Source: Rhodospirillales bacterium (GTDB lineage Bacteria; Pseudomonadota; Alphaproteobacteria; BOG-932; Roseiterribacteraceae). Taken from it: a stretch of DNA of 47,711 nt. The stretch is taken from positions 1 to 47,711 of the forward strand of contig JAQGIF010000007.1 of NCBI GenBank assembly GCA_028291345.1, read 5' to 3'. Below are positions 1-47,711 of the stretch, piece after piece. A program made the translations under genes and the position numbers. Position 1 is the first letter of the stretch. Each line of letters opens with the position of its first letter. The notes under the pieces are model-generated. The model saw only the letters and a list, made by a program, of their open reading frames with translations, searched no databases and was not told the DNA's origin.

Positions 1-64
1 AGCAGGAAAATCTGCTGGGATTGTCAGCAGGCTTTCAGCCGCGATTCTGCCCAACGAATAATCA

Positions 65-87
65 TAGTGATAACTTTCTTATCACTA
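65..87. promoter_or_regulatory. Perfect inverted repeat, candidate operator
   Basis: Nine-base arms TAGTGATAA (65-73) and TTATCACTA (79-87) are perfectly complementary around the 5-base spacer CTTTC. The site lies about 140 bases upstream of the cysteine hydrolase start at 225 in an AT-richer, apparently non-coding stretch (1-224). The size fits a dimeric repressor site, and a MarR-family gene lies at 4608-5210. Linking the two is inference only. Confidence 0.35.
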
Positions 88-224
88 AGATAAATTTTCT
101 CCCTTTTCGTGCTTCTTTTTTGACCGAAATCCTGCGCTCCGGGAATGGCACGCTGCTTGCAGTGAATAGTTCGCGGGCCGGGCCTCGGTATCTCGGCTCA
201 CGATGAAACTTTGGGAGATATAGG

Positions 225-902
225 ATGCACAAGATCGAGATTCCCGCATGGGCGATCGAACGCGGGCGGGCGATGAATTTCTTTCCGACGATCGACCCAG
301 GCAAGACGGCGCTGATCGTGGTCGATCTGCAGAACGCCTTCATGGTCGAAGGCCAGCCGCTGGCCAATCAGCATGCGCTGGACATCATTCCCAACGTCAA
401 TCTGCTGGCGAACGGGTTGCGAGCCGCGGGCGCGAAGATCGCCTGGACCCGCCACACTTTCGTAGAGACCGTGCCCTTCGCTCCGCCGGCCTGGCAGATG
501 ACGGGCGGCTACCGCTATCCGGAAGCTCTGGCCGCCTTGGCTCCCGATACGTTCGGCCATGCCCTGCATGACGATCTCGACGTCGCGCCACAGGATCTGG
601 TTATCGATAAATATCGCTATAGCGCTTTCATCCATAACTCTTCCGACCTCGATGCGAAGCTGCGCGGCACTGGAATCGATACGATCATCGTCACCGGTAC
701 GGTCACCAACTGCTGCTGCGAGAGCACCGCGCGGGACGGCAATATGCTGAACTACAAGACCTTCTTCATCTCTGATGCCACAGCGGCGCTAACCGACGAA
801 GAGCATAATGCCGCTCTGCTCAGCATGGCGACGATCTTCGCCGATGTGCGTTCGACCGAGGAAATGCTCGGCCTACTGACACCGGCCAGTATCGCTGCCT
901 GA
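225..902 (+). CDS. Isochorismatase-family cysteine hydrolase
   Basis: A 225-residue cytoplasmic hydrolase of the isochorismatase-like (cysteine hydrolase) superfamily, which cleaves C-N bonds in small amides and ureides (N-carbamoylsarcosine, biuret, nicotinamide) or the isochorismate ether. The catalytic triad is visible: Asp34 in VVDLQNAF, Lys129 in IDKYRYSAF and the nucleophile Cys164 in TVTNCCCESTARD, where the family usually has TNVCVESTARD. Three consecutive cysteines (163-165) at the active site are unusual. The start is supported by GGGAG seven bases upstream of the ATG. The next genes on the strand are a TonB receptor and an amidase, so an amide or ureido substrate is the best inference. 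The exact substrate cannot be read from the sequence; biuret hydrolase or carbamoylsarcosine amidase-like activity are possibilities. Confidence 0.88.
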   Translation: MHKIEIPAWAIERGRAMNFFPTIDPGKTALIVVDLQNAFMVEGQPLANQHALDIIPNVNLLANGLRAAGAKIAWTRHTFVETVPFAPPAWQMTGGYRYPEALAALAPDTFGHALHDDLDVAPQDLVIDKYRYSAFIHNSSDLDAKLRGTGIDTIIVTGTVTNCCCESTARDGNMLNYKTFFISDATAALTDEEHNAALLSMATIFADVRSTEEMLGLLTPASIAA

Positions 903-907
903 ATCAA

Positions 908-925
908 GCCGGAGCCGCCTCCGGC
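908..925 (+). terminator. Hairpin after the cysteine hydrolase gene
   Basis: A perfect 7-bp stem GCCGGAG / CTCCGGC with loop CCGC starts six bases after the stop codon at 902. No T-run follows, so it is a weak intrinsic terminator at best. It could attenuate readthrough into the receptor gene at 1015 or protect a transcript end. Confidence 0.3.
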
Positions 926-1014
926 AACAACTTAGCGGCAAATCGGCGTCCAGCCAGGAAGCGCCAACCCAGGGAGGAAGATCGTGGGAACCATAACCGA
1001 ATGGGGCCTTCACC

Positions 1015-3183
1015 ATGTCAGATTTTCGGCGCGTATGTCTTCTTCTGCTCGGCGGTTCGTTGCTTACCCCACTCTCGTTCGGACATGCCCAGTCCGCGCC
1101 GGACGCGGCACAAATGAATACCGGCCCAGTCGACGGCGGCCAGGTCGAGGAAATCACGGTTACAGCGCAGCGGCGGTCGGAAAAGCTGCAGCAGGTGCCG
1201 ATCGCGGTCTCGGTCTTCACCGCCAGCATGGCGCAGGCGATGGGCGTCGCCGATACCTCGTCTCTGCAGACTGCCGTTCCCGGTCTTGAATTCACCCGGG
1301 TATTCAACAGCGCAGCCCCGGCGCTGCGCGGCGTCGGGGCCAACCCGACCACGTCGCTGGGCGATGAATCGCCGATCGCGCTCTATCTGGACGGCGTCTA
1401 TATTTCCAACCCGGCCGGTGCGATCTTCTCCTTCAACAATATCGCGCGTGTCGAGGTGTTGAAGGGGCCCCAGGGCACCTTGTTTGGCCGAAACGCAGCA
1501 GGCGGCGTCATCCAGATCGTGACCAAGGATCCGTCCGACACGCCAAGTGTCGATTTCAGCGTCGGCTACGGCAACTACGCGACCGTCACCAGCGACTTCT
1601 ACGGCACGACGCCGATCGTCGCCGGCAAGCTCGCGGCCGATCTTGCGGTGCATTACGAGAATCAAATGGATGGTTGGGGTAAGAACCTGTTCACCGGGCG
1701 GGACGCCTTCACCGAGCATGACGTAGCGCTGCGCAGCAAATGGGTGCTGACCCCGGACGACGTCACCAAGGTCACCTTTTCGTTAGATTACGACCATAGC
1801 TATTTCCAAGACGGCATCGCGATGAACCCGGTCGGCGGCGCCACCTTCACTGACGGCAAGACCCGCTATATGGGCTATTACAATGTCGCCGAAAATCCAA
1901 CCGGCTATACCGACGCGCGCCAGTATGGCGGCTCGGCCAAGGTCGAGCGCGACCTGGAATGGTCGAATTTCGTCAGCATCACCGCGTACCGGCAGGTGAC
2001 GTCTTGGCTGCATGCCGATGAGGACCAAACGCCGGCGCCGGCATCGGACATCGAGATCACCGGCCTATCCAAAACCTTCAGCCAGGAACTACAACTTCAA
2101 TCCCCGACGGACTCGAACCTGCAATGGATCGGTGGAGTCTATTATTATCACGATCTGGCCTCGTACGAGCCGCTGAAGATCACCGGCACCTCGCTTGGGC
2201 CGGTTTCGCCCCTGAACATCTACGATTCCGAAATCACCGCGTCCTATGCCGCCTTCGGCCAGGCGACGGCGACGGTCGCGGCCGATACCCGGCTCACGCT
2301 TGGTCTGCGCTATACAATCGACCACCGACATGAGAGCGGATTCGAGAATTCCGGCATTGGAACATTGGTTACGAGCGACCATTCGGTCGAGTTCCCGAAG
2401 ATGACCTATAAGGTTTCGCTGGATCACGACTTCGCCGAGAGCATATTAGGCTATCTCGAATATAGCCGTGGCTTCAAAAGTGGAATCTTTAATTTCGGCA
2501 CCCCAGGATCGGATCCGGTACGGCCTGAAGTCCTCGACGCCTACGAGATGGGGCTGAAATCGGACCTCCTGGACAAGCGGCTCCGCTTGAATGCGGCTCT
2601 CTATTATTACCAGTTCCGCGACCTGCAGATTTCGGCCGTTCGCCAGAACGTTACCACCCTGGCAAACGCCGCGGCGTCGGAGACAAAGGGCGCGGATGTC
2701 GACTTCGAAGCGGTGCCGCTGCAGAATCTGACCATCCGCGGCGGGGTCAGCTATATTCAATCGACCTTCACCAGTTTCCCCAACGCGATCCTGAGCATGC
2801 AAAGCCCGACCGGCGGCGATGTTCAGGTGACGGGCAGCGCCACCGGCAACGCGACGCCGCGCTCGCCCAAATGGACCACCAACCTCAGCGCGCAATACAT
2901 GATGCCGACCGGCGCCGGCACCTATACCGGTAATCTGACCTACTATTACAATTCCGGCTTCTATTGGGATGCGGATAATCTGCTCAAGAACAACGCCTAT
3001 CACTTGATCAACGCATCGGTTGACTGGCAATCGCCCGACGGTACCTGGAACGTGCGCTTCTGGGGCAAGAACCTGCTGAGCCAGCGGTACTACATCTACG
3101 CGACCGCACAGGTCATGGGCAACGAAGCATCGCCCGCGCCACCACTAACTTTCGGCGGCACCGTCAGCTATCACTGGGAGTAG
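1015..3183 (+). CDS. TonB-dependent outer-membrane receptor (722 aa)
   Basis: Outer-membrane TonB-dependent receptor that would import a scarce or bulky substrate using energy passed from TonB/ExbBD. A signal peptide covers about residues 1-25 (hydrophobic LLLLGGSLL, cleavage near GHA|QS). It is followed by the TonB box EEITVTAQ (about residue 45) and a plug domain with LYLDGVYI and VEVLKGPQGTLFGRNAAGG, the standard plug motif. The rest is alternating aromatic barrel strands ending in ...VSYHWE. No OmpA domain is present, unlike the receptors at the right end of the window. Only a weak GGGG lies in front of the ATG; a good AGGGAGGA at 971-978 is too far away. The stop is five bases before the amidase gene, so the two are almost certainly co-transcribed, pointing to uptake of the amidase substrate. 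Confidence 0.93.
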   Translation: MSDFRRVCLLLLGGSLLTPLSFGHAQSAPDAAQMNTGPVDGGQVEEITVTAQRRSEKLQQVPIAVSVFTASMAQAMGVADTSSLQTAVPGLEFTRVFNSAAPALRGVGANPTTSLGDESPIALYLDGVYISNPAGAIFSFNNIARVEVLKGPQGTLFGRNAAGGVIQIVTKDPSDTPSVDFSVGYGNYATVTSDFYGTTPIVAGKLAADLAVHYENQMDGWGKNLFTGRDAFTEHDVALRSKWVLTPDDVTKVTFSLDYDHSYFQDGIAMNPVGGATFTDGKTRYMGYYNVAENPTGYTDARQYGGSAKVERDLEWSNFVSITAYRQVTSWLHADEDQTPAPASDIEITGLSKTFSQELQLQSPTDSNLQWIGGVYYYHDLASYEPLKITGTSLGPVSPLNIYDSEITASYAAFGQATATVAADTRLTLGLRYTIDHRHESGFENSGIGTLVTSDHSVEFPKMTYKVSLDHDFAESILGYLEYSRGFKSGIFNFGTPGSDPVRPEVLDAYEMGLKSDLLDKRLRLNAALYYYQFRDLQISAVRQNVTTLANAAASETKGADVDFEAVPLQNLTIRGGVSYIQSTFTSFPNAILSMQSPTGGDVQVTGSATGNATPRSPKWTTNLSAQYMMPTGAGTYTGNLTYYYNSGFYWDADNLLKNNAYHLINASVDWQSPDGTWNVRFWGKNLLSQRYYIYATAQVMGNEASPAPPLTFGGTVSYHWE

Positions 3184-3188
3184 AACTC

Positions 3189-4583
3189 ATGAACCAGCCA
3201 TTGGAATATTGGTCGCTGCTGGAGCTGTCCGGCGAGCTCAAGCGCGGCGCGATCTCGTCCATGGAGGTAACCGCCGCGCAACTCGAGCGGATCGCCAAGG
3301 TCGACGGCGTCTATCAAAGCTATGTCACGGTCATGGCGGACCGGGCGATGGCCCAGGCGGAGCAAGCCGACACGGAGATCGCGCGCGGCCAATGGCGCGG
3401 GCCGCTGCATGGCGTGCCGATCGCGCTCAAGGATCTGTGCTTCACTAAGATGGCGCCGACGACGGCCGGGATGTCGATCTACAAGGATCGGGTGCCGGAT
3501 TACGATGCCACCGTCGTCGAGCGGCTGGACCAGGCCGGCGCGGTGACCCTGGGCAAGCTGAAGATGACGGAAGGCGCGGGCGGTAGCCACCATCCCACAG
3601 TTTCCGCGCCACGAAACCCCTGGAACACCGATTACTGGCCCGGTGTATCGTCGAGCGGTTCCGGAGTCGCAACGGCGGCCGGGCTGTGCTTTGGCTCGCT
3701 GGGCTCCGACACGGGCGGGTCGATCCGCTTTCCGTCCAGCGCCTGCGGCATCACCGGCATCAAGCCGACATGGGGCCGGGTCAGCCGGTACGGCATCTTC
3801 ACCTTGGCCGATTCGCTCGACCATGTCGGGCCGATGGCGCGCAGCGTCGGCGACGCGGCCGCTATACTAGGGATGATCGCCGGCAGCGATCCCCGCGACC
3901 CCACCGCCTTGAACGCACCGGTGCCGGATTATCTGTCCGGACTCGCTGGCGGTATCAGGGGGCTGCGCATCGGGATTGACCGGTCCTTTGCCGGTGACGG
4001 CAGTGACGACGAAGTGATGGCGGCGCTGAGCGAGGCCGAGCGCGTGCTTGTGGCGCTTGGCGCCATGATCAAGCCTGTCAATTTCCCATCCGTCGACAGC
4101 CTTATCGGCAGCTGGATGCCGATCGTGGGGCTGGAGATCGCCGATGCGCATCGCGAGACCTATCCGGCCCGCGCCGCCGAATATGGCGCGCTCGGCGGGA
4201 TGATCGAGATGGGTCTGGCTGCGACGCCCCTCGCGATCGCACAGGCCGGCCGGGTCCGCCGCGAATTTTGCGGCCGTGTCGATGCATTATGGGACGATAT
4301 CGATCTGCTGCTTGTTCCGGCCCTGCCGATGACCGTACCGACCGCCGCCCAGATGGAGACGTTGAACCAGGATTTCGGGCACATGACGCGGCTGGTGCGC
4401 TTCACCATTCCATTCGATCTGACCGGAAGTCCGACCATCAGCCTGCCCTGCGGCTTTTCCAGGAATGGCCTGCCGCTGGGTGTCCAGCTCGTCGGGCGGC
4501 ATCTGTCGGAACCGCTGCTCTGCCAGGCCGGCCATGCCTTTCAACAAATCTCCGACTGGCACACGCACCACCCGGCGATCTAG
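3189..4583 (+). CDS. Amidase-signature family hydrolase
   Basis: A 464-residue amidase-signature enzyme (GatA/fatty-acid-amide-hydrolase fold) that hydrolyses carboxamides through a Ser-cisSer-Lys triad. The residues are visible: Lys81 in PIALKDLC, cis-Ser154 in WPGVSSSGSG and nucleophile Ser178 in GSDTGGSIRFPSS, with the same spacing as in GatA. Where GatA proteins have GGSSGGS this one has GVSSSGS. It is not a transamidosome GatA by context, since no gatB or gatC is nearby, and it lacks the C-terminal extension of allophanate hydrolases. Its Shine-Dalgarno GGGAG overlaps the end of the receptor gene five bases upstream. With the cysteine hydrolase at 225 it gives two C-N hydrolases flanking one receptor. 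No signal peptide is seen, so it acts in the cytoplasm. Confidence 0.9.
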   Translation: MNQPLEYWSLLELSGELKRGAISSMEVTAAQLERIAKVDGVYQSYVTVMADRAMAQAEQADTEIARGQWRGPLHGVPIALKDLCFTKMAPTTAGMSIYKDRVPDYDATVVERLDQAGAVTLGKLKMTEGAGGSHHPTVSAPRNPWNTDYWPGVSSSGSGVATAAGLCFGSLGSDTGGSIRFPSSACGITGIKPTWGRVSRYGIFTLADSLDHVGPMARSVGDAAAILGMIAGSDPRDPTALNAPVPDYLSGLAGGIRGLRIGIDRSFAGDGSDDEVMAALSEAERVLVALGAMIKPVNFPSVDSLIGSWMPIVGLEIADAHRETYPARAAEYGALGGMIEMGLAATPLAIAQAGRVRREFCGRVDALWDDIDLLLVPALPMTVPTAAQMETLNQDFGHMTRLVRFTIPFDLTGSPTISLPCGFSRNGLPLGVQLVGRHLSEPLLCQAGHAFQQISDWHTHHPAI

Positions 4584-4607
4584 TCTATTTGGCGCTTTTT
4601 AGGGGTT

Positions 4608-5210
4608 CTACTCGCGCTTTCCAGCCCGGCGCTTTAGGCCGCCGACCCCCTCGCCCTGCCAGTCTTGCGGTGCAGGGGACGCGGCCTCGGCGCCGGCCGG
4701 CAGGTCGCCGAATTCACGGCCGATCCGGCGCAGCACGGAAATCGCGGTCGCCAACTCCTCCGGTGTGAAGGGCCCGGCGGCGTGCATGGGCGAGCTCTTG
4801 ATCAAGCCGATCAGCGTGCCCGTCACCTCCCAGCCGTGCTGTGTCAGGTGGATATGTGCTGCGCGGCGGTCGGTGGTTGAGCTGACGCGCTCAACCAAAC
4901 CCAGCGCCACCAGTCGGTCGATCCGGCCGGTAGTGGCGCCGGACGTGACGAGCGACGCCTGCGACAGATCGGTCGGACGCCGCGTATAAGGCGGGCCGCC
5001 GCGCCTGAGCGTCAGCAGCAGATCGCATTCGCCAAAGCCGAAGCCATATTCGCGGCAGAAGGCTTCGGTATAGCGCTCGACGAACAGGCTGGTCCTTGAG
5101 ATGCGGGCTTGAAGCTCCAGCAACTCCAGGACGATTCCTTCGTCGGCGTTGCCCCATTCGTCGACAATGAGATCGACCCCATCCTTGGGCGCATCTCCGA
5201 TCTGCGTCAT
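4608..5210 (-). CDS. MarR-family transcriptional regulator
   Basis: A 200-residue winged-helix regulator of the MarR type: a helical N-terminal dimerisation segment, the recognition region LSQASLVTSGATTGRIDRLVALGLVERV, and the wing STTDRRAAHIHLTQHGWEV with the characteristic D-R-R. Family members are dimeric repressors released by small aromatic or phenolic ligands. The reading frame extends upstream to 5279, but the ATG at 5210 has a strong GGAGG seven bases ahead, so that start is chosen. The long C-terminal tail after about residue 165 (rich in Gly, Ala, Lys, Arg) is not part of the fold. The gene converges on the amidase gene with a 24-base gap and lies downstream of an SDR gene on the same strand. 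It is the obvious candidate local regulator for 225-6158. Confidence 0.88.
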   Translation of the reverse strand: MTQIGDAPKDGVDLIVDEWGNADEGIVLELLELQARISRTSLFVERYTEAFCREYGFGFGECDLLLTLRRGGPPYTRRPTDLSQASLVTSGATTGRIDRLVALGLVERVSSTTDRRAAHIHLTQHGWEVTGTLIGLIKSSPMHAAGPFTPEELATAISVLRRIGREFGDLPAGAEAASPAPQDWQGEGVGGLKRRAGKRE

Positions 5211-5372
5211 GGATCCTCCGGATCGACCGCCGGCGCCGCACGGATCGCGGCTGGAACGGCCGATTTCTATTACGCACATTCGCGCAGAAACACGCGCAAG
5301 GCAAGCTGGGGGGTGTGCGTCGAGGCGGTGGAAACCGGTATCTAGAGTCTTGATTCGAGGCTGGTTTAGGCC

Positions 5373-5393
5373 GGGTTACGGCTCACGTAACCC
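5373..5393 (-). terminator. Hairpin overlapping the end of the SDR gene
   Basis: Perfect 8-bp arms GGGTTACG (5373-5380) and CGTAACCC (5386-5393) flank GCTCA and include the SDR stop codon. No T-run follows on the minus strand. It may partly terminate SDR transcription before the MarR gene, or may be a protein-binding site. Confidence 0.3.
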
Positions 5394-6158
5394 ACCATAG
5401 AAATGCCAGCCATTCGAGACCACCCAGCCGCAATCCACCGGCAGGTTGACGCCTGTGATGGCGGCGGCTTCGGATGAGGCCAGGAAGGCGACGGCGGTGG
5501 CGATCTCGCCGGGTTCGATCAGGCGGTTGATCGGTGAGACCGTCTTCACGGTGGAGACGTCGCGGTCGCCGCGAGCCAGCGCGGCTTTCAGCGCCGGGGT
5601 AAGGGTGACACCGGGCGAGACCGCGTTGACGCGGACGTTCGACCGGCCCCATTCGGCGGCCAAGGTCTGGGTCATGGCAATCACCGCCGCCTTGGCCGGC
5701 GTGTAGGAATGGAGCGGGGTCGACATCATGCCGGCGACCGAGGCGATGTTGACGATCGACCCGCGTCCGCGCGTCACCATCCGCTCGCCGAAATAGAGGC
5801 AGGACAGGTAGGTGCCGCGCTGGTCCACCCTGACGATGTCGTCCCAGGCGGCCATTGGGAAATCGCGCGGTTTCATCGCCGATTTCTGCAGTATGCCGGC
5901 GCTGTTTACGAGATATTCGACCGGTCCCAGTGCCTGCTCCACTTGCGCCGCGCAGGCCTCGAATGCCGCGTCGTCGCCGACATCGCAATGAAAGAACCGG
6001 CCGCCGGTTTCATTTGCCACCGCCTGACCCGCGCCGCTTATATCCAGCACTGCCACGGTCGCTCCGCGCGCTGCGAACTCACGTGCGCAAGCCTCCCCAA
6101 TGCCGCTCGCTCCGCCGGTAACGACGGCGACGCCCGATAGGTTTCTGGTACCCGGCAT
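5376..6158 (-). CDS. SDR-family NAD(P)-dependent oxidoreductase
   Basis: A 260-residue classical short-chain dehydrogenase/reductase. The nucleotide-binding motif TGGASGIG is at 14-21, with Asp39 at the end of strand 2 favouring NAD over NADP, NSAG at 85-88, Ser140 in NIASVAG, and Tyr152/Lys156 in SYTPAKAA. At the position of the catalytic-tetrad Asn (usually VNxxG) there is Asp112 in VDQRGTY. It oxidises an alcohol or reduces a ketone; the substrate is unknown. A GGGGAGG lies four bases upstream of the ATG. It is followed at 165 bases by the MarR gene on the same strand, so the pair may be one regulated unit opposite the receptor/amidase genes. Confidence 0.9.
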   Translation of the reverse strand: MPGTRNLSGVAVVTGGASGIGEACAREFAARGATVAVLDISGAGQAVANETGGRFFHCDVGDDAAFEACAAQVEQALGPVEYLVNSAGILQKSAMKPRDFPMAAWDDIVRVDQRGTYLSCLYFGERMVTRGRGSIVNIASVAGMMSTPLHSYTPAKAAVIAMTQTLAAEWGRSNVRVNAVSPGVTLTPALKAALARGDRDVSTVKTVSPINRLIEPGEIATAVAFLASSEAAAITGVNLPVDCGWVVSNGWHFYGGLREP

Positions 6159-6225
6159 ACTGCCTCCCCTGTTTGAAGTTGCCGGACAACGTATTTGCGG
6201 ATGAGCGATAAGGGAACTGCGATTT

Positions 6226-7188
6226 CTAAGCCGGCAAAACCCCCGCCTCCACCAAAGCCTCCACTACCGCATCGACACTCAAATCCACCAAGTCCGGCTG
6301 GTGCAGCACTGTGACCCTGCCGCGCGGGGCGGACCTCACCGGGTTCGACTCGGCGGAGAAGAGCGAGATCACAGGGCAACCGACCATCGCGATCAGATGC
6401 ATCGGACCGGTGTCGCTGCCGATGGCGAAGGCGGCGCGGCGGGCCAGTCCGGCGATCGCGAAGAGGGAAGTCTCGCCGGTCAGGTCGCGAGTCCTGGGGC
6501 AAACGGCGCGGATCGCCTCGGCAAGATGACGCTCTTCGGCCGTGCCGATGACAACCGGCATGATGCCATGGTCGATCAGCATCCGGGCGAGGGCGCCATA
6601 GGCCGATGTCGGCCAGCGCTTCGCCGGGCGGTGCGGGGCCGAGCCTGGGACCAGCAGCGCGATGCGCGAAGGCAAGCCGTACTTCTTCGTATCCTCGTCC
6701 AGCCAGGTAAGGTCGGGCAGCGGAACATCGGGGATACCCCCAACGCGCAGCTGGGCTGCGTGAATATCGAAGGCGTGCATGCTCCGGCGCTCCGGATCGG
6801 TATGTGGGTGCGATGCACCACCGGCGATTCCGGACCATTCCGGGCGCTTTCCGGGCCAGAAAAGACAAAAATATATTGCAGTGCGGTCTTGGGATTGAAG
6901 ATCGTAGACCCGGTCGAATTGCCCCGCCCGCAGCCAGCGGCGCAGCCTGAACCACGCGCCGATGTCGCGCCACGGGGCTCTTGGATCGATTTCGACACAG
7001 TTGAACCAACCCGACTTTTTTCCCAATTCCAACAAAGGCTTGGTGGTCAGCAACGTGATGTCCGCGTCGGCGTGATGACGGCGAATCGCCGCCATGGCCG
7101 GCAGCGCCATGATGAAATCGCCCAGGGCGCTGAGCCGAATCACGAGAATGCGGCGGATGTGGGGCGATCCTCTCGCCGGCTGGGCCAT
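6226..7188 (-). CDS. Glycosyltransferase family 9 (heptosyltransferase-like)
   Basis: A 320-residue GT-B fold transferase of the ADP-heptose:LPS heptosyltransferase family (GT9). Diagnostic segments are the N-terminal ILVIRLSALGDFIMALPAMAAIRRHHP-type start (ILVIRLSALGDFI), VPGSAPHRPAKRWP in the middle, and the nucleotide-sugar site GLARRAAFAIGSDTGPMHLIAMVGCPVISLF. The frame stays open to 7845, but the family start fits the ATG at 7188; anything longer would overlap the hpf gene on the other strand. The Shine-Dalgarno is poor. It probably acts at the inner membrane on a cell-envelope glycan. Many sphingomonads lack classical LPS heptose, so the donor and acceptor should not be assumed. It is transcribed away from hpf. 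Confidence 0.85.
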   Translation of the reverse strand: MAQPARGSPHIRRILVIRLSALGDFIMALPAMAAIRRHHADADITLLTTKPLLELGKKSGWFNCVEIDPRAPWRDIGAWFRLRRWLRAGQFDRVYDLQSQDRTAIYFCLFWPGKRPEWSGIAGGASHPHTDPERRSMHAFDIHAAQLRVGGIPDVPLPDLTWLDEDTKKYGLPSRIALLVPGSAPHRPAKRWPTSAYGALARMLIDHGIMPVVIGTAEERHLAEAIRAVCPRTRDLTGETSLFAIAGLARRAAFAIGSDTGPMHLIAMVGCPVISLFSAESNPVRSAPRGRVTVLHQPDLVDLSVDAVVEALVEAGVLPA

Positions 7189-7296
7189 GGCTTGACAGGC
7201 ATCACGGTCCTCGCCATCTTCGAGGGGCCTCGGTCGATCGTTCGCTACCGGCTCCATTCCAGCCAAACCAAACGGATCGTCGGAAGAAAATCGGAC

Positions 7297-7884
7297 ATGA
7301 ATCTCACAGTCAAAGGTAAACAGCTCGACGTCGGCGATGCACTGCGTACCCACGTTGAGGAACAGCTCTCCGCCGTCACTGAGAAATACTTCAGCAACCC
7401 GATAGACGCCACCGTCGTGTTCGCGCATGAGGCCCATCTGTATCGCACCGATATCTCGGTGCATGTTGGACGCGGCATCATGCTGCAATCGAGCGCCGAA
7501 GCGACGGATATCTATCCTTCCTTCGAAGCGGCGGCGGAAAAGGTTGGAAAGCGCCTGCGCCGCTATAAACGCCGGTTGCGCGATCATCACCTGAATGGCG
7601 CGCCCGCCGTCGCCGACGAGGTGCCTGCGCGGCAGTATGTGATCGAAGCCGAATCGGCGACTATCGATGGGGATGACGATCTGTCGGCCGAGCCGGTGAT
7701 CGTCGCCGAAATGGATACGACGATCGAGACCATGTCGGTCGCCGAAGCGGTCATGCGCATGGATTTGGCGGAATTGCCGGCGCTGATGTTTCGCAGCGGT
7801 GCGCATGGCGGTTTGAACATGATCTATCGCCGACCCGACGGCCATGTCGGCTGGATCGACCCAAAAGGATTGAGCGGAACTTGA
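7297..7884 (+). CDS. hpf: Long-form ribosome hibernation promoting factor
   Basis: A 195-residue ribosome-associated protein of the long HPF type. The N-terminal S30AE domain (about 1-105, starting MNLTVKGKQLDV) binds the 30S decoding region. An acidic linker follows, then the C-terminal dimerisation domain (about 140-190, MSVAEAVMRMDLAELPALMFRSG and RRPDGHVGWIDP), which pairs ribosomes into inactive 100S dimers in stationary phase. The frame is open far upstream (from 6301), but the family start and the divergent GT9 gene fix the ATG at 7297. It abuts ptsN downstream, the usual alphaproteobacterial partner. The rpoN gene that often precedes hpf is absent here. Confidence 0.95.
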   Translation: MNLTVKGKQLDVGDALRTHVEEQLSAVTEKYFSNPIDATVVFAHEAHLYRTDISVHVGRGIMLQSSAEATDIYPSFEAAAEKVGKRLRRYKRRLRDHHLNGAPAVADEVPARQYVIEAESATIDGDDDLSAEPVIVAEMDTTIETMSVAEAVMRMDLAELPALMFRSGAHGGLNMIYRRPDGHVGWIDPKGLSGT

Positions 7885-7934
7885 TCACACCAGCGAAGTC
7901 GGGCACGGGCTTGAGGTCCGCCCCGGGCGCCGAG

Positions 7935-8402
7935 ATGTTCACTTGCGGCAGTCTGATGACCTCGGACTGTGTCCTCGCGAACCTGCGCGCCCAGAACAAG
8001 AAACAGGTCCTTCAGGAATTGGCGCGCAAGGCGTCGAAGCTGACCGGACATAACGAAGACGCAATCTATGAGATTCTGAACGAGCGGGAGCTGCTGGGCA
8101 CCACCGGGATCGGCCACGGCATCGCCATTCCGCACGGCAAGCTGCCGGGGCTGGATCGGGTCTATGGGGTGTTCGCCAAATTGGAGCGGCCGGTCGATTT
8201 CGATGCGATCGACAATCAGCCGGTCGACCTGATCTTCCTGCTTCTGGCTCCGGCTAATTGTGGCGCGGATCACCTGAAGGCGCTGGCCAAGGTCTCACGC
8301 ATGCTGCGCGACCGGATATTGTGCGAAAAGATGCGCGGCTCGACCAGTTGCGACGCGATATACGCGCTGATGAACGAGACCGAGAGCCGTAGCGCGGCCT
8401 GA
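7935..8402 (+). CDS. ptsN: Nitrogen-PTS enzyme IIA (PtsN)
   Basis: A 155-residue EIIA-Ntr of the nitrogen phosphotransferase system, a regulator that accepts phosphate from NPr. The phosphorylated histidine is His67 in GHGIAIPHGK, inside the conserved RELLGTTGIGHGIAIPHGKL block. The rest follows the PTS_EIIA_2 fold, with LLLAPANCGADHLKALAKVSR at 110-130. The ATG at 7935 gives the usual family length. An alternative TTG at 7881 overlaps the hpf stop (TTGA) and would add 18 residues with no family resemblance; translational coupling from hpf keeps it possible. Confidence 0.93.
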   Translation: MFTCGSLMTSDCVLANLRAQNKKQVLQELARKASKLTGHNEDAIYEILNERELLGTTGIGHGIAIPHGKLPGLDRVYGVFAKLERPVDFDAIDNQPVDLIFLLLAPANCGADHLKALAKVSRMLRDRILCEKMRGSTSCDAIYALMNETESRSAA

Positions 8403-8415
8403 GTTCTTTCGTTTA

Positions 8416-8463
8416 GATTGGTTTTCGTCCGGATTGGCTTTTGGTCGAGACTGGTCTTCGATT
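8416..8463. repeat. Three degenerate 16-base tandem units
   Basis: Downstream of ptsN, three adjacent units begin GATTGGTTTTCGTC (8416), GATTGGCTTTTGGTC (8432) and GACTGGTCTTCG (8449), with a period of 16-17 bases. The segment is non-coding. No function is evident. Confidence 0.35.
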
Positions 8464-8479
8464 TTAAATGGCTCCGGCA

Positions 8480-8503
8480 CGACCCGGGAAGATCTCCGGG
8501 TCG
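8480..8503. terminator. Hairpin between convergent ptsN and DUF1150 genes
   Basis: Eight-base perfect arms CGACCCGG (8480-8487) and CCGGGTCG (8496-8503) sit between the ends of two convergent genes, 17 bases before the DUF1150 stop. No clear T-run is present on either side. The position suggests a bidirectional terminator. Confidence 0.45.
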
Positions 8504-8519
8504 CGCCTACCATTCACCA

Positions 8520-8741
8520 TCAATGCAGCGAAACGGGCTCCAGTTCATGCTGATGCATGGCGGCGAAACCAACTTCACGGTTGGCGACGAAGGCCAGTTG
8601 CGAACCATCGGCCGCGTGGATCGCGAAGACCGACTGGCCGTTGACTTCGGCTGGCTTCAGATAGGCGATGTCGTTAAGACCGAACACCAGCAGATCGCTG
8701 GCGGACAGATTCTTCAACATGTTTGTCGACTGCGTATTCAT
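8520..8741 (-). CDS. DUF1150 family small protein
   Basis: A 73-residue protein of the DUF1150 family, known almost only from alphaproteobacteria and typically encoded beside Hsp20 genes. The family pattern is visible: LLVFGLNDIAYLKPAEVNG, then FAIHAADGSQLAFV and the C-terminal HQHELEPVSLH. Function is unknown. The frame extends to 8804, but the ATG at 8741 has AGGAG ten bases upstream and gives the family length. It lies 71 bases downstream of the Hsp20 stop on the same strand, so heat-shock co-expression is likely. Confidence 0.85.
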   Translation of the reverse strand: MNTQSTNMLKNLSASDLLVFGLNDIAYLKPAEVNGQSVFAIHAADGSQLAFVANREVGFAAMHQHELEPVSLH

Positions 8742-8812
8742 GATCCTTACTCCTATGGGCGCCGTTCCCACGGCCCCTTGAATGCTTCCTCTCGCCCTTC
8801 GCAACGTTTCGA

Positions 8813-9280
8813 TCAGGCCTTTTGCTCCTGCGTCAGGTCCAATGTCTTGCTGGACTGTCCTTTCGCGGCGGATTTGATCTCCACCGTCTTGACCCGGGTT
8901 TCCGCCAACGGCCGCTTCAAATCAATATGTAGCAGTCCGTTGTCGGTCGAGGCTCCCGTCACCTCGATTCCCTCCGCAAGCACGAAGCTCCTCTGGAACT
9001 GCCGTGCGGCGATGCCCCTGTGCAAGTAGACGCGATCTTTCTCGTCTTCGGCCTGCCGTCCGCGGATCACCAGCTGGTTGTTCTCTATCTGGACCGAAAG
9101 ATCCTGGCTGGTGAAGCCTGCCACGGCCACCGTGATCCGCAACTGATCCGCCCCGATCTGTTCGATATTATAGGGCGGATATCCGTCCGCGCTGGCTTTC
9201 GAAACGCGGTCCAAAGTGCGCTCGAAATGGTCGAAACCAAGCAGCAACGGGCTGTTGAACAAGGATAGTCGCGTCGTCAT
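8813..9280 (-). CDS. Small heat-shock protein, Hsp20/IbpA type
   Basis: A 155-residue ATP-independent holdase of the alpha-crystallin family that keeps unfolding proteins soluble. The N-terminal arm starts MTTRLSLFNSPLLLGFDHFERTLDRV as in IbpA-type proteins. The alpha-crystallin domain covers about 36-125 (YNIEQIGADQLRITVAVAGF ... DNGLLHIDLKRP). The C-terminal tail is polar and lacks an obvious I-x-I motif. A GTG at 9286 is also in frame, but GAGGAG eight bases before the ATG at 9280 favours the shorter form. The leader contains a sigma-32-like promoter and hairpins (described separately). Confidence 0.93.
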   Translation of the reverse strand: MTTRLSLFNSPLLLGFDHFERTLDRVSKASADGYPPYNIEQIGADQLRITVAVAGFTSQDLSVQIENNQLVIRGRQAEDEKDRVYLHRGIAARQFQRSFVLAEGIEVTGASTDNGLLHIDLKRPLAETRVKTVEIKSAAKGQSSKTLDLTQEQKA

Positions 9281-9288
9281 TGGCACAT

Positions 9289-9335
9289 CTCCTCAATCGA
9301 GCGAGCGGCGATTGCGTTCCCTGGTTGGCAACGCA
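9289..9335 (-). promoter_or_regulatory. Structured 5' leader of hsp20, possible RNA thermometer
   Basis: On the minus strand the Shine-Dalgarno GAGGAG (9289-9294) lies partly in a small hairpin CTC-GATT-GAG (9292-9301). A second, perfect 6-bp hairpin has arms at 9313-9318 and 9330-9335. Alphaproteobacterial small heat-shock genes often carry ROSE-type thermometers whose last hairpin masks the ribosome site. The masking stem here is very short, so this is only suggestive. Confidence 0.28.
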
Positions 9336-9362
9336 CGGCCCCAAATGGGCACCGTCCCATGA

Positions 9363-9391
9363 AGATGGTGCGATTCTGGTCGTCCATCAAG
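9363..9391 (-). promoter_or_regulatory. Heat-shock (RpoH/sigma-32-like) promoter for hsp20
   Basis: On the minus strand CTTGATG (9385-9391) is followed after exactly 14 bases by CACCATCT (9363-9370). The enterobacterial sigma-32 consensus is CTTGAAA-N14-CCCCATNT, so the elements match 5 of 7 and 7 of 8. The inferred transcript start is about 75 bases upstream of the hsp20 ATG. Confidence 0.5.
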
Positions 9392-9479
9392 GCCGCTGAA
9401 AGCGCATGCGCGGACTTGACCCGGACGCCGGCTAAGCCCCAGATGATCGTCATATATGATCGAAATGGACTGACCGAAC

Positions 9480-10664
9480 ATGACCTCCGATCCCATCGTC
9501 ATCGCAGGGGCCGCGCGCACGCCTATCGGCCGTTTTCAAGGCGAATTGACCGGGGTCGCCACGCCTCGGCTGGGGGCCGCGGCAATCGCCGGCGCACTGG
9601 CGAAGGCCGGGCTTTCCGCCGATGCTGTGGATGAGCTGGTGATGGGCTGCGTGCTGCCGGCGGGACTGGGTCAGGCGCCGGCGCGGCAGGCGGGGCGCTT
9701 TGCCGGTCTGCCCGACGCAACAGGTGCGACGACAATTAACAAGATGTGCGGCTCGGGTATGAAGGCGGTGATGCTGGCGCATGACTTGATTGCCGCCGGA
9801 TCGGCCGGGATCGTCGTGGCGGGTGGCATGGAGAGCATGTCGAACGCACCCTATCTCCTGTCGAAGGCGCGGGGCGGCTACCGCTATGGCCATGCCACCA
9901 TGTATGATCATGTCGCACTGGACGGGCTAGAAGACGCCTATCAGCCGGGCCGTTCGATGGGCACATTTGGGGAGGACGCGGCACAGCATTACCAGTTCAC
10001 CCGAGAGGCCCAGGACAAATATGCCATCGGCTCGGTGACCAAGGCGCGCGCCGCCATCGCCGAGGGCGCGTTCGACGCCGAGATCGTGCCGATGCAGGTC
10101 GCGGCCAAGAGCGGTGAGGTGACGATGGGCAGCGACGAAGGGCCGCCCAAGCTGGACACCGCCAAAATACCCCGGTTGAAGCCGGCCTTCCGACCCGACG
10201 GCACGATCACCGCCGCCAGTTCCAGCTATAATGCCGACGGCGCGGCGGCTTTGATCCTGACCCGGCGGTCGGTCGCCGAAGCTAAGGGCCTGCCGATCCT
10301 GGCGGTGCTGAAGGGCCATGCGACCCAGGCGCAGGAGCCGAACTGGTTTGCGACCGCGCCGATCGGCGCTATCCGCAAGCTGTATGCCAAGACAGGATGG
10401 AGCACGGGGGATGTCGATCTCTATGAGATCAACGAGGCCTTCGCGGTCGTTCCGATGGCTGCGATCCGCGATCTAGGGCTGGATCCGGCTACGGTCAACG
10501 TCCATGGCGGGGCCTGCGCTCTGGGCCACCCGATCGGGGCCAGCGGCGCGCGGATCATCGTGACCTTGCTGAACGCAATGGAGCAGCGGGGTGTGAAGCG
10601 CGGCATCGCCAGCCTGTGCATTGGCGGCGGCGAGGCGACGGCGGTCGCTGTCGAGCGCCTATGA
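9480..10664 (+). CDS. Acetyl-CoA C-acyltransferase (thiolase)
   Basis: A 394-residue thiolase that joins or splits acyl-CoA and acetyl-CoA in beta-oxidation or acetoacetyl-CoA formation. The acyl-carrying cysteine is Cys90 in NKMCGSGMKA. The other active-site signatures are NEAFA, GGACALGHPIGASGARI (catalytic His) and the C-terminal CIGGGEATA (second Cys). Length and motifs match biosynthetic-type acetyl-CoA acetyltransferases, although the type cannot be settled by eye. The last bases ATGA overlap the start of the following amidotransferase gene, so the two are translationally coupled. Confidence 0.95.
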   Translation: MTSDPIVIAGAARTPIGRFQGELTGVATPRLGAAAIAGALAKAGLSADAVDELVMGCVLPAGLGQAPARQAGRFAGLPDATGATTINKMCGSGMKAVMLAHDLIAAGSAGIVVAGGMESMSNAPYLLSKARGGYRYGHATMYDHVALDGLEDAYQPGRSMGTFGEDAAQHYQFTREAQDKYAIGSVTKARAAIAEGAFDAEIVPMQVAAKSGEVTMGSDEGPPKLDTAKIPRLKPAFRPDGTITAASSSYNADGAAALILTRRSVAEAKGLPILAVLKGHATQAQEPNWFATAPIGAIRKLYAKTGWSTGDVDLYEINEAFAVVPMAAIRDLGLDPATVNVHGGACALGHPIGASGARIIVTLLNAMEQRGVKRGIASLCIGGGEATAVAVERL

Positions 10665-11356
10665 AGAAGCGCGCGCTCGCCATCCGCCATGTGCATTTCG
10701 AGGATTTGGGCACATTCGATCCAGTGTTTGAGGCACATGGTTATGATATCGCCTATGCCGATGCCGGGCTCGACGACCTGAGTGCAATCGACAATGCGGC
10801 TGTCGATCTGTTGATCGTGCTCGGCGGTCCGATCGGCGCCTATGAGGAGGATTACTACCCCTTCCTGGTGGCGGAGCTGGAGCTGATTAGGAAACGGCTT
10901 GCCGCAAACCGGCCGATTCTCGGCCTTTGCCTGGGCGCGCAACTGATGGCGCGGGCGCTGGGGGCAGATGTCAGGCCGGGGCCCGCGAAGGAGATCGGCT
11001 GGGGTCCTGTGAGTCTGACGGAGGCGGGCTGGGCTGGGCCGTTGAAACATCTTGGATCCGATCCGGTGCTGCATTGGCATGGTGACGCCTTCACGCTACC
11101 GGACGGCGCCGAACGGCTGGCCGGAACCGAAATTTGCCCGAACCAGGCCTTTTCCTATGGCCCGAACGTGCTGGCGTTCCAGTTTCACCCCGAAGCAGCG
11201 GTCGAAGGTTTCGAAAGCTGGCTGATCGGCCATGCGGTGGAGATCGCCGCGGCGCATCTCTCGCCAGACATCTTGCGGCGTGAGGCCGCGCTCTACGGGC
11301 CGGCTGCCGCCGAGCGTGGGCGGCTTGTCATTACGGAGTGGCTGGCCGGGCTGTAG
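10661..11356 (+). CDS. Class I glutamine amidotransferase-like protein
   Basis: A 231-residue protein with a single class I glutamine amidotransferase domain. The catalytic triad is Cys90 in ILGLCLGAQ, His176 and Glu178 in FQFHPE; the oxyanion region GGPIGAY is at 55-61. It resembles the stand-alone GMP-synthase-like amidotransferases of unknown acceptor. The ATG at 10661 overlaps the thiolase stop (ATGA), which decides the start over an in-frame upstream codon at 10616. The coupling to thiolase is unusual and gives no clear pathway. Confidence 0.9.
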   Translation: MKKRALAIRHVHFEDLGTFDPVFEAHGYDIAYADAGLDDLSAIDNAAVDLLIVLGGPIGAYEEDYYPFLVAELELIRKRLAANRPILGLCLGAQLMARALGADVRPGPAKEIGWGPVSLTEAGWAGPLKHLGSDPVLHWHGDAFTLPDGAERLAGTEICPNQAFSYGPNVLAFQFHPEAAVEGFESWLIGHAVEIAAAHLSPDILRREAALYGPAAAERGRLVITEWLAGL

Positions 11357-11368
11357 CCGCATATAGCA

Positions 11369-11398
11369 AAACGGCCCCGCCAATCGACGGGGCCGTTT
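11369..11398. terminator. Strong bidirectional intrinsic terminator
   Basis: Eleven-base perfect arms AAACGGCCCCG (11369-11379) and CGGGGCCGTTT (11388-11398) with an 8-base loop lie between convergent genes ending at 11356 and 11425. The A- and T-flanked stem would end transcripts from both sides. Confidence 0.85.
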
Positions 11399-11424
11399 CT
11401 CATTTAGCGGTAGCTGTAACCGGT

Positions 11425-12099
11425 TTAGCGGACGGTAAGTGCGGCCCGCAAACCGGTGGCGCCGGGATTGTGACCTTCGTTCATATTGAGGATTTCGCGC
11501 ACGGCGATCGGACGCCCGTAATAGGCTTCGTTATAGCTGTCGCGCGGTTTCACGAGCGAGCCTTCCAGCGTTATGCCAGCATAGGCGCCCGAGGCGGACG
11601 ACCAGACAATAATGTCGGCGGTATCGAGGGCCGTGCTCGACGCGGCCTGCGCCGCAGCCCCCAGCGTTACGACCGCGATGCCGGCCTGCGCGCCGAATTT
11701 GAACTGGTCGGCTTCCAGCGCCTTCAGCGCCCGGTCGGATTCGATGATCATGATAACCTCGGCCGACTGGATGCCGATCTGTAAGCCGAAAGAGGCCGAG
11801 GCCAGCGTGTAGAAAGCCGGGTCCGTCCAGGTGCCGTGGCCCGACCGGGCCAGTAGCACGCCGTCGCCGCCTTCGCCACCGAAGAAGAACCCAGCCTTGA
11901 TCAGGTTGGGGACGATCAGCACCGCGCGGGCCTTGCGAAGCAGTTGCTTCGCCGTGCCGAATTCCTGGTCGTGCTGCAGGTGGTCCAGGGTGATCCGGGC
12001 CTCTTCGACCAGATTCTGCTGCTCGGAAGCCCTCGCCGCGCCCGGCATCATCAAGGCCACACTCACAGCCGCCAAAGCAGCCATTGCTATCATTTTCAT
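11425..12099 (-). CDS. SYLF-domain (YSC84-like) secreted protein
   Basis: A 224-residue exported protein with a SYLF/YSC84 domain, a lipid-binding module named from eukaryotic phosphoinositide-binding proteins and common in bacteria without known function. Residues 1-25 form a signal peptide (MKMIAMAALAAVSVALMM ... ARA|SEQQ). The domain fills the rest: KARAVLIVPNLIKAGFFFGGEGGDGVLL, SFGLQIGIQSAEVIMII and ADIIVWSSASGAYAGITLEGS. The frame is open to 12180, but the signal peptide fixes the start near 12099. It lies 98 bases downstream of the transporter gene on the same strand and ends at the shared terminator. Confidence 0.9.
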   Translation of the reverse strand: MKMIAMAALAAVSVALMMPGAARASEQQNLVEEARITLDHLQHDQEFGTAKQLLRKARAVLIVPNLIKAGFFFGGEGGDGVLLARSGHGTWTDPAFYTLASASFGLQIGIQSAEVIMIIESDRALKALEADQFKFGAQAGIAVVTLGAAAQAASSTALDTADIIVWSSASGAYAGITLEGSLVKPRDSYNEAYYGRPIAVREILNMNEGHNPGATGLRAALTVR

Positions 12100-12197
12100 A
12101 TCTCGGACTTTCTTCACATGGGAATTTGAAGCGGACAAATAACACGAGCAATCGCCGAAACGTTCCACAGTTGAATTCAAGACAAAAGGATTGCTGA

Positions 12198-13649
12198 TCA
12201 GCTTTTATGGAGTTCGGGAGTGGGTTCGCTCATATTGTCCATCGCCTCAGTGATGGCCCTGCGACGGTGACCGCTCATCTCCTCGCCGGCGCTTGGGGAT
12301 AATCTGGCGAAGTAGTGGATTGCGATCATCGGGATTGCGCCCACGATGAGCAATGTCGGCACGAAGGCTGCCGGGCCGGGGCTGGTCTTTCCGCTGAGCT
12401 CCGTCGCGATGTGCAGCACCGTGGCGCCCACGGCGACGCCCAGGCTCATCGAAATCTGCTGCGCGACGCTGGCGATCGAGGTGCCATTCGACATACGGGC
12501 ATTGTCAAGATCGGCATAGGTCAGGGCGCTCATGCAAGTGAAATGCAGCGTGCGGAAAAAGCCGCTCAGCAGCAGGATGCCTATAATCACGACCGGTGAC
12601 GTCGTGGGGGTGAACAGCGCCAGTGCCATACCCAGTCCCCCGATGATGACGGCGTTCCCGATCAGCAGCCGCCGAAAGCCGAAGCGGCGGACGACGCGGG
12701 CGCTGCCGAATTTCATCGCCATCGCGCCGACGGTTCCGGTAAACGTCAACGCGCCGGACTCCAGCGGCGTGCGGCCGAAGCCTATCTGGAACAGCAACGG
12801 CAACAGGAATGGTGTGGCGCCGAAACCGATTCGGCTGATCGCTCCACCCATGACGGACGTGCGGAATGTCTGGATGCGCAGTAGCCTGAGATCCAGCGCC
12901 GGCGCGGCGACACGTTTAAAGTGTCCCCAATACAGGAAGAGCGAGAGCGCCGATAAGGCGAACAGACCGGCTTCCGCGCCTTCGGGCAGGACGCCGCGGC
13001 CGATATTCTCGATGCCCATGACCAACCCCGCCAAGCCGAGTCCGATCAGGATAAAGCCGAGGATGTCCGGCGGCCGGACGTTCGGCTCACGGATATTCTC
13101 GATGACGCGCAACGCGAACACGATGCCGACCGCGCCGATCGGCAGGTTGATGTAGAAAATCCAGCGCCATGAGGCGTAGGTTGTGATTGCGCCGCCGATG
13201 AGCGGCCCCAGCATGGGGCCGATCAGCGCCGGGATCGTGACATAGGCCATGGCCGCGACCAGTTCGCTTTTGGCGAAACTGCGCCCCAATATCAACCGGC
13301 CAACCGGCATCATCATCGCCCCGCCAATCCCCTGCAGGGCCCGGGCGCCGACCAGCATCGCCAGGGATTGCGACATGCCGCACAGGGCGGAGCTGACTGT
13401 GAACAGCCCGATAGCGCCGGCAAAGATCGTGCGCGTGCCAAACCGGTCCGCCATCCAGCCGCTCATCGGGATGAAGATGGCGAGGCTCAGCAGATAGACG
13501 CTGACCGCCATGCTGAGATTGAGCGGTGTCGTGCCCAGGCTGTGCGAGATCACCGGCACAGAGGTCGCGATGATCGTCGAATCCAGATTTTCCATGAACA
13601 GGGCGATCGCGATCGCGAAGGGGATCATGCGGTGCGCATTGCCCGGCAT
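12198..13649 (-). CDS. MFS transporter, DHA2 (EmrB/QacA-like) drug:H+ antiporter family
   Basis: A 483-residue inner-membrane transporter of the 14-helix DHA2 family, which exports drugs or metabolites in exchange for protons. Motif C-like and A-like segments are visible: LDSTIIATSVPVI in helix 1, GWMADRFGTRTIF after helix 2, and GIGGAMMMPVGRLILGR in helix 4. Upstream in-frame codons exist to 13706 and would overlap the preceding gene by 43 bases; the ATG at 13649 starts 14 bases after that gene's stop, but the next ATG at 13628 is also possible. It is the last gene of the SDR / NTF2-like / SDR / unknown operon, so it may move the substrate or product of that pathway. Confidence 0.9.
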   Translation of the reverse strand: MPGNAHRMIPFAIAIALFMENLDSTIIATSVPVISHSLGTTPLNLSMAVSVYLLSLAIFIPMSGWMADRFGTRTIFAGAIGLFTVSSALCGMSQSLAMLVGARALQGIGGAMMMPVGRLILGRSFAKSELVAAMAYVTIPALIGPMLGPLIGGAITTYASWRWIFYINLPIGAVGIVFALRVIENIREPNVRPPDILGFILIGLGLAGLVMGIENIGRGVLPEGAEAGLFALSALSLFLYWGHFKRVAAPALDLRLLRIQTFRTSVMGGAISRIGFGATPFLLPLLFQIGFGRTPLESGALTFTGTVGAMAMKFGSARVVRRFGFRRLLIGNAVIIGGLGMALALFTPTTSPVVIIGILLLSGFFRTLHFTCMSALTYADLDNARMSNGTSIASVAQQISMSLGVAVGATVLHIATELSGKTSPGPAAFVPTLLIVGAIPMIAIHYFARLSPSAGEEMSGHRRRAITEAMDNMSEPTPELHKS

Positions 13650-13663
13650 TCGGCTGGCGGCGC

Positions 13664-15715
13664 TCAAAATCCGAACATATGGTCGAGTGCGAAACCGCCA
13701 CCCCACCCCAGGAAGATGTGATAACCGAACAAGCGGCAGGTCGTGTCGCGGATCAGCACATAACCGCCGCCGGCGGCCTGTTTCAGGTCGGCCGCATCGA
13801 ACGTTGCGGCGACATCGATCAGCCGCGAGCCGGAGCAGGGAATGGCAATACGCTTGCGGACGAGCTCATCCCCCGCGGCGCTGTGAAGTATCAGGTCGGT
13901 TTCCGACAGGGCGCGCCAGCGGCCAGAGGTCGGAAAGGACAGGTGGCACATCGTCCGGCCAGCCTGGTCGGGCAGCCTGAGAAATAAACGGGTTGACAGA
14001 CCCGGCGGCTTGCCCAGATAGGCGCTCGGCTCGTTGCGCCAGACCGCCGGAACGTTGAACAGATGCGACCCGAAGCTGGTTTCGGCCGACCGGCCGGTAT
14101 CGCGCCGGGCAAAGCGAAAGATGGCGTGCAGCCAGCCGTCCCCCTGGGTGCCCGCAGCGAAATCATAGCAGAGCTCCAGATGGCCATAGCCGCCGGCGAG
14201 AGTCTTCGACGGTGGAAGTATATCGTCGAGCGCCACCGATGTTTGGGCGTCGCGCGCCCGTTTACCCAAAGCGTGTTCGGCTACAAGAGCGCCGTCCGAA
14301 TCATACGCGCGGAGCATCAAGGCTATCTCATTCTGCCAAGTCGCCATCGGTGTCGGCAGGACGATGCCGGACCAGTCCGCCAGTGGCAGTAGCGGTCCGG
14401 GCAGAATGAAGCCCTTGCCTAGAATGCGGCTCGCTTCGGGCAGATCGGCGGCGGCCTTGAGGTCGCCGCGCTCGACATTCACATGGGCGACCGAGCGATG
14501 ACCATCGCCCATATCGATTTCATAGCGCGGGCGGCAACAATACTTATCGGCGCGAATCTCGAACTGGGCGGGCCACGCAACGCCGGGGAAATAGTCCGCG
14601 GCATCGATCGCCATGGTGCCGTAGGGCGGTATTTCCGGGCCCGCGCCGACGAAGTCCGGCGCGCCCATCGGACGAATGTGCGTCGCGCCGGGAGGGATCG
14701 GCGTCGGGTAGCAATTCTGGATCCAAAGGCGCACGCTTTGCCCCGGCACCGCTGCCGGGAGCCCCGCATAGAAATCCGCCGGCCACGGATTGCTGTCATG
14801 GGTCGCGGTGGTCGTCGCGCCCGCGTCGTCATAGATGTCGACCGCATATTTCAGAGTGTCATGCGCTGCCGGTCCGATGACATGGACGAATAGCGAGCCA
14901 GTGAATTCTCCCAGCCCGAATGTTTGGCGAACCTTGGCACTGTCCAGCCTGATGCCACTGGGTCCGGGCAGCAGTTTCTGCTCCCAGTCGGCCAGCACCG
15001 CGCCGTCGGCGCCGAACAGGCGGCACCACAGCCGCGTATCGCGTGCGCCGCGGTCGTACCAGTAATTGATCGTCGAGACCGAGGTGTGCAGCCCGTCGGC
15101 ATCACGGAAGAACAGGAAGTCCGAGACGAAATTCAGCGGTTCAAGATAATTGCCGGGATCGGTCAAAAACTCAGGGCCCAGCCGCAGCGCGTCGAAGCTC
15201 TCGACCTCCGCAACCGCCGGACGGTAGGGGCCCAGCCGCGACAGGAGCCGTTCCGAATCGAAGTCGGCGACGAAAATCATCGAGGCCGCACTATAGAGGA
15301 ACTCGCTCAGCGGCCGGGCGGGGAAACCGGCGCGATCCTGGCCGACTTCTTCCAGCCTTTGCACATAGATGCCTTCTATCGACCAACCGGATAGGTCGTG
15401 CATGGCAGCCAGATCGGCGAAATAGCCCCGGGGATCATAGATGGCGACGCTCCGCGCCCCGGCGACCTTTTCGATCAGCCGCGCGGTTAGCGGCGCGGTC
15501 AGCGGATGGATCGCTGCGCGGTAGAAAACATTGCGGCCCGACTGGTTGTCGAAGGTCCGTAAGGTTCGACGGCTTACCGTCACGATGCGCGATCTCTGAG
15601 CATGCGGTGTCTTGTCATGGGCTAAGGAACGTCTGACACAGCCGCGCGCCCTTTCCAAGGGGTGCGCCCTGCGTGGCAGCGTCGCCGTCCGAGCATGACC
15701 TAGGCTTCTACCCAT
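13664..15715 (-). CDS. Unrecognised 683-residue protein in SDR operon
   Basis: No family is recognised. The first 44 residues are Arg-rich and may not be translated; a GTG at 15583 is an alternative start. Residues about 85-160 (SVAIYDPRGYFADLAAMHDL ... SAASMIFVADFDSERLLSRL) alternate in a way that suggests a Rossmann-like alpha/beta domain, similar in rhythm to the nucleotide-binding start of sugar-acyltransferases. The remaining 500 residues are rich in Gly, Pro, Trp and short beta-like strands with no membrane segment or signal peptide, suggesting tandem beta-sandwich domains. The ATG overlaps the stop of the SDR gene (ATGGGTAG), and the stop is 14 bases before the transporter start. Translation coupling with both neighbours implies a role in the same pathway. 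The domain assignments are inference. Confidence 0.75.
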   Translation of the reverse strand: MGRSLGHARTATLPRRAHPLERARGCVRRSLAHDKTPHAQRSRIVTVSRRTLRTFDNQSGRNVFYRAAIHPLTAPLTARLIEKVAGARSVAIYDPRGYFADLAAMHDLSGWSIEGIYVQRLEEVGQDRAGFPARPLSEFLYSAASMIFVADFDSERLLSRLGPYRPAVAEVESFDALRLGPEFLTDPGNYLEPLNFVSDFLFFRDADGLHTSVSTINYWYDRGARDTRLWCRLFGADGAVLADWEQKLLPGPSGIRLDSAKVRQTFGLGEFTGSLFVHVIGPAAHDTLKYAVDIYDDAGATTTATHDSNPWPADFYAGLPAAVPGQSVRLWIQNCYPTPIPPGATHIRPMGAPDFVGAGPEIPPYGTMAIDAADYFPGVAWPAQFEIRADKYCCRPRYEIDMGDGHRSVAHVNVERGDLKAAADLPEASRILGKGFILPGPLLPLADWSGIVLPTPMATWQNEIALMLRAYDSDGALVAEHALGKRARDAQTSVALDDILPPSKTLAGGYGHLELCYDFAAGTQGDGWLHAIFRFARRDTGRSAETSFGSHLFNVPAVWRNEPSAYLGKPPGLSTRLFLRLPDQAGRTMCHLSFPTSGRWRALSETDLILHSAAGDELVRKRIAIPCSGSRLIDVAATFDAADLKQAAGGGYVLIRDTTCRLFGYHIFLGWGGGFALDHMFGF

Positions 15716-16466
15716 TCAAGCGCGGCGTGAGCAACCCGCCCTCGATCGGCACCGCCGCGCCGGACAGATAGGATGCATCATCGGATAGCAGGAACGCGAT
15801 GGCCTTGCCGAATTCCTCGAGCCGGCCGACGCGGTTGAAATGGGACAGTTTGTCGAGATAGTCCTGCCGTCCTTGCGTGCGAGACGGGTGGGGCGGGTTG
15901 CCCAAAATTACGGCGTTGATATTAACGCCGCGCCGAGCGACCTCCTTGGATACAGAGCTGACCAGCGCATGCAGCGCCATCTTGCCGGAGGCATAGGCGC
16001 TGCCCGATTCCTGGCCCAGCACTGCCGAGATCGAACTGACGCAGACGACCTTGCCATAGCCGCGTGCCAGCATCCCCGGCAACAGAGCATGCAGCACCAT
16101 CGCCTGGCTGAAGAAGTTCAGTTCGAAGATCGCGCGGAAATGCGCAATGTCACTGTCGGCGAATTCCGCCCAAGGGGTGGCGGGTGGGCCGCCACCGGCA
16201 TTGTTCGCCAGTAGGTCGATCTTGCCGTGCTGCGCGGTCGCATCGTCCACCATCTCCTTGATGAAGGCGGGATCGGTGACGCTGCCGGCATGGGTCGTGA
16301 CCGTGACGCCGTAGCGGCGCAGCGCCTCCGCCGTCTCGGCCAAAGCAGCTTCGTTCATGTCGTTGAGAGCGAGACCTGCCCCATCCTTTGCCAGCACCTC
16401 GGCTGTCGCCATGCCGATGCCGCGCGCGGCACCGGTGACCAGCGCCGCCTTGCCCGCGAAGCGCAT
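15708..16466 (-). CDS. SDR-family oxidoreductase
   Basis: A 252-residue classical short-chain dehydrogenase. TGAARGIG is at 11-18, Asp36 after strand 2 suggests NAD, NNAG is at 88-91, and the tetrad is Asn117 (ELNFFS), Ser145 (VSSIS), Tyr158 and Lys162 (AYASGK). The frame extends to 16646, but the ATG at 16466 shares a base with the TGA of the NTF2-like gene (TGATG), a classical coupling junction, and matches the family N-terminus. The substrate is unknown. It is the second SDR of this operon; two dehydrogenases with an NTF2-like protein are common in steroid, terpenoid and aromatic degradation clusters. Confidence 0.9.
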   Translation of the reverse strand: MRFAGKAALVTGAARGIGMATAEVLAKDGAGLALNDMNEAALAETAEALRRYGVTVTTHAGSVTDPAFIKEMVDDATAQHGKIDLLANNAGGGPPATPWAEFADSDIAHFRAIFELNFFSQAMVLHALLPGMLARGYGKVVCVSSISAVLGQESGSAYASGKMALHALVSSVSKEVARRGVNINAVILGNPPHPSRTQGRQDYLDKLSHFNRVGRLEEFGKAIAFLLSDDASYLSGAAVPIEGGLLTPRLNG

Positions 16467-17041
16467 CAGGCGCGCTTTTTCTGGACGGCGAACATCGGAT
16501 TGGCGGCGTTGTTCGTCCAGATCAGATGCTGGGTGAACTTCCAGGAACCGCTGGCCTTGCTGAAGCTGAACAGATAGGTGCCTTCGTGCAGCCCGCTCTC
16601 CCAGATTCCATCGGTCTGGCCGACCAGCGCCATCTGGTAATGGCACAGTGCCCAGGCCTTTTGGTTGTCGTCGCTGATCCGCGTCATCTGCGTGCCGATC
16701 AGGTGGCGGATCTCCAGCCCCTTGATCTTGGTCAGGTCGCGCTTTTCGGTTTGCATGCCCTCGGCGCGGGGTAGGGGCGGGTTGATATGCAGGTTGATCA
16801 AATTGCCACGGCCCCGGACGGTCTCGTTCAAGGTGCCGCTCATGATGCGCTCGATATTCTCGTCATATAGATCTTCGAGAACATCCCAGCAGCGGCTATC
16901 GCAGGCGAAGGCGTACTCGTTGATCATCTCGATGATGCGCTGCTTGTCGATGACGAGCTGCAGCCTGTCCTCCAGATTCGTCGGCGCACGTTCGTTGCGT
17001 GGCGTCAGTTCGCGCCATTTGCTGTAGGCATCGGCAAGCAT
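16466..17041 (-). CDS. NTF2-like (SnoaL-type) protein
   Basis: A 191-residue protein with one NTF2-like cone fold (SnoaL_4 type), about residues 25-180. Visible cues are KQRIIEMINEYAFACDSRCWDVLEDLYDENIERIMSG at the N-terminal helices, the central IRHLIGTQMTRI and the final strand SGSWKFTQHLIWTNN. Relatives are cyclases, isomerases, dehydratases or non-enzymatic binders of small hydrophobic ligands; the aspartate-histidine pattern does not fix a reaction. It lies 21 bases after the upstream SDR and overlaps the downstream SDR by one base. Confidence 0.82.
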   Translation of the reverse strand: MLADAYSKWRELTPRNERAPTNLEDRLQLVIDKQRIIEMINEYAFACDSRCWDVLEDLYDENIERIMSGTLNETVRGRGNLINLHINPPLPRAEGMQTEKRDLTKIKGLEIRHLIGTQMTRISDDNQKAWALCHYQMALVGQTDGIWESGLHEGTYLFSFSKASGSWKFTQHLIWTNNAANPMFAVQKKRA

Positions 17042-17062
17042 CGATATTCCCCTTCTTGAAAC

Positions 17063-17818
17063 TTAAATTCCCGACTTCTGGCCGCCGCTCACATTGATCA
17101 GCTCGCCATTCACGAACGCGCCGTCGTCGCTGGATAGAAAGGCGACCATGGCGGCGATGTCGTGCGGTATGCCGATCCGCCCGATTAGATTGGCGTTCGC
17201 CATCCAGTCGATCTCGTCCTGGCGGCGATTGCGTTTCATCAGCGGTGTCAGGATCGCGCCCGGCGCGATGCAGTTTGCGCGAATCTTCTGCTCCGCATGA
17301 TCGAGCGCCAACGCCCGGGTCAATGCGATGATCCCGCCCTTGGCTGCGACATAGGCCGGGTTCTTCCTCATGGCTGTGACGCCGGCCCCTGACGAGATAT
17401 TGACGATCGAGCCGCCGCCCGACGCCGCCATCGCCGGGATCGCCGCTTTGCACATCAGGAAAGTCGAGGTGAGGTTAAGCCTAACCCAGCCGTCCCATTC
17501 CTCGAGGCTGAGATCGACGATAGTTTTCCCGGGCCGGCTGCCGCCGACGACATTGACCAGAATGGAGAGACCGCCGAACGCGCCGGTTGCAGCTGCGACG
17601 GCCGCCTCGGCACCGACGAGGGTTGTCGCGTCGGCGGCAATCGTGCGCAGACGTCCCGGCGCGGGGCATTGGCGGGCCGTGTCTTCGAGCCCAGCCGCAT
17701 CGATATCGGCGGCGATGACCGATGCGCCACGCTCCGCCAGCAGCCATGCAGTGGCTTGGCCGATGCCACCGCCGCCGGCGGTCACCAGTGCGATCTTCCC
17801 GTCGAGTTGATTCGCCAT
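17063..17818 (-). CDS. SDR-family oxidoreductase, first gene of operon
   Basis: A 251-residue classical short-chain dehydrogenase/reductase. The cofactor loop is TAGGGGIG (13-20), with Asp38 and Asp40 after strand 2 pointing to NAD. The tetrad Asn115, Ser143, Tyr156 and Lys160 (PAYVAAKGG) is complete. The usual NNAG stretch is replaced by NVVGG (89-93), as in a sub-group of SDRs. A GGGGA lies seven bases before the ATG. It is the promoter-proximal gene of the five-gene operon running down to 12198 and is divergent from an MFS gene at 17997. Confidence 0.9.
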   Translation of the reverse strand: MANQLDGKIALVTAGGGGIGQATAWLLAERGASVIAADIDAAGLEDTARQCPAPGRLRTIAADATTLVGAEAAVAAATGAFGGLSILVNVVGGSRPGKTIVDLSLEEWDGWVRLNLTSTFLMCKAAIPAMAASGGGSIVNISSGAGVTAMRKNPAYVAAKGGIIALTRALALDHAEQKIRANCIAPGAILTPLMKRNRRQDEIDWMANANLIGRIGIPHDIAAMVAFLSSDDGAFVNGELINVSGGQKSGI

Positions 17819-17996
17819 TCGAATTCCCCAAGGCCGCGCATTACGGCCATTCCCGTTCCCGCCGGCTCATTTGCTATTGTATGATTAGCGTCAGCGGATC
17901 AATCCTTTATAAGATTGTAAGAACTGGCCTGGGGCGCGTCAACATGTCAGCCACGATAGATGGGCGAACGCCCTCGAAGATGAAAAGGGAGATGCC

Positions 17997-19235
17997 GTGG
18001 GGAATCGACGATGTGCGGAAGTTGTGCAGCTGAGGCCGCAGCCAGCGGCAACCGGTTCGCTGCTACCTGCTGCTGGTTGGCGGCGGCGCGCGGCGATTGC
18101 CGTGCTGCTGTCCAGCGCGCCGGGAATGGCGCTGATGTTCGCCGCGCTTGGCCCCGCCCTTCCCTTGGTCGCGGCACATTTCGGCGGCCAAGGCGGCACG
18201 ACGATGGCGCAGATGATCATGACCATGCCCGGCATCGGCGTCGTTGCCGGCGGCGCGATCGGCGGCTTCACCGTCGCCCGGCTCGGCCTCCGCCATACGC
18301 TGTTGGCGGGGCTGCTGATCTATGCGCTTGCCGGCGCGGCCGGGCTGTATGTCGGCGACATCTATGCCTTGCTGGTTTCCAGATTCCTGCTGGGTGTCGC
18401 CGTAGTGCATATCTCGAGCTGCTGCCTGACCCTGATGGGGGAATGGTTTGACGAGGCGGCGCGGGCGAAAGTGCTGGGCTATCAGGCCGGCGTCGCCGGC
18501 GCGGTCAGTGTGACGATGTTATTATTGGGTGGCACGCTGGCACAACTCGGCGGCTGGCGCGCTCCCTTCATGCTGTATCTGATGGCCCTGCCTGTCCTGT
18601 TGCTGGCGCTGGTCGCAATTCCGAAACATTCCACTCCGCCGATGGTGGTCACCAAGACCGATTGGCCGGCTATCCTGCCGCTGTGGCCACTCTATCTGCT
18701 CGTCATCGGTCTGATGCTCGCCTATTTCATGACGTCGGTTCAGCTCACCTTCCTGCTGAGAGGCGACGGCGTGTCCAGCCCATTCCTCCGTTCGGTCATT
18801 ATCGGCTCGGGGGTTGCTGCGGGCGGTTTGGTCGGCGGTTTCTTCGGACCGGTCTATCGTCGTGTAGGCAGGCGCTGGACACGTATCCTGCTGATCGGTC
18901 TGATGGCCGCCGGATTCGCCCTGATCGGTCTGACCCATAATCTGATCACCATTACCTTGGGTGCGATCTTGTGCGGCGGCGGTGGTGGCATGATCAGCCC
19001 CTATATCAGCAGCCTGTTTCTCGCCCGCACCGTTCCCGCGGTGAGGAGCAAGGCGCTCGGCTTCATGTTTATGAGCTTTTACCTGGCGGACTTCCTCAAT
19101 CCGCTTGCCGTCTATCCGTTCCGCGTTACGATCGGAATCCATGGTGCGTTCATCGCCGCCGCCGTGATCTTGGCGGCTGGTATCGCCGTCAGCTGGCGGG
19201 CCGGCGCACAGCCGGTGCCGGCGACCGCCGAATAG
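17997..19235 (+). CDS. MFS transporter (12-helix, cyanate/organic-anion type)
   Basis: A 412-residue major facilitator with about 12 hydrophobic helices, most like the CynX/NIMT and related organic-anion transporters by general layout. Cues are ALMFAALGPALPLVAAHFGG in helix 1, GAIGGFTVARLGLRHTLLAGL (motif A-like) after helix 2, and FGPVYRRVGRRWTRILLIG between the halves. It uses a GTG start at 17997 with GGGAG five bases upstream; no ATG fits before the first helix. The gene is divergent from the SDR operon across 178 bases and precedes a TonB receptor by 250 bases. It may carry the receptor's substrate across the inner membrane, which is inference from position. Confidence 0.85.
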   Translation: MGNRRCAEVVQLRPQPAATGSLLPAAGWRRRAAIAVLLSSAPGMALMFAALGPALPLVAAHFGGQGGTTMAQMIMTMPGIGVVAGGAIGGFTVARLGLRHTLLAGLLIYALAGAAGLYVGDIYALLVSRFLLGVAVVHISSCCLTLMGEWFDEAARAKVLGYQAGVAGAVSVTMLLLGGTLAQLGGWRAPFMLYLMALPVLLLALVAIPKHSTPPMVVTKTDWPAILPLWPLYLLVIGLMLAYFMTSVQLTFLLRGDGVSSPFLRSVIIGSGVAAGGLVGGFFGPVYRRVGRRWTRILLIGLMAAGFALIGLTHNLITITLGAILCGGGGGMISPYISSLFLARTVPAVRSKALGFMFMSFYLADFLNPLAVYPFRVTIGIHGAFIAAAVILAAGIAVSWRAGAQPVPATAE

Positions 19236-19347
19236 CGCTCATCTAAGCTTGGCAAACCTCCCACCAGCGGCGCGTTTCGAATCGTCAACCGCCTTAGCTG
19301 TTCCTCCCATTGACCGGGCAGGGCTTGGATCGGCGACGTAAAATACC

Positions 19348-19383
19348 CTTTCATCATTAAGATACTTATGATTATGATGAAAG
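19348..19383. promoter_or_regulatory. Perfect inverted repeat upstream of receptor gene
   Basis: Ten-base arms CTTTCATCAT (19348-19357) and ATGATGAAAG (19374-19383) are perfectly complementary across 16 bases. The spacer itself holds a smaller inverted repeat TAAG-ATA-CTTA (19358-19368). It lies about 100 bases before the receptor start in an AT-rich patch and is a candidate operator. Confidence 0.4.
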
Positions 19384-19485
19384 CGGATCTCAACTGAATG
19401 TCTAATATTTCAGAGATCTGAAAGGCTTATGGTCGCGATCAACGCGACCCGCCGAGACAGGGAGGGAAAATTGGAGAAAATATCC

Positions 19486-21885
19486 ATGCGGTCCGCATTG
19501 GCCGCCGTCGCTGCTATCGGGGTCGCGTTCAGCCCCCCAGTCCACGCGCAGCCCCCAAACCATGCCACGCCCGACCAAGCCTCGACTGCCGAACTGGAAG
19601 AGGTTGTTGTTACCGCGCGGCGGCGTGAGGAAAAACTTCAGGTCGTGCCGCTATCGGTACAGGCCTTTAGTGCTGAGCGGCTACAGCAGCATCACATCGA
19701 AAACGCGACCGACTTGTCGAAGATCGTCGCGTCCTTGAATGCGGCTGAAAGCAGCCGCAATGAGGAAAATTACGTCATACGGGGCCAGTCGGGGTCGGGC
19801 GCCTCGATCTCGGGTCAGCAGGTGACCGTGCCGACCTATTTCTCGCAAGTCCCGCTGCCCATCGGCGATGGTGGCGGGCCGGGGCGGTATTTCGACCTGC
19901 AGAATATCCAGGTGCTCAAAGGCCCACAGGGCACTCTGTTTGGTCGCAACTCGACAGGCGGCGCGGTCCTGTTCGAACCGCAGCGGCCGACGATGAACTT
20001 CGAAGGCTATGGCCAAGTGCAACTCGGCGATTACAACGATCACGGCTTCGAGGGAGCACTGAACGTGCCGGCAATTCAGGACAAGCTCGCTTTGCGTTTC
20101 GCGGCCAAGGTCGAGGAGCGCGACGGCTTCACCAAGGACATCACCAACGGACAGGAGCTCGACGACCGCAATTATACCAGCGGCCGCATTTCGGCGGTGT
20201 GGCGGCCGACCGACGCCATCGAAAATCTGATGATCGCCGATTACTACAATACCCACACCGCCGGCACCTCGAATGAGCTGTCCAACTATAATCCCGGCAA
20301 TATGGTGGTGAAGCTGTTCGGCAACGCCGTGCCCGCCGCCTATGCGCTACAACAGGCGCTGGGGCCGCGGAAGACCACCTCCAATACATTCGGCCTAGAC
20401 CGCATCGAGGCCTTGGGCGTATCCGACATCGCGACCTGGGACATCGCCGACAACCTGACCTTCAAAGCGATATTGGGCTATCGCAGCTTTAAGCAGCTGA
20501 ATCGCTTCGACTATGACGGCAGTTCGCTGACCTTTCTGAATTTCGACGCCTGCCAGTCCCCGGCGACATGTCATACCGCCTCGCCGGATGCGCCCTGGAC
20601 GGTGAATGTCGAGCAATTCACCGCCGAGCCGCAATTGCAGGGTCGGCTGTTCGACGACCGGTTGACCTTTACGCTGGGCCTATTCCTGTCGAACTCGGAT
20701 TCACCGGCCGCCAATTACAACCACCAATCCAGCGTCTTCGGCAGCGTCACTGACGCAAATAGCTACATCGATGACCGCAGCCGTGCGGTCTATACTCAGG
20801 AAACCTATGACCTGTCGGACTTCGTCGACGGGCTGAAGATCACCGGTGGCTATCGTTACACCCAGGATCACCGGGCGCTCAGCGTCTCGCAGGCTACCAG
20901 CGGGAAGTGCAATACCGGCACGACCGGCGCGCCGGCGCCAAACCCGGCGAACGCGCCGCAATGCCTCTCGGAATTCTCGATCGATCACGGCAGCACCAGC
21001 TACACGGCCGGCCTGGATTACCAGCTAAACTCGGACACCTTGCTCTATGTCATTCATCGGCGCGGCTATCGCGCCGGCGGCATCAATGCGATAGCCGGGC
21101 CGGTGCTGCTGGCCAACCCGCCGATCCCCAACGCCATCGGCTTGTTCACCTACGGCCCGGAATCGATCATCGACACGGAAATCGGCGTCAAGGCGGACTG
21201 GAAAGTCGGCGAGATGCCCGTGCGCACCAATCTGTCGGGCTACCACTCAATGGTCCACGACGCGCAGCTGAACCAGACGTTCGGCGTCGGCAGCCTGAAT
21301 GTCAGCGCGCTCACCAACGTTACCGAGGCTGAGGTCAACGGGGTGGAGTTCGACTTCACCGCCGTCCCGGTGCCATCGCTCGAGATCAGCGGTTCCTATG
21401 CCTATACCCAGGCCACGTACGGCCCTTATCTGGACTTCAACAACCGCAATCCGGTCACACAGCAGCCGACCCTGTCCACAGGCCGGGCCTATCCCTTTAC
21501 GCCGCTGAACAAGTTCAATGTCAGCGCCCGCTATCATGTCCCGGTTCCTGAACAATGGGGCGATCTCTATGGCAGCATCAGCTGGCTGCACAAATCGCAT
21601 GTGCTGCTGGGATTGATCCCGTTCTACACCAATGCCGGTGTCGTCTATGGCGACCCGGCAGCCTATCAAGGCGATGTCGATACGTACGATCTGACGATCG
21701 ACCTGAAACATGTGGCCAATACAGCGTTCGATGTCAGCTTTTTCGTGACCAACTTGACCGATGCCACCTATAAGATCGGCGGCGCATCGCTGATCGCCTC
21801 GTCGCTCGGCATCGATCAGGCGATCTATAACGAGCCGCGCATGTTTGGCTTTCAGATTCGATATACGTTCGGACCGGGGGAGTAA
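19486..21885 (+). CDS. TonB-dependent outer-membrane receptor (799 aa)
   Basis: TonB-dependent receptor without OmpA extension. The signal peptide MRSALAAVAAIGVAFSPPVHA is followed by the TonB box LEEVVVTARR. The plug domain includes VLKGPQGTLFGRNSTGGAVLFEP. The barrel ends RMFGFQIRYTFGPGE with the typical penultimate aromatic strand. The frame is open to 19429. The ATG at 19486 (GGAG nine bases upstream) best fits the signal peptide; a TTG at 19471 behind GGAGGG would add five residues. The stop is 36 bases before the PQQ-dehydrogenase gene, so the two are probably co-transcribed. The receptor may import the dehydrogenase substrate, PQQ itself or a metal chelate; the sequence does not decide. 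Confidence 0.92.
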   Translation: MRSALAAVAAIGVAFSPPVHAQPPNHATPDQASTAELEEVVVTARRREEKLQVVPLSVQAFSAERLQQHHIENATDLSKIVASLNAAESSRNEENYVIRGQSGSGASISGQQVTVPTYFSQVPLPIGDGGGPGRYFDLQNIQVLKGPQGTLFGRNSTGGAVLFEPQRPTMNFEGYGQVQLGDYNDHGFEGALNVPAIQDKLALRFAAKVEERDGFTKDITNGQELDDRNYTSGRISAVWRPTDAIENLMIADYYNTHTAGTSNELSNYNPGNMVVKLFGNAVPAAYALQQALGPRKTTSNTFGLDRIEALGVSDIATWDIADNLTFKAILGYRSFKQLNRFDYDGSSLTFLNFDACQSPATCHTASPDAPWTVNVEQFTAEPQLQGRLFDDRLTFTLGLFLSNSDSPAANYNHQSSVFGSVTDANSYIDDRSRAVYTQETYDLSDFVDGLKITGGYRYTQDHRALSVSQATSGKCNTGTTGAPAPNPANAPQCLSEFSIDHGSTSYTAGLDYQLNSDTLLYVIHRRGYRAGGINAIAGPVLLANPPIPNAIGLFTYGPESIIDTEIGVKADWKVGEMPVRTNLSGYHSMVHDAQLNQTFGVGSLNVSALTNVTEAEVNGVEFDFTAVPVPSLEISGSYAYTQATYGPYLDFNNRNPVTQQPTLSTGRAYPFTPLNKFNVSARYHVPVPEQWGDLYGSISWLHKSHVLLGLIPFYTNAGVVYGDPAAYQGDVDTYDLTIDLKHVANTAFDVSFFVTNLTDATYKIGGASLIASSLGIDQAIYNEPRMFGFQIRYTFGPGE

Positions 21886-21921
21886 CGCCGAAAACGGCGC
21901 CCGTCCGTTGGGGGAGGCGGG

Positions 21922-23838
21922 ATGAGGGTCATTGCGGCGGCCATGTCAGGGCTAACCGCCTTGCTGTTTGCCTGGGGTGCTGGGGCCGATGCGCCGGCGG
22001 GCGGCGCGGCAATCTATGCCGAGCGCTGTTCGCTCTGCCATGGCTCCGTCCTGCGGGGTGGCGGCGCGCCACCTCTGGTGGGGCCGACCTTCCAGGCCAA
22101 GTGGACGGGCAAGCCGACCGAACAACTGCGCACGCTGATCTCTGACACAATGCCGTTGAACGCCGCAGGCAAGCTCATGCCCGGCGAGTATCAGGCGGTG
22201 ACCGATTTCATACTGCTCTCGAACGGCTATCCGGCGAACGACAAGGTGCTCAAGATCGACCCGGTCGCGGCGGCTAAGGTTGCCGAGGCACCTGAGCCGG
22301 TGCTGCCTGCGCCGGCCAAGCTGCTGGGCCAGGCCAGCGGCGCAAGCCCGTCCGACGACGATATCGCGAACCCATCCGACAATGACTGGCTGACCTATAA
22401 TCGCGATTATACCGGCCAACGTTTTTCGGCGCTAAACCAGATCACGTACGACAATGTGAAGCATCTGGCGCCGTCCTGCATCTTCCAGACCGGCGACACC
22501 GGCAGCTTCGAGGCCTCCCCAGTCATCTATCAGGGCCGGCTCTATATCACGACGACGCACGGCACCTTCGCCATCGATGCCGCGACCTGCAAGGAATTGT
22601 GGCGGCATACCTACACCCCGCCAGGGGCCGAGGGGCTGCCGGTCAATCGCGGCGTCGCGCTCTATCGCGGCAAGGTGCTGCGCGGCACATCGGACGGCCA
22701 TATCATTGCCCTGGACGCCGCGACAGGCGCGCTTTTATGGGATGTCTGGGTCGCCAACAGCCTGCACGGCGCCAATATCAACGGAGCGCTGGTTGCCTTC
22801 GGCGGCAAGGTGTTCACGGGGCAGGGCGGTGCAGACCGCGGCCATACCGGTCATATCTATGCGTTTGATGTCGAAACCGGGGAACTGGCCTGGACATTTA
22901 ATACAATCCCGACCGGTAAGGAGCCCGGCGCAGAGACTTGGGCCAAGGGCACGGAACTGGGAGGTGGATCGTCTTGGACCAGCATCACCGTCGATCCCAA
23001 GACGCGGCAGCTATTCGTGCCGATCGGTAATCCGGGCGCGGACATGGATGGGGCGCTTCGGCCCGGAAACAATCTCTATACCGACTCGGTGGTCGTGCTG
23101 AACGCCGACACCGGGAAGCTGGATTGGTACGTTCAGCAGATACCGCACGACATCCATGACTGGGATACCGCCGCTGCGCCCGCCCTCTATGAGATCGGCG
23201 GTCACAAGTTCATGGCGGTCGCCAGCAAAGATGGCTGGCTCTATATCTATGACCGTGACAAGCACACCCTGATCGCCAAGTCCGAAATCAGCATTCACCT
23301 TAACGACGACAAGCCACTGGCGGCGGGCGTCGAAATGCGCGTCTGTCCCGGTACGCTGGGGGGCGCGGAGTGGAACGGGCCGGCCTTCGATCCGAAGACC
23401 AAAATGCTTTTCGTCAATTCGGTCGATTGGTGCGGCGGGTTCAAGCGGCAGACAACGGCCGGCAGCACGTTCGGCGGTAGCCTGAATTTCGATCCGATCG
23501 AGAAGGTGACAGGCTGGATCCATGGCTTCGACGCTGCGACCGGCGCCGTGAAATGGACCCGGCACACCGACGGGCCGATGGTGGCGGGTATCACGCCGAC
23601 TGGCGGCGGGTTGGTGTTCACCGGCACACCATCGGGCCTATTCTGGGGTCTGAATGCAGCGACCGGCGACATACTCTACGAATTCAATACCGGCGGCGCG
23701 ATCGGCGGCGGCATCTCCAGCTATGCCGTGCGCGGTCGTCAATATCTGGCGGTGACCTCGGGCAGCGCGTCTAAAACGATCTGGAAAACAGCCGGCGCGC
23801 CGACGGTGATCGTGTTCGCCTTACCCGCCCGACCGTGA
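21922..23838 (+). CDS. Quinohaemoprotein (PQQ plus cytochrome c) alcohol dehydrogenase
   Basis: A 638-residue periplasmic dehydrogenase that oxidises alcohols with PQQ and passes electrons to its own haem. Order: signal peptide (about 1-22), cytochrome c domain with CSLCH (Cys36, Cys39, His40) and probable axial Met77 (SDTMPLN), a linker to about 145, then an eight-bladed PQQ propeller (WLTYNRDYTGQRFSALNQI at its start; repeated ALDAATGALLWDVW, AFDVETGELAWTFN and VLNADTGKLDWYVQ blades). The catalytic-Asp region reads PHDIHDWDT (Asp413, Asp415). A second acidic residue two after the catalytic Asp is a feature of lanthanide-dependent enzymes but also occurs in other branches. The N-terminal haem domain is the arrangement of sphingomonad polyvinyl alcohol dehydrogenases, whereas common quinohaemoprotein ethanol dehydrogenases carry haem at the C-terminus. 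Start: GGAGGCGGG before ATG. Confidence 0.88.
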   Translation: MRVIAAAMSGLTALLFAWGAGADAPAGGAAIYAERCSLCHGSVLRGGGAPPLVGPTFQAKWTGKPTEQLRTLISDTMPLNAAGKLMPGEYQAVTDFILLSNGYPANDKVLKIDPVAAAKVAEAPEPVLPAPAKLLGQASGASPSDDDIANPSDNDWLTYNRDYTGQRFSALNQITYDNVKHLAPSCIFQTGDTGSFEASPVIYQGRLYITTTHGTFAIDAATCKELWRHTYTPPGAEGLPVNRGVALYRGKVLRGTSDGHIIALDAATGALLWDVWVANSLHGANINGALVAFGGKVFTGQGGADRGHTGHIYAFDVETGELAWTFNTIPTGKEPGAETWAKGTELGGGSSWTSITVDPKTRQLFVPIGNPGADMDGALRPGNNLYTDSVVVLNADTGKLDWYVQQIPHDIHDWDTAAAPALYEIGGHKFMAVASKDGWLYIYDRDKHTLIAKSEISIHLNDDKPLAAGVEMRVCPGTLGGAEWNGPAFDPKTKMLFVNSVDWCGGFKRQTTAGSTFGGSLNFDPIEKVTGWIHGFDAATGAVKWTRHTDGPMVAGITPTGGGLVFTGTPSGLFWGLNAATGDILYEFNTGGAIGGGISSYAVRGRQYLAVTSGSASKTIWKTAGAPTVIVFALPARP

Positions 23839-23962
23839 TTATCCTACCGAACTGCGGGTATGATCCCTTCATTAAGGCGGGGCATCATTACGAAACCGCA
23901 GCGGCAGCACTGTACATGGTTCCGGATAACAGCGGCAGGAAATAGACTAGGTGCGGCGGCCT

Positions 23963-23976
23963 GCCCGTTGACGGGC
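23963..23976 (+). terminator. Short hairpin downstream of the dehydrogenase gene
   Basis: A perfect 5-bp stem GCCCG-TTGA-CGGGC, followed by CTTCT, lies 125 bases after the dehydrogenase stop. It is a weak terminator candidate. The rest of 23839-24040 shows no other gene. Confidence 0.25.
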
Positions 23977-24040
23977 CTTCTGAGCGTGGTCTAAGGATCG
24001 CCAACGTTATTTTATCGACATTCTTTTGGCCGAGGCCGCG

Positions 24041-24118
24041 ATGCACACAGACCCGCTTTGGATCATCATGATCCTCGTGATCCTGGCCTTCTTTTTCTGG
24101 CAGACTCGGCACTCCTAA
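24041..24118 (+). CDS. Candidate 25-residue membrane microprotein
   Basis: A short frame encodes 25 residues: the N-terminus MHTDPLW, a continuous hydrophobic run IIMILVILAFFFW (residues 8-20) and the polar tail QTRHS, ending TAA. This is the pattern of single-span inner-membrane microproteins with the basic tail inside. GAGG lies seven bases upstream of the ATG. It sits alone between the PQQ-dehydrogenase gene and the end of the convergent moxR operon. No family is recognised, and chance cannot be excluded at this length; conservation would decide. Confidence 0.45.
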   Translation: MHTDPLWIIMILVILAFFFWQTRHS

Positions 24119-24143
24119 CGCGTTCGGTTACCCGGTCGCCCGG

Positions 24144-26204
24144 TTAACGGCCCTCGCGGAACCAAGCCAGTGCCAGCGTGCCGCCCAGGAGGATCAGCAG
24201 CAGGCCGACCGGCAGAAGCGGTGTCTCGCTGACGCCGCGCACCGTATATTGGCCGTTTCGACGCAGACCCATCCAGCCGCGCCCGCCCGCAATTCCGTCC
24301 GCATCGACGCGGCGGATGTCCAGCTTCTCGCCGTCTGTCAGCCAGGCGATCGTGCCGCCGGTCGCGCTCACCACCGGCTTTAGCGGGATTTCCGTCGTCA
24401 GGATATTTCTCAGTTCGGGTGTGTCGATCGAGCCGACGACGGCGAAGGCGCTACGCACGCTGTCGCTGACCTTATAGAGCCCGATCGCATCGGCCGGCAC
24501 TGTCGCATGAGCGATGCCGTGGCCGGTTTCCTCGAGCGCGACCTGTTGGGTCATTCCATCGGGGTTGGTGACGGTCACCTGTACCGGTTCGGGGGCGCGC
24601 TCCAAAGAGCGCCTCGTGATCGTGATCTGGCGGTTTTTGGCGGCGGCGGTCAGCTGGTTTTCATCCAGCTCAGGCTCCTTCATCAGCCAGTGGGCCAGCC
24701 GACGCAGTAGTTCGGCCTGGGGGCCGCCGCCCTCGAAGCCGCGCGACCATAGCCAAATCTGGTCGCTGGAAAGCTGCGCCACCCGGCCTTCGCCCGCATG
24801 GGACAGCAGCAGCAGCGGTTTGTTCTCCGCGCCGGTCATGACGACGGTGCTCTTGCTGTTCACCGGCTCGACCTCGCCCTGACGGAACCAGCGGCCCCAA
24901 TCGGGCGGTCCCTGTTCCTTGGTGCCGGGCAGTTGTGTGGTCACTGGATGGCGGTCGCCCAAATCCGTGACCACCGGCTTGAACGGTGCATTGATTTCGC
25001 GGCCGGTCGGCGAACCGGGCAGAACATCGCGAAGTGCGGTTCGGAACAGCGACGCGTTTCCCTCGAACCCGGGACCGCTTGCCTCCAGCAACGCGCCGCC
25101 CTTGCGGACATAATTCGCCAGATTTTCGTAATATTCCGGCAGCAGGAGCATCTGTTGGTAATGGTCGAAGATGATCAGGTCGAATTCATGCAGCCTGACA
25201 TCGAACAATTCCGCAATCGGGAAGGCGATCAGCGACAGTTCGTTAAATGGCGTGCCGTCGTTTTTTTCCGGCGGGCGCAGGATGGTAAAATGCACCAGAT
25301 CGACGGACGGGTCGGCCTTCAGAAGGTTGCGCCAAGTACGCTCACCTGCATGCGGCTCGCCCGAGATCAGGAGTACGCGCAGCCTCTCGCGCACACCGTT
25401 GATCACCACTGCCGCCTTGTTGTTGGTCAGGGTCAGCTCGCCATCGGCGGGGGTGGCCTCCAGCTCCACTGTCGTGGGTCCGCCATGTTCTATGGGAACA
25501 TCGACGGAGGTGTCGGTGCCGGGCGTCACCAGCACCGTGGCCGGCGACCCGGCATCCTGGGTGACCTTGAGCGGAATCGAGCCGTTGGATGGGATATTCG
25601 CATCGACGATGCGCAGCTTCACCGTCACCTTATTACCGACGATGCCATAGCCGGGCGCATCGATGATCTCGATTCTGCGGTCGCGCTCGTCGCGCGCGCC
25701 GGTCAGCAGCACATGGATCGGGCCCTGGTTCTCGACGGCTGCGGGCTTCGGCACATCGTGAACTTCGCCATCGGTGATCAGGAACGTGCCTGCCAGCCGG
25801 TCGCGCGGAACGTCCGACAGCGAATCGGCGCGCGGTGAGAAGATATCGGTCTCCTCGCCGACCGGATTCGGATCGCTTTCTACGATACGTGTTTCCAGAT
25901 CGGGAAAGCGGGCGAGTTCCGTCTTCAGCGTCGCTACCGCTGCGTCGGTACGCTTCATGCGGTCCGCGAAATGCTGGCTGGGCGAGCGGTCGACGACGAC
26001 GACCGCAACATCCTTCACCGGGTCGCGCTGTTCCTTGACAATCGAGGGCTGGAACAGTGCCAGGACGATGCCAGCCAGCATGGCGAGCCGCCACCAGCGC
26101 CCGCGTCCGTGCCCGAAAAACGCCGCGGTCACAGCGGCGAGCGCGAAAGCGATTAGCGGACCCAGCACGAACCAGGGCAGCAGCGGCGCGAATGCGAGGT
26201 TCAT
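24144..26204 (-). CDS. Large membrane protein with amidotransferase-like domain, moxR operon
   Basis: A 686-residue inner-membrane protein, last gene of the moxR operon. Two membrane helices at the N-terminus (LLPWFVLGPLIAFALAAVTAAFF and LAMLAGIVLALF) are followed by a VWA-like region (DVAVVVVDRSPSQHF), beta-rich segments, a class I amidotransferase-like fold without an obvious Cys nucleophile (RVLLISGEPHAGERTWRNLLKAD ... FDLIIFDHYQQ ... GGALLEASGPGFEG), and a C-terminal helix (LLPVGLLLILLGGTLALAWF). This layout matches uncharacterised membrane proteins routinely found with MoxR, DUF58 and DUF4159 proteins. The ATG at 26204 is preferred; a TTG at 26216 is possible. Role: presumably envelope stress or cofactor assembly with MoxR, by association only. 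Confidence 0.82.
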   Translation of the reverse strand: MNLAFAPLLPWFVLGPLIAFALAAVTAAFFGHGRGRWWRLAMLAGIVLALFQPSIVKEQRDPVKDVAVVVVDRSPSQHFADRMKRTDAAVATLKTELARFPDLETRIVESDPNPVGEETDIFSPRADSLSDVPRDRLAGTFLITDGEVHDVPKPAAVENQGPIHVLLTGARDERDRRIEIIDAPGYGIVGNKVTVKLRIVDANIPSNGSIPLKVTQDAGSPATVLVTPGTDTSVDVPIEHGGPTTVELEATPADGELTLTNNKAAVVINGVRERLRVLLISGEPHAGERTWRNLLKADPSVDLVHFTILRPPEKNDGTPFNELSLIAFPIAELFDVRLHEFDLIIFDHYQQMLLLPEYYENLANYVRKGGALLEASGPGFEGNASLFRTALRDVLPGSPTGREINAPFKPVVTDLGDRHPVTTQLPGTKEQGPPDWGRWFRQGEVEPVNSKSTVVMTGAENKPLLLLSHAGEGRVAQLSSDQIWLWSRGFEGGGPQAELLRRLAHWLMKEPELDENQLTAAAKNRQITITRRSLERAPEPVQVTVTNPDGMTQQVALEETGHGIAHATVPADAIGLYKVSDSVRSAFAVVGSIDTPELRNILTTEIPLKPVVSATGGTIAWLTDGEKLDIRRVDADGIAGGRGWMGLRRNGQYTVRGVSETPLLPVGLLLILLGGTLALAWFREGR

Positions 26205-26229
26205 CGTCCCGATCAAAATGATGTCCCCA

Positions 26230-28983
26230 TCATTGGCCCAGCCGTTGCTGGATGAAAGGCGCGTGGACCAGATCGGATTTGTAGTTGCCGGTCAGCGCAT
26301 ACATCACGAGGTTGACGCCAAAGCGATAGGCCCATTCGCGCTGGCGCTCTCCGCCGGGGGAAAGACTGAACAGCGGCTGGCCGCTGGTGGCGTCGACGGC
26401 CCAAGCGCCGGCCCAGTCGGCGCTGCCGACAACGACTGACGACACGCCGTCATTGCGCGCATCCTGGTCACGTTCGACCCAGACTTCGCCGCCGGGGACG
26501 CGGCCGGGAAACTCATCCAGCAGATAGAACGACTTGGTCAGCACATGGCCTGGCGGCACCGGCGCCAGGGTCGGGACGTCGATGCCCTCGATCAGCTTGG
26601 CGATATTCAGCCGCCCATCGCCAGCCCCGGCTTTCGTGTCGATCAGGATCATGCCGCCCGATGACAAATAGCGGTTTACCTTCGCCTTAGCCTGGTCCGA
26701 TAGAGGCTGGGCCGAGGCTGAGATCGGCCAGTAGATGAGAGGGTAGAAGGAGAGTTCGTCACGTTCGAAGTTGACCTCCGCCATCGTGGCGTGATCGATC
26801 GATGTCCGCAGGATCAATTGATGGGTCAGGCCGGAAAGGCCCTGCCTGCTGATCCTGTCGGTTGCGGCGTCGCCGGTGGCGACATAGCCCAAAGTCACCT
26901 GCGCGGCAGCCTCCGCCGCCCGCGCGTCAGGGGAGGCGTCGGGCGCGAGTGGGTCGGCCAGTGCAGCGCCGGTCGCCAGGATCAATCCGAGCAGCAGCCC
27001 AAGCGCAGGCGTGGAACGACGTCCCAGGCGCAATCCCGGCAGTCTCTTCCATGGCTCCCTGGGGCCGGGAAGTTTTGGCAAGGATCCGCCGAGCCAAAGG
27101 GCGACGATTGTATCGATCGTCGCCAGCGCCAGCACGCCGCCGAGGAACCACGGCGCCAGCGAGACCTCCCCCGGAGCGGCATAGGCCTGGCGGTCCAGCA
27201 CCGTCGGCAGTTCGTCGAGCGGCGCAATGGAGGTTAATATCTGGGTCAGGTTGAAGGCCCGCCTGGAATCGGTTTCACCGTAGTAGCCCGGCGGATGCGC
27301 CGGTTCGGGCAGGGTGCCGTCGAAGCGCTCGGCGGCAATCGCCGATGCCGCACCGCCGGGTGCGATCAGGCGGCCAAATCCGTCCAGCACCCGGTCGGGC
27401 TCCAAGGTTCCATGGTCCGGTGCACGGCTGATGCCGGCGCTATAGGCGACGACCCGGCGCAGAATCTGCGGGAACAGTCCGGATAGGGACAGGTTCGACC
27501 AACTTGGGTCGGCGCTGGTATGGACCAGCACGACCGTGCCCGCCTCGTGCTTGTCGGCGGTGATCAGCGGCGTGCCGTCGGCCAGCCGCGCCCAGACCTT
27601 GCGGTCGAGGTCGATCCCCGGCTCGGCCAATATCTGGCGCGACACGGTCACTTCCTTGGGAATCTCCAGCCCGGCCAGTGGACTCGTATCGGGAAAGGGG
27701 GCCAACGCCGCCGGTACAGTCCAGGACATAGCGCCGGAAAGCGAACGTCCGCCGGTGCGCAGTAGGGTCGGCAGTAGATCGTCGCCCGCCGTCGGGTCGG
27801 CCGCTGCGAGCTTCGGGCCGGCGAACCGCAGCAGCAGGCCGCCCTTGGCGACCCAATCGGCCAGCGCGCGCCGGTCGGCGGAGGACAGAGCGCTGGCGTC
27901 GGTCAGCACCAGAACCGCTGGCTGCCCGCTCAGCATGGTCGGCAGGTCGCCGGTGCGCACTTCGGCAAAGGGCTGCAGCGCGCGGCGGACATAGAATGTG
28001 CTGCTCAGCAGCTCGTTCGACTCCTCGCCGACGGTGGGTGTCACGATCGCGACGGGTCTGCGGCGCGACCGCTCGTCGAGGAGCACGGTTCCGCCGACGC
28101 CGTGGATACCAGCCAGGTCGATACGCGTCACTTGGTTGCGAATTTCGCTTGGGAGGTCGAGCTTGATTAGCGTCGTCGTCTCGCCACTATCGAACGTCCC
28201 GGTGGCCTCGCCGAGAATACGGCCGTAATCGCCGCGTGCGATCAAGGTCACGGGAAGGGCGGGCGCAGCGCTGGCGCGACGGACCTTCAGCGCCAGATCG
28301 GGTCCGGGCTCCGGCGGCAGGAGCAATTGCGGCAGCGCGGTGCGGCTGGGAATGCGCACACGCGGCGCGGTGAAGCCGGCAATCGCCCGGGCCATGCCGT
28401 CGACGCCGTCGCTGGCAATTCCGTCCGACAACCACAGTGCGCTCGACCGGCCGTCGAACCGCTTGAGAATCTCGGTCGCGGCGATGCGATCGGCCGGCCA
28501 TGGCATCGGGTCGAGTCTTTCCACGGTCCGCTTGGCCTCGGCCGCGGGCATCGGGCCGATGGCACTCACCGGGTTTCCAGCCGCGCCCCGTGCGGTGGGA
28601 ATGATGACGACTGCCATGTCTGCGCGTTGTGCCCGATCGATCTCCGCGGACAACGCCGACTTGACCTCCGTCCAATGATCCGCCGCCGCCCAGCCGGTAT
28701 CGACTACGATCACCTCGGGACCGCGTCCCGGTGGCAGTGCGCTCGGCCGCAGGATTGGCCCAGCCAGCGCCAGGATCAGCAGGGACGCCAGCAGCAGGCG
28801 CATCAGGATCAGCCACAGCGGCGTGCGCGCCGGCGTTTCTTCACGATGCACCAGGTCGCGCAGCAGCCTGATTGCCGGGAACCGCACCAACCGGGGGGCC
28901 GGCGGCGTGATGCGCAGCAGCCACCAGATCGCCGGCAGCAGCAACAGCGCGGCGAGGATCGCCGGTGTGGCGAAGCCGATCAC
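26230..28983 (-). CDS. DUF4159 / BatA-like membrane protein
   Basis: A 917-residue inner-membrane protein. The N-terminus is BatA-like (MIGFATPAILAALLLLPAIWWLLR, then RLLLASLLILALAGPILRP), followed by a VWA-type fold beginning VIVVDTGWAAADHW, a large periplasmic region with an amidotransferase-like segment, a helix pair near 610-660 and the C-terminal DUF4159 domain (about 690-917: VTLGYVATGD, FYPLIYWPI, GGMILIDTKAG, GEVWVERDQ). DUF4159 proteins accompany MoxR ATPases in alphaproteobacteria; the function is unknown. The ATG overlaps the DUF58 stop (ATGA), so translation is coupled. The gene is 25 bases from the next one downstream. Confidence 0.88.
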   Translation of the reverse strand: MIGFATPAILAALLLLPAIWWLLRITPPAPRLVRFPAIRLLRDLVHREETPARTPLWLILMRLLLASLLILALAGPILRPSALPPGRGPEVIVVDTGWAAADHWTEVKSALSAEIDRAQRADMAVVIIPTARGAAGNPVSAIGPMPAAEAKRTVERLDPMPWPADRIAATEILKRFDGRSSALWLSDGIASDGVDGMARAIAGFTAPRVRIPSRTALPQLLLPPEPGPDLALKVRRASAAPALPVTLIARGDYGRILGEATGTFDSGETTTLIKLDLPSEIRNQVTRIDLAGIHGVGGTVLLDERSRRRPVAIVTPTVGEESNELLSSTFYVRRALQPFAEVRTGDLPTMLSGQPAVLVLTDASALSSADRRALADWVAKGGLLLRFAGPKLAAADPTAGDDLLPTLLRTGGRSLSGAMSWTVPAALAPFPDTSPLAGLEIPKEVTVSRQILAEPGIDLDRKVWARLADGTPLITADKHEAGTVVLVHTSADPSWSNLSLSGLFPQILRRVVAYSAGISRAPDHGTLEPDRVLDGFGRLIAPGGAASAIAAERFDGTLPEPAHPPGYYGETDSRRAFNLTQILTSIAPLDELPTVLDRQAYAAPGEVSLAPWFLGGVLALATIDTIVALWLGGSLPKLPGPREPWKRLPGLRLGRRSTPALGLLLGLILATGAALADPLAPDASPDARAAEAAAQVTLGYVATGDAATDRISRQGLSGLTHQLILRTSIDHATMAEVNFERDELSFYPLIYWPISASAQPLSDQAKAKVNRYLSSGGMILIDTKAGAGDGRLNIAKLIEGIDVPTLAPVPPGHVLTKSFYLLDEFPGRVPGGEVWVERDQDARNDGVSSVVVGSADWAGAWAVDATSGQPLFSLSPGGERQREWAYRFGVNLVMYALTGNYKSDLVHAPFIQQRLGQ

Positions 28984-29936
28984 GCCGGATCGCCCTCGGG
29001 AACGGCCACGGCGAAGCGGGCCTCGAGGCGGCTATGCAAAATGCGGAGCGGCTCCTCCGGCGGCGCGTCGGTGCAATGCACCAGGAAATCCCAGCCGCGC
29101 GCCCGTGCGAGTTCGCTTAAGGCCTTCTGCTGGCGTTTCAGCGCATCGAGATAGGCCGGACGGACCGCCTCCACCCGGGGGATCAGCGCATCGCTCTCGG
29201 ACGGCGCATCGGCCGCCATCTCGCGGAAGCGCACGCGGCCGCTGAAGGATAGCGACATTTCGGTTGGATCGAGAACCTGCACGAGCTGCGCCGCGACGCC
29301 GCTCGCAGCCACACGTTCGAACGAAGTCGCGATTTCATCGATCGGGTCGAGGAAATCGCTGAACAGCACCAGCGTCGCATGACGCGGCACGGCGCGATTG
29401 GCGGCATCGAGCGGCGTTTCGCGCTCGAGACCTGCCAAAATCGCATTGAGCGCACCCCGTCCAGAGGACGGGGTGCGCTCGCCGCCCAACAGGGCGATGC
29501 GCTCGCCGCCGCGCAGCAGAAGGCTGGCGAGTGCGAGCAGCAGCAGTTCGCAACGGTCGCGCTTGGCCGGGACCGTATTGCCGGAGCGGTAGGACATGCC
29601 GGGCCCAGAATCCCGCCAAAGGAATACGGATTGTGCAGCCGCCCATTCAGTTTCGCGGATATAAAGCCGGTCGCCCTTGGCCGATTGGCGCCAGTCGATC
29701 CGCTCGATTGTGTCGCCGGTCTGGTAGGGCCGAAACTGCCAGAAGCTTTCGCCCAGCCCGACCCGCCTGCGCCCGTGCGCGCCGGGGGACACGGTCTCGG
29801 CGACGCGTTCGGCCGCCACCATCAGCGGCGGGAGGCGCGCGCCTAGCGCCTCAGCGCCCAGGCCGAGCCTGGAATCCCGTCCCGCCGTTCTCTGACTCGT
29901 CGGCGAGCGGGATGTATGATCGGATGGATGCGCCAA
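28980..29936 (-). CDS. DUF58 domain protein (MoxR partner)
   Basis: A 318-residue protein of the DUF58 family, which is encoded beside MoxR ATPases and has a VWA-related fold. The signature is RPYQTGDTIERIDWRQSAKGDRLYIRE (around residues 69-95). ATLVLFSDFLDPIDEI near residue 190 follows the VWA rhythm. The only start before the conserved region is a TTG at 29936, 13 bases after the moxR stop; no ATG or GTG lies in between, so weak translation or coupling to moxR is likely. It overlaps the DUF4159 gene by four bases. Confidence 0.88.
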   Translation of the reverse strand: MAHPSDHTSRSPTSQRTAGRDSRLGLGAEALGARLPPLMVAAERVAETVSPGAHGRRRVGLGESFWQFRPYQTGDTIERIDWRQSAKGDRLYIRETEWAAAQSVFLWRDSGPGMSYRSGNTVPAKRDRCELLLLALASLLLRGGERIALLGGERTPSSGRGALNAILAGLERETPLDAANRAVPRHATLVLFSDFLDPIDEIATSFERVAASGVAAQLVQVLDPTEMSLSFSGRVRFREMAADAPSESDALIPRVEAVRPAYLDALKRQQKALSELARARGWDFLVHCTDAPPEEPLRILHSRLEARFAVAVPEGDPA

Positions 29937-29949
29937 AACGAGTTTTGAC

Positions 29950-30969
29950 TTAGCCGAGCCGCGCGGCCAGCGCGTCGATCATGCCGTCCAGGCTGACGCC
30001 GTCGGCGCGCGCCGTGAAGGACAGAGCCATGCGGTGCCGCAGGACCGGACGCGCCAGCGCCACAACATCGTCGAGCGATGGCGATAGGCGGCCGTCGAGC
30101 AGAGCCCGCGCCCGGGCGGCCAAAGCCAACGCCTGGCTGGCACGCGGGCCCGGTCCCCAGGCGACATGCCGCCGGACATCGGCCTGATCGCTCTCGAATG
30201 GGCGTCCGGCGCGAACCAGGCTCAGTATGCCCTCGACCACCCGCTCGCCGATCGGAACACGGCGGACCAGTTGCTGCGCCTCGATCAGTTCGTCCGCAGT
30301 CATGACCTGCAGCGGCTTGGTGTCGCGCGGGCCGGTGGTTTCGATCAGCATCCGCCGTTCGGCGCCCAAATCGGGATAGCCGACATCGATCTGCATCAGG
30401 AAGCGGTCGAGCTGCGCCTCAGGCAGCGGATAGGTGCCTTCCTGCTCCAGTGGGTTCTGGGTAGCCAGCACGTGGAAAGGGGCAGGCAGTGCCCTGTCGG
30501 CCCCGGCGACGGATACACGGCGTTCCTGCATCGCCTGTAGCAAGGCGGATTGCGTGCGCGGACTGGCGCGGTTGATTTCGTCGGCCATCAAAAGCTGGCA
30601 GAAGACCGGACCGGGAATGAAGCGGAAGGCGCGGCGTCCGTCGCTGCCTTCCTCCAGCACTTCCGATCCCAATATGTCAGCCGGCATTAAATCGGGCGTG
30701 CACTGGACGCGCTTGGCGTCGAGACCCAGCCCAATGCCCAGCGTCTCGACCAGCTTGGTCTTCGCCAGGCCGGGAACGCCGATCAGCAGCACATGGCCGC
30801 CGGCCAGGATGCTGATCAACGTCTGCTCGATCACGGTCTCCTGTCCGAAAATGACCTGGCCAATTCCGCTGCGCAGCGCCTTCAGTCGATCGGCGGCCGT
30901 TTCGATCCGGTCGGCAAGCCGGCGGGCTTCCATCTCAGCCGCGGGGCTATCTGTCTCGGTCAAACTCAT
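29950..30969 (-). CDS. MoxR-family AAA+ ATPase
   Basis: A 339-residue cytoplasmic AAA+ chaperone of the MoxR family. Walker A is GVPGLAKT (64-71), Walker B LLMADEINRA (127-136) and sensor 1 VLATQNPLEQEGTYPLPEAQLDRF. The C-terminal lid runs to residue 339. MoxR proteins work with VWA-domain partners to insert metals or mature complexes; here the partners are the DUF58 and DUF4159 products of the same operon. It is the promoter-proximal gene, divergent from DUF1285 at 31036 with a 66-base gap. Confidence 0.93.
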   Translation of the reverse strand: MSLTETDSPAAEMEARRLADRIETAADRLKALRSGIGQVIFGQETVIEQTLISILAGGHVLLIGVPGLAKTKLVETLGIGLGLDAKRVQCTPDLMPADILGSEVLEEGSDGRRAFRFIPGPVFCQLLMADEINRASPRTQSALLQAMQERRVSVAGADRALPAPFHVLATQNPLEQEGTYPLPEAQLDRFLMQIDVGYPDLGAERRMLIETTGPRDTKPLQVMTADELIEAQQLVRRVPIGERVVEGILSLVRAGRPFESDQADVRRHVAWGPGPRASQALALAARARALLDGRLSPSLDDVVALARPVLRHRMALSFTARADGVSLDGMIDALAARLG

Positions 30970-31035
30970 AAAATCCGATCCTTCCTTTCCGCCCTCATCA
31001 TCCTCACACTATTCTAGACCATATATAGGGCGAGC

Positions 31036-31608
31036 GTGAGCATGGACAAAATTTCTGCCCCCGGCGGGCTTCCGTTTCCCCTTGGGGAAGACAGGCCGGA
31101 TGAGGCGTACGACATGCGGATCGCCCGGGACGGTACGTGGTTCTATCACGGTTCGCCGATCGGGCGAATTGCTTTGGTCAAGCTGTTCGCCACCGTGTTG
31201 CGCCGTGACGATGCCGGCGATTTCTGGTTGATCACCCCGGCGGAGCGCGGACGGATCACGGTCGACGACGTGCCGTTCGTCGCGGTCGAGGTGCGCGCCG
31301 AGGGCGAGGGCCACGACCAGTCCTTGTCTTTTCGCACCAATCTGGACGAGTGGGTGACGGCGGATGGGGATCATCCGATCCGTGTCACGCATGGCAGCAC
31401 ACCGGGGGGCGAGTTGAGCGATACTCCAGCACCCTATATCCTGATCCGCGACCGGCTCGAAGCGCGTATTGGGCGCGCGGTATTTTACGAGCTGGTCGGG
31501 CTTGCCGAGGAACGGCGGACCCCGCAAGGAATCGAGCTGGGCGTATGGAGCGAACAGATCTTCTTCCCATTGGGGCGAATCCCGCCCGACCCGGCGCTGT
31601 TGGCGTAG
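31036..31608 (+). CDS. DUF1285 family protein
   Basis: A 190-residue protein of the DUF1285 family, conserved in alphaproteobacteria and of unknown function. The conserved core is MRIARDGTWFYHGSPIGRIALVKLFATVLRRDDAG, followed by ITVDDVPFVAVEV and the C-terminal SEQIFFPLGRIPP. The start is GTG at 31036 or ATG at 31042 (GTGAGCATG); neither has a strong ribosome site. The end overlaps the NUDIX gene by 64 bases. The trio DUF1285 / NUDIX / CCA transferase is a common alphaproteobacterial operon. Confidence 0.85.
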   Translation: MSMDKISAPGGLPFPLGEDRPDEAYDMRIARDGTWFYHGSPIGRIALVKLFATVLRRDDAGDFWLITPAERGRITVDDVPFVAVEVRAEGEGHDQSLSFRTNLDEWVTADGDHPIRVTHGSTPGGELSDTPAPYILIRDRLEARIGRAVFYELVGLAEERRTPQGIELGVWSEQIFFPLGRIPPDPALLA

Positions 31609-32231
31609 GCGCGCCGTTCGCATTTACCAAAGGCGATATTCGCCGTCTTTTCCTGAACCGGGCTCAAGGCGCCGATCGTGGCGGCGGCGCAAATCGCGGC
31701 GATCACGAACTCAATCCCGGGATGGTGCCGCTGGTTGAACTGCGTGCCGCGGCTGTGCTGGTCACACTTGTCGATCGTGCCGAGGGCTTCACCATCCTGT
31801 TGACGCGGCGTACCGCGCATCTGTCACGCCATGCCGGACAGATCGCGTTTCCCGGCGGCAGGGTGGATGAGCTGGACGCCGACGAGGTCGCGACCGCCTT
31901 GCGGGAGACCGAGGAGGAAATCGGGCTCAGCCGGGACTATATCGAACCGGTCGGTATGCTGGACCGCTATGTCACCCGCACCGGTTTTACCGTCACCCCA
32001 ATAGTGGCGCTGGTCCAGCCGCCCTTTTCCTTGAGCATCGATCCCAACGAGGTAGACGAGGCGTTCGAGGTGCCGCTGGCCTTCATCCTCGATCCAGCCA
32101 ACCAAAAACGGGACAGCTACGACTTTCAGGGCGTCGCCCGGCATTTCTACGTCTTTGACTATGGCGAGCGGAGAATCTGGGGGGCAACCGCCGGGATGCT
32201 CATCAATCTCGCCGAAATCTTCAGCGCCTGA
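31545..32231 (+). CDS. CoA pyrophosphatase-type NUDIX hydrolase
   Basis: A 228-residue NUDIX hydrolase that likely cleaves CoA or related nucleotides. The CoA-pyrophosphatase signature LLTRRTAHLSRHAGQIAFPGGR directly precedes the NUDIX box DEVATALRETEEEIGL, which contains the REXXEE metal-binding residues. The frame is open from 31350; the ATG at 31545 is the most plausible start although it lies inside the DUF1285 gene, because no ATG/GTG/TTG occurs between there and residue 60. The next ATG at 31722 would leave a shorter protein of about 170 residues that still has the catalytic domain. Confidence 0.88.
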   Translation: MERTDLLPIGANPARPGAVGVGAPFAFTKGDIRRLFLNRAQGADRGGGANRGDHELNPGMVPLVELRAAAVLVTLVDRAEGFTILLTRRTAHLSRHAGQIAFPGGRVDELDADEVATALRETEEEIGLSRDYIEPVGMLDRYVTRTGFTVTPIVALVQPPFSLSIDPNEVDEAFEVPLAFILDPANQKRDSYDFQGVARHFYVFDYGERRIWGATAGMLINLAEIFSA

Positions 32232-32258
32232 TGTGAACAGGCTATTCCCGCTGCGCAC

Positions 32259-33470
32259 ATGCTGACCGACCGATCCTGGCTGGACGCGAAGCCGACGCGC
32301 ACGTTGATCGCTGCGCTCGACAATGGCGGAGTAGACTTTCGTTTTGTCGGCGGTGCGGTGCGCGACGGGCTGTTGGGGCGGCCAGTCACCGATATCGATA
32401 TCGCCACACCGGCCAGACCCGAGGATGTGATCCGTGCGGTCGAGGCGGCGAGGCTTAAGGCGATCCCGACCGGCATGGCGCATGGCACGGTGACTGTGCT
32501 GGTCGGCCGCCGGCCGTTCGAAATCACAACTCTGCGACGCGATGTCGAAACCGACGGCCGCCACGCGGTCGTGGCTTTCACGGACGATTGGCAGGCGGAT
32601 GCAGCGCGGCGCGATTTCACGATGAATGCACTTTATGCTGACCGCGGCGGCGCGATCACTGATTTCTTCGGCGGCGAATCGGATGCGCGGGCTGGCAGGG
32701 TGCGCTTCATCGGCGACCCGGCAACGCGCATCGGCGAGGATGCATTACGCATTCTACGCTTCTTCCGGTTCCACGCCTGGTATGGCCGCAATGGTCTCGA
32801 CGACGACGGTTTGGCTGCCTGCTCCAAGCTGGCAGCCATGGTCGAACGCCTGTCGGGCGAGCGGGTGCGTGTCGAGATATTCAAGACGCTGCTGGCGCCC
32901 GACCCGGCTCCGGTCTGGCGGGCGATGATCAGTGCCGGTGTGATGGTTCATGCAATTCCCGCCGCGATCCGCATCGAGGTACTATCCAGCATGGTGGCGC
33001 TCGAGGGGGCGCTGGGGCTAGCCCCCGATCCCCTGCGTCGACTCGCCGCGTTGGTCGGAACGCCTTCGCCGGAGGTCGTTGCGGCGCTGAAATCGCGGCT
33101 GCGTCTCGCCAATCGCGATGAGGCTCATCTGCTGTCGCTGGGGGCCCTCGCCGGTCGGGTTGCACTGATCTCGCGGCGCGCCTTTGGACAGGCGCTTTAT
33201 GGCGCGCGGCCGCACCGGGTGCGCGATGCTGCGATGCTGTCGCAAATCACGACAGGCACGCCGGACACAAGGACCCTCGCGGACCTATGCCGCTTTATGG
33301 GGGAATGGATAGAGCCCCGATTTCCATTGTCTGGCGCGGACCTCCTGTCGGCCGGTACTCCGCCAGGCCCGGAGATGGGGCGGATACTTGCCGAACTCGA
33401 ACAGTGGTGGGTTGCGGCGGACTTCCTTCCAAATCGGGATGCATGCCTGGCGCGCCTGCGCTTGCAATAG
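32259..33470 (+). CDS. CCA tRNA nucleotidyltransferase / poly(A)-polymerase-like
   Basis: A 403-residue class II nucleotidyltransferase that builds or repairs the 3' CCA end of tRNA. The polymerase-beta-type active site is FVGGAVRDGLLGR followed by DIDIATPA (two metal-binding aspartates, Asp45 and Asp47). RRDFTMNALYAD carries the nucleotide-binding region, and GEDALRILRFFRFHAWYG the neck. Poly(A) polymerases share these motifs, but length and operon context support the CCA role. The start ATG lies 27 bases after the NUDIX stop. Confidence 0.92.
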   Translation: MLTDRSWLDAKPTRTLIAALDNGGVDFRFVGGAVRDGLLGRPVTDIDIATPARPEDVIRAVEAARLKAIPTGMAHGTVTVLVGRRPFEITTLRRDVETDGRHAVVAFTDDWQADAARRDFTMNALYADRGGAITDFFGGESDARAGRVRFIGDPATRIGEDALRILRFFRFHAWYGRNGLDDDGLAACSKLAAMVERLSGERVRVEIFKTLLAPDPAPVWRAMISAGVMVHAIPAAIRIEVLSSMVALEGALGLAPDPLRRLAALVGTPSPEVVAALKSRLRLANRDEAHLLSLGALAGRVALISRRAFGQALYGARPHRVRDAAMLSQITTGTPDTRTLADLCRFMGEWIEPRFPLSGADLLSAGTPPGPEMGRILAELEQWWVAADFLPNRDACLARLRLQ

Positions 33471-33509
33471 ACGGGCAAGGCGGCTGCGCGCCCTCCCGGC
33501 CCTGCCAGA

Positions 33510-34109
33510 TCAGATATGCGCGCCCAATCGGGCGTCGGCGGCGACACGTGTTTTCGTCGCCGTTTCCCCGCTGGACGTCAGCTCCTTGGTCACTTGCGCG
33601 GCGCGCGCCTTCAGTCTTTTACCGATGTCTGCCAGATCCATGTCGGTCCGTTTGACCTGCGGGAAAAGCTCCGTCTCCTCTTCCTCGACATGGTGGGCGA
33701 TGTATTCGCCCAGCACCTTGACCTTGGCGTCGTAGAGAGGGTCGCCGACCTGCATGGTCTCGATCTGCGCAATCAAATCCTTGGCCGTGGCGTGCTCGAC
33801 CGCGGCCTCGTCGACGAGGTCGGACTCCTCTATCTTTTCCCGCGCTTCGGGGTAGAGCAACTCTTCCTCAATCTTCGCGTGCACAGCCAAGGCGAGGCAG
33901 ATCTTCTCGCTCAGTTTCAGTTTCTTGTTGCTGCTGTCGGTGTTTTGATATGCGCCAAATAAGGCCTCGACGTCGCGATGTTGCTGCATCAGGAAAGCAA
34001 CAGCCGGAGGCTGCTTGACGGTCTTGCCGTCGAACCGCTTGATGGAAACGGTTGCGGCGCCGGGTTTGCTTTTGGCGGTTTTAGATGGCTTCCTTTGGGC
34101 TGCGGTCAT
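33510..34109 (-). CDS. Hemerythrin HHE-domain protein
   Basis: A 199-residue protein with a hemerythrin-type four-helix bundle (about 35-150) expected to hold a di-iron centre. Candidate ligands are His44 (MQQHRDVEALF), His77 and Glu81 (VHAKIEEELLYP), His106 (EHATAKDLIA), the pair in YIAHHVEEEETELFPQV and a Glu there. The first 34 residues are basic and Lys-rich. Family members bind oxygen or nitric oxide, or protect iron centres. The gene converges on the CCA transferase with a 39-base gap and follows hemF on the same strand. A perfect hairpin covers its ribosome-binding region. Confidence 0.9.
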   Translation of the reverse strand: MTAAQRKPSKTAKSKPGAATVSIKRFDGKTVKQPPAVAFLMQQHRDVEALFGAYQNTDSSNKKLKLSEKICLALAVHAKIEEELLYPEAREKIEESDLVDEAAVEHATAKDLIAQIETMQVGDPLYDAKVKVLGEYIAHHVEEEETELFPQVKRTDMDLADIGKRLKARAAQVTKELTSSGETATKTRVAADARLGAHI

Positions 34110-34112
34110 CGG

Positions 34113-34143
34113 TTTTCATCCGGCTATGGGTCAGGGATGAAAA
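34113..34143 (-). promoter_or_regulatory. Hairpin over the hemerythrin ribosome-binding region
   Basis: Perfect 9-bp arms TTTTCATCC (34113-34121) and GGATGAAAA (34135-34143), written on the plus strand, face each other across 13 bases. On the mRNA the distal arm GGATGAAAA ends three bases before the ATG and contains the only Shine-Dalgarno-like bases. It could limit translation, or it could be a DNA operator. Confidence 0.4.
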
Positions 34144-34242
34144 GCCAACGCCCGCCGGGCGACAAGGTTCCGACCAGGCATATCCGTGTTTTCGCTGGGA
34201 TTTATGCGGTCTTCCCGCTCCTGGGCCAGCCGGTGCGGGCTC

Positions 34243-35133
34243 TCAGGGCCACGCGGTCAGTGGCGGCAGGGACATCAGGATCGCTTCGACGTTGCCCCCG
34301 GTCTTCAACCCGAAGACGGTGCCTCGATCATAGAGCAAGTTGAACTCGACATAGCGTCCACGCCGCTGAAGCTGGTGGGCGCGGTCGGCTTCCGTCCAGG
34401 GTGCGTTCATATGCTCGCGCACGATCGGTCCGTAAACACTTAAGAAGGCTTCGCCGACTTCTTGGGTGAAGGCGAAGTCACGTTCCCAATTGCCGGTCGC
34501 CAGATAGTCGTAAAAGATGCCGCCGACGCCGCGTGTCTCGCCTCGGTGCGGCAGATAGAAATACTCGTCGCACCATTTCTTGAAGCGCGAATAATATTCC
34601 GGATGATGGGCGTCGCAGGCGGTTTGCAGCGCGCCGTGGAAGCGGGCGGTGTCGGAATCGTTGGGCGGCATCATCGGAGTCAGGTCCGCGCCACCACCGA
34701 ACCAGCCTTTCGAGGTCACGATCATCCGCGTGTTCATATGGGTCGTCGGCACATGGGGCGAACGCGGGTGGGCGACCAGGCTGATGCCGGTGGCGAAGAA
34801 TTCGCCGGTTTCCGCCGCGCCGGGAATCTGCTTGCGGAAATCCGCGCTGAACACGCCGTGCGTCGTCGAGATATTGACTCCGACCTTTTCGAAAACCCGG
34901 CCGTTCATGACGGACATGACGCCGCCACCGCCCTGGGTGCCGTCCTCGGCTATGCGGTTCCAGGATTTGCGGACGAACCGGCCGGACGCCAGGTCGGCAT
35001 GATGGCCGGTCAGAGCATCCTCGATTGCCTCGAACTCGACGCAGATCCGGTCGCGCAATTGTTGAAACCACGCTTGGGCGCGGGATTTCTCGGCCTCCGT
35101 CGGGAGATAGTCGTTCTGCAAGCTGTCGGTCAT
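34243..35133 (-). CDS. hemF: Oxygen-dependent coproporphyrinogen III oxidase
   Basis: A 296-residue aerobic haem-biosynthesis enzyme that decarboxylates two propionates of coproporphyrinogen III. Diagnostic blocks are [19 protein letters not shown], the histidine-rich [57 protein letters not shown] and [20 protein letters not shown]. The frame is open to 35256, but ATG 35133 matches the family length and starts ten bases after the trmL stop, so the two are co-transcribed. Haem supply next to the bc1 operon is a sensible grouping. Confidence 0.96.
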
Positions 35134-35143
35134 GGCGTAACGC

Positions 35144-35608
35144 TCATCTGGGTAATTGCCCGGTTTGGCGCAGTGCCTCGGCAACGCCGATGGCGGCCGC
35201 CTGCGCGACGTTGATCGAGCGGATGCCCAACCGCATGGGAATACGGATTCGCGCATTCACTTCATCATGCACATCTTGCGGGACGCCGGCGCTTTCCCGG
35301 CCGACAATGATGCGGTCATCAGGGCGGAAGGCAAAGTCGGCATGGCTGACATCGCCGGCGGTGGTTAGCAGAACCAGCCGACCGCCGTGGGATTTGCGAA
35401 ACGCGCTCCAGGATGTGTGGCGGACAAGGTCCAGCATAGCGAGATAGTCCATTCCGGCGCGCTTCAGGTCCCGATCCATGCGGCCTTCGTCGAAAGGAAA
35501 ACCACAAGGCTCGACAAGATCGAGCGATATCCCCATACAGGCGGCCAGACGCATCATGGCGCCGGCATTCTGCGGAATATCGGGTTGGAAAAGGACGAGG
35601 CGGATCAC
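35144..35608 (-). CDS. trmL: tRNA (cytidine(34)-2'-O)-methyltransferase
   Basis: A 154-residue SPOUT-fold methyltransferase that 2'-O-methylates the wobble base of tRNA-Leu. The knot motifs are [18 protein letters not shown] and the C-terminal [24 protein letters not shown]. The N-terminus [21 protein letters not shown] is the usual start. The GTG at 35608 places it correctly; another GTG at 35641 would add 11 residues. It is the first gene before hemF and is divergent from petA. Confidence 0.92.
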
Positions 35609-35714
35609 TGCGAAAACCGGGCGGCGGTACGGTCGCGACACTATGTCGTCCGCCCCGGCTTTGCAAGGCGATGGACGGCATGTATATCGGTCCCATCGTC
35701 CGGTTCTCGGTCGT

Positions 35715-35741
35715 GCTTCGGTTCAATACATCAACCGAAGC
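35715..35741. promoter_or_regulatory. Inverted repeat upstream of petABC
   Basis: Nine-base perfect arms GCTTCGGTT (35715-35723) and AACCGAAGC (35733-35741) flank nine bases in the divergent trmL-petA gap. It ends 43 bases before the petA start and is a candidate operator or leader hairpin for the bc1 operon. Confidence 0.35.
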
Positions 35742-35784
35742 CTAGCCAAGTCGGCGATGCATTCGGAGTTTCGGGAGAATATTG

Positions 35785-36330
35785 ATGGTCGATGCCACGC
35801 ATCATGGCGACGGCGAGGGGCAAACCCGGCGTGAGTTCCTCTATCTGGCCGCCGGCGCAATCGGCGCGGTCGGGTCCGCTGGCGTCGCCTGGGAGCTGAT
35901 CAACAGCATGAATCCCGCCGCTGACACGCTGGCGCTGTCAACCATCGACGTCAATCTGGCGCCGATCCCCGAGGGCATGGGCATCGTCACCATGTGGCAG
36001 GGCAAGCCGGTCTTCGTGCGTCACCGGACAGCCGAGGAAATCAAGCAGGCTGAGGAAGTGAAGCTGTCGGATCTCATCGACCCGGCCACCGACCAGTCGC
36101 GGGTCAAGAAATCTCCCTGGCTAATCCTGATCGGCATCTGCACTCATCTGGGCTGTATCCCGCTGGGCAACAAGCCGAGCGATCTTCGTGGCGATTACGG
36201 CGGCTATCTCTGCCCTTGCCATGGGTCGCAATACGACACGTCCGGCCGCGTGCGCCATGGGCCCGCTCCGCTGAACCTGGCCGTGCCACCCTATAATTAC
36301 ACCAGCGACACCGTCGTTCGTATCGGCTGA
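35785..36330 (+). CDS. petA: Ubiquinol-cytochrome c reductase Rieske iron-sulfur subunit
   Basis: A 181-residue Rieske protein of the bc1 complex, carrying electrons from ubiquinol to cytochrome c1. The N-terminus has a twin-arginine motif [11 protein letters not shown] before its membrane helix, so it is Tat-inserted. The 2Fe-2S ligands are Cys119 and His121 (CTHLGC, disulfide Cys124) and Cys143 and His146 (CPCHGS, disulfide Cys145). GGGAG lies seven bases upstream of the ATG at 35785; a TTG just before it is in frame but unlikely. It heads the petABC operon and is divergent from trmL. Confidence 0.96.
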
Positions 36331-36350
36331 CGGAAAAAAGGACCGCTCGC

Positions 36351-37622
36351 ATGGCGCATACAAAAACCCCTTCCACCTTTCAGAACCCGGTGATCCGCTG
36401 GGTCGACGACCGGCTGCCGATCTTCACCATGATCTCCAAGGAGTACGGGGTTTTCCCGACGCCGCGGAATTTCAACTATCTATGGAATTTCGGCGCGCTC
36501 GCCCTGGTAATGCTGGTCATCATGATCATCACCGGCGTTTTCCTGGCGATGCAGTATACGCCGCACGCCGATTTGGCCTTCGATTCGGTCGACCGCATCA
36601 CGCGCGACGTCAATGGGGGCTGGCTGCTGCGGTCGCTACACGCCAACGGCTCGTCGATGTTCTTCCTGGTTGTCTATATCCACATTTTCAGGGGCATGTA
36701 TTACGGGTCCTACAAGCGGCCCCGTGAGCTTCTATGGTTGTTCGGCGCGGCCATCTATCTGCTGATGATGGCGACGGCGTTCCTGGGCTATACGCTGCCC
36801 TGGGGCCAGATGAGCTTTTGGGGCGCCACCGTGATCACCAATTTCTTCACGGCGCTGCCCTTCGTTGGCAAGGCAATCACCACCTGGCTGTGGGGCGGTT
36901 TCGCTGTCGCCAACCCGACCTTGAACCGCTTCTTCGCCCTGCACTATCTACTGCCCTTCGTGATCGCCGCTGTCGTGTTCCTGCATGTTTGGGCGCTGCA
37001 CGTCACTGGGTCGAACAACCCGCTGGGCATCGAACCGAAGAGCGACAAGGATACGCTACCCTTCCATCCGTACTATACGATGAAGGACTTGTTCGGCATG
37101 TCGGTGTTCCTGCTGATTTATGCCGTGATCGTATTCTACATCCCGGACTATCTCGGCTCACCTGATAACTATGTGAAGGCCAATCCGCTGGTCACGCCTC
37201 CGTCGATCGAGCCGGAATGGTACTTCCTGCCGTTCTACGCAATCCTGCGGTCGGTTCCGAGCAAACTGTTGGGTGTCATCCTGATGTTCGGCGCGGTCGT
37301 CATGATCTTCCTGATGCCGTGGCTCGATACCTCGAAAGTTCGCAGCGCGAAGTTCCGTCCATGGTATCAGTGGTGCTTCTGGTTCTTTGCGTTCGATTCG
37401 CTGCTGCTTGGCCTTGTCGGGTCGCAGCATCCCGAGGGTATCTGGATCCTGCTTGGTCGGATCGGCACCCTCTACTATTTCGGTTTCTTCCTGATCCTGC
37501 TGCCGTTCCTCGGCTGGTTCGAAAGGACCCTGCCTTTGCCGGCCAGCATCAGCGAGTCGGTTCTGGGCGGCGGGAAACTGGCCAGTTCAGCAGTCGCCGC
37601 AAAGCCGATGGAGAAGGCATAA
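36351..37622 (+). CDS. petB: Cytochrome b of the bc1 complex
   Basis: A 423-residue inner-membrane cytochrome b with eight helices carrying haems bL and bH. Histidine ligands are in the second helix ([21 protein letters not shown]) and fourth helix ([20 protein letters not shown]). The quinol-site motif [14 protein letters not shown] is intact. AAAGGA precedes the ATG by eight bases, 20 bases after the petA stop. The C-terminal tail past the last helix is longer than minimal ([18 protein letters not shown]), as in other alphaproteobacteria. Confidence 0.97.
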
Positions 37623-38387
37623 ATGTCGAACTTTCGTGCCTTCTTGATGGGCGGCGGGCTTGCGCTCGCCACCCTGACCACAGCCTCCGCGCAGGAGCTG
37701 CCCGAGCCAGCGAAGCAGGATTGGAGCTTTTACGGCGCGTTCGGCACCTATGACCAGGCAGCTTTGCAACGCGGGTTCCAGGTCTATCGCGAAGTGTGCG
37801 CGGCCTGCCACTCGATGAGCCTGCTCGCCTATCACGACCTCAGCGGCATCGGCTACACGCCGGACGAGATCAAGGCGATCGCGGCCTCGGTGTCGGTTCC
37901 CGATGATCCGGACGACACGGGCGAAATCAAAGATCGTCCTGGCCGCCCGTCCGACCGGTTCAAGGCTCCGTTCCCGAACGAGAAGGCTGCCGCTGCCGCC
38001 AATAACGGTGCGGTGCCCAAGGATCTGTCGCTGATCGTGCGCGGCCGCAAATACGGCCCCGATTACATCTTCGCGCTATTGACCGGCTTCAAGGACCCTC
38101 CCCCAGGCATGAAGATGGCTAACGGCATGAATTACAATACGGCCTTCCCCGGTAATCAGATCGCAATGCCGCCGCCGCTCAGCGACGACCGGGTGACCTA
38201 TGCCGATGGCACCAAGGCGACGCTCGCCCAGGAAGCGCACGACGTCGTGACGTTCCTGTCTTGGGCGTCGGACCCACATCTGGAAGAGCGACACCGCCTT
38301 GGCGCCCGAGTCATTATCTTCCTTGCGGCGTTCAGCGGCGTCATGTATGGCGTGAAACGCAAGGTCTGGTCCAAGGTCGCTCACTAA
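37623..38387 (+). CDS. petC: Cytochrome c1 of the bc1 complex
   Basis: A 254-residue membrane-anchored cytochrome c1 that passes electrons to soluble cytochrome c. A signal peptide (cleavage near ASA|QE, residue 23) is followed by the haem site CAACH (Cys59, Cys62, His63). The distal Met ligand is probably in the GNQIAMPPPLSDDRVTYADG block. A C-terminal helix (ARVIIFLAAFSGVMYGVKRKVWSKV) anchors it. The ATG directly follows the petB TAA, with GAGAAGG upstream; it ends at a terminator, so petABC is a closed operon. Confidence 0.97.
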   Translation: MSNFRAFLMGGGLALATLTTASAQELPEPAKQDWSFYGAFGTYDQAALQRGFQVYREVCAACHSMSLLAYHDLSGIGYTPDEIKAIAASVSVPDDPDDTGEIKDRPGRPSDRFKAPFPNEKAAAAANNGAVPKDLSLIVRGRKYGPDYIFALLTGFKDPPPGMKMANGMNYNTAFPGNQIAMPPPLSDDRVTYADGTKATLAQEAHDVVTFLSWASDPHLEERHRLGARVIIFLAAFSGVMYGVKRKVWSKVAH

Positions 38388-38410
38388 GATCCAGATTGGC
38401 TTGCTACAGC

Positions 38411-38446
38411 AACGGCCGCCGGTGATCCTCATCGGTGGCCGTTTTG
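38411..38446 (+). terminator. Intrinsic terminator of petABC
   Basis: Arms AACGGCC (38411-38417) and GGCCGTT (38437-38443), extended by an imperfect inner stem, are followed by a TTTT tract. It lies 23 bases after the petC stop. Confidence 0.8.
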
Positions 38447-38628
38447 CGTCTGCGCAGAATCATGTCCTGGCAATGTGCGCATTGTTGCAATTTAGCCACT
38501 GCACCTTGGTGCTTTCTTCGAATTACCCGGATAATTTTACAAATGTGAATTGACCCGGAGTCTCAATTACCCCTAGTTCTTGCGCGCAATGAAATCGTAG
38601 CGATCGTCCGACATCGATTCGGTACCCA

Positions 38629-38648
38629 ATCGGGGCAATTGCCCCGAT
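38629..38648. promoter_or_regulatory. Perfect 20-base palindrome in receptor leader
   Basis: ATCGGGGCAA directly followed by TTGCCCCGAT forms a perfect palindrome 41 bases upstream of the ATG at 38690. It could be a dimer-binding operator or a leader hairpin. The leaders of the next two receptor genes also contain a hairpin or palindrome at a similar place, with different sequence. Confidence 0.45.
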
Positions 38649-38689
38649 GGGAAATCCGGACTGGGGACGATCCAAGAGGGGGAAATTGG

Positions 38690-41566
38690 ATGACGTCACG
38701 CTTAATCGCGGCGCTCTGCTGCACGTCGGCACTCAGCGCGTTCTCATCATTCGGCGTTGTATACGCGCAACAGAGTGCTCAGCCCGGCTCAAGTGCTGGC
38801 CAGCTCGAAGAAATCGTCGTTACCGCGCGCAAGACTGAGGAAAAACTCCAGGCTGTGCCGGTGTCTATCACGGCCTTTAGCGCAGCCAGGCTGGATCAGG
38901 CGAACATCACCACGCCGACCGGGCTGAACGGGCTGGTCCCTAACCTAGTCATAACCCAAGGGTCGGGGTACGTGACCTCAATCAATGTCGCCATCCGCAG
39001 CATCATCCAGGCCGACAACAACCTGACGAGCGACGCGCCGATCGCGCTGTATTTCAACGGAGTCTATAACGGCCGACAGATGGGCGGCTTGTTCGACCTT
39101 GTCGATCTGGACCGTGTCGAGGTTCTGCGCGGACCGCAAGGAACACTGTTCGGACGCAATACGACCGGCGGCGCCGTTAACATCTATACTCGCGCCCCCA
39201 AACGGGAATTCCAGATCGAGCAGCGCCTGGAATATGGCAGCGACAACGAGTTCGAAAGCCGGACCACCCTGGATACCGGCGACATCGCCGACACCGGCCT
39301 CCGTGCCTTGCTGGCCTACAAGCATAAATCTCGCGATGGGATCGTCGACAACGCCTCGACACCGGCCAGCGACGGTCCGGGCTCGATCGATTCCAATGCG
39401 GTGTATTTCCAGCTGCATGGCGATCTGAGCGATTCGCTGTCGTTCGATTATCGGTTCGATTACACAAACCAGCATGGCGCAGCCCTCGCGACCCAAGTTA
39501 CCGCGGCGACCCCGCAGGCTCTTGCCTATTTCGGATCGTCGCCACGAAACGGGGGCGCACCGTTCGTGGTCAGTACGACGCGACTCGATCACTTCAACGT
39601 CTACAATCAGAATCCGCCAGACCATGACGAGATACTGGGGCATTCGCTGACGATCGATTACGACCTCAACGATTATATCCACCTCAAGAATATCGCCGCG
39701 TATCGTTCATTCGCGGACGACTCGCATTCCGACCAGACCGCCCAAGGGCATCTGATCGCCCCCGTCGCCGATTTCACGAACCCGGCGGGTGGCTTTGTCA
39801 GCTTGAAGACGGTCAGCCCCTTCGCGACGCTGTGCCCGGGCAATGATCCGCAGTTGCCGCTGAACAATTGCGACCATCAGCGGCAGTATCAGATTTCTGA
39901 GGAATTTCAGGCCACCGGCACGGTCGGGGAGTTCAAATATGTCGGTGGCCTCTATTTCTTCGACGAGAAGGTGCATGAGGCCGATCCGGAATTCCTGACC
40001 TTTCTGTTCAATCCCGCTGCGCAGGCGGCAACCTTTGGCCCCGGTCTGGCCGCGCTATTCCAGTCAAATCCTGCGGTTCAGGCGGCCGGTGGCAATATCG
40101 GCTTGAACCTCGCGCCCAACGATAATTACTACGGCGAAGCCAAGACCTTCTCCGCCTATGGCCAAACCTATTATCGTCCGGATTTCCTGGACGATAAATT
40201 CGAATTCGCCTTTGGTCTGCGCTATACGTTCGATCAGAAGACGATCCAGATCAAAAAGTTTAGCGGTTTCGCGCCCCTGGACTTCTCGAATCCTGCGGTG
40301 AACGGCTCAGTCGTGCAATACGGAGCGGCCAATTTCCACAATATCGGCTGGCTGTTCTCGGGCAGCTACCAGTTTACTGACGACGTGATGGGCTATGCGA
40401 AGATCACCAACGCCTATAAATCGGGTGGTTTCGCACCGCGCTCCTCCGGCGCTGCTTACCAGCCGGAATCGAACACGGCTTACGAATTCGGTGTAAAGAG
40501 TGAGTTTCTGGACCATCGGCTGCGCATCAACGCAGACGTATTTTATATGAAATACGAGAAGATCCAGATCAACGTCTTTGCGTCCGGCACCGGGGGTGCG
40601 GCGAGCAATACGATCAACGCGGGCGAGGCGACCTATAAGGGCGGTGAACTCGAAATCAGCTACATTCCGGCAGAAGGATTCCTGATCGACGGTGGTTTGG
40701 GTTACACCGATCCGAATTTCCAGGTCTATCTGTTTCGCGACCCTGTCACCAATCAGGTCATCAACGTGGCAGATCAGGCCCATTTCGGTTATTCGTCCAA
40801 GCTGACCTACAATATCGGGCTGCAGTACGAGTTTCCGCCGTTCAGCTTCGGCGATCTGACCTTGCGACTGGACTATAGCTTCCAAAGCGCGCGCAAGTTC
40901 CACCCGTTGACGATTACGAACCCGTTCAACGAGATCATCGACACCGCAAACTATCACAATCTGTCCGCGAATGTGACGCTGGCTAATATTCCGACCAGCT
41001 TCGGCGATGTGGAGGCCAAGGCTTTCGGCACCAACCTGATCAATGAAGATCAGAGGATTGCCGGTATCGACTTCGGGGGGCTTGGCTTCGGCAACAATGC
41101 CTATGGGCGCAAAATCGCTGCTGGGTTCCAGCTGACCTATAGGTTCAAACCGGAAGTGGAAACAGCGGCTGCTCCGGCGGCCTATGTCCCGCCGCCGGCC
41201 GTGGCGCCCGCGCCGTCGGTGCCGAAGAGCTATCTGGTATTCTTCGACTTCAACAAGTCCGACCTGACGCCTCAAGCTGTCACCATCGTCGATCAGGCGG
41301 CGCATAACGCCGGCCCTGCGAAAGTGACCAAGCTGGAAGTGACCGGCCACACTGACACTGTCGGCTCCGACGCTTACAATATGCGTCTCAGCCGCCGCCG
41401 CGCGGAGTCGGTCGCGGCGCAGCTGGAGAAAGATGGCATTCCCTCCAGCGACATCGAGATCATCGCCAAGGGCAAGCGGGATCTTCTCGTCCCGACCGCT
41501 GATGGCGTGCGGGAACCACAGAACCGACGTGTTCAGATCGTCTATGAGGGCGGCGCGACCTCCTAA
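38690..41566 (+). CDS. TonB-dependent receptor fused to C-terminal OmpA domain (copy A)
   Basis: A 958-residue fusion. Order: signal peptide (about 1-27, cut near VYA|QQS), TonB box LEEIVVTARK, plug with LYFNGVYNGRQ and VEVLRGPQGTLFGRNTTGG, a 22-strand-type barrel whose last strand is GFQLTYRF, a Pro/Ala linker (AAPAAYVPPPAVAPAPSVPK) and an OmpA_C domain from about residue 845. That domain contains YLVFFDFNKSDL, GHTDTVGSDAYNMRLSRRRAESV and NRRVQIVYEG; Asp889 and Arg904 match the two residues that hold diaminopimelate in Acinetobacter OmpA. The barrel end faces the periplasm, so the extra domain could grip peptidoglycan. The ATG has GAGGGGGAAATTGG upstream; the frame is open to 38639. First of three tandem fusions. 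Confidence 0.93.
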   Translation: MTSRLIAALCCTSALSAFSSFGVVYAQQSAQPGSSAGQLEEIVVTARKTEEKLQAVPVSITAFSAARLDQANITTPTGLNGLVPNLVITQGSGYVTSINVAIRSIIQADNNLTSDAPIALYFNGVYNGRQMGGLFDLVDLDRVEVLRGPQGTLFGRNTTGGAVNIYTRAPKREFQIEQRLEYGSDNEFESRTTLDTGDIADTGLRALLAYKHKSRDGIVDNASTPASDGPGSIDSNAVYFQLHGDLSDSLSFDYRFDYTNQHGAALATQVTAATPQALAYFGSSPRNGGAPFVVSTTRLDHFNVYNQNPPDHDEILGHSLTIDYDLNDYIHLKNIAAYRSFADDSHSDQTAQGHLIAPVADFTNPAGGFVSLKTVSPFATLCPGNDPQLPLNNCDHQRQYQISEEFQATGTVGEFKYVGGLYFFDEKVHEADPEFLTFLFNPAAQAATFGPGLAALFQSNPAVQAAGGNIGLNLAPNDNYYGEAKTFSAYGQTYYRPDFLDDKFEFAFGLRYTFDQKTIQIKKFSGFAPLDFSNPAVNGSVVQYGAANFHNIGWLFSGSYQFTDDVMGYAKITNAYKSGGFAPRSSGAAYQPESNTAYEFGVKSEFLDHRLRINADVFYMKYEKIQINVFASGTGGAASNTINAGEATYKGGELEISYIPAEGFLIDGGLGYTDPNFQVYLFRDPVTNQVINVADQAHFGYSSKLTYNIGLQYEFPPFSFGDLTLRLDYSFQSARKFHPLTITNPFNEIIDTANYHNLSANVTLANIPTSFGDVEAKAFGTNLINEDQRIAGIDFGGLGFGNNAYGRKIAAGFQLTYRFKPEVETAAAPAAYVPPPAVAPAPSVPKSYLVFFDFNKSDLTPQAVTIVDQAAHNAGPAKVTKLEVTGHTDTVGSDAYNMRLSRRRAESVAAQLEKDGIPSSDIEIIAKGKRDLLVPTADGVREPQNRRVQIVYEGGATS
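41177..41566 (+). repeat. OmpA-module direct repeat, copy A
   Basis: The linker plus OmpA-domain coding segment is repeated, nearly identical in sequence and reading frame, at 44289-44678 and from 47339 to the window edge. Differences are mainly third-position changes. This makes a three-copy direct repeat of about 390 bases spaced about 3.1 kb apart. Confidence 0.9.
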
Positions 41567-41589
41567 CGAGCAACTTTCAGCTAAACATC

Positions 41590-41625
41590 AGGCGGCGTTC
41601 CGTTGAGGGACGCCGCCTTTTTCTT
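41590..41625 (+). terminator. Intrinsic terminator of receptor copy A
   Basis: A 12-pair stem (AGGCGGCGT plus TCC against GGG plus ACGCCGCCT, one wobble possible) with loop GTTGA and a TTTTTCTTT tract lies 23 bases after the stop. Its AGGCGGCG/CGCCGCCT core recurs after copy B. Confidence 0.9.
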
Positions 41626-41667
41626 TGTGCGTACCTCAATTGTTACATCTTACACTTGTATTAATTC

Positions 41668-41685
41668 TTGACGACTCGCGTATTT
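41668..41685 (+). promoter_or_regulatory. Candidate promoter element of receptor copy B
   Basis: TTGACG (41668-41673) followed after six bases by GTATTT (41680-41685). The same pair with the same spacing is found upstream of copy C (44754-44771), and both lie about 130 bases before the ATG. A normal -10 at 17-base spacing is not evident, so this is a shared motif rather than a proven promoter. Confidence 0.3.
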
Positions 41686-41725
41686 AGGGGGAAGCTAACA
41701 GCGATTGGTAAAAATCAATCTATCG

Positions 41726-41740
41726 CCCGGAAAAACCGGG
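41726..41740 (+). promoter_or_regulatory. Leader hairpin of receptor copy B
   Basis: CCCGG and CCGGG flank AAAAA, 62 bases upstream of the ATG at 41802. The related string GGAAAA(T)CCGGG also appears in the copy C leader near 44813. Confidence 0.3.
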
Positions 41741-41801
41741 GTGCCTTAAAGTCAAAGACTTGAGTGCAATGGCTCAGAGATGAGCATGTAGGGAGGAAGA
41801 A

Positions 41802-44678
41802 ATGTCAGCACGTTTGACGTTGGTGCTTTGCGCCACAGTTGCGTCCGTTGGACTAACCGGCGCTAAACCAACATTCGCTCAATCCGATCAGGCGACTTCC
41901 GGTGCCAGTACCGGACTAGAAGAAATTGTCGTCACGTCGCGTCGGCGCGAGGAGCGCGTACAGACCGTGCCGCTGGCGGTTACCGCCTTCAGCCAGGCGA
42001 CGATCGAGAAAAATCAGATCTACGAGATTCACGATCTGGCGCAGCACGTGCCGTCATTGGCTGTCAGCCTCAGCCAGTCAGACTCGAACGCGCTCTATTC
42101 CGGGCAGGTCCGTCTGCGCGGTCTGCCTGGCACCGCGATTTACCTGGCTGACGTACCGATCGGCAACGCCGACTATCAGGGCGGCACAGGCCTGCAGCAT
42201 GGCCTATCGGAGGGTAACTTCTACGATCTCGAAGACGTTGAAGTCGTGAAGGGGCCGCAAGGCACTCTGTTCGGCAAGAATTCGGTCGGTGGTTTAATCT
42301 CCATTCAACCGCACCGTCCGACGAATGACTATGAAGGTTATCTTCGCCTCGGACTGGGCAATTATGACGACAAGGAAATCGAGGGCGCGGTTAATATTCC
42401 GATCATCCAGGACAAGCTGCTGCTCCGTATCGCCGGGCAGGCGCAAGACCGTTCGGGCTATACGATCGATAGATCGAACGGAAAGGACCTCGATAATAAG
42501 AATTACTATGCATGGCGGGTCGGCATTCTGGTACGTCCGACCGACGATATTCAGAACTATTTCATGTATGACGGCTATTTCCAGAATACGCATGGTTCCG
42601 CCGATATCGTCAGCTTCATCAATCCGAAATTTGTCTTCGCGCAAATCCCGCTCGGGCCCGGCTTCAGCCTTCCGCTGACGCTGGGCACCGGTCCCAGCGT
42701 ACTTGGCCTTTTGAATCCGGCCACCGCCGGCGCCACGGTTGGGCAGGCGATCGCGGCTGGTGGATTCGGTCTCTACCAAGGCCTCCCAGCCGCTTTCGCC
42801 GCCCAGCAGGCGCTGGGGCCGCGCGCGATTATCGGTGATAATTTCCAGAAGATCGGCAAGGATTATTTCTACGGCTTTACCGACGTGTTTACCTGGGACG
42901 TGAACGATAATCTGACGATCAAGAACATCGCCGCGGCGCGTATCTTCAAGCAGTTGGCGACTGATGATTATACGCCGATCGGCTCCGCTTACCCGATCCT
43001 GAATATCGGCGTTCCCGGAAACAATGTGCAATGGGGCAATAACGAGGCGTCATATACGGAGGAATTCCAGCTTCAGGGCAAGTCTCTCAATAATAAATTG
43101 ACCTGGGTTGCGGGCGGATTTCTCCAATATGATCATCCGATCGGCGATACGCTGCTCGGATCCGCGGCGCTCGGCAATTCCATTGCTGGCGCGGTCAGCT
43201 TCTTCCATTTTCATATCATCAATCGCAGCCGCGCTGCCTTCGTCCATGGCGAATACGACCTTGGCGACTATGTCAGCGGCCTGAAGCTGACAGCAGGCTA
43301 TCGCTACACTTTCGATGAAGTGTCGACGGGCGCGCGGGGAACTTCGAATTCGGACGCCGTCGTCCGGAACGCGGCAGGGGTGGCAACAAACTGTACGGGT
43401 GTGTTCAATACGGATAACAATTGCTATCAGTCCGCACCCTTCGCGCATTTCAGCGCCTATGGCTGGAATGCGAGCCTCGAGGAGCAGTTGACGCCGGACT
43501 TGCTGCTATATGTCCGCGCCGGCAACGCCTATCGGCCAGGCGGCTCCAACCTTAATGTCACGCCCGACTTCGCCAATTTCGGCCCTGAGCACATTACTGA
43601 CGTCGAAATCGGCGTGAAGGCCGATTGGGACTTCATGGGTATGCATGCGCGCACAAACGCGGACCTCTATCACAGCGATTACAAAGCCATTCAGGTTCAG
43701 AGACTGGTCACGCTGGCGGATGCGACGGGTGCGCTACATACAAATACGATCAACCTCAACGCCGCCAGCGCGACGATCGAGGGCGGGGAATTCGAAGGCA
43801 CCTTCCTGCCGTTCAAAGGTGTCGAGATTTCGCCGCACGCTTCGTATATCTTCCCGAAATACGACGCGTATCCGGTCTCGTTCAGCCCGCTCGGTTCCGA
43901 GACCCCGTTCCTCTATGTCCCAAAATGGTCGTATGGCATCACTGGCACATATCATCTACCTGTGGACGAATCCTGGGGCGATATTGCCCTGTCGGCGACC
44001 TATTCCTGGTACGGTCATCAATATGTCTCGGTATCGCCGGGTGAAATCTATCTAATCGCACCGTCCTATGAACTCCTCGATGTCAGGGCCGATTGGACAA
44101 ACGTGTTTGGGTATCCGGCGGACATCAGCTTCTTCATGAAGAACGCGCTCGATACGACCTATGTTCAGGGCGCGGTGCCGATCTATACCCAGCTCGGCTT
44201 CACCTCTTTGACCTACAACCCGCCGCGCATGTTCGGATTCAACGTTAAATATCGCTTCTCGGCGGCGGAAGCGCCGGCGGAGCCCGCAGCGGCCTATGTG
44301 CCGCCGCCGGTCGTCGCTCCGGCCCCGGCGACGCCGAAGAGCTATCTGGTGTTCTTCGACTTCAACAAGTCTGACCTGACGCCCCAGGCAGTGACTATCG
44401 TCAACCAGGCAGCGGCGAATGCCGGTCCGGCGAAGGTGACCAAGCTCGAAGTGACGGGCCACACCGACACGGTCGGCTCGGACGCCTACAACATGCGTCT
44501 CAGTCGCCGCCGTGCGGAGTCGGTCGCGGCCCAGCTCGAGAAGGACGGTATCCCATCATCCGAGATCGAGATCATCGCCAAGGGCAAACGCGACCTGCTC
44601 GTGCCGACCGCTGACGGCGTGAGGGAGCCGCAGAACCGCCGCGTTCAGATCGTCTATGAGGGCGGCCCAACCTCCTAA
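41802..44678 (+). CDS. TonB-dependent receptor fused to C-terminal OmpA domain (copy B)
   Basis: A 958-residue fusion with the same plan as copy A. Signal peptide MSARLTLVLCATVASVGLTG... (cut near TFA|QSD), TonB box LEEIVVTSRR, and a plug lacking the usual LYxDGVY: it has VRLRGLPGTAIYLADVPIGN and VEVVKGPQGTLFGKNSVGG. The barrel ends RMFGFNVKYRF, then the linker with AAYVPPPVVAPAPATPK and an OmpA domain from about residue 845 with Asp889 and Arg904 conserved. Plug and barrel show little obvious similarity to copy A, while the last 125 residues are almost identical. GGGAGGAAGAA sits right before the ATG. It lies 235 bases after copy A with its own leader and terminator, so it is probably a separate transcription unit. 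Confidence 0.93.
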   Translation: MSARLTLVLCATVASVGLTGAKPTFAQSDQATSGASTGLEEIVVTSRRREERVQTVPLAVTAFSQATIEKNQIYEIHDLAQHVPSLAVSLSQSDSNALYSGQVRLRGLPGTAIYLADVPIGNADYQGGTGLQHGLSEGNFYDLEDVEVVKGPQGTLFGKNSVGGLISIQPHRPTNDYEGYLRLGLGNYDDKEIEGAVNIPIIQDKLLLRIAGQAQDRSGYTIDRSNGKDLDNKNYYAWRVGILVRPTDDIQNYFMYDGYFQNTHGSADIVSFINPKFVFAQIPLGPGFSLPLTLGTGPSVLGLLNPATAGATVGQAIAAGGFGLYQGLPAAFAAQQALGPRAIIGDNFQKIGKDYFYGFTDVFTWDVNDNLTIKNIAAARIFKQLATDDYTPIGSAYPILNIGVPGNNVQWGNNEASYTEEFQLQGKSLNNKLTWVAGGFLQYDHPIGDTLLGSAALGNSIAGAVSFFHFHIINRSRAAFVHGEYDLGDYVSGLKLTAGYRYTFDEVSTGARGTSNSDAVVRNAAGVATNCTGVFNTDNNCYQSAPFAHFSAYGWNASLEEQLTPDLLLYVRAGNAYRPGGSNLNVTPDFANFGPEHITDVEIGVKADWDFMGMHARTNADLYHSDYKAIQVQRLVTLADATGALHTNTINLNAASATIEGGEFEGTFLPFKGVEISPHASYIFPKYDAYPVSFSPLGSETPFLYVPKWSYGITGTYHLPVDESWGDIALSATYSWYGHQYVSVSPGEIYLIAPSYELLDVRADWTNVFGYPADISFFMKNALDTTYVQGAVPIYTQLGFTSLTYNPPRMFGFNVKYRFSAAEAPAEPAAAYVPPPVVAPAPATPKSYLVFFDFNKSDLTPQAVTIVNQAAANAGPAKVTKLEVTGHTDTVGSDAYNMRLSRRRAESVAAQLEKDGIPSSEIEIIAKGKRDLLVPTADGVREPQNRRVQIVYEGGPTS
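44289..44678 (+). repeat. OmpA-module direct repeat, copy B
   Basis: Second copy of the linker plus OmpA-domain segment described at 41177-41566. It encodes the same 114-residue domain with only a few replacements (for example Asn for Asp in TIVNQAAANAG and Glu for Asp in SSEIEII). Confidence 0.9.
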
Positions 44679-44694
44679 AAAAGGCTCTAGAGCC

Positions 44695-44728
44695 AGGCGG
44701 CGCCTCGAAGGGGGCGCCGCCTTTTTTT
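44695..44728 (+). terminator. Intrinsic terminator of receptor copy B
   Basis: Ten-base perfect arms AGGCGGCGCC (44695-44704) and GGCGCCGCCT (44713-44722) followed by seven T residues, starting 17 bases after the stop. It resembles the copy A terminator. Confidence 0.92.
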
Positions 44729-44753
44729 ATGCGTCATTCTGACGCGATTTTGC

Positions 44754-44771
44754 TTGACGTCTTCTGTATTT
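44754..44771 (+). promoter_or_regulatory. Candidate promoter element of receptor copy C
   Basis: TTGACG (44754-44759), six bases, then GTATTT (44766-44771), matching the element before copy B. Downstream, TACCCCAATCGG (44783-44794) resembles TACCCAATCGG in the copy A leader (38623-38633). Confidence 0.3.
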
Positions 44772-44860
44772 TCAAATGAACTTACCCCAATCGGCGAAGC
44801 GTGCGACGGGGAAAATCCGGGTACGAAAAATGCCGGAATAGAGCGATGAAGTCGGGAGCC

Positions 44861-44874
44861 GTGGCCTAGGCCAC
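44861..44874. promoter_or_regulatory. Perfect 14-base palindrome before copy C start
   Basis: GTGGCCT directly followed by AGGCCAC lies just ahead of the Shine-Dalgarno GGGGAG of copy C. It may be an operator or may fold near the ribosome site. Confidence 0.4.
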
Positions 44875-44887
44875 TTGGGGAGAAATC

Positions 44888-47711
44888 ATGTCAGCACGTT
44901 TAATGTTGGCGCTATGCGCCACGGCCGCGGTTGCCGGGCTCACGGGGGGCGCGCGAACCTCCATGGCACAGACCGATCAGCCAACCACCGCCGCGCCGGC
45001 GACTGCAGGTCTGGAAGAGGTTGTTGTCACGGCCCGGCGTCGTGAAGAAAAGGCTCAAGCGGTGCCGATCACGCTGCTTACCTTCACGCCCGAGACGCTG
45101 CAGAAGCGGGATATCCGCGACTCGCTCACCCTGACCGACTCGATCCCGGGCTTCAACGGCGCCACCGGCGGCTCGCTCGGCCTGACCTATACCTTCCTGC
45201 GCGGCGCCCCGGGCGTGATCTTCTATTGGAATCAGGTCCCGATCAACGTTAACAACCAGGCGCAGGGCTTTTATTTCGACCTCGCCAACATCCAGGTTCT
45301 GTACGGTCCGCAGGGCACCCTGTTCGGCCTTTCGAACGACGCAGGCGCGATTTTGTTCGAGCCGCAGCATCCGAAGAACGATTTCGAAGGCTACGGCCAG
45401 GTCACGTTCGGCGATTACGGCCGCCAAACCATCGAGGGCGTGGTCAACGTGCCGGTGATCGAAGACAAGTTGCTGGTTCGGGTCGGCGGCCAGTATCAGA
45501 AACAGGACGGCTATCAGCATGTGATCGCACAGAACATCGATTTGCTGAACCAGAATTACTGGAATTTCCGCGGATCGGTGAGCTTCTCGCCGACAGACAA
45601 TTTCCAGAACGAACTGATGGTCAACTATTTCAATACGCAATATCTACCCGGCGCGTTTACCTATGCCGGCTTCAATCCTGCTCCGGCGCAGGCATTCGGC
45701 GCCCCGTTGCAAACGATTCTGAACTTTGGCAAGGCAGGGTTTCGCGGGCCGGGTCCTGCGGCCCAGCTTGCCGGGGTGAACGTCAATCTGGCTTCGCTGC
45801 AGGCACAGCAGGAGGCGCTGGGCAAATATACGCTCGCCTCGCTCGCCTTTGTTCCTACCGCCGTGCTGACGCAGTTGAATATCGTCGATACTGCATCGTT
45901 CGATATCAGTGAGAATCTCACTCTGAAGAACATCGCCGGCTATGCGGAGATCTACAATTATGTAAAGGCGGATATCGGCGGTCTGGCGCTCGGCCTGTTG
46001 AATGGCCCGACTCCGTTGCTCAACCAACGGAGGGGACCGACAGTCCAATATAATGAGGAAATCCAGATCGTCGGCAATCTGTTCGACAGCAAGCTGAACT
46101 TTCAGGCGGGTTTCTTCAACCAGTGGGGTGGCGCCGCTAGCGGTGCCGGTGGGGGTGCTCCTTCGACGACGACCGCGCCCTATGGCATCGAATACACGAA
46201 CAATTTTGGTGGCCTCTCGATTACCGGCGCGTCACTGACCCAGACGTCCCGATCGAATGCTGTCTACGCCCAGGGCACCTATAATCTCAGCGACTATATC
46301 GAAGGGCTGAGCGTCACGGGCGGTGTCCGCTATAATTGGGACAAATTCTACGCCCAGGGGAACACTTACTCTGCAACGGGTGTGTTACTTAAGCCGACTT
46401 GCATAATAAATGGAGCTCCCACCACAGTTGGGTGTAGTACCTCGCAGGTTGCCCGTTTCAGGTCTCCCAGTTACTCTTTCCAGTTGAACTATCAGTGGCG
46501 GCCGTCCACGATGTTCTATTTCAACAATAGCCTCGGGTATAAAACCGGCGGCTTCAACGGCCAAAACCTGGTCGCCTTCCAGATCTTCCGACCGGAGCAC
46601 CTGAACAACTATGAGGGCGGCGTGAAGTCGGACTTCGACCTGGGTGCGATTGGCATGGAAAGCGTCAAGGCACGTGTCAATGGCAGTATGTTCTATGGGG
46701 TCTATCGCGGCATCGAAATTCAGACCACAGGTGCGTATTTGACGACAGCCGGCAACAAGTCGCTGGCAACGCCTTATCTCGACGTCGGCGATGGCGATCT
46801 CTATGGGTGGGACCTTCAACTCACTGTGCTGCCCACGCCTGATCTCGAAATCTACGCCGACGCGGAATATAACAAGGGAAAATATAAGAATTTCCAGGGT
46901 CCCAATGCGGCGGGCACCGGACAGACCTCGGTTCCTGGGGTCGCCTTCGAAATTCTGCCACAGTATAAATTCAACGGCAGCGCGACCTATCATTTTTCGT
47001 TCATCGATAAGTCTTATGGCGACGTCAGCCTGACAGGCAGCTATTCGTGGGTCCAGCACTCGATTAATAGTGACGTCGCTGGTATCGGCTATGCTGACTT
47101 GCTGCCGGGACACCACAATGTCGATTTGAGCCTCGATTGGAAGGACATTTTGGGACATACCGGGCTCAGCGCGCGGGCGTTTGTCACCAATTTGACGAAC
47201 AATTCCGTCGTCAACGGTTGCTTGTGCGCCTATCGCGCAATTGGAGAAATCGGCTATCAGCCGGCCCAACCTCGCATGGGTGGCTTTACGCTGCGCTATG
47301 AGTTCGGGCCTGACAGCTTTCGCACCACCGCGGCCGCCGCGGCTTACGTGCCGCCGCCGGTCGTCGCCCCCGCGCCGTCGGTGCCGAAGAGCTATCTGGT
47401 GTTCTTCGACTTCAACAAGTCGGACCTGACGCCTCAGGCTGTCACCATCGTCGACCAGGCCGCGCATAATGCGGCTCCGGCCAAGATGACCAAGCTGGAA
47501 GTGACTGGCCACACCGACACGGTCGGCTCGGACGCCTACAATATGCGTCTCAGCCGCCGCCGCGCGGAGTCGGTCGCGGCCCAGCTGGAAAAGGACGGCA
47601 TTTCCTCTTCCGACATCGAGATCGTCGCCAAGGGCAAGCGCGACCTGCTGGTCCCGACTGCAGATGGCGTACGGGAACCGCAGAACCGGCGTGTCCAGAT
47701 CGTCTATGAGG
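44888..47711 (+). CDS. TonB-dependent receptor fused to OmpA domain (copy C, 3' end outside window)
   Basis: The frame is open from the ATG at 44888 to the window edge: 941 complete codons plus one base, no stop. By comparison with copies A and B only about five codons are missing. Signal peptide MSARLMLALCATAAVAGLTG (nearly that of copy B), TonB box LEEVVVTARRREEKAQAVP, and a plug with FLRGAPGVIFYWNQVPIN and VLYGPQGTLFGLSNDAGAILFEP, where the normal RN(T/S)xGG is replaced by LSNDAG. The barrel ends MGGFTLRYEF, then the linker AAAYVPPPVVAPAPSVPK and the OmpA domain from residue 833, with the conserved HTDTVGSDAYN and LSRRRAESV motifs. GGGGAG precedes the ATG. It is followed by nothing in view; whether the array continues is unknown. 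Confidence 0.92.
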   Translation, partial: MSARLMLALCATAAVAGLTGGARTSMAQTDQPTTAAPATAGLEEVVVTARRREEKAQAVPITLLTFTPETLQKRDIRDSLTLTDSIPGFNGATGGSLGLTYTFLRGAPGVIFYWNQVPINVNNQAQGFYFDLANIQVLYGPQGTLFGLSNDAGAILFEPQHPKNDFEGYGQVTFGDYGRQTIEGVVNVPVIEDKLLVRVGGQYQKQDGYQHVIAQNIDLLNQNYWNFRGSVSFSPTDNFQNELMVNYFNTQYLPGAFTYAGFNPAPAQAFGAPLQTILNFGKAGFRGPGPAAQLAGVNVNLASLQAQQEALGKYTLASLAFVPTAVLTQLNIVDTASFDISENLTLKNIAGYAEIYNYVKADIGGLALGLLNGPTPLLNQRRGPTVQYNEEIQIVGNLFDSKLNFQAGFFNQWGGAASGAGGGAPSTTTAPYGIEYTNNFGGLSITGASLTQTSRSNAVYAQGTYNLSDYIEGLSVTGGVRYNWDKFYAQGNTYSATGVLLKPTCIINGAPTTVGCSTSQVARFRSPSYSFQLNYQWRPSTMFYFNNSLGYKTGGFNGQNLVAFQIFRPEHLNNYEGGVKSDFDLGAIGMESVKARVNGSMFYGVYRGIEIQTTGAYLTTAGNKSLATPYLDVGDGDLYGWDLQLTVLPTPDLEIYADAEYNKGKYKNFQGPNAAGTGQTSVPGVAFEILPQYKFNGSATYHFSFIDKSYGDVSLTGSYSWVQHSINSDVAGIGYADLLPGHHNVDLSLDWKDILGHTGLSARAFVTNLTNNSVVNGCLCAYRAIGEIGYQPAQPRMGGFTLRYEFGPDSFRTTAAAAAYVPPPVVAPAPSVPKSYLVFFDFNKSDLTPQAVTIVDQAAHNAAPAKMTKLEVTGHTDTVGSDAYNMRLSRRRAESVAAQLEKDGISSSDIEIVAKGKRDLLVPTADGVREPQNRRVQIVYE
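47339..47711 (+). repeat. OmpA-module direct repeat, copy C (truncated by window)
   Basis: Third copy of the linker plus OmpA-domain segment, cut by the right edge. It carries a few replacements relative to A (APAKMTK, GISSSDIEIVAKG). Confidence 0.88.

Follow-up and report, generated by a model that had tools for sequence, protein, structure and literature searches.

Many different TonB-dependent receptors (TBDRs) of genome G000 end in a cassette made of a Pro/Ala linker and an OmpA-type domain, and this cassette shows concerted evolution, its copies grouping by genome while the receptors that carry it group by orthology. We consider it reasonably probable that the tailed receptors act as non-covalent tethers between the outer membrane and peptidoglycan (PG) and that the cassette was spread and homogenised by ectopic recombination. 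The DNA analysed here (the window, 47,711 nucleotides) comprises positions 1–47711 of contig C298 of G000. An earlier note on the window described three genes with this architecture; the genome-wide family and the recombining, homogenised cassette lie beyond it.

The three window genes, designated A, B and C, are consecutive frames on the + strand, each running from a TBDR through a Pro/Ala linker into an OmpA-type domain (Table 1). The earlier note had reported three consecutive TBDR–OmpA frames, and this was borne out by Pfam: both the Plug domain (PF07715; 6e-15, 6e-11 and 2e-5 in A, B and C, respectively) and the OmpA domain (6e-20 to 9e-19) were found above the curated cut-offs in all three proteins. 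The same domain search, which the note had proposed as a check, gave no match to the TBDR barrel model PF00593 in A, B or C, and this model matches other tailed receptors, e.g., L020, L035 and L040. OMP_b-brl and OmpA_membrane were not matched by the window proteins either, which have a TBDR barrel instead of the 8-stranded OmpA barrel. The OmpA domain lies in the same reading frame as the receptor in A, B and C and is not a separate protein acting in trans of the RmpM type. Putative signal peptides were assigned by eye, as were the sequences IVVTAR, IVVTSR and VVVTAR near residues 42–45, a motif that we take to be the TonB box. An alternative TTG start of gene A at 38639 would give 975 residues, compared with 958 from the ATG at 38690. 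No stop codon precedes the window end in gene C, and its reading frame is cut there. The scan for terminator-like hairpins gave seven sites against a shuffle mean of 8.7, i.e., no excess, and no Rfam match was found within positions 36000–47711.

Table 1. Features of genes A, B and C in the window (positions of contig C298)
Feature	Position	Strand	Basis
Gene A: TBDR with C-terminal OmpA domain, 958 aa	38690..41566	+	ORF, Pfam
Plug domain of A	38846..39175	+	PF07715
Cassette of A: linker AAYVPPP... and OmpA domain	41177..41566	+	PF00691 at 41240-41527
Terminator-like hairpin 3' of A	41590..41618	+	consensus match only
Gene B: TBDR with C-terminal OmpA domain, 958 aa	41802..44678	+	ORF, Pfam, model
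Plug domain of B	41958..42293	+	PF07715
Cassette of B: linker and OmpA domain	44289..44678	+	PF00691 at 44352-44639
Terminator-like hairpin 3' of B	44695..44722	+	consensus match only
Gene C: TBDR with C-terminal OmpA domain, 941 aa seen	44888..47711	+	ORF, Pfam
Plug domain of C, weaker match	45056..45343	+	PF07715
Cassette of C: linker and OmpA domain, cut near end	47339..47711	+	PF00691 at 47402-47689

The structure of B, the one window protein modelled at full length, was predicted by AlphaFold. Its plug and barrel resemble solved TBDRs and siderophore receptors in Foldseek, with FyuA as the best match (Foldseek E 7.6e-34, TM by target 0.82). This check, also suggested in the earlier note, thus held for the receptor part; the tail had low confidence in the full-length model (pLDDT 27–51 per block of ten) and took an OmpA_C-like form when it was modelled alone. 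The model of the isolated cassette, built from 67 sequences, is of moderate confidence (mean 73, pTM 0.59) and folds like Pal, OprF-C and OmpA_C, its matches including the PG-peptide complex of A. baumannii OmpA (3td5) and a structure with bound UDP-MurNAc peptide (2aiz).

In related OmpA_C domains, an Asp/Arg pair binds diaminopimelate (DAP). The assignment of this pair to Asp889/Arg904 in A and B by the earlier note was correct, and the equivalent residues in C are Asp877/Arg892. Asp889, Arg904 and the residues of an N..LS..RA..V motif are invariant across the 26 rows of alignment A1 (25 receptors and the autotransporter L037; L040 was left out), and the C-terminal alignment has 58 invariant columns, Asp and Arg among them. 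Judged from sequence, and in B also from the modelled fold, the tail of A, B and C is an OmpA/Pal-type domain and a predicted binder of DAP in PG.

The G000 assembly (5.63 Mb in 401 contigs, 97% complete, 3.9% contamination) contains 64 Plug and 39 OmpA matches. An open-frame cassette tail is present at 28 of the 64 Plug loci, complete at 24 and cut by contig edges at four, and the other 36 have no open fused tail. Both domains occur in 26 frames of at least 850 residues; two of these are truncated, the C37 receptor by a contig edge that falls within its cassette and window gene C close to its C-terminus. The C65 and C86 receptors, beyond the 26, are also cut inside the cassette by contig edges, and only the linker and the first cassette residues are visible in C65. 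At two other Plug loci, the cassette follows an interruption of the frame (an in-frame TAG on C252, and the second copy on C317), and two cassettes lack a Plug match, one in a disrupted receptor (C201) and one itself cut at a contig edge (C164). With the autotransporter L037, the cassette-bearing frames of at least 850 residues number 27. Members of the same OmpA domain family are also encoded on C327 (autotransporter), C310 (OMP_b-brl barrel) and C54 (PagL-like barrel), and on C220 the domain is N-terminal in a BBP2 porin. Because both ends of an outer-membrane barrel chain are normally periplasmic, C- and N-terminal placement both fit an anchor.

The cassette, about 390 nt of linker and OmpA domain, is a sharply bounded module. 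When 12 paralogous pairs picked for alike cassettes were compared, DNA identity rose from about 45–70% to about 75–100% near 390 nt before the stop codon, at the AAYVPPP linker. Three of the pairs include a gene truncated by a contig edge; in the other nine, identity drops again past the stop in seven and continues in two, namely L030/L032 (for about 100 nt) and a tandem pair of G001. L017 and L040 are 99.1% identical over the cassette present in both, and their receptors are 18% identical. Across 25 receptors (L037 was left out, as was L040, whose cassette is cut), the median identity of the cassettes is 86.0% for amino acids and 80.0% for nucleotides, and that of the receptor parts is 32% for amino acids in pairwise comparison; a multiple alignment in which the autotransporter L037 was included gave 26%.

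The tail has been repeatedly gained or lost on the receptor tree. In a quick tree of 67 rows (36 tailed) with its long branches flagged, 16 changes of the tail are needed, at least 11 by the starred branches. Shuffled tail labels needed 22.5 changes on average, and only one of 500 shuffles was as low as 16; therefore, the tail is spread over the tree but not at random. In a one-way comparison, three tailed receptors of related genomes have tailless best matches in G000 (80, 59 and 54% identity), which end at or shortly past the last barrel strand and whose downstream flanks do not align. For example, the tailed L085 is about 80% alike to its best match, L154, which ends at the last barrel strand.

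Concerted evolution of the cassette was evident when it was compared with the receptors across three genomes (47 of 52 rows; L037, L088, L089, L091 and L098 were left out). In AU tests, each data set rejects the tree of the other, at p 3e-102 for the cassette data on the receptor tree and p 1e-8 for the receptor data on the cassette tree. On the cassette tree, seven changes of the genome label are needed, with 14 or more in 500 shuffles; on the receptor tree, 20 are needed, with a shuffle mean of 18.5. Exact cassette tracts of at least 60 nt are shared by 13 of 456 same-genome pairs and by none of 769 cross-genome pairs (751 non-orthologous and 18 orthologous, the latter being 18 of the 19 reciprocal pairs). 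The excess of identity within over between genomes at fourfold sites is +0.0345 in the cassette, a value that 0 of 1000 permutations reached, and −0.0004 in the receptor part (508 of 1000 as high).

The adjacent barrel sequence serves as a built-in control for this pattern. Sixteen of the 19 reciprocal-best pairs were used, one autotransporter pair and two pairs with the short row L091 being left out. Over the cassette (nucleotides), 14 and 15 of the 16 pairs, as viewed from the two sides, have a same-genome paralog that is closer than the ortholog, whereas over the adjacent 115 barrel residues only four and one do. Likewise, the ortholog ranks first in the partner genome (nucleotides) in 14 of 16 cases for the 115 barrel residues but in two of 16 for the cassette. 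The mutual rejection of the two trees and this contrast in orthology between barrel and cassette rule out a single ancient fusion followed by vertical descent. The comparison of best paralog with ortholog at fourfold sites was uninformative, because the barrel control also gave 16 of 16. On the cassette tree, the stand-alone barrels group with their orthologs, L026 with L196 and L036 with L195.

Same-genome cassette pairs have a mean fourfold identity of 0.52–0.57, the autotransporter pair included. Most of them are thus not recent copies, and part of their identity at the protein level can be put down to purifying selection. Nevertheless, purifying selection alone is ruled out as a full account of it, because fourfold sites and exact tracts of the cassette cluster by genome and receptor fourfold sites do not. 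The tandem array also differs between genomes: it is A-B-C in the window, and in G001 it consists of five genes, all of type B or C, together with a decayed cassette. The best match of window A in G001 lies on another contig than the array.

The order was represented by five genomes. Two congeneric genomes, G001 and G002, show the same TBDR–cassette pattern. G001 has 20 cassette frames of 909–1116 residues, one of which is the autotransporter L088, and at least 16 of the other 19 have a Plug match on the same contig in a frame of the same length; in G002 (65% complete), nine frames of at least 745 residues carry the cassette. In the sister genus, one fused TBDR was found per genome, L190 in G003 and L191 in G004, among 47 and 52 Plug matches, respectively, and cassette-model matches at E 1e-20 or better number three in each genome; the Pfam confirmation in this genus is for L190. 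These two receptors are like the G000 fusions in having Plug and OmpA domains in one frame, and differ in occurring once per genome and in having their own type of OmpA domain. The fusion in the sister genus is probably independent, because its OmpA domain groups with the other OmpA proteins of those genomes in a quick tree based on few columns.

No fused receptor outside this family was present among the matches listed for 385 genomes sampled from the class and 398 from the phylum, where the candidates (at most 10 per genome) were scored by a ranking that favours cassette-like OmpA domains; the frames listed were of insufficient length or, on inspection, encoded other proteins. Several long frames were rejected as fused receptors: the OmpA frame in G045 has 359 residues rather than the 711 of the long frame, those of G246 and G326 are autotransporter–OmpA proteins, those of G517 and G744 have cadherin-like domains, and that of G589 has a weak Surface_Ag_2 match. 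In a plasmid search with protein B, the best 30 of 425 records show no tail in their alignments, which reach residue 819 at most. One fused copy, L090, was found in a MAG titled Acidobacteria; the two strong ones among the five matches there are on a single contig, which is probably misbinned.

We propose that a flexible Pro/Ala linker connects the C-terminal end of the barrel to an OmpA/Pal-type DAP-binding domain and that, as the fold and the invariant residues suggest, this tail would bind DAP in the wall. A receptor chain that ends in a predicted PG-binding domain would also be a non-covalent tether, and each fused receptor, once exported and inserted as a barrel, would link the outer membrane to the wall in the manner of RmpM, although in cis. 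Spread of the tail would result from crossovers within the linker or the final barrel strand, and conversion would keep the cassettes of one genome similar to each other. The earlier note was correct about the architecture and the PG-contact residues, its topological argument agrees with what is established for barrel proteins, and its view of importers fixed to the cell wall is, as far as sequence can tell, a good reading; a role confined to transport loses support, because members of this OmpA family are also found on barrels of other kinds (autotransporter, PagL-like, OmpA-like and BBP2 porin). The selected benefit may therefore be envelope tethering rather than transport as such. We offer more tentatively the extended proposal that a PG-anchor cassette was grafted repeatedly onto TBDRs and an autotransporter in one genus and homogenised by conversion, so that a large share of the outer-membrane proteome would be wall-anchored and importers would replace dedicated tethers.

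The tail might alternatively hold or cluster receptors at the wall or within reach of TonB–ExbBD, as RmpM is reported to do in trans for receptors of Neisseria. The homogenised cassette is mostly on TBDRs (26 of the 27 G000 frames of at least 850 residues), and TonB_C genes are present in G000, one of them directly upstream of the tailed C65 receptor. However, over half of the receptors have no tail, and autotransporters, PagL-like and OmpA-like barrels and BBP2 porins, on which related OmpA domains occur, are not known to use TonB. We rank envelope tethering above receptor positioning because these other barrel families also carry the domain, and we regard positioning as rather unlikely. Even less probable, in our judgement, is a role in substrate handling or sensing, in which the OmpA domain would bind cargo, TonB or another periplasmic partner without anchoring to the wall. 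YfiB, a close fold match of the cassette model, has been solved in complex with its partner YfiR, which is compatible with such a role, but the Asp/Arg pair for DAP and the surrounding motif are invariant, making this reading very improbable.

Another question is whether the cassette confers any benefit. It could be a tolerated, recombination-prone 3' end that was copied by ectopic crossovers in a largely non-adaptive spread, with little benefit per receptor. The gains and losses on many branches of the receptor tree, the interrupted copies and the remnant cassette, the close relatives with and without a tail, the differing array composition of two species and the long exact tracts inside genomes are all in line with such a spread. 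Against it, the 58 C-terminal columns are invariant while fourfold sites are only 52–57% identical, which points to purifying selection, though conversion also lowers diversity. We therefore consider largely non-adaptive spread unlikely. An artefact of assembly or frame reading is hardly credible, even though seven contig edges of G000 fall within or just before cassettes and the congeneric assemblies are fragmented, two of the three being named as, or likely to be, MAGs. Long unbroken frames occur in three assemblies (27 in G000, 20 in G001 and nine in G002), the 12 pairs compared share the position of the boundary, and a fusion is also present in G003, an assembly of three contigs.

If the tethering explanation is correct, importers themselves, and in numbers, can carry the attachment of the outer membrane to the wall, and one could then test whether a receptor must be fixed or mobile for TonB-dependent uptake. 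As a bacterial example of concerted evolution the cassette is unusually clear, with one domain shared by dozens of scattered genes that otherwise differ strongly. Among the papers listed by our searches, no title or abstract opening describes a TBDR fused to an OmpA domain. The combination of a barrel with an OmpA_C domain is already known, and within the literature searched the TBDR version is a new variation. OmpA and OprF likewise run from a barrel through a linker into a periplasmic, PG-binding OmpA_C domain, but their barrel is 8-stranded, whereas here it is that of a TBDR with a plug, and many different receptors share nearly one tail. The autotransporters L204 and L205 of another alphaproteobacterial family also combine a large barrel with a C-terminal OmpA domain and differ in not being TBDRs. 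RmpM of Neisseria is reported, in a passage of PMC8497027 citing Prinz and Tommassen (2000), to be an OmpA-like PG-binding protein that associates with TBDRs; an OmpA-type PG-binding domain is thus linked to TBDRs there as well, but, as that passage describes it, as a separate protein in trans, whereas here the domain is within the receptor chain. In Agrobacterium and related species without Lpp, outer-membrane barrels tether the outer membrane to PG, according to passages of PMC11527210. These barrels of Agrobacterium, Brucella and Coxiella resemble the proposed tethers in function, but the link described in those passages is covalent and made by LD-transpeptidases, whereas the one proposed here is predicted to be non-covalent and to be formed through the OmpA domain.

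OmpA domains are also carried by PagL-like lipid A deacylase barrels, in which the domain follows the barrel, in the window's genome (L036, G000:C54) and in a congeneric genome (L195, G001:C61). The Pfam basis of this architecture is L036, the one member of the pair that was scanned, and the OmpA domains of the two proteins group as orthologues across the two genomes. In BBP2/OmpL-type porin frames (L200, L197, L198 and L090:595-2688), the OmpA domain lies near the N-terminus; Pfam supplied the porin assignment for L090 and for L031, which is the same gene as L200, while L197 and L198 were assigned by likeness. L090 is a contig (JABDBE010000044.1) filed under a MAG titled Acidobacteria, and its receptor, which bears the cassette, and its BBP2 porin both resemble those of the window's alphaproteobacterial genus. 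We consider that this contig was probably misbinned.

The window also contains two other TonB-dependent receptors, which lack the tail and the second of which is adjoined by a PQQ-dehydrogenase-like gene (21922-23835).

Tailless receptors in the window
Feature	Position
TonB-dependent receptor without tail	1015-3180
TonB-dependent receptor without tail	19429-21882

Within the tandem array of the congeneric genome, a barrel-end remnant is followed by a decayed solo cassette (G001:C234:19500-20100). Elsewhere in the window's genome, a TonB_C gene is located immediately upstream of a receptor on the same strand (G000:C65:3-2833), and this receptor has a cassette start. A single 336-aa frame on another contig contains two successive TonB_C matches (G000:C3:3365-4049), immediately after which a third, weak match occurs in a different frame. 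In another alphaproteobacterial family, C-terminal OmpA domains are found on very long autotransporters, L204 (G246) and L205 (G326), with frames of 2066 and 1510 aa, respectively.
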